Origin: Antedon bifida
Lineage: Eukaryota > Echinodermata > Crinoidea > Comatulida > Antedonidae
Assembly: GCA_963402885.1 (NCBI GenBank)
Contig: OY727103.1
Span: forward strand, 9,636,085 to 9,700,084
Length of the DNA: 64,000 nt
Reading direction: 5' to 3'
The notes below the pieces were generated by a model. That model was not told where the DNA came from, searched no databases, and worked only from the letters and a program-made list of their open reading frames with translations. A program made the position numbers and the translations under genes. Every line of letters begins with the position of its first letter. Within the stretch, counting starts at the first letter, position 1. Positions 1 through 64,000 of this stretch are shown one piece after another.

Positions 1-2079
1 AGAACCAGTTTCCAGCATTGAATGTTAAAAATATGTTCATATTACTCATTAATTAATAATAATTATTAATAAATTAATAGAAAACTAGAGAGGGCACCTT
101 TCGACAAGAAAATGAATTTTTTTTTATGTGCGTTATTTTTCCGCTCGAGTTTATTCAATGTACTGTAATATACACTGTTATACTATTTTATTGGAAAGTA
201 ATTATTTTTGTGTGAATCTTCTTGGAGTTGTTTGAAAGCGTATCCTTTTACTTCTTTTCTTCAGAAAACATCTAATTTAGGTCTTAAAGTGACAACTATA
301 CACTTCACACCAGATTCTGCCCACACACACTTCATCTCCTGAACTAACATAGTACAGTATAAGTCAAAATAATTGTTTGTTAAAATTTTTTTTTATTGAA
401 AACAATCTGCCTCAAAAAATATCATACAATAGTAACAATATCAGAAAGGTAGGTATTGTAATAATGTTTAAATTTAAAAATGTGAAAAAAAAATGAATGT
501 TTATACATACATTACAAATGAAATATATTAACTACTAGGTTATTTTAGTAATGCATACACAAGTACAGAATATCAGAAATCAATGAATCATGTGTCTAAA
601 TGTGGCATTATTAGGCTAATTTGCTTTGAGAAAAACATTGATGCCATTGGCCCATACAAAAAATCAAGGCAATTAGACAAAATATTTATATAAACAATTA
701 TACTAATATTGGTAGGCATAAAATAAGTGTATATAAACTTTCCTTAAATAATAACAGTACAGGGCCTTACCAATTTATTTAATACATAATATATGAACTA
801 TATTACACAAAAGAAATGTAAATGAATTTATAAGGACATAATTATTATCAAAACTAGTCAATATAATTAAATTTTAAACTCATTACCAGCATTATAAATA
901 AAATGTTAAAAAGATGAGAATGCAAGTGAATATCAGATTCTTAGTCCTCATTATACACAATAATTTTCTACTATTAGTATCACATATTAAAATATAAAAC
1001 AATCATGTAGCCTTTAATGAATTTACATGGAGGTCTATTCAAATAAATTTAAATAAAAGGGTCATAATATGTCTTCGTCTCCAGTTCGTAGAAAATGAAG
1101 TTAGGATTCCATTCATTTCAACAATAAAAAATATTCAAAATATCCTGCCAGTTTGCGTTCAAGAGTACAACCTGCTTAGTTTTTAATACGAGTACTGCTT
1201 TCTATACACATAACTTTGATTTCTGCAACAACAAAAAAATCTCTGTAATAATGTACTTTAATTACTGCAATAATCTAGGTATAGATTATGTTGACCGGGC
1301 CAGTGAGAGGGCGTTCGACTGTACTACCATAAGTCCTCTAGGTGTATACAACTTACTTCTTGTCTACAAAGTGTATAGTAGTATGCTAATAGTACTATTA
1401 TTAGATTAGGTAGTTGGGAGTAGATTGGAGAGATACATCTATTTATAAGAGAGTACTGTATATATGGAACTATCTGTGTTAGTTGCCTTTGTATTTTTAG
1501 TTATACTGTAATGTTACTGCACTAACGGGTGACCGGTAAACGAGCTTCGCTCTTACGGTTATCCATCCATATAAGTTGTTCATCTCTTATGTTCAGAAAT
1601 TGAAATGGTAAATAAACTGAAACTGAAACTGTGCTTATGTGGTCCAGGTTGACGAGCCAGGAATAATGGTAGTGCCAGTATACCGTGTAGTTTAGCCTCA
1701 AGGCAATACCATGTAGCTGGAGTAGCTTGGACAAATACAGTAGAAATTTATGAGACTTGGTGTGTGATGATTCAGTATGATAAATTTGTGCTGTGAAAGA
1801 CAAAATTGTAGAATTATGAAGAAAATATTGTAAAATATAACAAGGAAATTATACTATAGTATAATTAAGGGGTAACCGTATAATATATAATAAATAATAA
1901 TAAATGCAATGGCAATTACTTATATTATGTATACATTACAATATTACAAATAAATTCATATATTATTTTATTATGATAAGGAAATCTGTTTTTGAATGAG
2001 AAAAAGCCATCCCAACCCAGATTTGAACCCAGCTATCAATAAAGCTATAAAACAAAATAAACCATATTGTAGCCGGACT

Positions 2080-2530
2080 GGGTAGCGTAGACTTACTTGA
2101 GGCCTAGGCCTAGTACAATTAGCTAGAAGGATACAGGTCAACCCGTACCCATGCCAACTTGCTCGTACCCAAATTTTGGTTTACTTATCCAAAATTTTGG
2201 CTTACTCGTACCCATCATGGGCTGACTGCCTAGTAGTAGTAGTAGCCTAGCCTAAGGCAGCAGGCCCGGCCCTAGCCTACTACAACTTAAGTCTAGGCCT
2301 AGCCTAGTACTAGTAGGCCTAGGCCTAGTAGTTAACATCATACATACGCCCTAGAGCCTAGTAGTAGCTACCTAGTACTCTACTAGCTAGGCCTAGGTAG
2401 TAGCAGTATTAGTTATTGTAGTAGTATTATTGTATTGTAGTATTAGTTGTAGCTGTCCGGTGGTCCTTGGTCACTTGTCTAACTAGCTACGTCTAGGCTA
2501 GATCCCCTAGTAGGCCTAGGCCTAGTACGT
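2080..2530. repeat. GGCCTA-rich palindromic island
   Basis: The palindrome TAGGCCTA and the variants CCTAGGCCTAG and TAGCCTAGG recur many times in about 450 bases, interspersed with TAGTAG runs. Similar islands lie at 20,480-21,500, 26,220-26,330, 30,540-30,870, 33,000-33,180 and 59,900-60,070. The unit is short and irregular, so this is low-complexity expansion, not a spaced array. Confidence 0.75.
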
Positions 2531-2639
2531 AGTAAAGATAATTAGTTATTCTTCAACAGTCACACAATTCAGATTCTGCCGCTGATTGTTAGTGAGCAGG
2601 GGGAGGGAGAGAAAGAGTTAGAAGAACTGAAATAAGTCG

Positions 2640-2960
2640 TGACGTATAATAAACATCATACAAAATAATAATATAACTAACGAATCCGTATAATATAATA
2701 ATGTTGTATGTTATAAAGTAAGGTAAATGCGTTTAATATAATACAATTATATTATAATATAATGTATTTTATTAATAATATAATAGTAAATGTTCATAAT
2801 ATAATGCCAAAACTGAATAATATAATACAAAAAGTCAATAATTTGTTACATTTTTCACATAATATATTAGAAATAGATATAATATAATGCTAAAACCAAG
2901 TAATATAATGCAAAACGTATAATTCATTACAATACAATATATAATATAATAAAAAAATGA
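2640..2960. repeat. ATAATATAAT simple-sequence array
   Basis: Irregular array of TAATATAAT/ATATAATA words over about 320 bases, almost devoid of G and C. No coding potential. Confidence 0.7.
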
Positions 2961-3114
2961 TATAATAATATAATATTTTGAATACTTCAGACAGCTGAGG
3001 CTTGCCATAATGAAGCATAATCATATTAAGGCTTTAGTATTTTTATTTTGTTTACATTTAATGATAAACTAATGATTAATTGTCTTTACAGGTTTATTTT
3101 TTTATTTTCAGAAG

Positions 3115-3193
3115 ATGTCTCGAGTAGTATTGATTGCTATAGTATTCCTGCTTGTAACAGACGTAATGTTTGAAGTTGCCGCACAAGAAGGCG
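3115..3193 (+). CDS. Secreted-peptide exon 1 (signal peptide)
   Basis: Encodes the whole signal peptide and ends in phase 1 at a GTTAGT donor. A pyrimidine-rich acceptor just 5' of the ATG implies an upstream untranslated exon. Confidence 0.6.
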
Positions 3194-4307
3194 GTTAGTA
3201 GTATTAACTATTATGTTCATGCTATGCTATGTTTTTAAATATGTTGATATACTATTTATTATATTACTTATGTTACTTATATTTGGTAAAGATAGAATTT
3301 TACTAAATGTTTACCTTAAACTACAGTTGTTTTTTTCATTATTGGTTTTGAAAATATACTTGTTAATTTTACTGTTTTTGTTATAGAAACGATCGACAGC
3401 CCATGTGACCCATGTGAGGCTGGATTTACATGTGATGTCTATTCTGGCAGCTGCACGGCAACATCCAAAAAACGTACGGTTTGTTCACTGATGGTTTGTT
3501 TTAATAATCCAAGTGCATGCTTGATTACTCCTATAACTTTACCAGTATCCGTATGTTATACTCGACATCCGTATGTTATACTCAGCATCCGTATGTTATA
3601 CTCGACATCCGTATGTTATACTCGACATCCGTATGTTATACTCAGCATCCGTATGTTATACTCGACATCCATATGTTATACTCGACATCCGTATGTTATA
3701 CTCGGCATCCATATGTTATACTCGACATCCGTATGTTATACTCGACATCCGTATGTTATACTCGACATCCGTATGTTATACTCGACATCCGTAATTTTAT
3801 ACTCGACATCCGTACATCAGCACCAGCACCACTAATGCAATGGTTATCTTTTATTATAAAGCTAAAAATAAAAATAATCTTATATTAGTGCTAGAAATAG
3901 GCCTACAACATTCATTCATTACGTTTTTATATGGCTGCATTCAACACTCTCGCCAACCATTTACCCTGGCTAATTGTATTCTCTAGTACATTGTTTATGC
4001 GGACACTCAACTTATTGTCGATTTCATGTACTGTAATCAGGAATTTGTTATTTATTATACATTTATCATTTTAAGCATTATCATTGTTGATGGTGTTGAT
4101 GATTGCAATCAAACATATTCATTGATAATCATTATTACCAACATATTCATTGATAATCATTATAATCAATAAATATTGAGATTTATCAATCTCAAAACAC
4201 AGAGGTTTCCTTCATTATCTAAATACATTAGTGCTTATCTATAATAAAGTTATTTACCTTTTTCAGGTCGTGTGATGTTTCTAAGTATTGGGGATAATCA
4301 CCGTTAG
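3115..4307 (+). CDS. Small secreted cysteine-rich peptide, three coding exons
   Basis: Coding exons 3115-3193, 3387-3473 and 4267-4307 join in phase 1 at both introns and give 68 residues. The ATG follows an acceptor (TTTTCAG) at 3,111. Residues 1-24 are a clear signal peptide (MSRVVLIAIVFLLVTDVMFE, then VAAQ). The mature part holds four cysteines in the pattern C-x2-C-x5-C-x6-C (SPCDPCEAGFTC, then DVYSGSC), then a basic stretch KKRR that could be a processing site, and ends in SIGDNHR. The second intron carries a 20-bp minisatellite. If the GTACGG donor at 3,474 is not used, the frame stays open through the minisatellite to 3,835 and would give about 175 residues with a 20-residue repeat tail. 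Phase-1 introns are usual in secreted proteins. I do not recognise the family; a role as hormone, antimicrobial or matrix peptide would be guesswork. Confidence 0.55.
3387..3473 (+). CDS. Secreted-peptide exon 2 (four-cysteine core)
   Basis: Follows acceptor TTTTTGTTATAG. Carries all four cysteines of the mature peptide. The end at 3,473 assumes the GTACGG donor; a neighbouring GTTTGT at 3,479 is the alternative. Confidence 0.55.
3551..3811 (+). repeat. 20-bp minisatellite, 12-13 units
   Basis: Head-to-tail unit GTATGTTATACTCGACATCC, starting at 3,551 with exact 20-base register to 3,790 and one degenerate unit after it. Variants differ mainly at CGA/CAG/CGG in the middle and G/A at the first base, the positions expected of CpG decay. 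The unit has no stop codon in any forward frame, so three overlapping open frames run through it. Confidence 0.95.
4267..4307 (+). CDS. Secreted-peptide exon 3 (C-terminus)
   Basis: Short terminal exon after acceptor CTTTTTCAG at 4,266. Completes the KKRR basic cluster and adds VMFLSIGDNHR and a TAG stop. Weakest exon of the model because it is so short. Confidence 0.4.
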
Positions 4308-4616
4308 GTTCAACTAAATCTACAAAGTTTCTCATTTATTTTGAAGTAAAAGTTAATAGCCTGAATTTTCTTTTGATCTTCTTTTATTTAAAAGGTTTAT
4401 CCAATTTTAATAAATGTAAATCGAATCTTAAGAGGTATCTTGGTGTATGGCAAGTAAGCTCTCTGTTTACATATTTATAATGATTGATGTACTGCAGTAC
4501 ATTTGTTGCTACTTATTCTGTTGTGTATTTGACTTTATCAATATTAAAATATGGTGCCTTCTCCAAATGAAATTGTAATATTTTACGTTTATATAGATTA
4601 AATTAGGTTTAATTTA

Positions 4617-4690
4617 GAAAACCTGCTGATCCTTCCTTAAAACCTGCTGACCATTCCTTAAAACCTGCTGACCATTCCTTAAAGTTTGTT
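4617..4690. repeat. Three-copy 21-bp direct repeat
   Basis: Three consecutive near-identical copies of AAAACCTGCTGACCATTCCTT. A minus-strand reading frame across it repeats FKEWSAG, but nothing else supports coding. Confidence 0.7.
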
Positions 4691-7017
4691 GTCAAACTTA
4701 CAGTATGTGTGTCTCTGTTCACAAACTTATATTTCTGTAAAATTAGTATAGTAGAGCCTAAATTATTTTTCATATCCAACAATCTGGTGAAATTCCTGTA
4801 TTTTTGGAAGATTTGGGAGGTCAAACTAAATTAAAAAAACCAATTACTAATTGTTTTTTTTCATTTTATCTTAGAAAGTATTAAAGTGTAGGAAACAAAT
4901 AGAGAAACAGACAAACAAATCCTGTAAAGTTTGATGTGAAATTTAGGCTATTTATTTCACTAAAACGAATCTTTAAATTATTTGAAATGATGATCTCTTG
5001 AACACTCTGTGAGGAGTGAACATATTTATATATTTTACTCCTTTAAGTGTAGCCATTAAGCACATTCCTCAACTTAGTGACTAGTGACTACTGTCACTAT
5101 AATACAGTACATTAAGAGAGTATGTATTTGCATGGTAACGTGACTTATGATTATGAACTTAATTGAAATAGGTCATTGGAGCTTTTCGGAATGTGTGTCG
5201 TTGGAACTCAAAATAATAATTGCAAATACAGCGCAAACGATCATGTCTTCAATTGTGTGTCACGTGTAAATGCATTTATTAAGTGAAATTCTTCAGCTTT
5301 TCCCCTCCAAAGCCCTCGATTTACTTCTTTCTTTTGCTATTCTTAATCAGTTGTTTTCATCAGCTTTTTTTCTTTTGGGCGGTGGGTTGCCTCTTTTCTT
5401 TTAGGTGCATTTGGGTGAAGCAACTTCCCCTCTTAGTTTTTTAAATAAAATACTAACTATACGCATTGGACGCAAATCAAAATAAAACACCGTCTGTGTG
5501 AAGAGCGATCAATTAATAATCAACGGTTCCCACACCCAGATTAGAAAAAGTACGATCGTTTTGCCGATTGCTGCGCGCGATAAAATTAGTGTCATTTCCT
5601 GGACAAGACTAGTGGGAGTTGCCATTATCATGAATTTTATGTGCGAGAGTACCATTTCGATCCTATAGGTGTGTCATTTATCCCATGAGGTCTGTGGCTC
5701 ATCCTGAATCCGCCACTGTTTCCTATCTTTGGTTGCCAAATCACAGTCTTAAAACGTGGATTGTCCATCTCCACTTTTTTTAACAAATATAGCAATCATG
5801 CTCTTGTTATTTGCCTTATTACTTGGTATGATCCTTATCCAGTATTATCAAAACATAGAGCATTAATTGATACTCATACACTTTGCAAACATTATTTAAT
5901 TTAATCAAATGTTTTATTACATTTTGTAAATGTAAATAGATGGCTGGAAATCACCTTTCCAATAATATGCCAGATATTGCTGACGGTCTAAATAAAAAAT
6001 TAATACAAACACTAATGTTGGTTGATTTTGTTTATTTTTTGTAACCTTGTTTACAATAAAGCCACAAAGAAACAAAGTGGAAAGGTTGGAGGCCTACAGA
6101 TAAGAGGGAAAGAATATAATGTACAGTCGTTCGTTCATCATTATATGCATTATCATGCAATATAGGCCTAACCTTATTGATTTTGTCAGAATCTTTATTT
6201 ATTCTTTCCTCCTTAGCATAATTTTGAGATCAATTTAATCAAGCTACATACATTTTTCAAGTAGATTCTATTCTAACAAAATCAATGAATATATCTTTTG
6301 AAAAATCAATTATCTTTATTTATATCAATGCATATAACCTATAATTCGTCATGTGGCGAATTAAATCTAGATTACCTTTGTACTGTTAAAACAGATAATA
6401 AAAATGTCAATCAGGATATCAAATAAAGAAAAACTGTAATAATAAAAAGGTCAGCAGTATTTGAAGTTGAATTGAATCAGTTTAACTCTTAACATGTTTT
6501 ATTAACAAGGACTGGTTAGCACAATGATTAATTGAGACATTAGCATTTTCGATTTATCAAAATAATGATTTATTTGTGATATATAAATTATTCTTTAAAA
6601 ATTGATGTAATTATTATGTAAATTTTACTTGAGACAAACATGTTAATTTATTTTTATTGTATTATTTTTGTACATAAAACCACAAGGTTAAAATTTAATA
6701 AGTTGATGGTAACCGTTGGCTTATTAATATACAGGCGTACATGTTGTATTTCAATTCATTCTTTTAGATGTTACATCATTCTGTTTTGTCAGGTAAGTCT
6801 GAGTTAATTATTTTTCAATTTGAAACCAACATTGTTTTTAATAAATGAAATATTGTTCCTTTCAAAAAATCTATAATAAACATGCCAATTGTGATTTCTG
6901 TGTAGTCATATACGGACGGTACAGAAACACTCACATACATTTAGCAGAAGATATATCAATACCATACACATTATTAATGCATTACTTCACCATTAGTTAA
7001 ATATGAAACCTAATTTA

Positions 7018-7215
7018 CCTCCGCCAAGGAGGTATATGTAATCGTTTGCGTATGTCTGTCTGTCTGTTAGCAGGATTACTCAAAAAGTTATTGCAAGATC
7101 TTTACCAAAATGAAAATACAGATAGATGTGTGGTCAAGGACCACTACATTAAAATGTCCAGGGCAATCCGGACCACGGTCCAATTCTGGACCACTTGTTT
7201 AGTATTATTATTATA
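7018..7215. repeat. Interspersed repeat with CCTCCGCCAAGGAGGT end
   Basis: Begins with the same palindrome-bearing head (CTCCGCCAAGGAGG) as the copy at about 60,633-61,172, and both are followed by TATGT and a (TG/TCTG)-rich stretch. The body differs, so this is a diverged or truncated member of that dispersed family. The right boundary is uncertain. Confidence 0.45.
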
Positions 7216-7647
7216 TTCAGACCTGCTAGTGTTAAAAGATAGGAGACAATTTTTTCAAAAGCAGGCAAACACCGAGTACTAGTAAACTTAAATTGCATTT
7301 TCTCAAGAATTAGTTGTCCAAAAACCTTCATTTTTGTACAGAAGGCGAGAGTTATAATTTGTGATTTATAATTTTTAAACATAATTTATTAATGTAGAGG
7401 TTTTTTTGTACAAGTTGTTTTAATATACTGATTTAAAAAATCACCACAGACCTACCACAGACTGTGGATTACTTTCTGACCATGTCTATAATGTCAACAG
7501 AACAGAACACGTGTTTACCAGCATCCATAACACCTACTACTCATATCATGTCATGATCTCTGTGCGCTTAACTGTGGGGGGATGCATAAGTACTAACAAT
7601 TGAGAAACATACATATGATATCTGAGGCTATTATAATGAAAACTTAC

Positions 7648-7941
7648 AATGAGAAGTCCCACGCCAATTTCAGATTCAGACTCAACGGTTGTTTTACTGC
7701 TAGAAGCTTGATTCTCTTGAGCAAATTTTCTTTTCTTTGATTGCGCTGTCTGGATTCTCAGCTGCCTCTTTAGGCCAACAATTTTGACTTGAGATTTTAT
7801 TCTCGAGGCACAGTCGGACAAAGTGTGTTCAATTACTTTTTCTGTTCTTTCTGCGGTACTTCGGTACAATCGAAGTAGAGAGACGCCGTTATCGATGTAG
7901 CTTATATTTGCTTCATAAGGTATTGGTTCATTTTTACTAAT
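7648..7941 (-). CDS. Internal coding exon of an unidentified gene
   Basis: A 294-base open block on the minus strand lies exactly between an acceptor (pyrimidine tract then TTTACTAG, ending at 7,942) and a GTAAG donor (from 7,647). It is 98 codons long and in phase 0 at both ends. The predicted peptide includes SKNEPIPYEANISYIDNGVS, a charged region rich in Lys, Arg and Glu (RSTAERTEKVIEHTL, then KRQLRIQTAQSKKRK) and a serine/glutamate-rich end. It looks helical and nuclear-protein-like (basic KKRK cluster), but I recognise no family. Flanking exons were not placed with confidence; the candidate at 9,035-9,144 on the same strand ends in a stop and so cannot be its upstream exon in a simple model. 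Confidence 0.45.
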
Positions 7942-9034
7942 CTAGTAAACAAAAATGTAAGGCAATAAAATATACATTGTAGGCCTAATTATTACAACCA
8001 ATTGAACACAACATTTACCTTAAACTAGTATACACAAGCTCCGTAAATCTTAGATCTTGATAGACCTCAAATAATCTTAAACGCTTCTTTTCTAGACCAT
8101 GACTTAATACAAAGCAACAAATGAAACCGCTTATTTTGACTAGGCCTACTTATTATTTTTTATTTATTCATTGATTAGAATATTATACCTGTGCATTAAA
8201 CAACCAAGAAAAAAGGGTATTTTAACCCGGTAGTGTACAAGACCATATACATGGCGCGTGCTCAAGTTAGTGTTTACAGACCAACCGACTGACCGATCAA
8301 CCAACCGACCAACATAGTGAGCATTGTAAACGCTTGTCAGTATTGATTTTGGTGTCAAATAGTTCACAATATATACATTTATATTTGCTCTAACAGAAAA
8401 GTTTGCCCTAAAATTCTCAAATAAGTTAATTTATTGACATATAATAATAACAAAAATTCAGTCAAAAAATTGCAAAGAATATAACAGTGGGCCAATGAAA
8501 GTTGGTTAATTAATCAAAAGGCAATTGGCAAATACCGATGTAGATGAATCCGGATTGTCAAACAAACGTTTATCTGCAATTTTTGATGTTTTGAAGAATA
8601 TTGGAAAACAAATTTTGAAACATTAAACAAGGTCATTACTTGTTTTAAATGTAAAAAAAGGTATTTCAAGTCAAACGTTCTGTACCGGCATGCATAGACT
8701 TATTTTTCACATTTTTAACTGTTTAAACACGCCATATCGCCATAGGCCCATATAAGATGTATTTGTACATAACATGCAGTTTGTGAGCTTAAGGCAAACT
8801 ACAACTATGAATATGCTAATAAAAGGTTTTCAAATCACTTGATCAGCAGCATTCTGTTACACAGTCATTCATCGTCTGATGTTACATCTTTAACATTTGG
8901 TGTTTGTTGCTTCTTTATCGTCAATATAATCATATAATATTATTGTTTGAGTGTTGTTGCATGTTTGCCCAAAACATTTTTAATGCACATCAAGGTGCAA
9001 AATAGTCCAAGTTATTTGCAACTAAGCCTAAATG

Positions 9035-9144
9035 TCATATTTCTACAGCCATCCTCTTTGCATCCATGTACATGATACCATGCAAACTATCAGGAGACAC
9101 AGAAAGTTCCGTTTCAATTGGTGGAAGCAATCTCCATCCCCATT
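9035..9144 (-). CDS. Possible terminal exon, unidentified gene
   Basis: After a minus-strand acceptor (CCTCCTACAG) at 9,145 a phase-1 frame runs 36 codons to a TGA at 9,035. The peptide has balanced composition (WGWRLLPPIETELSVSPDSL, then HGIMYMDAKRMAVEI), unlike the low-complexity chance frames around it. No family recognised. Too short to be sure. Confidence 0.25.
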
Positions 9145-10322
9145 CTGTAGGAGGTAGGCCTAGTGTATGGCCCATCCAATCTTGAACGCATCAAAAGCGA
9201 AGTACTATACGTTTTAGGTATTAGGATCAGTCTATGGTACTTATTATCAGTCTATGGTACTTATCTGCTGCAAAAATACAACTTAAATACAATTTAAAAC
9301 AATTTTACTCTCACAGTATCATAAATTGTATACCTTTCCTGCATTACATACAAGTTAAACTTCTATGAACAAAATAATTATCGTAATTTCTATAATATTT
9401 CTGAAATTATGAGGAAAACAACGACATGATTTCAACAAAAGCACTAATTTACGTTTACGTTACGTGCGAGTTACCGACGAATACAGTTTTTCTCTCATTT
9501 AATTAATTTTTTGGGTTGAAATGGAAAGATTTATAGTTTTCTACTGCATGTTTAGTTGATGTTAATCTAATTAATTTAAACAATCGAATTGTTTATTTGT
9601 TTAATTCATATGCCCTTCTTTGCTGCGTCTATAATAATTTTATAAATTAGGCCTAAATCAACTACAGGTGGTCCAACATTGACAATCCCGAATACGATGA
9701 TACTTGTAGGTACAGGATGTTTTGTCGTTTACAGCAACGAATAAATAGACACGATGATTTATGTAGTCAACTAAAATTAGCACCCTGGGAATTACTTCCG
9801 AAAGAGAAACTTGTCACAAAATGAGTGCAAATTTTTGATTTGTACTCATTTAAACAAACCCAATTTGTTTTTTGTATATAAAATTGGGGTTGAGGGATGG
9901 GGAAGAGGATGAGTACAAAGAGGAACAATTTTTAAATATATTTTTTATCCACTTAGTAACAAAATATTATGTTTTCATGTTTTATAGGCCTACAAATAAT
10001 ATACCACTAAATACAGTAAAACATTTGCGATTTAATATTTTGTTAAAACTGTTACTGTCAGTCGTTGAAATAGTAAAGTACATGTAACGATAAACCACTA
10101 CGACGTTTATATTTTTTATAATTAGGCCTATTAATTACTACAAACGTTGAGAAGCAACTGTCAGTAATAAAGTTTATTTGTATATTATGTGTTTATATAT
10201 CTAACAGTACCTACAGTCACAGTAATAAATGCTATTTGTATATGTGCTTATATATCTACCAGTACCCACACTCATAGTAAGAAATTTGCGATTCAAATGG
10301 CGACCAAAAATGGTTAATAATA
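9145..10322. other. Upstream region of the NLR gene
   Basis: No supported exon seen. It must hold the start codon of the NLR gene if that gene is intact, because the first recognised NLR exon has no in-frame ATG before its DED-like region. A short direct repeat (ATATCTA...CAGTACC...CACA) occurs twice at about 10,190-10,275. Confidence 0.4.
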
Positions 10323-10323
10323 G

Positions 10324-10812
10324 TGAATGTTTCAACTTGGTATGATGAACACAACCTCTTCAGACAGCTGAAAGTTTTATATAAAGATTTGATTACAGTA
10401 ACAAATATAGACAAAGCCCGTAAAACGATAGACTTACTGAATGAATTAAGGAAATGTGGACGTTTAAGTTCTGAAAATCTTGCGCTACTTTACGAAACAA
10501 TAAAAGTAACACAGCAGTTTGGTATCATAAATCTTCTCCAACATTCTTTCCTCGAAGTTCAAAAAGTTGAAATTACAAAGTTCACCTTATATCGACTACA
10601 AATTGTAGATTTTGGAAATGTTCTGCGACAGACGGATATTGAAAAAATTGATGCACTGTACAATCGTAGTGCGTTAAAGAATTACAAAGATGCTTGGAGT
10701 TTGATTATGGATTTGGAACAAAGACAAATACTTTGTGAGGAAAAACTAAAAGAATTTATTGATAATCTAAAGAAGATTAAACTGGATTCAACGGTAAAAC
10801 CTCTCAGTAAAG
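10324..10812 (+). CDS. NLR exon: tandem DED-like domains
   Basis: Open block of about 163 codons ending in phase 1 at donor GTATGT (10,813). The only nearby ATGs (10,297 and 10,310) are in other frames and stop quickly. An acceptor-like ATAG at 10,320-10,323 would make the next two bases (TG) complete an ATG if the previous exon ends in A. Confidence 0.65.
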
Positions 10813-13800
10813 GTATGTTGGTGCAAAAAGCGTAAAACTGAGTATAGTTACAGTAACAAACAGTCACTCAAATTCGGCCTCCGTGAATTTTATATGTCCA
10901 AAAACGTAATTGTATACATTATTACACAACCATATCTTGACATTCCAAAATTTTAAAAACGTAACATTTTACAACATTATAGCTTTATTGAAATTGATTT
11001 TAACGAAAATGTTTGCAATGGAAATGTATGAGAATGAATAATTCTTCTATAACGTTGATGGAATATTTGTGAATTTGCTTCTAAAGTACAGGCAAATCAA
11101 TGGGTATAATTTGCAATATTATTGTGGTGCTTTTTTTCAGAAATTAACCTCTTGATAAACAAAATTAGTTTATAAAAATCCAATACATTTTACATTGTAT
11201 TGTAATAGCTATACAGTATCGTATGAAATATTCCATATTAGGAAGAATTACATTACAAACTACAAACCTATCTAATCAAAAAAAAAAAAATCACGAATGA
11301 GAAAACATTATTAACGTGGATAGCATTGCTTGAATGAAATCATAATATTTTCTATTGGTTATTTTAAACAGAGAGATCAGAGAAATCAGTAGCGCATTGT
11401 TCAGGTACAACGATAATGTACGCCAGATTGCCAAAATGTGTTAAATTAGACAAAGGTAAGTTACTGTATTCATTTAATACCCCACGAGTTTATTTAAAGA
11501 TTAATACAGAATAGCATTATTGTGTTGGTAACACATGATTTCAAATTGGATAATCCAAGCAAGCCGTGATAGAAATTATTATAATACCAAACTCAAGCCG
11601 TTAATAAACAAAGCAATTTATTACATTTCTTCCTTAAAAGATCACTCTTTAAACTACTTTTTGTGTGTTTTGTTATTTTTTCTTTTTGCAAAATGTAGAT
11701 GTTCCTGGTAAATATTATACTCTCCTATCTCCAGAATCATTTCCACTGGAAATCTTATAAGAAAAATTAATACAAAACCTATATAAATATACGTATCTTC
11801 TTCTTTTTCTTCTTCATGTGTCATGTCCTTAAAGAACGTTGGCGGTATGGCTTTCCAAATGGTTCTGTTCTCTATTCTGCAACCCTGAAAATGTCTTCAA
11901 TATTCAGTTGCAGTTCCTTTGCAATTCTCTGCTTTCCTACGTATCGTCCCCCTCAAATTATACATATTGTATATTAATTAGTAAAATACAAAAAACAATT
12001 ATAGTAGGGTCCAGAATCAGGATTCATTAAACTTTTTTGAAGCAAAATATATATTATATTTATCTCTATATTTATTGTTTGAAGGTTTGCATGGCGAAAT
12101 AAAATGTTGATATAACATTTGCGGTACACCACGTATATTTAATTCTGAAAAGTTTCCGAAATTCAACAGTTCTTTTTAGAACTAAATATACGTGGTGTAC
12201 CGCAAACTTTATATCAACTTTATCATAATACATAAGCTTACAGAAAAAAAGCATAATTAGAGTTAGTGCTGAGTGTGGGTATATTATTAATATTAAAGCT
12301 TATATATTGACCACTGATAGCCAGGCTATAACAACTGCATTTCACACAATGATATCCCTGTTCTTGTATCTCAACATTCAGAGAGATTCAAACGGACTCT
12401 GTGTCAAAGAACATTTTATCCGTTTATATTCATATTTTTTGTACTTTTAGTATTTTCAATAAATTGTTTGTTCACAATGAAATTATTGACTTCCAACGTT
12501 TTAAAATTTTCCAAAATGGTTTTATTGCAATTTGACATAAATATTGGATAATATTTACAATGGGGACGTTTCTGACATTTCTGTAACAAAAACTGTACTT
12601 AAGTGAATTAATTTTTTGAATAAATTGCATTTATTGTGAAAATGTCATGTTATTTATTTTCAGTGGAAGAAGAAAGAATTGGAGAAGATGTTAAATCAGA
12701 AGCAGGTTAGTTACATTACCATACATTTATATTACAAGTTTCAGAAAATAGATACAATTGCATATTTGTGTAGATTCATATCAAAACAACGAGATAGAAA
12801 GATTCATTGTTTACTCCACTAAAATTATATACCAAATAATAAAAGTGAGCAAAAAAAAATAAAAGCGGAGATTCCATGTCTAAAACAGCAATAATAATTC
12901 AAAATATTGAGAAGCCTAACCACTTATATTTTGATTTTTCTCTTGTATCGTCTTTATAGAGAATTAACCCCTTTACATATACAATTTGCAAAAGTTGTGG
13001 AGTTACAAATATATCATTAAATCACGCTTTATCAATATGAATAAATAAACGATTTTCAACTGTAACTTTCTTTCATTTAGGAAAGATAGAAAGATATTTG
13101 CTTCAAAAACAAAAGAAATTTTGCAGCCAGGCCAGTAGATTTACACCAGCAATAATGCGTGTTAGATACAAAGTTGACATTTCACAGATGTTTACTGATA
13201 TGGAACTACTCAAACAAACTGAAAGCAATCAAGGAAGCAAAGCAACAACAATACAAGAAGTGGTAGATGTTATCAAATCAACACCTGGGTGTAAAGCTCT
13301 TATTGATGGCGAGGGAGGTATTGGTAAGACTACTATATTGAGGCATTTATCATACAACTGGGCTACTGGCCAATCAATTAAAGTATTTGAAGGTAAAATT
13401 GTATTTCTTTTAAGTGTAAGGGATTTAGAAAAAGATGACGACATTCTAGATCTGATTGTAAAGCAACAGAATATGGAAGACTTTAATTTAGACACAGATC
13501 TCCCAGAAGATTCAAGATTAATTAAAAAATTCATAAAGAGACATGAGAATAAAATTGTCTTGTTGATCGACGGATTAGATGAATTAAGATTTGAGAATCA
13601 AAGCATAATTAGTATTTTCAAAAGAGATAAGTTAGAACAATGTACTGTGATACTTACTTCACGACCAGAGAACATTGATGAGTTTATCTCGGAGTGTAAT
13701 GTGCATGTAAGAGTAAATGGATTTAACGAAGAGAGCATAAGAAATTATATTGACAAACATTTTGAGTATTTTAGAAATCCTCAAGTAGGAAAATCTCTAA

Positions 13801-15380
13801 GACAGGAATTAAAACAACAAAAACATCCAGAAGCATATTCAATGTGCAAAAACCCAATGTTACTACTTTCAATCTGTATTCTGTGGGAAGACAATCAAAG
13901 TCTTCCTACTGATAATGCTGACCTTTTTAAAGAAATATTTCGTAGTATTTTGAATCAGTTTAACAGACAAGAAAAGATTCAAAAGATTTCTCAATTTCAA
14001 AGTACTCCTGTAAAGTATGTCAATTCTATGATTTTGTTAGGAAAGTGTATGTATAATAGCTTAAAGATAAATCGACTTTCAATAACCAAAAATGATTTGA
14101 ATACACATGCTAACAAAGATATGGTTGAAATGGCTTTAAAACTTGGATTTGTATACGAAGAAGCACCAATTTCAAAATCAAACTTTGAAAACATTTTTAT
14201 GCCTCCTCACAAGTTGATAGTAGAGTCATTGGTGGGATTTTACTTGTGCAAATTATGTGAAAGTGAAAATATGAAAAATGAATGCTCAGATGTAAGACAA
14301 TTACTTACAGCATTGTATGAAAGTGAGTGGGAGGTAATAAGAGAAAGTGAGTATTTAAAGGGGGCGAGAGAGTTTGCAATTGGTTTCCTTGGTCCTAAAG
14401 TTGATTCATTTTTAAAGCACTGGATAACAAATCAGTTGTCAACATATCGCTCTCTTCCGAGTAATTTAAAGTTGGTTAAAGGACAACATGAAGACGCTGT
14501 AGTAAATGAATTAATTGATAATTTGACCAGCAAAGACTTAAAAATAAAAGAACACCTGGAAGACATATCTACCTCCATTAGGATGTTTATTGATCACATT
14601 AGTCCAGGAGTACACTGTGCTGGGCATTTCATACGTCTAATTAAACAACTTCATTTGATGGAATGTACTAATGTTAGTTTGAATTTATTTTGTAGCATGA
14701 TGGCATCGGATTGCAAGGGAAGAGTTATTGCACATATTTTAGGTTTTAATGCTAATAAAAAAGTTACCATTAAGAATCTCTCAGGTGACGTAATGAATCA
14801 AATGATCAGAGAGTGTTCAAATAGAGGAGTTCTATTAGCACTAAATACGTTCGATATCAGGGAAAATACTCTTGGGAACACTGATGGCACTTTACTGGGG
14901 TCTTTATTGATTTTGTCTCCTAATCTATGGAGGCTTGACATGCGTAACTGTAATCTATCAGGTGACATAATGAATCACATGATAAGAGAATGTTCAAGAA
15001 GAGGAGTTCAATTAACATTAGAATCAATCGTTCTCAGTAGAAACAATCTCAGCAACATTGATGGTACTTTACTGGGTTCTTTATTAATCATGTCTCCTAT
15101 GATGAGGGCTTTTGAAATGAGTGATTGCAATTTATCAGGTGGTGTTGTGAATCAAATGATTATAGAGTGTTTAAATAGCGGAAGTCATGAATTAGAATTA
15201 TCAATGCTTGATTTCAATAATAATGATCTCAGCAACATTGATGTTAAATTACTGTGCTCTTTAGTGAATAGGTCCCCAAATCTGAGGCAGCTTGAAATGG
15301 TTAATTGCAATCTATCAACTGACCTAACGCATTGCTTGAACGAAGAGTGTGAACGTAATTGTGTTATGTTTATTCAATGA
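10324..15380 (+). CDS. NLR-type receptor: DED-like x2, NACHT, LRR
   Basis: Exons 10324-10812, 11372-11455, 11699-11707, 12664-12705 and 13081-15380; every junction is phase 1. Predicted product about 975 residues. Residues ~1-75 and ~80-160 resemble two death-effector domains (core DLLNELRKCGRLSSENLALL, and later DAWSLIMDLEQRQILCEEKL). The long last exon holds a NACHT NTPase: Walker A GEGGIGKTT, Walker B IVLLIDGLDEL, sensor-1 ILTSRP, then the helical winged-helix-type region, then about three LRR-like units of ~59 residues sharing NCNLSGD and LSNIDGTLLGSLL. NACHT-LRR proteins are cytosolic sensors that oligomerise on ligand; paired DEDs would couple to caspase-8/FADD-type adaptors (inference). 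Oddity: no in-frame ATG opens the first exon. It reads from GTG at 10,323, or from ATG completed by splicing at ATAG/TG. A relative with DEATH or CARD is possible, but the DED reading fits best. Confidence 0.8.
11372..11455 (+). CDS. NLR linker exon, 84 nt
   Basis: Acceptor AAACAG and donor GTAAGT flank 84 bases, phase 1 at both ends. Encodes a basic linker (ERSEKSVAHC, then TIMYARLPKCVKLDK). Shifting the acceptor by two bases would introduce a stop, which supports this boundary. Confidence 0.5.
11699..11707 (+). CDS. NLR microexon, 9 nt
   Basis: A long pyrimidine tract ending in ATGTAG precedes ATGTTCCTG, followed by donor GTAAAT. Nine bases keep phase 1 on both sides and add Asp-Val-Pro. 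Supported only by splice signals and phase. Confidence 0.3.
12079..12218. mobile_element. MITE with GTTGATATAA arms, copy 1
   Basis: Outer inverted arms GTTGATATAA..TTTGCGGTACACC and GGTGTACCGCAAA..TTATATCAAC enclose a short loop. The left flank TTTGAAGG.TTGCATGGCG is also shared with the copy at 46,870-47,024, so the element extends beyond the hairpin on that side. Sits in the NLR gene's third intron. Confidence 0.8.
12664..12705 (+). CDS. NLR linker exon, 42 nt
   Basis: Acceptor TTTATTTTCAG and donor GTTAGT flank 42 bases in phase 1. Encodes an acidic linker (EEERIGEDVKSEA). Confidence 0.5.
13081..15380 (+). CDS. NLR main exon: NACHT and LRR
   Basis: Long exon after acceptor TTTCATTTAG, open for 766 codons to TGA at 15,378-15,380. 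It opens with no ATG (KIERYLLQKQKK), as expected for an internal exon. Walker A lies at about 13,311-13,337, Walker B at about 13,552-13,584, the LRR-like units from about 14,770. Intronless NACHT exons of this size are common in animal NLR families. Confidence 0.88.
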
Positions 15381-17430
15381 TCAATACGGTCAAACGTACA
15401 GTACAGTTTTTATAGGCCTATAAACGACAAATGTACTCCAAATTAGATTAAATCTATAAATTTAAAAAAATCGTTTTTACCAGAAGTATTTTCTTGAATA
15501 GTGCCATCTACCTTTATTCTCTCGATGTTCACTATAATGTCTGTACAGTTGACAATCAACATGACGATATCGAACACTGTTTTGGGGTGATGAGAATTGA
15601 TTTGGTTTTTTTATTTTGTGGTTAATAACCCTCTTTTATTACTCTTATAATGTAGTTGTCTGTATATAGTGGTATATAATATAGAGTATCTTAAGTACGG
15701 TACTGTATATTAAATATAGATTGTAATCAAATTGGTAAGTTAAGTTAGTACTGCTATCTGAAGTATAATGCCGCGTAATATACATTGTAAATATATTAAG
15801 TTTAGTTCATATTAAGCATATTAGGTGTAGTTAGAACATAATTGTTGATATATATAAAGTTTGCGATACGACACGTTATATAGTTCTGAAAATAACTGTT
15901 GAGTTTCTCAACGTTTGGATCAATATATTTTGATCGTCCTCTGGAATAAAAATGAATAAATAATTGTTATACTGTATTTATCTTTGCGTGGTCAGACTGT
16001 TTTGGAGTTATATTATAATTTCCTACATTTAATACATTTGCTATACATCCATCGTGTATTTCCGTTTAATCTCCATTAATCTTACCAGGCCACAATACAA
16101 TAGATAAATTGTACCACGAGTAATTTGCTTGTGACTTTTAAGTTTGGTGGCAATAATGCCGATGCATGTTGGCGACATTAGTCTTCGCTAACGATTCTAC
16201 TAGATTATTCAGAACCAGTTTACCCGTGACACACTCAATCATGATCGTCATTAAATTGTAAATTGTAACTGTTGTCTGAAATACAATGGTGTTTCACAAA
16301 GTACAACAGACAGATAATCAACAGAAATGTATAAATGTACAATTTATAGAAGCGATGAGCATGCGCTGCCATAAGTAATTAATAACTGATGATTTAATGA
16401 AACATTGTAGGCTAATGTTTTTCACTTTCACAAATTGTAAGGCCGGCATTGACAATATTATATTGCAATGTTTTAGTGATTTGTACATGGAACGGTCTAT
16501 GAATGCATGAATAGTTTTATATTTCACTTTAATTTAGAATGGTATGTGTATAAATTTTTACTTTATTATTGTTTATTAATATTATATATGGGCCAACGAC
16601 TGGAGTAATATTATTTGTTTGTAACTTTTACTTGAAGAAAAAGTAAATTTTGTTTTTGTATCGTTTATGTGAAGTCTATCTCTATCTATGTTAAGGCATA
16701 TAATATGTAGTATCAGCTATACAATTATGATCCTGTTGGTGCATGCAGGACCCAGTGCTTTCTTGAATTCTAGCCATCAGCGCAAGCTCTGTGGGTTCTG
16801 GATGTATGGCGGCCAGGCTAGACTACTTGCGACTTTTCGCAATTAAACTGAAATGTAATTTAATTACTGTAATAATGTAAAATGTTTAATATTGATAAAG
16901 AAACCAATCTAAATTGTATAAAAACAGTCAATTGGAATCAAACAGCAATGTGGCGTGTGGGATGCTACGTCATCATGGCGTACCGAAACTAGAAAATGGC
17001 ATTGGTAGGCAATTTGAATAACGTTGATGATGCAGTGATGGATATCAATGATATATCAAATTCAAATCACTCACAATCACATACAATAAATTTAAAAAAA
17101 GCAATTGAATAATTATAATTCGAAAGATATATAATAATGATTATCGATGGCATATTTCTACCATTGGGCGTGCTTTTACATCGATCAAGAAATCTGATAT
17201 CCGATGTCAAGCAAGGTCATTCATACTCAAAGCTGATTGGACGAAAGAAAAAAAATCGTACGATTTCAGAAAACAAATGGCTTCTTGATCCATCGCTACG
17301 AATTTGAAACCCGAATCATGTACGTACTCAAATCGTACGAATTCAGTGTGAACGATTCTGTCAACAAAAAAAGTTATAAACATAAATATTTGTATGGTTA
17401 AAATTTCGCATATTAGATCTGAAATTTAAC
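15381..17430. other. Region downstream of NLR gene
   Basis: Holds the NLR 3' untranslated sequence (no unambiguous cleavage signal; AATAAA at 15,944 is inside a MITE) and the MITE copy at 15,844. From about 16,560 on there is AT-rich sequence with a GC-richer patch at 16,720-16,850 that resembles a dispersed repeat but that I cannot name. No gene seen. Confidence 0.45.
15844..15945. mobile_element. MITE with GTTGATATAA arms, decayed copy
   Basis: Matches the left arm (GTTGATAT, then AAGTTTGCGATAC) and the loop (GAGTTTCTCAACGTTTGGAT, then TTTGATCGTCCTC) of the copy at 46,899-47,024. The right arm is missing. Confidence 0.7.
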
Positions 17431-17900
17431 TGTCATTTCTTGTTTTTACCTAAAATGTTGAGAACATCATCTTGCATTAATTCCTTGGTGATGAGTTGTG
17501 GTAGTTCTCGTACATGAAAAGAAAGTGTATAAAAGTTATAAACAACATACATATTTGTATGGTTAAAATGTCGCAAGTTAGACTCGAAGTTGTTGTTTTT
17601 ACCTAGAATGTTGAGAACATTATCTTGCATTAATTCCTTGGTTGTCGTAGTTCCCGTCGTACATGAAAAGAAAAAAATATATAAATTTATAAACAAATAT
17701 TTATAAGTAAAACGTTTGGTTTAACAGTTACAAGCTAGACTCGAAATATATGATTGGTTGATTACTTACTCCTAACAGTTCGGGGACATGTTGTTGTGGT
17801 GGTTGCCGTAAATCTAGGGAAAAAATACCAAGATATGAAACAATAATATTTGTGTTTAAACGCTAAATTTAACTAGGTTAAGCCAGACTCAACCTTAAAT
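17391..17900. repeat. Diverged ~165-bp tandem units carrying exon-like blocks
   Basis: The word TGTATGGTTAAAAT starts a unit at 17,391 and again at 17,556 (165 bases apart). Both units continue with (A)GACTCGAAnTT-like sequence, a minus-strand donor (ACCTAxAATGTTGAGAACAT) and GCATTAATTCCTTGGT. Two further units, recognisable by AGACTC at about 17,740 and 17,880, are more diverged. Confidence 0.7.
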
Positions 17901-18370
17901 TAATAACGAATGTGATTGTTTTACATGAAATATATATAACTTTTGCTTGAACAACATCATCTCCAAGTCGATTTCCTAGTAGGTTGTAGAGTAGTGCCCT
18001 CGAAAAGAAGTATAAATCGAAAGAAAAGAATTCAGAGTTATAAAAATTAACTTATAAGTGTCAAACTACTAAGTTAATAATTACATTATTTTTATTGAAA
18101 TTAATTAAAATTGCGATTGAATATTCTTACCGGTATTCATCCGAGATATCAGTCGTGGCAGGGTTTCGTGAAAATGAAAAAAAAACAAATTATAAAGTTA
18201 TACTAACTGTAGGCCTACAGTACTTTTTTAAGTATGCTAAATCTTAAAAGTAAAAAAAAAATATTATTTTTAATACAATACAGTTAGTAATTTACCTATG
18301 ACGTGTTAAAGGATTGTCCTGAATAAACGTCATGTATACCGTAGTTGCTGTTTCGTTGGCAAACTAAGAT
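17450..18370 (-). CDS. Ladder of short exon-like blocks, unidentified gene
   Basis: On the minus strand a series of short blocks ends at good donors: 18,298-18,364 (FANETATTVYMTFIQDNPLT; donor GTAAAT), about 18,130-18,166 (LPRLISRMNT; donor GTAAGA), about 17,950-18,000 (ALLYNLLGNRLGDDVVQAK), about 17,770-17,815 (LRQPPQQHVPELLG), about 17,600-17,665 (TKELMQDNVLNILG; donor GTAAAA) and about 17,450-17,515 (ELPQLITKELMQDDVLNILG; donor GTAAAA). The last two are clear duplicates of each other. Several blocks lack an obvious AG acceptor, so the exact exon limits and phases are not settled. They lie on the same strand as, and downstream of, the kinase at 18,845-20,284, whose own frame ends in a stop before them. 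They could be a separate gene, an alternative 3' end of the kinase transcript, or a decaying one. No family recognised. Confidence 0.3.
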
Positions 18371-18844
18371 AGAAAAAAAATACAATAGCATTAACACATT
18401 ATAATAACTAATATAATAACTAATATAGGAAAAATATTTGCGATACAATGAACGCGAGGGTGCCTTTATGTTTCTCAATATAGAATCATTAGCATTATTA
18501 ATTATATATCAAAAGAATTATTATAGTGACAAATCTAGCTAGTTATTTACATTACAATTTTAATTAATTTTATACACAATAATTAATAAAAAATTTATAT
18601 ACTTACTTAGATACAATACTTACCAATAGCAGCAGGTTCGTTTTTAATATTGTTATTGTTACATATACTATTATTATATTTATTTTTAAAACTTAAGTAT
18701 GAACATAAGAAACTTAAAGAGAGAGAAACAAACATTGATGAATATGCTTTTTATATTATTACTGATGTTTATATTATCAATATTACTACTATATTATTCG
18801 TTTAATATTTGAACGCCACGAATGTGAATAATAAAAAATTATGT

Positions 18845-20284
18845 TTAAATCAAACGCTGGTTAATACCCCGGCATGTTGGAATTATCTTTTCATTTTCTT
18901 GGATGGTATTCAAGATGTTGATTACAAGACCTAGAGATAGTCGATCATCCGCATTGAATGCCGTACAAGCCTGTCCAAGGTCAATCATCTCCCTACTTCC
19001 AATTGCTAGTGCTATGATATTCAAAGCATGACCGACGGAATACACGTCACCCTTAACTGAATCGCAAGCACCATTAAGATATTTTTCTGGTGCTAAGTCT
19101 GGATAATCTTGTCGGAACTTCAGGCCCTCGTCCATCGATGAAAAGGTTAACTTCTTATGTTCTCTTGGGTATTGCAGTCTGCATGCCATCCCGAAATCTG
19201 TAATCTTCGCTCTATATGTTGTTCCATCGTGGTGGATTAAGATATTTCTAAGCGCTACGTCATTGTGAAGCAGTCCTCTTTGATGGATGGTATTGAGGGC
19301 AGTGACCACTTCCATTGCCATAGACATACATTCAAGCGCACTTAATGAAGGTTGTCCTGTTTGCAATACCTGCAGAAATGTTGTACTGGACATGCTGCGA
19401 ATGTTGCCAATAAACTCCTGTACCATACAGCATACTTGACCTTGGCGAAAAACGCCAAAGACTTGAGGAACAGAAGGTAGATCGTATAAAAACTTCATAA
19501 CACGCGCTTCAATAACCATCTGGTACCATGCTTCATCAGGATTGTTATAACTATCCAAAAAGGCCGTTTTGACTGCGACAAGGAGTTGATGACCTGGAAA
19601 AAGATTTGATGACATCAAGTCAACACGTCCATAACTTCCCTGCCCAAGACGTACGGGATTACAAAGGTGAGAGACGCATGTGCTATCCAACAACCTTATA
19701 GGCGGCAGCATTTCCGAAAGTTTTGCTGTAGCATCTCTACAGTCACAGACGGATGTTGGTGAGGTGGTGGTGTTACTTGTCGACGCACTATCGAAGCTAC
19801 TTACAGATGACATCGGCCATTGCGATGAAGAAGATGATGGAACACTACCCAAACATTTCCTTTGTGAAAGCTCACCAGTTGATAACGCGGATGTTGGTTT
19901 TTTTAAAATACACCGGGATGGGGAAGCGGTAGATGCCGAGGATGACGACGCCGCACTACGATCACGTTGCCTTGGGAGACTGATCTTTCCGGGTGATAGA
20001 CCTGGTATGGCAAGTATTTGGCCAGGAGAAAGCGCGAATGTCGATGACCGTGGCCTCACAGACGATTGTGATGATGATGGTAGTGATGGTGATGATGATG
20101 ATGATGACGACGACGACGACGATGACGACGACGACGATGACGAACTCAAGTTGCTATCCGCTGATTCATCACCTCTGATACAAAAAAGATGAATTACTGC
20201 TGTCCAAATCCTTCTAAATATTGACTTTCTTCTTGCTTGCTGGGGTACATCTTGTTGAGATCTACTTAATTCAAAACAAAACAT
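18845..20284 (-). CDS. Intronless protein kinase with poly-Ser N-terminal region
   Basis: 479 residues from an ATG at 20,284. Residues ~1-200 are low-complexity: basic start (ARRKSIFRRIW), a run of about 19 serines near residues 47-65, then Ser/Thr/Pro-rich sequence. The kinase domain fills about 205-475: glycine loop LGQGSYGRV, VAVK lysine, catalytic loop LLHNDVALRNILI, DFG in KITDFGMACRL, and APE in DLAPEKYL. The usual HRD is HND: the arginine that senses activation-loop phosphate is lost but the catalytic Asp, the Asn (RNIL) and DFG are kept, so catalysis is plausible without that mode of control. LRN after the Asp is seen in Tyr kinases (AxRN), but the rest is too divergent to assign Ser/Thr or Tyr specificity. 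No intron is evident, so it may be a retrocopy-derived gene. It lies tail-to-tail with the NLR gene. Confidence 0.8.
   Translation of the reverse strand: MFCFELSRSQQDVPQQARRKSIFRRIWTAVIHLFCIRGDESADSNLSSSSSSSSSSSSSSSSSSSPSLPSSSQSSVRPRSSTFALSPGQILAIPGLSPGKISLPRQRDRSAASSSSASTASPSRCILKKPTSALSTGELSQRKCLGSVPSSSSSQWPMSSVSSFDSASTSNTTTSPTSVCDCRDATAKLSEMLPPIRLLDSTCVSHLCNPVRLGQGSYGRVDLMSSNLFPGHQLLVAVKTAFLDSYNNPDEAWYQMVIEARVMKFLYDLPSVPQVFGVFRQGQVCCMVQEFIGNIRSMSSTTFLQVLQTGQPSLSALECMSMAMEVVTALNTIHQRGLLHNDVALRNILIHHDGTTYRAKITDFGMACRLQYPREHKKLTFSSMDEGLKFRQDYPDLAPEKYLNGACDSVKGDVYSVGHALNIIALAIGSREMIDLGQACTAFNADDRLSLGLVINILNTIQENEKIIPTCRGINQRLI
20085..20142. repeat. GAT/GAC trinucleotide run encoding poly-Ser
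   Basis: (GATGATGAC)-type trinucleotide run on the plus strand; read on the minus strand it is the poly-Ser segment of the kinase. A length-variable coding microsatellite. Confidence 0.9.
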
Positions 20285-20479
20285 AATTAATTCATAACAG
20301 TTATCACTAGATTATTCGATAATAATTTCAATAGTAGACCAAGTTCCAGTAGTACTAAAGAATAGCGATCAGCTTTGTAGGCCTACACTCAGAATGTTAT
20401 CAGGGCTATGCCATACAAAAACTATCCTAGTATTAGTAAGTACAGGAGCTAGTATACAAATTACAATCACGTTTCTGCT

Positions 20480-21500
20480 ACCTTGACTACAGCAGAGCCA
20501 AGAACTAGGCCTAGTCTAGGCCATGGCTGTATTTATTATTTATTATTACATATAGGCAGTAGGAATAGGTCTAGGATAGTGGCCTACTTAATCTACTAGG
20601 TAGGCTAGTTATAGCGCCTAATTACTTAGGCCTAAGAATAAGATTTCTATTAATTATGCCTATGTTAGCTTAGACCTAGTTTAGCTAGGCTACCTATCTA
20701 GTATATTACTAATAGGCCTGCTTCAAGGCCCTACCTATGTTGAAAGTCTCTCTCTAGTCTAGCCTACAGTTTGGCCTAGTAGATAGAGGCTAGACCTAGG
20801 CTACCTTTTAATTAGTACTAACTATACTACTACTAGGACTAGTACTACTACCTAACCTAGCCTAGTACTTTATCCTACTAGGCCTACTACTAGCGATAGG
20901 CTATATATTTAGTTTTACGCACAGACCTTTTAGGCGGCTAGATTAGACTAGGATTAGGAAAGAAGGCGTGAAGGCCTAGGCCTCTAGCCTAGGCTAGTAT
21001 GCTAGACCTAGTCCTAGCTAGGCATACGCTAGAAAGAATACTATTTATTACGCCTACATGGCATAGGCCTAGAGGCTAGTCTGCTAATTTGATCTAGGCC
21101 TACGCCTAGGCTTAGTTAGAGTAGATAGGCCTAGGTAGGTAGGCCTAATCTAGGATTTTGCCTTAAATAACAAATTACCACTTTATTAATTAAGGCTACC
21201 TCTACTACGGGTAGGCTAGGCCTGGCGTACCAACTAGGGCCTAGGCCTAGGCTAGCTAGGGCCTACTAGGCCTACTACAGTACTAGAGTCTACTCTCTAG
21301 TAGGCTACTACCTAGGCCTACTACTAGTACTACTGTACTAAATTAATAGGGCCTAGGTAGCTAGCGAGGCCTAGGCTACCTAGCCTAGGAGGCCCCTTTA
21401 ATTTAATAGGCCTATGCTAGGGCCTGTCATTTTAAAATAGTTGGGTTAGTCCTAGGCCTTGTACTAGGCCTAGGCCTAGTAGGCCTAGGCTAGCCTAGGC
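20480..21500. repeat. Largest GGCCTA-rich island
   Basis: About 1 kb dominated by TAGGCCTA, CCTAGG and CTAGCCTAG words in both orientations (each is its own near reverse complement). No coding sequence. It abuts the triplicated unit that starts at 21,712. Confidence 0.8.
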
Positions 21501-21554
21501 CAAACAAAACAAACAAAACATTTGTTCAAAGTCCACAAAAAAAAAGCATGATGG

Positions 21555-21711
21555 GCTTAGGCAGGGCCGTAGCCAGGATCTGTCAAGGGGGGGTTCGGAC
21601 AATAAGTATTTGTCATTTGGTCACTGCGCCGCGGGTGGGGTCTGAGGCGAATTTAGTGACACCCCTTGATGGCCGGAAATGGTACTCTCGTACATAACAT
21701 TCATGATAAAT
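21555..21711. repeat. Dispersed-repeat end (GGCCGTAGCCAGGAT type)
   Basis: GCAGGGCCGTAGCCAGGAT followed within 20 bases by AAGGGGGGG is a terminal motif common to dispersed repeats in marine invertebrate genomes. I cannot find the other end. The 3' part (CCCTTGATGGCCGGAAATGG) shares GGCCGGAAA with the unit that follows. Confidence 0.4.
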
Positions 21712-24235
21712 GGCACCTCTAATTGGCCGGAAAAACACTCTCATGCAGCATGCTACGATTGAACAAAACGATCGTACTTTTTTCCTCCTCCTCGATTGTT
21801 TGATCATTCACTCGGTATTTTGTTTTGCGTTCAAGTTACAAGCCCCACCAAAAAAGCACAATTTGGGTGAGAAGGCAAATTCAATGCTTATTATAGCCAG
21901 GGGCGGACCCAGGGGTGTTTCCCTTGTGGCCCGGGCAACAGCCTTAATTTCATACTAAATGTTGTTTCTGCCACTAAATTAAAATTGAGTTCCATTTCAT
22001 CGTATACAATATCCATCCGGACCCGGAACTTGATAGGCTTAGTCATAAAGTAGTTACAGAGTTGCAGGACATTTTATTATTGTTGAATGTTTTGATATTA
22101 GCCTAATTGTTAAAACGACCTTCACAACCAAAGTATTTCTTTTCATTTTAAATGGAACGCTACAAAAATAATCCTCTGCTTCATCGGAGCATGAATACCT
22201 AATAACCAGACAAGAACGTATCTTTGTTACGTTTTACTATCAATCCATTTTCATGTCACGCAATCCATTTTTCAACAATATAGTAGTATAATAATAAAAT
22301 TTTGATTGAATAGTGAGGGATTAGTTACAGTTTGACTTTGAATAAACCATTGGTAATTTACTGAAAATCCAAAATTATTCAATTAAAGAAACGCTCAACA
22401 CATGAGAAATAGATGTCGGTCGATAAACTTCTGACGACGACTAAAACAACGACAATCAGCTAAATGTTAGTGATTTTATTTCATCTCTGGCTTGTTACAT
22501 TAATGGCACCTATAATTGGCCGGAAAAACACTCTCATGCAGCATGCTACGATTGAACAAAACGATCGTACTTTTTTCCTCCTCCTCACGATAACATTTGT
22601 TGCCGCCGTATGTTAGATGCGCGTGCTCTGTGTGCGGAACCACCGCCGATTGTTTGATCACACTCGGTATTTTGTTTTGCGTTCAAGTTACAAGCCCCCC
22701 CCCCCCCCCCAAAAAAAAAGCACAATTTGGGTGAGAAGGCAAATTCAATGCTTATTATAGCCAGGGGCGGACCCAGTGGTGTTTCCCTTGTGGCCCGGGC
22801 AACAGCCTTAATTTCATACTAAATGTTGTTTCTGCCACTAAATTAAAATTGAGTTCCATTTCATCGTATACAATATCCATCCGGACCCGGAACTTGATAG
22901 GCTTAGTCATAAAGTAGTTACAGAGTTGCAGGACATTTTATTATTGTTGAATGTTTTGATATTAGCCTAATTGTTAAAACGACCTTCACAACCAAAGTAT
23001 TTCTTTTCATTTTAAATGGAACGCTACAAAAATAATCCTCTGCTTCATCGGAGCATGAATACCTAATAACCAGACAAGAACGTATCTTTGTTACGTTTTA
23101 CTATCAATCCATTTTCATGTCACGCAATCCATTTTTCAACAATATAGTAGTATAATAATAAAATTTTGATTGAATAGTGAGGGATTAGTTACAGTTTGAC
23201 TTTGAATAAACCATTGGTAATTTACTGAAAATCCAAAATTATTCAATTAAAGAAACGCTCAACACATGAGAAATAGATGTCGGTCGATAAACTTCTGACG
23301 ACGACTAAAACAACGACAATCAGCTAAATGTTAGTGATTTTATTTCATCTCTGGCTTGTTACATTAATGGCACCTATAATTGGCCGGAAAAACACTCTCA
23401 TGCAGCATGCTACGATTGAACAAAACGATCGTACTTTTTTCCTCCTCCTCACGATAACATTTGTTGCCGCCGTATGTTAGATGCGCGTGCTCTGTGTGCG
23501 GAACCACCGCCGATTGTTTGATCACACTCGGTATTTTGTTTTGCGTTCAAGTTACAAGCCCCCCCCCCCCCCCCCCCAAAAAAAAGCACAATTTGGGTGA
23601 GAAGGCAAATTCAATGCTTATTATATCCAGGGGCGGACCCAGGGGTGTTTCCCTTGTGGCCCGGGCAACAGCCTTAATTTCATACTAAATGTTGTTTCTG
23701 CCACTAAATTAAAATTGAGTTCCATTTCATCGTATACAATATCCATCCGGACCCGGAACTTGATAGGCTTAGTCATAAAGTAGTTACAGAGTTGCAGGAC
23801 ATTTTATTATTGTTGAATGTTTTGATATTAGCTTAATTGTTAAAACGACCTTCACAACCAAAATATTTCTTTTCATTTTAAATGGAACGCTACAAAACTA
23901 ATCCTCTGCTTCATCGGAGCATGAATACCTAATAACCAGACAAGAACGTATCTTTGTTACGTTTTACTATCAATCCATTTTCATGTCACGCAATCCATTT
24001 TTCAACAATATAGTAGTATAATAATAAAATTTTGATTGAATAGTGAGGGATTAGTTACAGTTTGACTTTGAATAAACCATTGGTAATTTACTGAAAATCC
24101 AAAATTATTCAATTAAAGAAACGCTCAACACATGAGAAATAGATGTCGGTCGATAAACTTCTGACGACGACTAAAACAACGACAATCAGTTAATGGTTAG
24201 TGATTTTATTTCTTCTCTGGCTTGTTACATTTTTC
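21712..24235. repeat. Three-copy tandem of an ~864-bp unit
   Basis: GGCACCT.TAATTGGCCGG starts copies at 21,712, 22,505 and 23,369, and GCCAGGGGCGGACCCAG recurs at 21,898, 22,762 and 23,628 (864 and 866 apart). Copy 1 lacks a ~71-base segment present in copies 2 and 3 (after CTTTTTTCCTCCTCCTC), so its spacing is 793. Copies differ at only a handful of bases, so the amplification is recent. A C-homopolymer of about 14-18 sits in copies 2 and 3 where copy 1 has only CCCC. Each copy contains one TIR-like end, CAGGGGCGGACCCAG, of the MITE family seen complete at 26,418-26,776. Confidence 0.92.
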
Positions 24236-26217
24236 ATGACACATTACCGGACTTCCCCCTCCTCTCGCAATGAACGACAGTACAGATCTTCCCTATCTAG
24301 GCTCGTGTATGTAGCATACTACGTTATTCACAAATTACCCACGCATAGCAGTGTTACTAGAGCCATCACAGATTGCCTCTAATAGATCAATCATTCATAC
24401 ATGAATTCAAAAATTCATCGACAAACGAAATATAGCCTATATTCATTCCTTTTAAATATTAGGCATATTGCCAAGGCTAATAATCGATTTGTCCATAATT
24501 ATTGTGTTTTGCCGGGGGTTTTCCATAATCTAAGGCCAATTTTTAGGCCAAATCATAATTGTGCATATTCTGTATTTCCGATGCGTGTAGTACCCTATTT
24601 ATCTTCATTTCCGTACGTTCGTAAATATTAGGCCGAATTTCCGTAGTAATTTATAGACGTTCCGAAATTTGAACGTGTTATACCGGTAGCAGAGCAAAGT
24701 TTGCTTCTTTCTGCAAATGTCCTATCATTCTTTTCTATGTTTTATTTGGAGTGTGGTTTAAAACAACACTTTTGTAAAGTTTATAGTGGATAAATAAAAA
24801 TGAATTTTTGGAAATGGTGGTTTTAACATCTGACTTTATTTAGCATTTTTAAATGAATTAAAATTCCAAATCATACAATTTAACCTTTTGCTCAATATAT
24901 TTATAGCAACAGCTTCATATTTTTTGTATAACTTTTTAAAATTATTAATTGATAATTAATTTACATTAATTGAGTACAGTTATTAGAATGTATTACCGTA
25001 CCAAAAGTACCTTCATCGGGGACTTCATCAAGGCACTGTTATTGCATGGAGGTTTTACCTGCATGGTTATTGACTACTGTTTTCAAATTGACTTTATATA
25101 GTCTCCAAATGCTACATGGTACCTGCTATAATCAATGAATGGTGGATGATAAATTAGTATTTATATCAACAAAATTTACGCAAAAAAAGGAAAGATGATA
25201 ACCTTCTTAGTGCCACGGGCGGCGTTAGACACCATATGGGACATGCGTTGAAAACCCCTAGTCGGCGATACACACCAAACGTACCTTCTGTGTTTGAGGG
25301 CGATAATCACTAACTTCTGCTTGTCTGAGGATTCTGGGATAGCTTTTATTCGATCAAGCGTAAAATTTTCTTTCGAAAAATGTCAACGAAAAAATTTTCG
25401 CTATAGGAAAATCTTTTGGAAATATCAATTAAAAACTAATTAATTAATCAAAATCATGTTGTTTGTTGATTACACGTTCTCCGTATCTAGTCACACAACC
25501 GGAAATACTGACTCCTTTGTTGAAAAATGTGCAACGCGAGACGAATTGTTTGTAGGCCCATGCAGCACGTTGTCAGAATTTACTCGCCTGAGTAACTTGC
25601 TTATAGTGGGCATGCTCAGACTAACGATGGTGATATAGGATGGTTTGATTGGGCCTAGGCTAAGATTATACGATGGCGGTTTATTTGAATAAAATAACTC
25701 GTATCTAATTCTCCTATTATTACTTTTGTTCAAGTAAATATACATTTATAGGTATGTATTATAAATATTTGTTTGTTGGGGTTTTCTAAATATCATTTTA
25801 TTATCGTTTTTATACGATTTTTTAAAGCAATTTCTTGGAAATTTTAATTAAAAATTAGAATTTTTTTTTAATTCATACATTTCATAAATAAAAATAAATC
25901 ATACAAATATACATTATACATCATTTTACAGGAAATTTAATAAGGAATATTTGTTTTTAGAAACATTTTTTCATACATTTATGATAAAATGATGAAATTA
26001 CTGTTTGAAAAATTTCAACTCCCTGGAGTATTACAAAAATGCTGTTCTGAAAAGAATACGGTTGAGGGGAAATGGCTCTCTCTCGGGAATTTGGAACTAA
26101 GAGGGATAACGGACAATTTTTGCATGCGGTTCTCAATTTCAAGCAAGCAAGTCGTGAGTGAGTCTTCCGATTCCCAACAACAAAACTAACTCCCACTCCC
26201 CTTTAATTAAAAATAAA
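24236..26217. other. Intergenic region, no recognised gene
   Basis: Contains GTAAATATTAGGCCGAATTT at about 24,620, matching the right part of the MITE at 26,418-26,776, so the triplicated unit and this stretch probably derive from one larger element. The rest is AT-rich with no supported exon. Confidence 0.45.
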
Positions 26218-26417
26218 AGTAGGTAGGCCTAGGCTAGGCCTAGCCTAGTTTTTATGCCTATTTTAGAAATAGTCATAATAAATAACACTCTCTGCCTAAA
26301 CAAGTTATTAATTAGGAATACACCAGGCCTAGAGAGTACATCCGTTTTATTAATTTGGTTGTCTAACAAAAAAGGGACATTTTCTTATTTTTAATGCAGA
26401 TAGGCCTAGTAGTAGAG

Positions 26418-26776
26418 CAGGGGCGGACGCAGGGGTGTTGCCCCAGTTGCCCGGACAACACCCTTAATTTCATACTAAATGTTTTTTTCTGTCACTAAAT
26501 TAAAATTTAGATCCCACTTCATCATAGGCATATATTAACCATATTAACGTCGTTATAGAAGTCCAGTGTTGGAAGAGTAAATTGTAAATTGACTGACTGC
26601 AGCGTAACATTAACCGCGCACAATTTAACGGCTTTCTTTTTTCTTCATTTCTCTACGTCCGTAATATTAGGCCGAATTTCCGTATTAATTACAAACCTGT
26701 GGCGTAAATGCTTGGTTTCTATTTTGGCCCTGGGCTCTTGGGCAGCCCCCTTAAAATAGTCCTGCGACCGCCCCTG
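26418..26776. mobile_element. MITE with CAGGGGCGGACGCAGG terminal repeats
   Basis: Left end CAGGGGCGGACGCAGG; right end CCTGCGACCGCCCCTG, whose reverse complement CAGGGGCGGTCGCAGG differs at one base. 359 bases, no coding capacity. Left interior (CAACACCCTTAATTTCATAC) matches each copy of the triplicated unit; right interior (ATATTAGGCCGAATTTCCGT) matches 24,615-24,650. Flanks both read GAG, compatible with a short target duplication. Inserted next to a GGCCTA patch (26,220-26,330). Confidence 0.8.
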
Positions 26777-29540
26777 GAGGCATATGTAGTATGACAGTGT
26801 GACTTATATACCTCGGCTTGTATTGTGATATATTTGTAGATCAGTACAATCGGGTACCGAGAAGAATCGTGTACCGAGAATCAGGTGAAAAAAAGAGTGG
26901 TCCAGAATTGGGATCCTGGTCTGGATTGATCTCCAAAATTGAATGGAGTCGTCCGTGACCGCATATGTATCTGTGGTTTATCCTGAAAAACACACACAAA
27001 TGTCTGAGAAAAAAAATATAAGACAGATGGATTTAAGTTTATATTCAGAATGGTGGATAATTTAGCTGGAAAGATTTGTTTGCAGTTTTACTTTTGTTTG
27101 TTTTGTGGTAAAAAAATAGAATAAAAATAACAATCTTTGAAAGCATTTTATCAGTGAACAGGCAGATTTTCCGTGGGTCGTATTTACCTATGAAAAAATC
27201 TCCGCCACTGATGAAGAATTCTCATTTATAAAATCTGCAACCATTAACAATAAACGAAGAAAGCATTCAGAAAGATTAGGGAATATTGATTTATGCAATC
27301 CTATTACCTGATGCATATTATGCTTATGGTGCTGATTAGTGCCTATTATGTGGGCAGGAACCACACCATGTTCTAACTTTTTGGTATGATGACGTTGTCA
27401 AATAAACTTGAAGATCACAGTTTCGAAAGATAATGAATTGAGCAAAACATTATAAGATTTGGGAGAAAATTTGGCACGTAGAAGCGCACTGCGCGCTCTT
27501 TGAAATTTGTATAAATTTAACGAAAGAGATAAAAAAACTACTTTTTAACTTCAACTGGCCATTTCATAACGTCACAACATCCGATACGCTTAATTTTTAT
27601 ATGAAGTCATATCTACATTTCATCAGCTTTCATAATAAATTATAATCATCAAGGTCACCTTTAATTCTGTAGAGCTGTAAGATATTAAAAAATATGGCTT
27701 AGGAGAAATTACACGACCTACGTTATTCAAGTTTTTACGCGTTATGACGTCATCAAAATGAAAATATTGACAACTCATAAGAAAGATAATTAATTAAGCA
27801 ATCATAATATACATATATAAATTTGAGCGAAAATTGGGCACAAATTAACCGAGATGCGCTCTGTTGAATGTGATACTCTATGACCAAAGAGAAAATAACC
27901 TAATTTTTAAATTCAAGTGGCCATTTGATGGCATCACAACATTTTGTACGTGAAATGTGTACATGAATTCATATCTACAACTCAATGGCTTCCAGAATAA
28001 GTTGAAAAAATTGGGGGTCATCGTGCAATCTGAAGAATTATTTTCATTTTAAAAATGCCATTTTCAGCACTTTGATGCAATTAATGTGCGCATTTTGTCA
28101 TTTTTAACCTGGTCGTATAGCGTTATTTAAGGATGGTGAAGTAGAATGCGATTTGTATAAAAAAATCGTATTTTTTACGATTTTTAAGTATCGCGCGCGC
28201 AAAAACGTATTTTTGCGCAGTAATTTTTTGAAACACGTAAATGGCCTAATTCATGCTCTAAATTGATCAAAACTTAATTTGAAACCTTTTAAATTTTTAA
28301 CGCGCAATTTCACGTGCATGACCTTGAAACACGTAAGTTTTTATTTGCTAATATTTTTACTCTTCACCTGAAGTTTACTTATAGTGAATTTTATTGATAT
28401 TTTATGACAAGTTATGGAGATATGACTGATAATGTAATTTCACAAAATGGCGTATAAATGAAGTCACGGATGAGTGATTACGTCAATCACCGTCACTCAT
28501 CTGCTAACAATAGCATCACCATAGATAATTTGGACACTAATCCTTTTAAATATCCGTCATATATCTTAAAAGTTTATGGAGTAAAAAGAGTTTGTAACCT
28601 AGAATTAGGATTCCACGACTTAGGTACCCTCCAATCGTCTTTATGGTTATTATTCATGGACCAGTTAAGCTATTCGATTTTAAATTAATTCATTAATAAC
28701 AAACAAAATACAATTTAGTAGGTGAAATCACACATAACATCATTGCTATACATCTTCATTAATTCCAAATAAATCTGTTCTCTCTGAATTCAATTGAAAC
28801 CTAATTATTACCATAAATGGCAAAAGCTAGCTTAGAATATGTTGATAACCCACATATATTGGTGATGTTATCTCCTTCTTGGATGTAGGTGATCTAGTTA
28901 GATATAAGCGGCAATACAGATATTCATTCATTCATTCATCAGTGGAAAATTACTTCCATTTATTGTCATTTGCATGTAAAATATACATAGAAATTGTGTT
29001 TGCTCTGAGATACACAAAAACAGATAAATGAAAAACTAACAAAAACCATTACAACGTGTCACATCACTCTCGTACGGTATATACTGACAAGCATTCAGTG
29101 CCTGAATGGCAGCAGGATAAACCTATTTATACAAGAGATAATGAACCAGTAACGTCTACCGCTACCGTATAAAACCTCAAATACATTATGCATGGGATGA
29201 GTAGAATCTTGCAATATAGAGAATGTGTTTTCTTAATTAATCGATTTTCAAAAATGGATTCAATAGAACTCTGCTCAGTTCAAATGATACGTGATACTTA
29301 ACGAAACGTTGTAGATGACTTATATTTACGTGTGGCCCCAGTGAACCACAAAACAAAACTAAAGGTACGTACACTGAATGTGTATCAGAGCAACTCATTG
29401 GTCAGAAAATTTTGAATTATTGTGTTCTGTCGATGTGAAATGTGTTTAGTATTTAGAACATAGTGTGTATATTATATGTATTGTGCTACATGGTGCAACT
29501 ATAATCAGGGTACCTTGCTATCTCTCCAGGTATACAATAA
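26777..29540. other. Repeat-derived intergenic region
   Basis: About 26,880-26,990 looks like a dispersed-repeat fragment (GGTCTGGATTGATCTCC, then GACCGCATATGTATCTGTGG). 27,370-28,090 holds two diverged copies of one ~370-base segment (listed separately). ATTCATTCATTCATTC at 28,921-28,940 resembles a LINE tail. No convincing gene. Confidence 0.45.
27370..28090. repeat. Two diverged direct copies of a ~370-bp segment
   Basis: Paired words in the same order: GATGACGTTGTCAAA and ATGACGTCATCAAAA; AACTTCAACTGGCCATTTCA and AAATTCAAGTGGCCATTTGA; TGAAGTCATATCTACA and TGAATTCATATCTACA. The copies are old. GACGTCAT and GGCCAGTTGAATTCAA also occur at 36,875-36,905, so the family is dispersed. Confidence 0.6.
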
Positions 29541-29830
29541 TTGAGAATGTTGTTGCAAAGGCCTCGGCATCAGCCTCATTTTTACGGAATGTGGACTCCT
29601 TCTTTTTATGAATTTTTAAGAAAATCAATATATGGCTTTATGTGTAGACTCAATTCAAGTGAAATTTTTTTAGTCTCACCGATTATAGACAACGTCTTAT
29701 ATAAGTCAAAGATGCTCCCCAGGTGGAATGCCATCCTGAGATGAGTAGTAGTTTTAGCACAGTTTTTTATTAATAATTATTACTTTCTATGGACCACAGA
29801 TTCCGAAATAAAAGATTGAATGAATAATTC
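29541..29830 (+). mobile_element. 3' relic of a LINE (non-LTR retrotransposon)
   Basis: The frame to the stop at 29,744 ends in KSIYGFMCRLNSS, SPIIDNVLYKSK and MLPRWNAIL, the pattern (S-x-Y-x-F-x-x-R-L-x-x-S ... W) of the far C-terminus of many invertebrate LINE reverse-transcriptase proteins. A short 3' untranslated part and AAAGATTGAATGAATAA follow, a simple-sequence tail as in CR1-like LINEs. The upstream reverse transcriptase is absent: a 5'-truncated insertion. Confidence 0.45.
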
Positions 29831-30540
29831 ATAACATTCACAATTGAGTAAATTGTGTGTAAAAGTAGTGTTAGCCTATACTTTCGTAGGGTAAAATATT
29901 CTTCTTCAACTTCCCCACTCTAATACTTTTCAAATAAAACAAAACATTTTTTTTCTTTCATTGTAAAATTAAAATTAATACATTATCATTATAATTTCTG
30001 ACGAGATTTTTTTTTTAGGAGAAAAAAAAATCATAATGCATAAATTGGTGATTAAATCATAAAAAATGAAATCCAATTGAAAAACTTTTTTGGAAGGCTA
30101 CTTTTTCGGCGATTTCGTTCTATTAAGGCCAAATAGGGCACGATTTACAAATAGTTTTTCCAGGAGCTATCGGAGCCTTAAACATCATGTTGTTTTGAGT
30201 TCGTGTTGTGTCCGTTGGATATTGTGCTCCGCCAACAGAGCAAACAGAATTTCTATGTTTTTTTCTTAAAACAAATGACAATAACATAAATGATACTTGA
30301 CTTGTCTTGACTAATTATAGTTTTGACAGTAGTTGATTTAAACAGAAGTACGCCACCAATTTTTTATTAATTAAAGGGGTGGCGATGACTGTTTTCGATC
30401 CCCCAAACCTGAAAAAGTAGTTGGGGCTGCTGACAAAATTGTTTTTTGTCAGCCAAGAAGACGTGAATTAGGGGTACTTTTACGTATTATAGTCTAAATC
30501 TTTGTAAGCCTAGTTTAAATTGGTGTATTATAGTTTGAAT
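29831..30540. other. Intergenic, nothing recognised
   Basis: AT-rich, with homopolymer A and T runs around 29,940-30,050. No exon, element end or RNA gene that I can support. Confidence 0.5.
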
Positions 30541-30868
30541 ATTACTACTACTAGCCTAGCTAGGCCTAGGCCTAGTAGTAGAAACTAGCCTAGCCTAGGC
30601 TAGGCCAGGGCCTAGCTAGGCCGACTAGGCCTACTAGGCTAGGCTAGGCCTATGTTATGTAGGGCCTTACGAGCCTAAAGCTACTAAATAGGCCTAGCCT
30701 AGGCCTAAAACTAAGCCTAGGCCTAGGGCCTAGGCTAGTGTAGGCTAATACTAAGCTAGCCCTGTCAGCCACTGGCTTGGTAGGACTTGGTTGTACTTGG
30801 CTTTTGGTTGGTGGTATAGTACTACTATATTATTACTAAAGAGACTCCTAGCCTAGGCTAGTAGCCTA
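30540..30868. repeat. GGCCTA-rich island flanking element A
   Basis: Dense TAGGCCTA/CCTAGGCC words right up to the left target duplication of the inverted-repeat element that follows. Confidence 0.8.
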
Positions 30869-30886
30869 GACCTATCGGGATCCAGT

Positions 30887-31085
30887 CAAGTCGCCCCATC
30901 GCAAAGTCGCCTCATACAAAGTCGCCCAATACAAAGTCGCCCCATCGCAAAGTCGCCCCAAAACAAAGTCGCCCCGGCTCAGTCGCCCCATTCTAAAGTC
31001 GCCCCAACGCAAAGTCGCCCCAACGCAAAGTCGCCCCATCGCAAAGTCGCCCCATCGCAAAGTCGCCCCATCGCAAAGTCGCCCA
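30887..31085. repeat. 16-bp array GTCGCCCCATCGCAAA, left arm
   Basis: About 12 units with small variants (CATACAAA, AACACAAA, AACGCAAA) in the left terminal repeat of element A. Confidence 0.93.
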
Positions 31086-32789
31086 CGGTTTTATTTCGGT
31101 ATGATTATGAAGCGCCGCCGCTAGTAGTACGCTGTTTTAATCATATCGGTTGCGTTTGATATCGATTGCGTTGTTACTTTGGTCGCGCTAAATGTCGCAT
31201 ACATTATAATGTTTATCCTATTATATACATAATTTGTGTTTTAATTTTTATTTTACAGGTTTTAATGGAGTGATGTGCTTTTAAAAATCATTAAAAAAAT
31301 ACTCCCTTGTTTGAAAGTTCTAAAAAGATTATCCCTGATTTATAGTTTCGAAAATGTTAATTTAATATGATTTTAAAATTAGTTACCAGAGCCACAATTA
31401 CGAATCATTTCTTCAACCTACGCGTGGATACCAGCTCATTTTTTAGGATAATATAATAAATGTATAAATGTGTAGTACTCTAGTAGGCCTTCGTATAGAT
31501 TTACAGTAGTTAAAACAATAACAGTGTTGTAAGACAATGAGTGTTATAGGCTACTTGATCATTTTGCATTTATTGACAAGTTATGTGTCTTAATTTTATA
31601 ATGACTTTTCAAAATGAAGAAAAAAAAAAATTTCATCGCCGATATGATTGTTTTACATGCAGGTATTTTAGTAAAATTTAAAACGCTACATATTGACCAT
31701 GGAAAAACCATCGTACAGTATCGTGTGCGTGTTTTTTAAAAAGGGGACTCCCCGACGGTCAGCAGAAAGACGTAGCAGCTGTGAGGAAACAGATACCAGA
31801 AGGCGCAGCTCCGATTGGTTTCAGAGAATGTTTCAGATGGCGAGTCGCCTTTTATTCAACAGCACAATGATCATTTTACTGAAGAAATTCTTTTCAACCC
31901 TTTTGGTTATAGAACATTCTAATTATCATGCCTAATAAATATCCTCATATCGGGTGTTTATTTAATTTTAAATTAAACAAGACAGAGGCACGGAGTAATA
32001 CGTACACGTCACGGACGTACGACGAATACACACACGCACGTCATCATTTACGACATATAGTGGTGATATGATGCAATTTTATAATGGATATAATGATGGG
32101 ATTGCCTTTCCAGGCTTACAATCAATGTTCATTGTAATACTATGTATATAATAGTAAACTGAATGTTTATAAATAAATTGTTTTACGTAATTTGTTGCAT
32201 ATAAAATAAAAGACACAGACGCAGCCTACGTTTCCTATAAAATATTTCACATTTAAATAATTATGTACTGTTAAATGACATTACATTATGCTGGATAATA
32301 CTATAATCTTAAACTATGTTTACAAATTGTCATTTTTTAAGGCACACATCTTTCTCATCATACTGACCTGTAAAATAAAAACAAAAATCAAAAAATTATT
32401 AATATAGGCCTAATTATAATAAATATTCATCGACCAAAGTAAAAATAATCTAGATCGTATAACATCATTTTATCGCGACCAAAATTAAACGCGACCGATT
32501 TCGAACGCGACTGATATCGTCGTAAAACTCCGGCGGGGTTTCCCCATCTTCAGATGATGCGTTGTAGTGCGACAACGGCGGAGTAATTACGGGGGTTTCC
32601 CTCTGGTAAGCTAGCACGTTAGTGCGACCGCGGAGTGATTAGTCGGTGTTTCCTCTCTGATGATGGGGGTGCGTGACGATCGTGTAACCTGAGACTACAT
32701 GGCGGGACTTCCCCTTTTATGCATACACGTTCTGTGTTATTTTGTGTATCATTGCGACATTTTACGCACTTGTAAACTATTTTTTAACG

Positions 32790-32980
32790 TTTTGGGGCGA
32801 CTTTGCGATAGGGCGACTTTGTGATGGGGCGACTTTGCGATGGGGCGACTTTGCGATGGGGCGACTTTGCGTTGGGGCGACTTTGCGATGGGGCGACTTT
32901 GTTTTGGGGCGACTTTGCGGTGGGGCGACTGTGTAAGGGGCGACTTTGTATGGGGCGACTTTGCGATGGGGCGACTTGAC
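32790..32980. repeat. 16-bp array TTTGCGATGGGGCGAC, right arm
   Basis: Reverse complement of the left array, about 12 units. Open frames here on both strands are by-products of the repeat. Confidence 0.93.
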
Positions 32981-32999
32981 TAGCATCCAACCTATCTAG

Positions 33000-33786
33000 T
33001 CTATATCTATTCCTACGTAACTAGGCCTACAATCGCCAGGCACTACAGTACTGGGCCTACTAGCTAGGTTAGGTAGGGGTAGGCCTACATCATACATAAT
33101 AATGATAGTGACACTGACAGCAAAATTTACACACTAGGCCAGGCCTAATTATGCCCTAGGCCTACTTTGGCGCTAGTTCCGTTTCGCACCTGTTTTTATT
33201 TCAACTTCCTTTTGACTCCAAACTTGTTAATTAAGTAACTTATTGTGATTACCACACCTTAGAATTGGGCCTCATTAAGTACTATTATGAAGAAGAATCG
33301 CATAAAAAGTAACAAATAATCCTTGATGATTTTACAGACATACCATTCGCAAATTTAGCATACTCGAAGTTCAATATTTTTCGTTTCTATGGAGCGCCAA
33401 AAAGGCAACTAACAGTATAGATGGTTAAAAACTCAGGGGAATGCGTCTTCTTTTAATGCATCTATTATTGAAATACATGTTTAAATTAATTAAGTATATT
33501 TTGTCAATAAAAATAAATTTGTCTTAAAAATATTTCTATACGGGGAGGTGCTGCATTTACAGGGTTTATTTTTGTGGGCCTTGTACAGTAGCACAATTAC
33601 TTACCTTTGAATCAATAAAAACAAGTTGTCAGTGTTATCGCACACGCTGTTGAAAACGATCCCCTTCGTCAGGAACCAGTACAAATATTGTGACCTTTTT
33701 CCTGTCGTCTTGGTAATTCAAGTTCATAATATTTTTCAGTAAAACAGTAAAAATAAAGCCCATGTATGTATTTTGATCTTTTTCAG
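33000..33786. other. GGCCTA patch and 5' region of the pseudo-PMCA gene
   Basis: 33,000-33,180 is GGCCTA-rich. The rest is AT-rich sequence up to a pyrimidine-rich acceptor-like site TTTTTCAG ending at 33,786, implying that the coding exon at 33,819 is preceded by a separate untranslated exon. I could not place a promoter. Confidence 0.4.
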
Positions 33787-33818
33787 ACATTTAGTATCCA
33801 CTATGAGATAAAAAGTGA

Positions 33819-33993
33819 ATGATAATGGCAGACGAGATTGATTTAGCTACTCGGCCTGGATTGACTCTAACCCTTGATGATCTTGCTAGTATTGTTGAGA
33901 GGAATGGCCTAGGCGAAGCTGTCGCATTTATCAAGGAAAAGTTTGGCAATCAGAAAGAACTCTTGAGGCTCTTGCAGACACATGAGGATGATG
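33819..33993 (+). CDS. Pseudo-PMCA exon 1 (N-terminus)
   Basis: Start ATG at 33,819, or a second in-frame ATG at 33,825. Encodes LTLDDLASIVERNGLGEAV and IKEKFGNQKELLRLLQT, matching the PMCA N-terminal segment (T-M-E-E-L-R-S-L-M ... I-x-E-x-Y-G). Ends in phase 1 at GTAAAT. A three-codon upstream frame (ATG AGA TAA, 33,802-33,810) precedes the start. Confidence 0.85.
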
Positions 33994-36900
33994 GTAAATT
34001 GATGCATTTTATTAGTGAAAAGGTTCATCTGGATCTCTTACAGTATTTTATATGGTTTTCTTTTGTGATGATCCAAATAAACATGAACTCACAAGACTAA
34101 ACTGAGTTGATCAACCAGAAAAAGCTAGAGAATGAAACACACGTTTTTCGTTTTATTCAATTTATTTGTTGAATCATCAAAAAAGAAAATCCTAAATATT
34201 GATGCATTTTGTTTCAATGGATTATAAATTTCTAAAAAAATTATACAAACAAATAGATGACGAAAATCCTTTATAATATAACTCCAACTTTTTAACTCAA
34301 ACATTCAAAGACCTAGAATCTGTTCTAATATATTTAATATGTGCAATTAACTTTTAATTTTTTTTCTGTATGTTTAGTTGAAAACATACCGAGACATGAT
34401 CTATGAAAAGAAATAACGAATTATTGTACAATAAATTAATAAAAGCTAAGCATGTTTGTCGTATCAAACTTGGCTACCAATGGCACTTCCTAAAGTTAAG
34501 GAGTAGAATAACAATAAAGTTATAAGCAGAAAATGTAATTTATTTCCTTGTGATTCATTGCTGTTATCATATTTCCAGGCACTATGTTTTCATTAACAGT
34601 AACCTGACACAATTGTACATAATGGCACAAAAGAAGTGTATTCAATAAAGTATTTTAGATTTTAATGTATCTAGCTTTACAAACTTACCCTAACTAGGAC
34701 TACTATACTCATGCTAGCTCTAACCAGAACCTAGAGAGTACAGTAGATTGTCTATTCGGTAATTGTGTGTAGTTGCTGGCTTTGTCCAGGGTAAAGGTGT
34801 TTAATGAGTGTATGTGTCTATAGTGACTAGGTGTCAGTGAGTTCATGCAGGTAGGGGTCCAGGGTAAAGGTGTTTAGTGAGTAGGTGTCCAGAGGATAGA
34901 TGTCTAGTTAGTTTATAGGTATCAAGTGAGTTGTGCCTATGTGATAGGTGTCTATGGAACTGTCCCTAGACTACCTAGTATACAGTAATTGTACAGAGGT
35001 CCAGGGTATCTATTGAAGTCCATGGTATATATTGTCAAAAATGTGTAGTTGAATATTTCCAAGGCATTGCATAGTAAAATAAAATTTCTATACTATCATC
35101 AGTACTTATATCTATCAAGAGTAAACAAACACTTCTAACTGATGATTGATAGTGATATCGTTGTCTATGTTAAACTGTTTCATTATCATTAGTTCAAATC
35201 TACTTATTACAAGTAAACTGTGATAAAAACCTAATGTACTTAACTTGTGTGTATGTTTTATTTACATATTGATTCGAAGACTGATAGTAAACCAATCATA
35301 ATATAATTTTGAGCTTTGATTCAAGTATACTGCAGTTCTCCCAATTAGCTGGGTAAATGTTGCCTTTGGTGATTCGTGAGTCTTGAAGACTCAATCGTTT
35401 CGTTCTGTGTGAATTCATTAATTTTTTTTTAAATACATTTTTTTCATTTTATTGTTTGTTGTTAGGCAGGATAGTAAGATGCTCACATCATTATGACACT
35501 TGTGAATAGATAGCCAGCTTGTCTTAACAAGTTAGTGAAACAGTGTGATGATGTGAGTTTCTGTTTTCAGACTTTTTTTCTGTTGTCTTAGTCAATTTAT
35601 TCGATTTATTAGGCTTTTTCCTGGTTTATTTTTCATCAACTTTTTTCATTTTTACACTTGTTAATTGCATTATTAATATGTAAAGAAAAATGTTATCAAA
35701 TCAAATATTATGATCAGGGACACTCAGGCCAAGCAAGGAAATCAGCTAACCACACAATAAGTCATAAATACAGTTTGTTTTGTTTATTTAATTTCACTTT
35801 TATGGTAGAAGGTCATAGTACAGTACTACTACACAAGACAAGCAATCATGAATTAAAAAGTAGAAATTTAAAAAATGTTGACATGATAATTTTTTTTATT
35901 TATTATTGTATTTCTGAACAGGACACAAAATGACGTGACCTTAATTATGAATCACTTCCAGTGAATTGCTAATAATTTACATAAAAATAGTCCTTACTAT
36001 TTACATTAATATTGTATTGCAGGCAGCAGGACTGATCCATTATACAATAGTAATCCATGATCTTTTTAACTGTTTGGTAAACTTGTGTTGTCTTTCTAAA
36101 TTAAAAATAGAAAAAAGGAAAAATTTAAAAAAAAATGTTTTAAACTATTTGATGTGTGACAATTATTATTGCTTATCTGCACTTGGTGGATAAACCCTTG
36201 ATATTGTCAGAATCTTTTTTTTCTTCTATCTTATTCTTTCTTTCCATAAATTTTGTTGCAGCTGTATCTCTACCTCTTGTCAACCTGACATTGTTTAACT
36301 TATATTGACAAATTTAACGAATATTGACCTCTTACTGTACTGCAGTAAACTTTGATATGACTTTAGAGTCATGCAGAGTATGAAATTTTATTTCTGAACC
36401 AAAAAATAATTTTATAATGAAACTTTACAAAAGTATACTTCATAATATGGAGCAATTTTTGACATGATAAAAATAGTGTGCCACGCAAAAAATATATGCG
36501 CAACATTAATTTCTAATAAATTTCAGGTCATTTTGAGCATTTCAAAATTGTCTATTACTAATAATAGTTTGTGTTTTGCGCATACACTTGTGCGCATAGT
36601 AGCTCGTACAAAGTGTAGAAAAATGGTACCCATTTTTCTCCTATATTTTAATATGTTCTTTCTCAATCAATTCTCTTTCACATGCGTTACAAACATTTTT
36701 ATTATTATTATGTCATCATATCAAAAAATTGGAATAATGTGAGTTACCTAATTTCATACAGTATATTTCAATTGTTTACCCGAATGAAAAGTGACCCACA
36801 TAATTTAAACTTATTATGGAAGCTGTTGAATTCTATGAATTCATACAAATTTTGTCTATCCATCTGATGTCATGACGTCATCATATGGCCAGTTGAATTC

Positions 36901-39900
36901 AAAAAGTCATATTTTCATCTTTTTCGTAAAAGTTCATCGCATTTGTGGCATCTGCAAGGGAAACCAGACATAAGTCGGAATTTTCAAAATTGAGATTTCC
37001 ACAAATACTGAAACTACATAATCCAAGATTTAAAATGCTGAAAAAAAATATCTTAATACCATGTCTACTTCCAGAGATATCTCAGTCTAAAGTTTTGGTT
37101 CTTTACAATCAGTGTTTTAAGAAAAATGCTTTTAAAGTTAAGTAACAGGAAATTACAATAACAAAATAAACAGGGCGTCTAAGTTTACGCCTTAGCAAAA
37201 GGGTATTCTAATTGTTTTATTTCAATGAAACTTCGCACCTTCCTTAATTAACTATTGTTCTATTATTATGCAAAATTTCATTAAAATCAACTCAATGGAA
37301 CACTTTCATTTTAAGCATAAAACATGATAGGTTTTATGAAAATCATACATAATTTACACCATCTTTTTAACCAACATACTACACAAAATGTTAAAATGTA
37401 TCTATTTATTTGTCTCAAAATAGAAAAACACCAAGGTAATGTAAATAAATATTGTTTCAGCTATCATTTTCTGTAAAAATAAAAAAATGTAATTTTTCAG
37501 CCTTTTAATGTTTTTGGCTGTTTCTACAAATCTACAAATGCGACTTATGTCTGATTTCGCTTGCATGTGCCACATTTAAAAGAGAGCGCATCTCACTTTT
37601 ACGTGCCAAAAATAATTCAAATTTGTATTAATGCAATTATTTAGGTAATTATCTTCTAAAATGTTTATCTTCATGTTTGATGACGTCATCGTGTTAAAAA
37701 TTGGATTAAAAGATGGGTCTCGTAATTGCATCTATGCTACACTGTATATAACATAGTGTATTCCGTAAGTTCAAATCTAGTTAAAATTTAGAATTTAAAA
37801 AATTAAAATAATTCAGCTTGTATTCAATTCAAGATAAAATACAAAATAAAAGGGCATGATATAACTAATGATCATGTGACCATGATCTAGAATTTGAAAT
37901 AATGGAACCCTAGACTAGATAGATAGGAAATAAAGTTGGTTTTTCCCAAAATTTTGAGAATGGGTTGTGGAACCTTCCTTGGATTTGCATTTGTTCATTA
38001 TTGAGGTTGTGTTTTGACGTAAAATCAATGTAACTTAAATATTTAACTGCCATCGAATTCTAAATTTACCACAGAAACGTTCTTTGATAACTAATTAATA
38101 ACAAGGACTTCTACATCTCAATTAGCTTGTGTTTACAGTGCCCTAATTCTTCATGATGATGATGTTGCCATCACTGCTGAAAAGATCAATACACTTAAAG
38201 GCAGCCAATGTATCTGTGGAACCATACATTGGGCTAAGGCTCATGAAGGAGCTTCAGTCAGGGATCTTATCCGCACCAGCTGCCGCTGGTGGAGCAAGAG
38301 CCGGTGATGCACTGCAGAAGAAACGAAAGAAGAAGCCAAGAAAGAAGAGGAATCTGATGATGGTTGGTTGCCAAGAAGAAACATCTCTTTGGACTGAAAT
38401 TTACCCAGAAAGGTCATATTTCATGCTTGAGTGACTCCAGTCAAAATTGTACTGTAATGTTATTCCGGTTATCCCACGTGGCGACGAGACCCCTGTTGAC
38501 GAACTACAGTAGGAATAGCCAGTTTTATACACTGTTTTCCTTGTGCAACCATACAAATTATGACAACTAATTATGAATAATGATATTAAATCCAGCCGAT
38601 TAATCTGATTTTTTGTACAGAGGCTACATCCAAAAATCATCTTTTTAAGGTCATCTTGTCACTCAGGTTCTAGTTATTGTGTGTTTAATCGACTTGTGTT
38701 GTGTAGTTTAGTAGGTTTTTTTAAACAGCTGGTTTATCTCAAATTTAATACCCAGGAGGAGTGGCACACGACCATTACATGTGTAAGTGCAAACAAGCAA
38801 CGGAGATCTCATATCATATTTGTTTGTTTTTTCCCATATAGGAAATAATATTAAAACAATAATTAAGAAATAAAACTGTAAACCGAAACTATAATAGCTC
38901 AAGGCTTATTAAGTAAAGGTACTGTATCACAACAACATATTTGATCTGGTATTCATTTTCCTACGTCCCAGATTTTCATAACTATCCATGTTAGAACTCT
39001 CTCTTCGACACCCTCCCCTATTTTTTCTATCAAATGTCAACTTTACAGGCTAAACTCAAATGTTATATTATGTATTCCTATATTACTGTATTTATACAGT
39101 TTATTTTAATATTCAAAATTTGAAATTTAAAGTTGAATATATAAGGATAGAATATTATTTTTATTGTATTATTATTTTAAGGCTGTGTTTATGCAGCCAA
39201 AAATTAATCGATAAAAATCAGATAATTATCAGATAAATACAATAAGTTTTAACCTTCGACCTGAAGGATGAGTTGTGTTGGGTAAAAAATTAACCTATAA
39301 TTTTTTTATGGCTGCGGAAATGCAGCATGATTCCGAGAATCACATTGTGTGAGTGAATCATGTAGGCTCCGAGTGCAAATGAAGTAAATCTGACTTTTTT
39401 TTAAAATAGTAATTTTTAATTTCATGTTCATTTTGTTTGCATTATTTTCATTGTGGATTATAATAAATCCTAAATAAAAATTTTATAATTAAAATTGTTT
39501 AATCTTCTTATAGGAATTAGCCATCTTGTACAAGATGTGTTGAAACGTCAAGAACTATATGGGAATAACTCCTTGTATGAGGTAGAGGAAGCGGGTGTCC
39601 ACGGCAGCTTATGGAATATCATCAAGTCACAGCTGCTAAAGGAGTTGCGCCTCGTGCTGATTATGGTCCTTGCGGTTGTCTCTTTTGGTTTGTCTTTTGC
39701 TGAAAGTGATGTCATTAAATGTGAGTATAATTAACAAACTATAATTTAAAACTTTATACCTTTTAAAAAAATCTACAACAAGTGAATAATTATGGATATT
39801 AAAATTTAAACAAGAATATTCACAGCAAGATCTTAATTAAAATGTTGGGACTGGAATAGTGTCTGAGAATGAGATGCAAAATTGATTGGCACTTAATGTA

Positions 39901-42900
39901 CTTCTGCACCTATGATAATGATTCCTTAGGATCCGGGTCATGTTCACAGTAAGCTTAACCTACTGTAACCCTAAGATAGCCTCAAAGGTGCAAAAGTGCA
40001 TTAGCATCAACATAAAAAATACAGCAGATTGAATATGGATATGGATTTGAAATTAAATTTCTCACTTATGATAAAAAAATAAAATGTATTATTATATACA
40101 TAATACATAATACATAATATATACAGGTACAGTACTGCCTTTTCTTTTTTTAAATCCTTGATGGTAATTATATTTTTCTCTCAGGACTGTATTTGCTAGT
40201 CCGTGAGAAAAATATGATTATCTCAGAGGATCTCGAATGTTATATATTACACCTCAAAGTAGGCATCTGTAATCTAAATGGGTACAGTACTGCACCTTGA
40301 AAATAGAATACACTAACAGGTGCTTTACATTACAGAATCGTTTCTTATAGTCCACAAGCCGGCCCTAGTGTAGGGTTATCATCTTACTTACATCACTAAA
40401 GAATGACCATGTTCATAAGGGATAAATATTTTTAACAAACCAGAGCTACAGTAATAATACACATACTGTATCTCTACCAAAGTGCTCAAGGAAAACCTTT
40501 CAAAAAAATACAGTACAGTACCTCAAAATGTACAACTATTCCAAACTATTTTCCTGATGTAGGATTATGAAAATGCTTTAATAATCAAATACATTTTACT
40601 TTACAGTTTCCTTGTATTTAGAATTGGAAGAACGTAAAAGGGCTGGCTGGGTCGGAGCAATTTGTTTATGCTTACTCGCCATCTTCATCTTTATGTTTCA
40701 AGTTGTCAGCAATTATTTTCTTGAAGAACAGTATGCCATAACCCAAAGGAAGCGCAAACTATTTTCAATGGCGCAAGTTTACACTATACGTGGAAGCGCT
40801 GGAGCGTATCAGCCAAGAGACGAGATTGTTGTTGGTGATATTATTTACGTTAAATGTGGTATGTACTACTACTATGAATGCATTAAATTTACACAAATAA
40901 ATTGTAAACAATATTACCGTATGATAAGTATAGTCACACCTGGTTTAAAAATGTCTTGTGTGTGTGTTTAGCCCAGTAGGTAGGATGATGCTCAAGCATG
41001 GGATTGTATTCGGTATTGGAAGATGTTGCTCCTCTGGTAGCTGAAGAAGTTTCAATTAGAACATGTAAAAACCCATGGCAGCACCGGCGGGCTAGGGGCC
41101 GATGGCCCCGGAAGCTCTGGCGTTTTAGAGCATTTTAGGCATACAGAAATCTTGCAGTAATTTTCCTAAAGTGGTCACTAATGAATACAATTTTTGTACA
41201 TGATCTAAATATAACTTCAAAATCCAAAGGATAAATTGTAGCATAGAAAATATATGCGAACGTAGTAAAACGTACCCGACACACGGACTGGCCAAACGGT
41301 AGACAAGGGGGACAGAAGCTGTCTGTCTGTCCCCCTTGGTCAGTTGATAAGCGAAGAATAGACGGTAGACGTTTTACTATAATATTGAAGAGTTTGATCA
41401 AATATATTTTTTCCCTCAGAATGTGAGGAGGGTGGGGAGTGATTAAGAATTTGAAAACTGTTAATGCTTCTTCAATGTTTAAGCTTTAAAGAAAATGACT
41501 GCCTTTTCTTGAACCACTATTGTTTAGAGACTGGAACTTCAACTTTATCATGTGATTAACAATTGTTAAAAACTGAACTTAGTCCTGACTAAATACAAAC
41601 TGTTGTTTTCAGGGAGTACTGTTCCAGCTGATGGACTAATTATCTATAGTAGTAACGTAAAAGTGAATGAATACCGTGTGACAGGACGTGATTCCGTGGT
41701 TGACAAATCAGCAGATGGAGATGCTATCTTACTCAAAGGTATATCATTAATATTATGTTTAATCTTAAAAGTAACTACCAGCGCAACTATTTTAACATTT
41801 TGTGATATTGAAAAAATGTTTTTTTACATTTTTTTGTTGAATATGCCATTTTAATGTCACATAATAGTTATTAACTTTAACGAAAAATGGGACACAAAAA
41901 AAAATTATTTACCTGAGTGAAAAAAACTAATTTAAAGCAAAAAATTGTCAAATTGGCTGTCAGCTAATTGGTTTTTGGTTGAATTTAACAATTTATTTTA
42001 TCATTTTAAAAATTATTTTTTCCAGATTTACTTTGTTAAAACTACAAAATTGCCTATTCAAAATCTGATTTATTAATCTTTCATTTTTTCATGTTTTTGG
42101 GGGACAATACATCTTTAACTAATTATTTCTACAAAGGTTAGCATATCATTATATTGTCATTTATTTTAAAAAGAAATTAACATATGATTGCAATATTAGT
42201 ATTTTTACTTCTGTACACTTAAACTCAATACTTTTTTTCTTTACTAAAAATATTATGACATTGACAAGAATTTGTTTCGGCCAATAACCTTCAACTCATT
42301 ATCAGTAAAGTATGTAAAGTATACTTATTGCTTATTCTCCAAAATGTCTGCATGTGACTCAACGTGTGTCGTGGGATATTTCTATAATACTGTAAAAGCA
42401 ACTATGACATTTAGCATGAAACTTGGGTAATTTTTTAACATTTTGGTGTTTATTTAAAGTAAAAATGTCAGGGTGTACAATTTCATTTCTCTGTATTTTT
42501 ATGTTTAACATTTGTTATTCACATGGGAAATCTTATTACGAAGTTCATTTTAAATTTCATCTATTTCTACATCATTTTTTAAACCATTGACATTGTATGT
42601 TAATTGATGGAGTGAAGCACTTATAATGATTTAAAGATATTGTACTTAAGTTAAACTGTCCTCTCTGAGCTTCAGATAAATAAACATGTTTAGTGAGACA
42701 CAAAGCAGATGTGCATAGATTGAACATAAGACTTACAATATTGGGCGCATTTGATTTGAGAATTTTGAAAGACTACAGTTTTGAGAACTACAGTACTGTA
42801 TTGTATGTACAGTATTTGCTGTTGGGTATGTTCAACATTAAAGCCGATTTTCCACTAGGCAAATTTGTTCGCGCAAATAGAAGAGCATGCGTATCCATGT

Positions 42901-45900
42901 TTCTATCTTCCAAATCCCTATTCACACACGCATATTAATGTGATGTTTTCAAATTGGCCTAGTGGAAGGTTGGCTTTAGTAGTACATACTGTTATATAAT
43001 GAATACCATTCAAATAGAACAAGTATGCTAATTGTGAACACTGTATTCAAGAAAAAATTGATGTGAATGCAACCCATGTTACCGTAAATCTTCTAATAGT
43101 AACTCACACTCTAATAGTAACCCTCTTCTAATAGTAACCCACCTTCTAATAGTAACCCACCTTATAAGTCAATCTATAATAATAACCCACTACTCTAATA
43201 GTAACCCACAGGGTTAATATTAGAGTCACAAAAACTATTGACAAAATGACATTATGAAGACTGGTCGTTTATGATGCAGCCATATTTTGAAAATAAGGAG
43301 ATAATGCATGTTGATCTCGGGAGTGGGGGAGGATTGAGTGTTTTTGAGTTTATAAAATAAAGTTAGAGTTCAAACAAATTTGTTTATTCGTACTGTTTTA
43401 TTATTTTGCTATGATTTGCTGACCGGAATAGTTGGGGTGGGTTACTATTTTCAAGTGCCTAATTTACGATTAGTAATAGTAACCCACTACTCTAATAGTA
43501 ACCCCTTTCTAATAGTAACCCACCCTAAAAAACAATCAAAGAATAATTAGAAGATTTATGGTATTACTATACTTTCCCTGTTGGCAGTCGTGTCAAAAGG
43601 ATACAATAAACATGTTTATCTTTGTAGGATCAAAAATAATTGATGGACATGCACGAATGGTGGTACTGCAAGTTGGTGTCCACACTAAGCTTGGTAAGAC
43701 TCCGCAAGGAGGAGTCATTAATGGTGCTTTTACTCCTAATTATCAATTTGCACGCTCTTCTGATGCACCTGACTCAGGGGGTAAGATCATGCCTGCACGT
43801 TTATTAACTTACATATTAATGACACCAGATTATCAATTACTTTATCCAGACTAAAGCCTATTTTTCACTATACAAATTAGTCACACAAATCCAATGTTTT
43901 CCACTACTAGAGTGAATAGGTGCAATTTCATTTCCATCACGTATCTGCAACATTTACACACATTTAAGATTAAAATGGAGAAAGAAAACATAAATAAATA
44001 TACACTTCAAATTTTAGAAAGATAATATAACATTTATTTATAAAGACTACATAAATCATCCTATAAATGTTTATTATTACAAATGAAAGTGAATTAAAAG
44101 TTAATCTACGACCACTTTTCTTTGACTTGAAAATTGTGCCTAACCTATCAACTCATCTCTCTGAACGGTATTGAATGACGGCCTCTGGAAATTCCACATT
44201 TGATTTTTAAAATTATTTTTCGACATAATTCATTAAATATTTGGTTTTCAAACTTTTCGTTCCATCTTCGTAGCAAGATATTTGGTGCAAAATTCAGACG
44301 GATCGGATGTCGCACAGCGGAGTGCATAGTGGACACTTTTTGTGTTTGCCTTTTATTTATAGATTACTTACATTTACCAAGTGTTATACACACTATACAG
44401 TAGTTGGTGTCATTAATATGTTTATTTTTTTTAAATTCATATTTGCACAAATTTTGTTTGAGCATTTTATTATAAGACTATTATCATTTCTTTTTAATTC
44501 TAGTTCTTGATTATGATATGAATAATTTAACAATTATTTTTTCAATATTCATATTTTTGTTATAATAAAAAGAATTTAACTTTAATACAGTTTACTTTAA
44601 TGTGCAGTAGTTAGTCACTATTCTCATTTAAATATTGAATGATTTGATACAATATTATATTGTAATTTCTTTTTTTGCATGTGTTTTCAATTATTAAATT
44701 AAAGGTGATTGAGGTGGTTGGCTTTGTTTATAAAATTAATTATTTATTAACCAAAATGAGAGACCATCTGTTTATGAATACAGTTAGTGAACATACACAC
44801 AAATACCTGTGTTAATAATGCATGCATATCATAAAATACTATTTATAGAGATTTTATTTGGAAGAGAATCGATTGGCATTTATAATGTAGAGCTTGGTTC
44901 CCACTATACAATGCAACGACGTAGACGCAATGCAAGTGTGTTGTCCAATCATAAGCGAGAGTTTGAAAGATCCATCGTATCGTGATTGGTCATATTACTA
45001 ATGGTGGGCCTATATCCTTGTGTTGGGAGCCAAGCTTTAGGTGCCATATTAAAAAATCCAAAGACATGAAGCTGATTATGAGAATCAATTATGTTAATAA
45101 TTATAATCGCATGTATTAATAACAATTTTAAAATTAAACATTCACATGCCATTTGATAGATTTAAGTGTCATTTTTAAAATATCATTATTAATTTTTAAA
45201 TGTGTTATCATCGTCATCATTTTAATCATCACTGTTATCATTGAGTAAATAAACCGAAAGAGGAAATATCAGATTTCTACATTATGTTAAATAGGGAAGA
45301 GAATAAATTACTATTAGTTGAGATTATCAAAAGATAGTTGTTCTCTTTGTATTCACTTCCCAATGTCTACTACCAACATATAAGAACATTCAGTCTATGT
45401 CGTGCCTAACTTACCTGGATAAACCGACAATAGCCCATGCTCTCCAAATGGAGGGCTTAAATACAAAAAGAGTTATTATTATTTTTCATAACTTTCTTAG
45501 ACATTGCAAGATCTGCCAATGATATTTATGTAAATATGCCTGGTAACACTAGTGAGGTTGCAACACAATCATCACCTCCTGTGTACTCACCACTTGGTAG
45601 CCAACGCCTTAGGAACAAGAAGGATAAAAAAAGTGTCCTGACGCAAGATTTGGAAATCATCTCAAAATATGTGTTAATAGCAGGTAATCACAATCATTAA
45701 TACTGAATATTTGTCAGAACATTTTTTGGAATTTTTTATTTTACCAAACAAATGTGATGCGCATGGTTTATTTATAGTTATTTTGTATCAACATTTTTTT
45801 AAATCAAATTTTAAAATTCTTCTCAAAGAAATGAGACAAATTTGAATCTATCCCTATCCATCAAGCACACTTGTTAGTCTACAGGTTTTGAGGATTAAAG

Positions 45901-48900
45901 TCCATAGATTTGAATGCCACCCAAGAACAACTGGCAAATATTTTTTTCAATTATTCTTAAATTCCTGATGAGAGACCTGTTTTTTGTTCCGAGATGTCCC
46001 AAGTTGTTACTGCACGCTTGTATTGCCCTGGTGTTAAACTGACAAATCAAATAACTCGTAATTATGCTTTCTCCCGAGATTTCTCACGGTTTGTCTATGC
46101 GTGTAAGAAAATGTATACTAATAGGGAGATCAAAGTTGTAATAATTTATGCAGATAAGTCAGAACATTGTTTTCTAATTTAATACAATGATTGATTTGTA
46201 ATTGCCAGCTATTGCCCTGTGTACAATTATTGGTCTGGTTCTGATTATTAACTATTGCTACCAAACATTCATTGCTGATGATGAGAGCTGGGATATTACA
46301 TACTTGAAGGATATAGTAGACCTGATCATTGTCACCGTCACTGTGTTCACAATCACCTACCCATCATCTTTACCTTCCATCTACCAGCACATCTGCAAAC
46401 AGTCGGCTCATGTAAGATTTGTTTTTGTTATCATAGTTACCGTATTTATTCAAATAAACGCCCCGATTTGAATACACACCTCCTTGGAATAAATGACCCC
46501 ATTGAACACCCGTTTTGAATAAACGCCCCCTACTCCCAGGGACGTTTATTCTTTCCTTTAATAAAACGACCTGCCACATGCATATACACACAATATTGTT
46601 TTGAAACACATTTCTATTTGTAGTAGAATTCATTGACTTCCATGATCTATAATTTACCAAGCATTTTGAAACAATTGATATTAATTTGTGTTGTAATTTT
46701 TTATATCTAGGGGGAATTCATTTGATTATACATGCTACAATAATTATTACACAGTACTGAATTTGATGTAATAGATTTAAAATTTGTTTTTTAATTATTT
46801 AAAAAAAAATCACAATTAATAATTTCACTGTAATATTAAATTAGATAATAACCCAATAATTAATATATTGTTTGAAGGGTTGCATGGCGTATTCAAATGT
46901 TGATATAAGTTTGCGGTACACCATGTATGTTAGTTCTGAAAAGAAATGTTGAGTTTCTCAACGTTTTGATCAATATGCTTTGATCGTCCTCAAGAAACTA
47001 CGTGTACCGCAAACTTATATCAACCCAATAATTACATTTTGTGAATTTTTTATTTGTGAAATTGTATAGGAGATTCGACATGATCAAATATTTGTCTGTA
47101 ACAATGAAGCCTATGGAATTATGGGTAATATTACCACACTTTTAATGAACAAAACTGGAGTGGTCACAGAAAACTACATGCGTGTTGAGGGCATCTTTTT
47201 ATTTAACGAGTTGTTTCATGTTCGCTGGCCGGATAAACAAACTAATCTTAACACAAGACTGAAATCAATGACGCATTCTTCAGAAGTGACCAATTTACTT
47301 CTAGAAGGAATGGCAGTGAATACAGATTACACAGCTCAAATTATACAAGTAAATATATCTATTTTTAATTATAAAATAAAATGTATGTCTTTTCATAAGA
47401 TGTTTTTTTTTAGTTGAATACACTACAGTAGAATTCCTATTTTAATGTGTTCGTTTAATATGGGCGGATATTTTTAAGTATATTCCCCTCATTTCACATT
47501 TAAGTGTCCCTCTAGGGTGTTCCCTGAATGAGATAGTCCTAAATTAAGGTTTTACTTTATAAGCTGTTGAAAGAAGAGCTTTACAATTTATGACTTATTT
47601 ACTGTATTTATCCCACTCTAAAAAATAGCTTATGTTTGTGCAGATTTAAATAAATGTCTGCCAATTTCCCAAAACATTTTAACTTAAGTTCATTAATGAA
47701 TTTTTACTGTATTTTCCGCGAGTGTTAGATTCCCAAAGTTGCTCGGCCTATGGTAGTACTAGACGTACAGCATACAGTTCCTTGTATTTAAACTTCATAA
47801 GCCTTAACAAAATTGCAAAAAAAAAAAACTCCCTAGATTTTGGCGATTTGGGAGCAAACATACATTTTTTTTCCCCAATACATTTTCCCCATACATGATG
47901 ACATGCATTGCTAACTTGATATACATCAAGTAGTATATTAGCATCACAGAAGCTGGTTGAACCATTAAACGTTGATCATATTCTTCTTTATTCACAAACT
48001 AGATACCTGGCGAGAATCATGGTATTCTTCAACATATTGGAGACAGAATAGACTGCGCTCTACTGGAGCTTGTGGAGATCCTGGGTGGGCATTATAGAGC
48101 ATTGCGGGACATGAATCCAGAGGAGAAGGTGATGCGTGTCTATCCTTTTAACACGAGTAGGAAGATGATGTGTAGTGTCATTGGTAAGGAAGAATTGAAC
48201 AGAAACAGAGTCTATTGCAAAGGAGCAGCAGAGCGAGTACTTAAAAGGTTTGCAGCTTTTTATGTATATTGAGGGACCATGTAAAAATGAATCTACTGCA
48301 GTTACTGCAGGAAATACATTTTGTTTATCTGATTATTAACAGTAGCAAGATTTGTTTGAGTAACCATTTGAAGTAAAAAAAAAATTAACCATTAATTGAC
48401 TGCCTCAGACGTATACATAGAAACAAACATACATTACTACAGTAAAAGTTATTAAATCGTTATTATCTATTGCTTAAATAAATGTTGTCAAAATCAAATC
48501 AAAATATGTAAATTTGGAATAACTGTTAAAATGGTTTAAAAATTAGATTTTACTAAACAGTAATAATTATGTATTTAATATTTTATTATCTTAAAAGGTG
48601 CTCATTTTACCTGGACACGGATGGTGTAGCCTGCCCTTTGGACACTGCTACTCAATCACACTTTGCATCGCAAATAACAGAGATGTCTAAATCGAAGCTT
48701 CGCACGATATGTTTAGCATATCGAGATATGCCCATCGATCAGACAGAAGACAGCGTGGATTTGTCTCGTGAGGATGATGTCTTATCAAAGCTGACTTGCA
48801 TTGCTTTGTTAGGGATTTCAGATCGTGTTCGTCCAAAGGTAGGAAAAACAACATTATATCCTAAATAAAATAGCACAGTTGCCTATTATGTTATAAAAGA

Positions 48901-51900
48901 ACTTCATTACGAAATGCAATGTGCATATACTGGCTGGTATAATCAAGTTTTCCAGAAACTCTAGTATTCTTGTGCATTTTTTAAATGCTAAAAAAATCTT
49001 GGATCTTTTGGACCTCAAGAAAAGTCAGGGTTTGGTAAAGATTCCAGTTTTCATAACGTCCAGTATTGGAAGACATACAGTATGTCAACAATACTGTATA
49101 TTGCTTTAAGGTTAGTGATTTTAACATTGTGGTGACAGACAGACTTGGTAAAAAAAAATTGTTTTTCTCCTAATCTCCTTGCAAAAAATTGTACTATAAA
49201 ATCTAATATCTAATAATATCTAACTTTTTTTAGTAAAATATATTCCCATTCATTAGTAAAAAAAATATCCCTGATCAAATAATTCTTGCTTTAAAGAAGT
49301 ACATATAGTAAATGTATAAAGGTGTAATGTCCCCAAAAACATGAAACATAAAGATTAAATAAAGTCAGCCTTTTTTTTTATCCTATTATGCGACATTAAA
49401 ATGGCAGGGGAAAAATATAATACTTTACATTTTTTTAAATATATTTTTTCTTTATTTTTTAAGGCTGCTAAGTATGTTAAGGATTTACAGCGTAGTGGGA
49501 TCAAGATTACCATGGTAACAGGAGATGACCTCCAGACAGCAGGCGCTGTAGCTGCAGAGTCAGGAATCATCCGCAGTCATAAAGATCTCTGTCTGGATTC
49601 TCAAGTATTTAATCATAAAATCCGTGGAATTGAAATGGTAAATTTTAATTCTTGAATGTAGTGTGAATGTGATTTTGTTAAAGGTGTGGGAGATAGACTT
49701 CAGGTAATTACTCTTAAATGTAGTGTGAATGTGACTTTGGTAAAGGTATGGGAGATAGACTCGAGGTAAATACTCTGAATGTAGTGTGAATGTGACTCTG
49801 TTAAAGGTATGGGAGATAGACTCGAGGTAATTACTCTTGAATGTAGTGTGAATGTGACTTTGTTAAAGGTGTGGGAGATAGACTCGAGGTAAATACTCTT
49901 GAATGTAGTGTGAATGTGACTCTGTTAAAGGTGTGGGAGATAGACTCGAGGTAAATACTTTTGTGGAGCACTGTGGTGCAGTGGTTAGAGCATTGGACGT
50001 GCAATCAAGAGGTTGTCGGTTCAAGCCCTGGCTCGGTCACTGCAGTGTTGAGTCCTTGAGCAAGATTCTTTATCCACATTGTTCCTCCCCACCCAGGTGA
50101 TAGAAATGGGTACCGGTATGTAAAAAATACTGGGAAGGTAAATCAGACTCGTTTGTGCGGGAGGAGTGGCGTACCCCCCACAAACATACACACTTAGTGG
50201 AGTCTGGCCCAAACGCTAAAGAAATGGAGATGGGCACCACGGCCGTTAGCATTAGCTTAGGTTTCGACTTTACCTTAAATACTCTTAATGTAGTGCGAGT
50301 GTGATTTTGTTGGATGTGTGGCATCATGGGTGTCTAGATAACTCAGATATATCCAAGTTTTTTAGATCTAATCTGAGTTTTCTAGAGATTTCAGGATCTA
50401 TAGTCTTCTATAGTGTCATTCTGCTCTTAGAAAACTCTTCCTAAATGTGTGCCCTATTTATTTAAAGTTTCTCATGTTTTATTTTCAGACTTCACCATCT
50501 GCTTCATCTATCATGTATGGGGATGAATCTCAAATGGTAAGCAATTGCTTTAAAGGCCAGGTGCGGGCAAAAAATTTCTATTGATCATACATTCCAATAA
50601 TTATCGATCTATAGTTTCCCCTATGTTTCATAATTTTTGGGATTTTATTTGTGTTACACGAGCTTGTTGAAAATAAGCACTTTCTTATCAGTGGGGGGAT
50701 AGTTCAAATTACACAGTAAAATCTCTTCTTTTGTACACAAATTTTGTAAATAGAGAGGCATTTTAAAAAGCTATGAAAAATAAACGGTGTGGTAAAAAAT
50801 GTTATCAGATGACTAAATATAAGTAATATAACTTGAATTTTACATTTCTGATATTTTTATTCAACTTCAGATTTTTATTTTCATGCTGTAGCAAAAATTA
50901 TCCACCGTATATCCACCATCTTTTTTCACCTTCTAGGGAGTCACCAGACATGTTATTACATTAGGTTAAACTACCTAACTACTGAAAAAAAAGTCTTCCT
51001 GGCTTTTACGGCAGAATTTTGCCAAAATTTGTATTTGACCATATTAAGGGAAATTCATGTTTTTTTGTCTTGATTTCTTTTACAAATATATGATTTATGT
51101 ACAATTAACCAGATATTATATTTAAAATTCATGCCTGTCCCTGAGCTTTAAAATAGATTATAAAAGGTTTCATTTCTTATACCCTTTTCACACCTGCAAA
51201 ATTCAACTTGTAACAAGTTGTAACCAGGTTTACATAGTGCGAAAAAACACTGATAAGATGCCTGTTTTTTGTTCTAAGATGTCCCAAGTTGTTGCCCTGC
51301 GTGCATGTGTATTGCTCTGGTATTATAACTGACCAATCATAATCAAATAGCGTGCAACTATGCTTTTCTCCTGAGATTTTTCACTATTCACGCGTATGCA
51401 TGTATGAAAACGTGTAATAAATCAGGAGAGCAAACCTGGTTACAAAATTTATGCAGATTTGAAAAGGATATTAGATGATAGATTTGAAAAATAAATTGTG
51501 ATTGTTATTATTAATTATTATTTAGATTAAAGATGATGAATTTCACAAGACATGGCCATCTCTAGGTGTACTAGGTGGGGCCCATCCAGATGACAAACAA
51601 TTACTTGCTAAAGGCATATCTGCAGCTCCAAAGAATCTTCAACCGCAACTGGTTGCAGTAACTGGACGCTACATAGGGGACGAGGATACCCTAGCAGAAG
51701 CTGATTTAGGCATTGCTCTTGTAAGCCCTCCTCATTTCTTTTTCTATGAAATAAAAATTCATGTCTCCAGACATTTTCATCGGATTTACGTGATTTTAAG
51801 CAATTTTGTATGTCATGAGAGTTATATAGTAAATGTTATACTCTTTGACATTTTTTTGTTTAGGGAAATATTGGTTCTGTAGAAGCTAAAACGGCTGCTG

Positions 51901-54900
51901 ACGTCATATTAAAAGATGACAGTATTTATAGTATTCGACAGGCCATCATGTGGGGACGCAATATCTGGGATGGTGTTGTCAAGTTCGTCCAATCCCTGTT
52001 AGTCAGGGGTATGATAACATCACTTGTTGCCTTTATCGGAGCTTGTACTTTTTCAGTAAGTAGATTTTGTATTCTTTGGATTATAGACTTGTTGAGATAT
52101 TTTAGTGTTTTTACTTTTGCAACCATTGTCGCACTGTGAGGGTTATATTTAAATAGTTTATTTCCGATTTCCTGAGACAATAGTGTGATGATCAAAGATT
52201 GATAAAAACCATCTAATTAGTTGAAATGGTCTCACCCACTTGAAATGGTCTCACCCACTCTTCATGATGATATACATACTGTTCAATCAATTAACTGTAC
52301 TGTTAATTAGTACTGTACTGTTTAATTAATACTGTACTGTTTAATTAATACTGTACTGTTTAATTAATACTGTACTGTTTAATTAATACTGTACTGTTTA
52401 ATTAATAAAGTTCATACACCATTGCTTCATTCACCATATAAATTCTTCTGTTGGTATGCAATTCTAATGTGAATTCTGTATTTATAAATTGTCATAACTG
52501 CGATCTACTTCAGGTTCCCTTAAAACTTGTTATACCTCCAGAAAAATGGTTGCGAAACCCCTTGTGTAACCACTCATAGCCACTCGACCCAATTTTGTTG
52601 TAGTTGTAACTATGTATTACAAACTAAATATTTTTAATTATATGTTTTAGGTGGTTAATATATCTTTTATGCTTTTAGCTTTATGCTTTACTGTATAATA
52701 AATTAGAAATTTTAAATATTTTTTTTAATTTGTTTTTGTAGAATAGCCCAATCAGAGCCATCCAAGTATTGTGGTCATATCTATTAGTTAATGTATCCAT
52801 CATCTTATTGGCTGATAAACCAACACGTCACATCTTGAAATACAAAGCTGCTGGTTCAGATAATCACATAGTTTCACCTTTGTTTGTTGTTACAACTATT
52901 TCTCATTTTATCTACCAATTAGCTGTCATTCTTGTCTTCATATATAAAGGTAAGACTCCCATTATACTTTCTATTTCTTTTTACATGAATTAGCCTTCAC
53001 GGTACTCAAACCTGTTCACAACTTGTATTTTTATCATTTATCAATTTTTCTTGAAGTTAGGTTCTTTATTCTTTTCAGTTTATTAGTTTACCATAAATTA
53101 GATTTTATTTGTATGCTTATAACACTTAACAATTTCAATAAAATAAACTGTGCTGTTGCACAACAAAGACCACTATGTACACTTGAAAAACTGTTGTCAC
53201 TGTGATTGTGAAGAGGTGTTGCACACATTTGTTAATAATTAATTCAATTAAGATTATTACAATTATTTATGGTTTGATTTTGTACATGTATCTCTATTTA
53301 CAGTACATCATTGCATGCAATTATAATTGTTTTTCTTCAAAAGTATATAAAAGCATAAATTTAATACAAATAGATTTACAACAATTGAATAGTATTGTTT
53401 GTATTTCATTGACAGGTAGACCAGCTGAGTGGTTTAGGTACAAACAAATATGTGTATGTACAACATAACACTACAGTTAGACTGATCGCTAGGTGGTTAA
53501 TTATTGAAGAATAGTATTATGTTTTTAATGTTCTAATTATAATAATCTATTTCTAGGTGCCGACTTCTTTGACATTGATGATGGCCAAGAACGAAGTCCA
53601 TCTACATTTCCTTCTCAACACATGACTATGGTTTTCAATGTCTTTATCTTGATGCAAATTTTTAATCAATTGAATGAACGCAAAGTTCACAGTCAGCAGC
53701 AGGTGTATGATGGTCTTTTGCAGACGAGATCGCTGGTATACGTAGGCGAGGTGAGAACTTTTTTTTTATAATAACTCATTGAGCATAGTGACCAAGCGGT
53801 TAAGGCAGACCATGCTTAAATTTTGATGCTCTTTTAGACCTTAGTTCTAGTTGTAGAACAAGTCTTTTTGGGTAATGACTTAAAATTGGAGGTCCAATAT
53901 ACATATATGGTTCATTTTAATGAACCCAATGCACGAAGAGTTACCCATGTACTTCTATTTTAGCCCCTATCATTCATGGTACTTGCCAGTGGTGGTCCAA
54001 TTCCAACTTCAATGAGTCCCATTTCCTACGTTAAGATAAATTTGAAAAAAATTTAATGTAAAAATAAATACTATATGGTCTTAAAACTGTGAAAAATAAA
54101 TTCATTCTAATAACATAAGCGGCCCGCTATAAATCCCAACATTGATTGATATTTTATTATTGCTTTTTTCTCTGATTCACCCACTTTCGATCGATTGGCA
54201 AAACAAAAAATCGAATTGGAAATACCGAAAAACAAGACAATTAATGCAGCAACTAGATAAAATTAAATTTGCTGATTGGAACTAAATGCTAGATGCTAAA
54301 GATGGAGTGGAAAAGCAATTTAATTTTTTTTCTTTTTAGTGACATTTTCAAATAATTTGTCTGTAAGTTATGCTAGTACTAAGCTGTCACAGATGATTAG
54401 CATGCATTATTTTACTTTGAAAACAATTTCAGGATGCATATAACTCTATTCTTTCCTACTGCCATTAAAATGTTATATATTTGTTGGTCGTCATTAAGTT
54501 TGATATCTTGCTGTATGGTTTTAAAAATGTAAATGTAATCATTGCTGATATCACAATCAACACTGAATCTCTTCTCCTATTATTGTTTGTATTTCAACTG
54601 AGCTTAGCTGTAGCTTGGTGGTTAACATGCTTGCCTCCAATCCAATCCTGACCTACAGTAGTTACAGGATTGTAGTTGTCCCAGGTCTTTCAAATCCACT
54701 CCCTAAGCCTCAAATAAAGCCCCAACATAAGCCATGGCCCAAAGTGCACCACAAGTAATTTGACCAATCATCATGACATGATGGATTAAGTAACCATACA
54801 CACAGATTATTGCATTGGCTGCCTCATAAATATCTAAATTTACATAAAATAATATATAATTGCAATAAAACAAATGTAGTTGCTGCAACAATAACTGCAG

Positions 54901-55136
54901 TAGAATAATTTTGACTTGATTTGTTAGTTAATTTTAGCATTTTTACCAATAATGTTGACTTTTCTTTTCAGATTTGTTGTCAGTTGTTAATTATCCAATT
55001 CAGTAACTATGGTTTTGGTTGTGAAGCACTTGACTTAGACCAGTGGTTGTGGTGCTTTGCGCTTGGTATTGGTACCGTTTTGTGGCACCAAATTGTTCTT
55101 CTCTCCTACAAACTCATCATCCTGATGAAATCATGA
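33819..55136 (+). CDS. PMCA-like P-type ATPase lacking catalytic residues
   Basis: Seventeen exons with GT/AG junctions and consistent phases give 1,079 residues that follow plasma-membrane Ca2+-ATPase (ATP2B) end to end: N-terminal helix region, M1-M2, A domain, M3-M4, P/N domains, M5-M10. Family-specific words persist (VYPFNTSRKMMCSVI, LRTICLAYRDM, IMWGRNIWDGVVKFVQ, GADFFDIDDGQ, DQWLW). Active residues are replaced: phospho-Asp of DKTGT is Asn (MNKTGVVTENYM); TGES is TGRD; TGDGTND is TGRYIGDED; M4 PEG is PSS; M6 Asn and Asp are Tyr and Asn. The nucleotide-site KGAAE and MVTGD are kept. The protein stops right after M10, without the calmodulin-binding tail. It should not pump Ca2+; a scaffold or dominant partner of a true pump is an inference. 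The fully open frame argues against a pseudogene. Exons are listed separately. Confidence 0.92.
36939..37578. repeat. Inverted repeat pair, ~38-base arms
   Basis: Left arm 36,939-36,977 (GCATTTGTGGCATCTGCAAG, then GACATAAGTCG) and right arm 37,541-37,578 (CGACTTATGTCTGATTTCGC, then GTGCCACATTTA) are reverse complements with a few mismatches. GACGTCATCA at 36,875 and GATGACGTCATC at about 37,680 extend the symmetry outward. No coding frame between. Probably a non-autonomous DNA element or the two arms of one family inserted head-to-head. Confidence 0.7.
38104..38397 (+). pseudogene. RPLP1-ps: Processed pseudogene of ribosomal protein P1 (RPLP1)
   Basis: An intronless copy of the acidic ribosomal stalk protein P1 in three frames. 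First frame: SQLACVYSALILHDDDVAIT and AEKINTLK (P1 start MASVSELACIYSALILHDD). Then, one frame over, AANVSVEPY, then WAKAHEGASVRDLI (P1: WPxLFAKALxGxxVxDLI), the alanine-rich hinge, and EETKEEAKKEEESDDG (P1 acidic tail EEKKEEAKKEEESDDDMGFG). The start ATG is AGG, there are at least two frameshifts and the conserved DDMGFGLFD end is lost. Ribosomal protein mRNAs are frequent sources of processed copies made by LINE machinery. No poly(A) tract remains, so the copy is not recent. Confidence 0.85.
39181..39326. mobile_element. Short MITE with GGCTG..TGCAGCC ends
   Basis: 146 bases. Left end GGCTGTGTTTATGCAGCCAA; right end, reverse-complemented, GCTGCATTTCCGCAGCCATA. No coding capacity; in intron 1. 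Confidence 0.6.
39514..39720 (+). CDS. Pseudo-PMCA exon 2 (M1)
   Basis: Acceptor CTTCTTATAG, donor GTGAGT, phase 1 to 1. Encodes LKRQELYGNNSLYEVEEAG (PMCA: R..FGxNxIPPKKPK) and the first membrane segment LRLVLIMVLAVVSFGLSF. Confidence 0.92.
39721..40606 (+). other. Intron 2 of the pseudo-PMCA gene
   Basis: Holds a small hairpin repeat at 40,165-40,220 and otherwise AT-rich sequence. Confidence 0.6.
40165..40220. repeat. Perfect-looking short hairpin
   Basis: TAATTATATTTTTCTCTCAG then GACT pairs with AGTCCGTGAGAAAAATATGA then TTA across a ~10-base loop. Arms of about 23 bases, two mismatches. Confidence 0.75.
40607..40858 (+). CDS. Pseudo-PMCA exon 3 (M2 and A-domain start)
   Basis: Encodes LEERKRAGWVGAICLCLLAI FIFMFQVV-type M2, split from the A-domain start (VYTIRGSAGAYQPRDEIVVG, then DIIYVKC), matching PMCA V-x-R-x-G-x-x-x-Q-x-P-x-x-E-I-V-V-G-D-I. 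Phase 1 at both ends. Confidence 0.92.
40859..41612 (+). other. Intron 3 of the pseudo-PMCA gene
   Basis: Around 41,085-41,140 a GC-richer patch (GCACCGGCGGGCTAGG, then GCCCCGGAAGCTCTGG) looks like a dispersed-repeat fragment. 41,270-41,390 contains an imperfect palindrome around GGGGGACAGAAGCTGTCTGT, a repeat hairpin. Confidence 0.5.
41613..41738 (+). CDS. Pseudo-PMCA exon 4 (A-domain loop)
   Basis: Encodes GSTVPADGLIIYSSNVKVNE and YRVTGRDSVVDKSADGDAIL. In PMCA the matching loop is DESSLTGESD; here the dephosphorylation Glu is Arg (codon CGT at 41,687-41,689). VPADG is kept. Confidence 0.92.
42838..42978. mobile_element. MITE, TTTCCACTAGGC-type ends
   Basis: Left end TAAAGCCGATTTTCCACTAG, right end (reverse-complemented) TAAAGCCAACCTTCCACTAG. 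141 bases. A second, solitary end (TAAAGCCTATTTTTCACTAT) sits at about 43,852. Confidence 0.75.
43081..43563. mobile_element. Element with TCTAATAGTAACCCAC subrepeats
   Basis: Ends ACCGTAAATCTTCTAATAGT and, reverse-complemented, ACCATAAATCTTCTAATTAT form a terminal inverted repeat. Both arms are filled with the ~15-base word TCTAATAGTAACCCAC in direct orientation. No coding frame. Confidence 0.65.
43628..43780 (+). CDS. Pseudo-PMCA exon 5 (A-domain end)
   Basis: Encodes GSKIIDGHARMVVLQVGVHT then KLGK, matching PMCA [20 protein letters not shown], then a family-variable linker. Phase 1 to 1; donor GTAAGA. Confidence 0.92.
43781..45500 (+). other. Intron 5 of the pseudo-PMCA gene
   Basis: Holds the MITE at 44,891-45,035 and a solitary MITE end at 43,852. 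Otherwise AT-rich. Confidence 0.6.
44891..45035. mobile_element. MITE, AGCTTGGTTCCCAC family, copy 1
   Basis: Left end AGCTTGGTTCCCACTATACA, right end (reverse-complemented) AGCTTGGCTCCCAACA. Same family as 55,928-56,070, sharing the interior GAGAGTTTG..AGATCCATC and GTGATTGGTCA. Confidence 0.8.
45501..45683 (+). CDS. Pseudo-PMCA exon 6 (A-M3 linker)
   Basis: Encodes a Ser/Pro-rich loop (EVATQSSPPVYSPLGSQRLR), a basic KNKKDKK-like stretch (NKKDKKSVLTQDLEIISKYV) and the start of M3. In PMCA this loop binds phospholipid and carries the A-splice site; here it is similar in place but not in sequence. Confidence 0.88.
45966..46165. mobile_element. MITE fragment related to 51,183-51,467
   Basis: Shares GCCTGTTTTTTGTTC.GAGATGTCCCAAGTTGTT-type words, CAACTATGCTTT(T)CTC.GAGATTT and ATTTATGCAGAT with the complete copy in intron 12. 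Left end missing. Confidence 0.7.
46209..46411 (+). CDS. Pseudo-PMCA exon 7 (M3-M4)
   Basis: Encodes M3 (AIALCTIIGLVLIINYCY) and M4 (DLIIVTVTVFTITYPSSLPS). PMCA M4 carries VAVPEGLPLA with the Ca2+-liganding Glu; here it is ITYPSSLPS, so the ligand is lost (codons 46,361-46,369). Ends in phase 0. Confidence 0.92.
46412..47069 (+). other. Intron 7 of the pseudo-PMCA gene
   Basis: Contains a dispersed repeat around 46,439-46,555 (CCGTATTTATTCAAATAAAC, then two weaker AATAAACGCCCC copies and an inverted GGGACGTTTATT) and a complete GTTGATATAA-type MITE at 46,870-47,024. Confidence 0.7.
46870..47024. mobile_element. MITE with GTTGATATAA arms, copy 3
   Basis: Hairpin arms 46,899-46,927 and 46,998-47,024 (GTTGATATAAGTTTGCGGTA / TACCGCAAACTTATATCAAC). 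The loop has its own small palindrome GTTGAGTTTCTCAAC and GATCAATATGCTTTGATC. The homology with copy 1 extends left to TTTGAAGGGTTGCATGGCG. Confidence 0.88.
47070..47348 (+). CDS. Pseudo-PMCA exon 8 (phosphorylation site)
   Basis: 93 codons, phase 0 to 0. Encodes CNNEAYGIMGNITTLLMNKT then GVVTENYMRV; PMCA has DACETMGNATAICSDKTGT LTxNxMTV. The phosphorylated Asp is Asn (codon AAC at 47,148-47,150) and the T-L-T after it is V-V-T. The surrounding fold-defining residues are kept. Confidence 0.93.
47349..48002 (+). other. Intron 8 of the pseudo-PMCA gene
   Basis: AT-rich, no element recognised with confidence. Confidence 0.5.
48003..48247 (+). CDS. Pseudo-PMCA exon 9 (N domain)
   Basis: Encodes GDRIDCALLELVEILGGHYR (PMCA: GNKTECALLGFVxDL), VMRVYPFNTSRKMMCSVI and VYCKGAAERVLKR. 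KGAAE corresponds to the KGASE nucleotide-pocket motif with its Lys kept. Ends in phase 2. Confidence 0.93.
48598..48838 (+). CDS. Pseudo-PMCA exon 10 (N to P domain)
   Basis: Encodes ITEMSKSKLRTICLAYRDM (PMCA: IExMACDGLRTICIAYRD) and LTCIALLGISDRVRPK. The PMCA hinge word DPVRPEV is DRVRPK: the Pro is Arg, and several residues after it are missing. Confidence 0.92.
49464..49637 (+). CDS. Pseudo-PMCA exon 11 (P domain)
   Basis: 58 codons, phase 0 to 0. Encodes LQRSGIKITMVTGDDLQTAG and AVAAESGII, matching PMCA [20 protein letters not shown]. The TGD of the P domain is kept here. Confidence 0.93.
49653..49962. repeat. ~63-bp minisatellite, about five units
   Basis: Unit words GAATGTAGTGTGAATGTGAC, GTTAAAGGTGTGGGAGATAG and ACTCGAGGTAAATACTCTT repeat head to tail. 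Part of a sixth unit lies beyond the SINE at 50,276-50,315. Confidence 0.92.
49963..50275 (+). mobile_element. tRNA-derived SINE
   Basis: 313 bases. A perfect RNA polymerase III A box TGGTGCAGTGG (49,974-49,984) and B box GGTTCAAGCCC (50,018-50,028) lie 34 bases apart at the left end, in a tRNA-like head. Flanking 11-base duplications TAAATACTTTT (49,952-49,962) and TAAATACTCTT (50,276-50,286) differ at one base. The host sequence is a minisatellite unit, so the insertion point is unambiguous. The body carries no protein. Likely moved by a LINE partner. Confidence 0.9.
50489..50536 (+). CDS. Pseudo-PMCA exon 12 (16 codons)
   Basis: Small phase-0 exon TSPSASSIMYGDESQM between acceptor ATTTTCAG and donor GTAAGC. 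No strong PMCA counterpart; it sits in the loop where PMCA has RIRNEKGEIEQE. Serine-rich, a candidate for regulated or cassette splicing since its removal keeps frame. Confidence 0.7.
50537..51525 (+). other. Intron 12 of the pseudo-PMCA gene
   Basis: AT-rich, with a complete MITE at 51,183-51,467. Confidence 0.6.
51183..51467. mobile_element. MITE with CCTTTTCA..CTGCA ends
   Basis: 285 bases. Left end CCTTTTCACACCTGCAAAAT, right end (reverse-complemented) CCTTTTCAAATCTGCATAAA. Interior carries TGTTTTTTGTTCTAAGATGT, shared with 45,966-46,165. Confidence 0.8.
51526..51720 (+). CDS. Pseudo-PMCA exon 13 (P-domain hinge)
   Basis: 65 codons, phase 0 to 0. Encodes WPSLGVLGGAHPDDKQLLAK (PMCA: [20 protein letters not shown]) and LVAVTGRYIGDEDTLAEADL (PMCA: [20 protein letters not shown]). 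The Mg2+-binding Asp/Asn/Asp set of the hinge is gone. Confidence 0.93.
51864..52055 (+). CDS. Pseudo-PMCA exon 14 (P end and M5)
   Basis: Encodes AKTAADVILKDDSIYSIRQA, IMWGRNIWDGVVKFVQSLLV and M5 RGMITSLVAFIGACTFS (PMCA: VIVAFTGACITQ). 64 codons, phase 0. Confidence 0.93.
52056..52741 (+). other. Intron 14 of the pseudo-PMCA gene
   Basis: Carries a ~20-base minisatellite at 52,276-52,410; the remainder is AT-rich. Confidence 0.65.
52276..52410. repeat. 20-bp minisatellite (ACTGTACTGTTTAATTAAT)
   Basis: About six near-identical head-to-tail units of ACTGTACTGTTTAATTAAT. AT-rich with the self-complementary TTAATTAA in each unit. Confidence 0.92.
52742..52949 (+). CDS. Pseudo-PMCA exon 15 (M6-M7)
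   Basis: Encodes SPIRAIQVLWSYLLVNVSII then LLADKPTRHILKYKAAG (PMCA: [20 protein letters not shown] then LALATEPPTEALLRRKPYG). PMCA's Ca2+-site Asn and Asp of M6 are Tyr (52,778-52,780) and Asn (52,790-52,792). M7 is FVVTTISHFIYQLAVILVFI. Phase 0 to 1. Confidence 0.93.
53557..53750 (+). CDS. Pseudo-PMCA exon 16 (M8)
   Basis: Encodes GADFFDIDDGQ, then PSTFPSQHMTMVFNVFILMQ and IFNQLNERKVHSQQQVYDGL (PMCA: GEKFFDIDSGR.. [36 protein letters not shown]). Very close match over the M7-M8 loop and M8. Confidence 0.94.
53783..54010 (+). mobile_element. SINE-like repeat, tRNA-Leu/Ser-type head
   Basis: AGTGACCAAGCGGTTAAGGC matches the D-arm and A box of tRNA-Leu/Ser; a degraded B box (AGTTCTAGTTG) follows about 50 bases later. 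Old copy; boundaries uncertain. Confidence 0.4.
54600..54830 (+). mobile_element. Possible second SINE, degraded
   Basis: TAGCTTGGTGGTTAACATGC resembles an A-box region of a tRNA-derived SINE. No good B box. Confidence 0.25.
54972..55136 (+). CDS. Pseudo-PMCA exon 17 (M9-M10, C-terminus)
   Basis: Encodes CCQLLIIQFSNYGFGCEALD then LDQWLWCFALGIGTVLWHQI (PMCA: QIIIVQFGGKPFSCxxL then xQWLWSIFLGxGxLLWGQLI). Ends KLIILMKS and TGA, immediately after M10. True PMCAs continue for 70-150 residues with the calmodulin-binding autoinhibitory tail. Confidence 0.94.
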   Translation: MCCQLLIIQFSNYGFGCEALDLDQWLWCFALGIGTVLWHQIVLLSYKLIILMKS

Positions 55137-55450
55137 ATAAGATGAACCAGTTCAAGCTACGCATGATAAGATAATATACTGTATTTATCATGTGGATAAT
55201 CTTTACATACATTTGTTGCTGCTGTATTATTAGGTTTAATCCATTCATATTTAAAATCAGAAAATTATTACATTACTTACAGATCAGATTGTTATTGCAT
55301 TTGGATTAGTATGTTTACAAGCTATTGCATACACAGTATGTTCATCTTTTATCATTGGTGGTTGACCTCAGTGCCTGCTCCTCATCACTTGCCTTATTTG
55401 GAATTAACCTGCTTCGATTGCTCAATAAATTTTAATGTTGTAACCTTATA
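55137..55450 (+). terminator. 3' untranslated region with AATAAA
   Basis: First good polyadenylation hexamer AATAAA at 55,424-55,429 (CTCAATAAATTTTAATG), about 290 bases after the stop, followed by a T/G-rich stretch. The exact end is a guess. Confidence 0.5.
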
Positions 55451-57200
55451 ACACAACTAAAGTAGATTCTTGTCATTTGACTTGAGGATTGTGAGTCACA
55501 TAATATTTGAAAAATATTCTATTAAACTCCTTACATCATCGAGAGTACAATGTCATTTATAATTGTTTACTTCGCGTCCAAAATGACAAAAAAAGTTTGT
55601 TTGGATGAAGTGTAAGCATTGCAAATTTCACCAAATTCATCAGTAGGAACTCACCTTACTATGTTTGCATTAATCACTTACTGCAATTGAATCTGTGTGG
55701 ACACACCTTGAGAATGGTAATACCAAAGATGGAATCAATCTATGCATGAGATGTGGTGATATTTCCTGACCACATTTGAAAGCAATTACATTGAAATGGA
55801 GTATAGAAAATATATATTTAGTTTAATTATTTTTAAATACACAATTTATGTTTTAGCTTGCTCGTTCACACACGTTTGACCATCGATATCATGCGGTAGG
55901 TTTATAGTTCATCTTGCCCTTCCCTTAAGCTTGGTTCCCACATGGTTCCCACCCATCCACAATGACGTGTTGACCAATCACAAGTGAGAGTTTGGGTGAT
56001 CCATCTTGTAGTGATTGGTCAAGTTAGTTGTGATCATGTCCCTGCACTGATTCCAGGTGGGAAACAGGCTTTAGGGTTGCATTGTTAGTAGAAAGCAACT
56101 GTCTGTAAACTACCAGTAGTCGTTTCTTCTTCTTTCTACATAGAATACGAAGTGTAATAGTTAATACGCCCCTTAATTTAAACATAAAAATATGTATCAC
56201 ATGTCTAGAAATAATAGTTTGGTGAAGCTAGCTCAATCAAGGATAGTGGTCAGCATTTTTAACGTTTGTACTTAAACTATTATATAAAGTGTTTTGGGGT
56301 TTTTTTAAGTTGATGTTAGAACAGTGCCTTAGTACATGAATTATGATGCGCACAAAATCATTTGTATTTTGCCACCTTTTGTCTTCCACTAGTAATCAAC
56401 CCACCTGATATTTGGATTTTAAAATTACTGGGATGCGATCTTTGAAATATCAGACTATTTACACATACATTTTTTTCCCGCCATGGGTGATAGTGCATGT
56501 GGAAGTTTTACTTTATCTTACTGTATAAATTACTCGTAAGACATGGATATTTTTTTATTTATTTTTTTTTTGAAAACCAAACTTCATGTTCGCCAATATT
56601 GTTTTTATGATGATAATAATAATAATATAGATTTATATCATAACAAATAATGTTTGTATTCGTTGAAAAGAATATGTTTTGTTCTTGAATGATTAACTGT
56701 GCATTAAACAGTCAATCTTTAACCTCCTGAAAATATTTTCCAATTTAACTTTCGATGTTGGTGTGTTTCATTGTATATTTCATCCTCTATTATAGTCTGC
56801 AATATCTTTTATTTCGTGTGTCTTTTAATATTAAACTTAACCAAGAAAGTGTGTACTTACAAACTTTTTTTATATAATATATTATATTTATATTTTGTAA
56901 TGCAATACTAGTTTTATATTTATAGTTTGTATTATCGTAACATATTTTTTGTTGAACAATTTTTTATATTATAAATATTCAATCATTTAAATAGGCCTAC
57001 TCATGTTTTTATGTATCGAACATTTTCTGAACAGTATCCTATAAATCATCTATGTTTTTACACGAAATTGCACATTAACAAATTAAACATTTTCTAATAC
57101 TAATAAATATTTGTTTATCAGTACATATGTTGTGTGTCTGTTTATGAGTTCCGAAATTTGATTCACTCGATATAATTAACACTTAATTAAAACTATTATT
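55451..57200. other. Intergenic region
   Basis: Contains the TTA-flanked MITE at 55,928-56,070. The rest is AT-rich, and no exon is seen. Confidence 0.5.
55928..56070. mobile_element. MITE, AGCTTGGTTCCCAC family, copy 2, TTA duplication
   Basis: Left end AGCTTGGTTCCCACATGG; right end, reverse-complemented, AGCCTGTTTCCCACCTGG. TTA at 55,925-55,927 and 56,071-56,073. 143 bases. A 3-bp TTA duplication fits the PIF/Harbinger superfamily. Confidence 0.82.
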
Positions 57201-57203
57201 AAC

Positions 57204-58075
57204 GCCTACGGTGACTACGGCTATACAATATTACATTTGACGACTATGGTGACTACGGCTATACAATATCTCATTTGACGACTATGGTGACTACGGCTAT
57301 ACAATATCGCATTTGACGGCTACGGTCACTACGGCTATACAATATCGCATTTGACGGCTACGGTGACTACGGCTATACAATATCTCATTTGACGCCTACG
57401 GTGAATACGGCATATCGCATTTGACGGCTACGGTGACTACGGCTATACAATATCGCATTTGACGGCTACGGTGACTACGGCTATACAATATTGCATTTGA
57501 CGGCTACGGTGACTACGGCTATACAATATCGCATTTGACGGCTACGGTGACTACGGCTATACAATATTGCATTTGACGGCTACGGTGATTACGGCTATAC
57601 AATATTGCATTTGACGGCTACGGTGACTACGGCTATACAATATCTCATTTGACGGCTACGGTGACTACGGCTATACAATATCTCATTTGACGGCCACGGT
57701 GACTACGGCTATACAATATCTCATTTGACGACTACGGTGACTACGGCTATACAATATCGCATTTGACGGCTACGGCTATACAATATCGCATTTGACGCCT
57801 ACGGTGACTACGGCTATACAATATCGCATTTTACGGCTGCAGTGACTACGGCTATACAATATCGCATTTGACGGCTACGGTGACTACGGCTATACATTAT
57901 CGCATTTGACGGCTACGGTGACTACGGCTATACAATATCGCATTTGACGGCTACGGTGACTACGGCTATACAATATCGCATTTGAAGGCTACGGTGACTA
58001 CGGCTATACAATATCGCATTTGACGGCTACGATAACTACGGCTATACAATATCGCATTTGACGGCTACGGTTAAC
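57204..58075. repeat. 38-bp satellite, about 23 units
   Basis: Unit GACGGCTACGGTGACTACGG followed by CTATACAATATCGCATTT, 38 bases, head to tail with mostly single-base variants (GCATTT/TCATTT/TGCATTT) and a few shortened units (about 57,400 and 57,770). Contains an internal direct subrepeat GGCTACGGTGACTACGGCTA. CpG-rich compared with its surroundings. Confidence 0.96.
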
Positions 58076-58957
58076 CTAACTTATATGAACTTTGCTAATC
58101 ACTATAGGGGCTACAAAGACCATTTGAGTGCACACATACTGCTGTAGACCTATTAAAAAGTCTTGACATCATCGAACGACTCACAAACCACTGCAAAAAG
58201 GTCACCAGAAAGACTTTTTAGTCGAAACTGGACATATGATGGGTAGGTTGTGCACATTCATATATTTATCAATTGGCAATTTAACCTGTGATTATTATGT
58301 TGTTTACTTCGTTCACATCTGTGATAAGATAGTCCCTTTTCATCGTTTTTTAGACTAAATCAAAGAGATAGTCCAGGACTAAAGTTAGTCCCCCATGAAT
58401 ACCGGAATGACAGTACAGTTAGAAGTGCAAATACGTGATAAAACGATATTATATTAATTGTACAATTAGCATAGGCGTAGGCTACCTATTGCATAAATAA
58501 TAAATAAGAAAATTCTGAGAGCCTATCAACAAGAGACGTGCGCTCATAGTTCATCTGTAGAAGTAAAACAAATTCCCCCATTTTTATATGTCCCTTATTT
58601 TTAATCAATAAATATATTATTTTATCCTTTTTAATGTATAAAATATAAAGACTGTTGATAGCGTTGCCATGAACTAACCATATTTTACAAATATCCCGTC
58701 TAATTTAAACAGGTGGTAAATATGCAAATTAAGTAATTTTGCGTCACACAAAAGACCACGCGTACCCAAAACAAATAGTATGAAATAAGTAGTGCCAAAT
58801 TTTCGTTTTAATTTATGTCTAAAATATATATTTGTGCTTATTGTATTTGTTTTAACATAATTTTTATTCTGTATAACGGTTGTCCTAATTTGGGTAGTTA
58901 AACTGTTCCAGAGTGATCTTCCATATTATGATACAAGAACTACGAAACTCCGTCTTA

Positions 58958-59095
58958 AGCTCTGTCTACACTATCAAACTAGTTTGAATAAAAGGTGTGA
59001 TGTGTAGTGATACTCCCAAATATGGTATTAATCATCATCTGATGTCCATGGGCACATCACATGTTGTCACAAATTTTGATAGTGTAGACAGAGCT
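58958..59095. mobile_element. MITE with AGCTCTGTCTACACTATCAA ends, TTA duplication
   Basis: 138 bases. Ends AGCTCTGTCTACACTATCAA on both sides (inverted), flanked by TTA at 58,955-58,957 and 59,096-59,098. Fits PIF/Harbinger-type MITEs. Confidence 0.88.
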
Positions 59096-59098
59096 TTA

Positions 59099-60114
59099 AA
59101 CATGTATGTAATTAAGCGTGGTCTTGCCGGGTCTTGCTTCCTTCAAAATGTATATAGCTGAGAAACTGGGTGAAATATATTGCAAAATAAAAATGTTTAC
59201 TTTGCACTCTATAGACATTAAGCTTTCTAAAAATGTATGGTAGCATTTGCCACCAATTTGATACTCTTTCCCAAAAAACTGGACGACCTGACCCATGGAC
59301 TACTACTACTAGTTATATCGTCACGTCAAAGCATACTTTTTAAGTGTTGTGTCCAGTCGTACACGGCGCTGTTCGATTATCACACATTCAATCGTCGACA
59401 GTACGTACACACGTACACATCCACAGAAAAGTACACACATTTTCATTTAAAATTACTGTTGGCGGCGGCTTTAAAACTAGGCCTATGTAAATTTGCATAC
59501 CATGAGGTCCTGCTTGTGGGGAAGAATGATGCAACGACAGCAAAATATGCCTCCAAGCGTTTCTTTTATAGTTTGCAATCACTGTATAGGCCTATCTAGG
59601 CTGTAATTATGACGTATTAGAAGGCCGCCTAAAATGCTGGACTACTGTGTGCTGTGTTGAGCACTGAAACCGCATGGATGGTAAAAACACGTTTTGGATC
59701 CTTCCTTCTTCTGCTCAAGATCGAAGAGAAGGCCGGCGGCGACCCACGAGGTACCCGCCCAGCTAACAGGCAGCACCGGAGAGAAGCGACCTGATGCTGA
59801 ACAATCCAAAGTCCCGATCGGCCTACACTGAGGGCCTACCCTACAGATAAGAGTGTTTATTATTATTTTTTAATTTAAATAAAAATAAGTAGCCTTTTAT
59901 TCTAGGCCTAGGCTAGCTAGGCTAGTCCTAATAATACTACTACTAAAGTCTAAAGAGATTATGTAGGCCTAGCCTAGCCTATATATATTCGTACTTCCAC
60001 TACTAGCCTAGGCTAGGCCGAGGGGACGATTTAGTCTCTTCAGTTATCTATATCTAGGCCTAGGCCCTATACACTCATCGTGTGCTCACCTGCGCTGTAT
60101 GTGAGGTCCGGGTG
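59099..60114. other. Intergenic region with a GGCCTA patch
   Basis: A GC-richer stretch at 59,620-59,840 (GAAGGCCGGCGGCGACCC and neighbours) has no frame I can support. 59,900-60,070 is a GGCCTA island abutting the element that follows. Confidence 0.45.
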
Positions 60115-60632
60115 TACTTGATGGTTTACGATGATATCGGTCGCGTTTGAAATCGGTCGCGCTATTTTGTATGGATCGAGCGGGATGCATGCTAGAGCGG
60201 GATATACATATTTCGTTTATATAGATTTAATTGATATTTTTTAGGAACTAGATTATTTATGTGGATATTTTTTACTTGGTTAATAAATATTTATTATCAA
60301 TCAATAAATTAATTTTTTTTTTGTATTTCACAGGTCTCGGAGAAGGACTGTGTCTTTTCAAAGGGCCATTTCTAAACACGTTTAAATATTATATTAGGCA
60401 TATAATAATTTACCTCTATTTATATGTACTGTAATTAATACATTATATATACGTCTGTCGTGTCTTTTATTATGCAAACAATTACGTAAAAGAGAACAAT
60501 TTATTTAAAAACAATAATTTTCATAATATAGCCCGTAAAGCCAGCGTATCCATTTTTATACTTATGCATACTGTACTGTGGCAGATTATATCATATCCAT
60601 GTCGTTAACAACATACTATTCGATCACCTTAT

Positions 60633-61172
60633 TACCTCCGCCAAGGAGGTTATGTTTTCACCCCTGTATGTTTGTGTGTGTGTGTGCCTGGAGGCCACAG
60701 TTTTTATCCGATTCTCACCAAATTTGGACACAATGATCTATGCCTCAAAAGCTCGGACGAGTTCGAATTTGAAGGGAAAAGGTCAAAGGTCAAGGTCACA
60801 ACTAACAAAAAACTATTTTACTGCCTAGAGACCACAGCTTTTATCCGATTCTCACCAAACTTAGCCACAATGATCAATGACTCGTCATATAATTGTGGTT
60901 AAATTTTGAAGGGTCAGGGTTAAAGATCAAGGTCCCCAAAAAAAAAAAATCTCAGCGGGACTTGAACCTGCGATCTCAACTGTGAGAGGCTGGATACATA
61001 ACCATTACACCAAACTCTCATCCACAACTTTGTAGTGTGCAGTTAGTCTATTTACATTTAGAACTAATTTAAAAAAATGTAAAAAAATATATATATTTTT
61101 TCCGGGGACATTTTATGTAGGGGAATTTTACAGTAGGCGGAGGTTTGTACTCTCGGAGTACCCTCTAGTTTT
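60633..61172. mobile_element. Dispersed repeat with antisense tRNA-like head, nested in element B
   Basis: Left end ACCTCCGCCAAGGAGGTTAT; right end TAGGCGGAGGTTTGTACTCT. An antisense tRNA-like head lies at 60,948-61,022: on the minus strand, A box TGGTGTAATGG (61,002-61,012) and B box GGTTCAAGTCC (60,958-60,968). The interior contains two copies of TTTTATCCGATTCTCACCAA about 140 bases apart. It splits the interior of element B and so is younger than it. Best read as a SINE-type or composite repeat. Confidence 0.6.
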
Positions 61173-61569
61173 TATTTCTATTTTATTTCTATCCGTTATG
61201 TAGGATAATATTAAGTGTATAATGATTATTGTTGAGGCAAATCACGTGTATATTTTTATTTCTAATGTTTAAAATAGTTTTTAGTAAAATGATCGTTATA
61301 TGCGGATCTTTAAAAGTCGAGTTACTGAAATAAACCCCCGAATAAGCCATATTGGAGATGCGCCTTCTATGATCGTGCAGCTGTTTCCTCTAACAATACC
61401 TTATTTTGCTGACGGGGTTTCCCCTTTTTAAAAAACATGCACTTGTTAGTGTGTCAAAAACACGTACGATCGTTGTCCATGGCGAGGTAACGATGATGTC
61501 TATTACTATAATAACCATACATTTGAAACGTCTATAGGCCTCCTGCACGTGTTTTTGTGAAGCGATTAT

Positions 61570-61740
61570 GAGATCATGTTCATTCATTCATTCTTTATTT
61601 AGCTTTTAAAATCGAAATACATTTAAAACATAGGTAACCAAATCAAGACATGTGGAAATCTAAGGAGGCAAGGATAAGCAAAAGCAAGTAAAATCGCTGT
61701 AGCTCACAGGCTTGCTTATCCATAATAATTCCGAATAAAG
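61570..61740 (-). mobile_element. Possible LINE 3' tail remnant
   Basis: TTCATTCATTCATTCTTTAT at 61,580-61,600 read on the minus strand is AATAAAG then (AATG)n, a simple tail of the CR1-like type. No protein remains. Confidence 0.25.
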
Positions 61741-62984
61741 CACCTTTTCTATAATTTGACAGTATGATTTATATATAATTTACGTATATATGTCGGCGAT
61801 ACTATAGATTTTAATTTGAATATCTTTTATTTCTTCATTTATAATAATCATTTAATGTAAATAATCAAGTAAGTGCAACTCAGTGTCTCACATTCATACG
61901 CCGTTCGTAAATCTAAATGTTTAAATATCAGTGCAGATTACCTCTTTGAGAATCGTGTCCACCTTTATTGTCCATACATTATTATTCTCACATCTATCAT
62001 TGTACATCATAGTCCTACTGTAGGCCGGTACATTGATTTATAACGGCATGTTATCTATATATTTTATTAATATCCTCAGACCATACGTAATTGTTTGCAT
62101 AATAAAAGACACGACAGACGTATATTCTCTATATAATATATTAATTCAGTACATATAAATAGAGGTAAATTATTGTATGCCTAATATAACATTATGCCTA
62201 ATATAATATTTAAACGTGTTTAGAAATGGCCATTTTGAAAAAGACAGTCCTTCTCCGAGACCTGTGAAATACAAAAAAAAAAATTAATGTAATGATTAAT
62301 AATAAATATTTATTAACCAAGTAAAAAATATCCACATAAATAATCTAGTTCCTAAAAAATATCAATAAAATCTATAAAACGAAAAATGTATATCCCGCTC
62401 TAGCATGCATCCCGCTCGATCCATACAAAATAGCGCGACCGATTTCAAACGCGACCGATATAATCAAAAGTATAGCTCTAGCGGCGCGCCATACAAAATA
62501 CCGGAAGTTGATTTTATCGCGACCGATTTCTAACGCGACCGATTTCAAGCGCGACCGATTTCATCTGACACCTACTTGATGATGGGTATAGTTTAATGTC
62601 TTCCTTCTGGTATGTCTTCTTCTAGAGCGCGAGTCTTCTCTTCGTTGCATCTCGACCCCTGGGGCTGGTCGTGACCTATCTCGACACTGGCCAGTCCCAG
62701 CAGGGCTGGATTCGGAGGTTGAGTGCCTAGGCTAGGCCTAGGCCTAGTAGGGACTGCAACCAAAAAATGTAAACTGTTCTGATTGGATTAATTCTCTTGC
62801 AGTTGGAAGCAGCTCTCAATTCTGAATAAAATTACACCATAATCATCAATATCGGTCAATGAGAAGCAGAAAATTTGTGATATTCCGTAAACTTGCTCTA
62901 TTTTTTCAATGGCCAGCTTGGTTTCTAGGGTCCAAATATCTTGTTTTTTTCTTACGGTTAACACACAAACAAAAAGGAAAACAA

Positions 62985-63135
62985 ATGAAAACTAGACATG
63001 TAACTCGTCACTTTGACGAGTTTGGTTATCCGCCGCGCAAGTGCAACATGAAAGTGTAACGACGTACCTTTTAACATTAAGGGGATAGGTTGAGGCCAAA
63101 AGAAAGTGTTCACGTTGGCATTATGACCTACAGGC
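62985..63135. repeat. Hairpin-bearing direct repeat, copy 1
   Basis: AAACTAGACATGTAACTCGT then CACTTTGACGAG, then GTTATCCGCC, and later GGCATTATGACCT. Repeated at 63,847-63,965 in the same order. Confidence 0.75.
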
Positions 63136-63846
63136 CGGACAAGCAACTGACAAACAAACCAGAAAATGTAATAGAAATCACATATCTCCTAACAACGATG
63201 AACGGCTCTGATACGAGAAAAATATTGTTTGCCTCCCTCTGTCCTGTAAAAATAACGTCTTATTTGGCCTGCTACATTATAGAAATAGGTAGGAAATAAA
63301 CGATTTGGGCTATTCCATTACAGTCGGTATAAACAGTAAAATCTGTTTACATATTACATACAGTGTAGATTAGGTGAAATTAAGGGAGCCGCCATTTATT
63401 CCAAATTTTAACATGGCGACGGCATCAAAATGAAATACAAAGATAGCAATTTCGGAAGGATATTATCTCAGCAACAACATATTAACATGCAAAAGAAATT
63501 TGAATATGTGAAATATTGAATTTTGCGCATTTTGAAATTTCAAATGCGCGTGCACACGTAACTTTGTGTAAAACACGCAATTTTTGTTCAACAGAAAGTT
63601 AGCGCATATGATAAAAATTAAACTTTTGCAAAGTTTCAATTTCAAATGTTATTTCGTTTTTGACCTATGTTAAATACGAGAAAATTGTTAAATCGCACGT
63701 ACGTCACGTTGCGCAATTGTAAACATCATGAAAAGCTTCGCTTGACGACGTTACATAAATGTCAAAATGTTAACATAGTTCACAAAATGTTATGTTTGCA
63801 AGTTTTAGAGAAAAGCGTGCCACAAAAATCATACAGAAAGAAAGAA

Positions 63847-63965
63847 GAGAAACTAGACATGAACCTCGTCACTTTGACGAGTTAGTTATCCGCACGAAAA
63901 ACGCCACGTGCACGTCATACGTTGGAATTTTGCACACAGAAAAAGATTATGGCATTATGACCTGA
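63847..63965. repeat. Hairpin-bearing direct repeat, copy 2
   Basis: GAAACTAGACATGAACCTCG then TCACTTTGACGAG, TTATCCGCAC and GGCATTATGACCT. The stem CTCGTCA/TGACGAG is kept while other positions have changed. Confidence 0.75.
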
Positions 63966-64000
63966 TCTGAAGAATATGATATGTTGTTAGTGCTGAATTC

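Follow-up and report, generated by a model that had tools for sequence, protein, structure and literature searches.

The window analysed here, a stretch of 64,000 nucleotides from the crinoid Antedon bifida, carries a gene of 17 exons on the forward strand (33819-55136) that encodes a relative of the P2B-type pump PMCA (ATP2B). We refer to it as the pseudo-pump gene, because of the losses described below. When the gene was rebuilt from the raw sequence, the exon phases matched throughout, all 16 introns were of the GT-AG type, and the spliced coding sequence came to 3,240 nt including the terminal stop, yielding 1,079 amino acids with neither internal stops nor frameshifts (the two alternative frames of the same spliced sequence contain 71 and 95 stops). 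The coordinates, strand, exon count, phases, and 1,079 codons given by the first-pass annotation were all reproduced by this reassembly. A tblastn search of the 64-kb window found no second PMCA copy.

Several other features share the window. A large exon with a NACHT domain (13041-15380, forward strand, E 1e-21), with repeated units of ~177 nt in its 3' part, lies downstream of a DED-like exon (10281-10835, forward strand) that scores below the Pfam cut-off; together, the two are predicted to belong to an NLR-type immune gene. A single 488-aa open reading frame on the reverse strand (18845-20311) contains a protein kinase domain together with an extended stretch of serines. Upstream of the pseudo-pump gene, two 16-nt minisatellite arrays (30888-31084 and 32793-32977) stand 1.7 kb apart and have related units that run in opposite directions (AAGTCGCCCCATCGCA / TGGGGCGACTTTGCGA), and downstream of the gene follows a 38-nt minisatellite of ~23 copies with 91% matches (57202-58071). 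Intron 11 holds a 62/123-nt tandem array (49650-49963, forward strand), after which a segment at ~49963-50300 resembles, by eye only, a tRNA-derived SINE (GTGGTGCAGTGGTTAGAGCA ... GGTTCAAGCCC).

Gene model and kinship with PMCA

The exon assembly can be followed along the PMCA fold. Exon 1 (33819-33993) supplies the start ATG and the N-terminal segment, exon 2 (39514-39720) runs from the N-terminus to M1, and exon 3 (40607-40858) encodes M2 and the start of the A domain, which continues in exon 4 (41613-41738). Exon 5 (43628-43780) covers the end of the A domain and the A-M3 linker. Its donor is ambiguous (43780/81 or 43693/94), the phase being 1 either way, and sits in the variable A-M3 loop. 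The linker and M3 follow in exon 6 (45501-45683), M3-M4 in exon 7 (46209-46411), the start of the P domain and the N domain in exon 8 (47070-47348), and more of the N domain in exon 9 (48003-48247), whose donor is weak (AG/GTTTGC). Exon 10 (48598-48838) completes the N domain and returns to the P domain, to which exon 11 (49464-49637) and exon 13 (51526-51720) also belong. The P domain ends in exon 14 (51864-52055), which also encodes M5, and the remaining helices are divided among exon 15 (52742-52949; M6-M7), exon 16 (53557-53750; the extracellular M7-M8 loop, M8, and the start of M9), and exon 17 (54972-55136; M9-M10 and the stop codon). The reading frame closes directly after M10, leaving out the calmodulin-binding autoinhibitory tail; a tblastn search with a tail query gave no match in the 8.9 kb downstream. 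A candidate polyadenylation signal (AATAAA, 55424-55429) lies 288 nt past the stop.

Exon 12 (50489-50536) stands apart, as its 48 nt encode 16 residues without a PMCA counterpart. Leaving it out closes the PMCA alignment and does not change the phase. Its splice signals are good, so it is possibly a cassette exon; it may also be spurious. The model backed by homology is thus a predicted protein of 1,063 amino acids from 16 exons, with exon 12 omitted.

Kinship with PMCA was examined with phmmer against the PDB. Residues 17-1068 of the pseudo-pump match mouse PMCA2 (9gsd) in a single stretch (E = 2.8e-164), followed by human PMCA1 (8e-163) and the plant pump ACA8 (7e-93). The layout of animal PMCA is therefore preserved from the N-terminus through M10, just as had been claimed beforehand. 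This single stretch also speaks against an artefact in which unrelated exons were strung together by the assembly or the gene model, an explanation that could draw on exon 12 and the end of exon 5, both of which are without homology support. We consider such an artefact, together with its variant in which RNA editing restores the active site (see below), extremely unlikely.

The identity of the pseudo-pump amounts to 33% with PMCA2, 29% with ACA8, and 23% with bacterial pumps. A maximum-likelihood tree groups it with PMCA1 and PMCA2 (support 99/97), leaving ACA8 and the prokaryotic pumps outside, on an end branch of 6.36 versus ~0.1 for PMCA1/2; for animal PMCAs this tree comprised PMCA1 and PMCA2, and long branches can be misplaced, as the programme itself warned. 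The placement agrees with the identity ranking and with the animal-type M7-M8 loop. The curated score of the equivalog model TIGR01517 is not reached (416.8 vs 507.05), so the protein is not to be annotated as a PMCA pump. With the pseudo-pump protein as the query, no relatives were found in viral and prokaryotic contigs, and a P2B alignment yielded no viral relatives, while the same alignment did retrieve active prokaryotic pumps.

Residues lost and residues kept

Residues are numbered here according to mouse PMCA2, and their roles in the catalytic centre are those established for SERCA. The phosphorylated Asp is replaced by Asn (D454N, codon AAC) in exon 8, where DKTGT has become NKTGV with the additional change T458V (MNKTGVV, 47145-47165). 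In exon 4, the dephosphorylation loop reads VTGRDSV (41678-41698), TGES having turned into TGRD, with Arg in place of the dephosphorylating Glu (E244R). In exon 13, GDGTND has become GRYIGD (51658-51690), which exchanges the Mg2+-binding Asp for Arg (D775R) and brings in N778G. R745, which like N778 lies on the phosphate side of the nucleotide site, is a Gly (R745G).

The losses extend to the residues whose roles in Ca2+ and lipid binding are known from PMCA2 structures (PMC12488499). None of the three Ca2+ side-chain ligands survives: E412S in M4, where PEGLP reads PSSLP (TYPSSLP, 46355-46375, exon 7), and N869Y and D873N in M6, which is also two residues shorter (52772-52798, exon 15). The same holds for all four tested PtdIns(4,5)P2 residues, namely K347I and Q351Y (exon 6) and Q837L and N841G (51993-52013, exon 14). 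As these residues are gone, the suggestion that the protein might sense Ca2+ or lipid has become unlikely, and we rejected sensing through the known sites.

SERCA and Na,K-ATPase reportedly can no longer be phosphorylated once the Asp of the phosphorylation site is changed to Asn (PMC13322241), and judged by its residues the pseudo-pump is almost certainly incapable of pumping. It is a homologue of an enzyme from which essential catalytic residues have disappeared, which is what makes a pseudoenzyme. The idea that a complete protein of the PMCA family has lost its active site was borne out by the full collinearity combined with NKTGV, TGRD, and GRYIGD. The stronger wording that every hallmark is substituted holds for the phosphorylation and Ca2+ residues, but not for TGD (kept in exon 11, where TGDN reads TGDD, 49515-49535), KGA (48213-48233) and the N-domain Phe/Lys (48141-48164) in exon 9, K751, K455, and D779. 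RNA editing was considered as well, since AAC to GAC is a change of the A-to-I type that could restore the Asp in the transcript. However, only the Asn codon is restorable in this way: A-to-I editing cannot undo TGRD, PSSLP, GRYIGD, and the M6 changes together, and a pump restored by editing was rejected.

Could the chemistry have changed rather than ceased? A fast-evolving, tissue-restricted (e.g., germ-line) paralogue might act as an ATP-driven or passive transporter with another residue or substrate; the branch length of 6.36 suits such a history, and ERMA/TMEM94, a non-canonical P-type-like Mg2+ transporter of the ER, reportedly operates without TGES or the canonical GDGVND loop (PMC13322241), both of which are replaced in the pseudo-pump too. 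ERMA, however, retains its Asp (DKQGI), and Asp to Asn abolishes its uptake (PMC13322241), whereas the pseudo-pump is devoid of this Asp, of the Mg2+-coordinating Asp, and of all Ca2+ side-chain ligands. ERMA, the nearest case encountered, belongs to another subfamily and displays the opposite combination of losses: its nucleotide pocket is closed (PMC13322241), whereas the pseudo-pump has kept the N-domain pocket residues. On balance, changed chemistry strikes us as very improbable.

As a yardstick for what has been kept, we used the best-scoring 80 of 586 prokaryotic P2B relatives, which were fetched by patterns that do not include DKTGT. One of these patterns, WVNLIMD, contains the M6 ligands, so that the conservation of M6 ligands in this set is selected. 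DKTGT and TGD are kept in 80/80 of these best-scoring relatives. From 40 non-redundant prokaryotic pumps plus PMCA2 and ACA8, we defined 151 columns that are invariant at a level of at least 97%. The pseudo-pump keeps 87 of these (58%), whereas active pumps, each left out in turn, keep 98.4% on average and 87% at minimum. Nonetheless, it resembles PMCA2 overall nearly as much as the bacterial pumps do (identity of 33% vs 36%).

The retained columns are spread unevenly, with 14/16 in the N domain, 13/15 in the A domain, 38/63 in the P domain, and 2/10 in M4. Of the nucleotide contacts, the pseudo-pump retains T456, F557, K562, K580, R625, TGD, and K751 unchanged and has Asp in place of E525. 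Counting the lost R745, the nucleotide pocket keeps 9/11 columns versus 78/140 elsewhere; with P = 0.12, nucleotide binding by the pseudo-pump is put forward here as a hypothesis and not as a result. As to how tightly SERCA mutants with Asn for Asp bind nucleotide, the literature searched offered nothing usable.

Uneven constraint and maintenance of the frame

The same unevenness appears in the identity to PMCA2, with the plant pump ACA8, rather than an invertebrate PMCA, serving as the baseline. In M4, the DKTGT segment (P1), and M6, the pseudo-pump scores 0.25, 0.35, and 0.35, compared with 0.67, 0.72, and 0.79 for ACA8. In the N domain, the extracellular M7-M8 loop, and M10, on the other hand, it reaches 0.35, 0.37, and 0.43, where ACA8 shows 0.29, 0.00, and 0.21. 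The contrast between the core and the N/M7-M8/M10 group gives z = 5.85, a value for which columns were treated as independent and regions were grouped after inspection. Parts that are the most conserved in pumps thus lie at or below the least conserved ones, which is not the picture of uniform decay; constraint was lifted from the catalytic and transport core but persisted in the other regions.

Two of the retained parts have a known partner. Neuroplastin contacts PMCA2 at the M7-M8 loop, at M10, and at the cytosolic M8-M9 loop (PMC12488499), of which the last is poorly kept in the pseudo-pump (3/12). The earlier idea that a dead copy could hold PMCA's partners fits the kept extracellular loop and M10. 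Such a copy might also be a regulatory subunit or a dominant inhibitor, a dead paralogue that pairs with active PMCA or competes for its partners and so lowers Ca2+ extrusion in particular cells. A full PMCA fold with kept partner-facing surfaces around a dead core, and with no autoinhibitory tail of its own, would suit that role. PMCA2-neuroplastin, however, is described as a heterodimer (PMC12488499), and no pump-pump contact is visible in the sequence; we regard this role as unlikely, although among the alternatives it is the foremost.

The 17 exons showed none of the lesions that mark a pseudogene, such as stop codons, frameshifts, or disrupted splice sites, and a decayed pseudogene was rejected for that reason. 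A local contrast is offered by intron 1, where acidic ribosomal protein P1 has left a processed pseudogene, free of introns and frame-shifted (~38095-38434, forward strand; 2lbf, E 3e-12 with two frames joined), which shows the very decay that is absent from the pseudo-pump gene.

How long the frame has been guarded can be estimated on the premise that columns frozen in active pumps change, in the main, only once catalysis is lost. As many as 64 of the 151 formerly frozen columns (42%) have changed. When the same extent of codon change was simulated under neutrality (40 runs, intron composition of the locus), ~29 stops arose on average and 20 at minimum, versus none observed, so the frame was probably guarded through the greater part of the period after catalysis ended. 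Frameshifts and splice damage lie outside this simulation and would both add to the expected lesions. A neutral stretch beyond ~0.02 substitutions/site, which leaves zero stops in 4% of runs, is rejected at about the 4% level.

A shorter neutral stretch is what a recently dead gene would call for, that is, a diverged paralogue whose function ceased so lately that stops have yet to accumulate. Over 1,079 codons, ~0.01-0.02 neutral substitutions/site pass stop-free with P 0.16 to 0.04, so that a loss of function dating back no more than ~2% of neutral change is compatible with zero stops, and the weak donor of exon 9 would fit this reading. The 64 changed columns, however, need far longer, and under uniform relaxation M4 and M6 would not have fallen behind the N domain. 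Recent death is therefore improbable in our judgement, though less so than changed chemistry.

The word "maintained" in the first-pass annotation is supported indirectly, by the zero stops, frameshifts, and broken splice sites as well as by the uneven domain conservation; as far as sequence can tell, the stop-codon argument speaks for constraint over most of the post-catalytic branch and not for the present day. Overall, the locus probably holds a maintained P2B pseudo-pump, which appears to have been retained for some other job. The fuller reading, an intact paralogue of animal PMCA that became a P2B pseudoenzyme and whose frame selection kept open after catalysis had ended, is the best explanation we can offer, with a probability of roughly 55%.

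A non-cycling PMCA and its possible meaning

Pseudokinases and pseudophosphatases are well known, and pseudoenzymes as such are thus a known kind. In the open-access literature searched, no description was found of a full-length pseudoenzyme among the P-type ATPases. With PMCA (TIGR01517; 9gsd, 6a69), the pseudo-pump shares the ten membrane helices, the A, P, and N domains, the extracellular M7-M8 loop, and M10; unlike PMCA, it has no phosphorylatable Asp, TGE, Ca2+ side-chain ligands, PtdIns(4,5)P2 determinants, or C-terminal tail. Plant ACA8 (8qmp) is likewise P2B, but has every catalytic and Ca2+ residue in place and, with 46% identity, stands closer to PMCA2 than the pseudo-pump does. A precedent for a pump-independent role of a P-type ATPase has been proposed for CATP-1 of C. 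elegans, in which D409 of a DKTGT-type motif is retained and was lost in engineered mutants only (PMC11631496), whereas the pseudo-pump has lost its Asp naturally.

If the pseudo-pump folds like PMCA once expressed, it would form no aspartyl-phosphate intermediate, undergo no dephosphorylation, and bind no transported Ca2+. The kept N-domain pocket might bind ATP or ADP without turnover, and the protein, residing in the membrane without cycling, would serve as a scaffold or decoy. Via the kept M7-M8 loop and M10, it may occupy the Ig-type subunits (homologues of neuroplastin/basigin) with which active PMCA gets to the surface and stays there. Of the mechanisms weighed, this nucleotide-binding, non-cycling one appears the likeliest, though it remains tentative. 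Similarly tentative is the broader proposal of a conserved animal family of PMCA-derived P-type pseudo-ATPases, whose members hold nucleotide without turning it over and, by taking up the partners of PMCA, regulate either Ca2+ signalling or adhesion proteins of the Ig type. The first-pass annotation had already spoken of a candidate for an undescribed protein family; the present analysis covers a single copy.

The structural and transport roles of PMCA have so far been approached mainly via engineered mutants. A PMCA that is non-cycling by nature would allow the structural roles (subunit binding, trafficking, and adhesion) to be told apart from transport, and would reveal which parts of the fold selection keeps once pumping is no longer needed.
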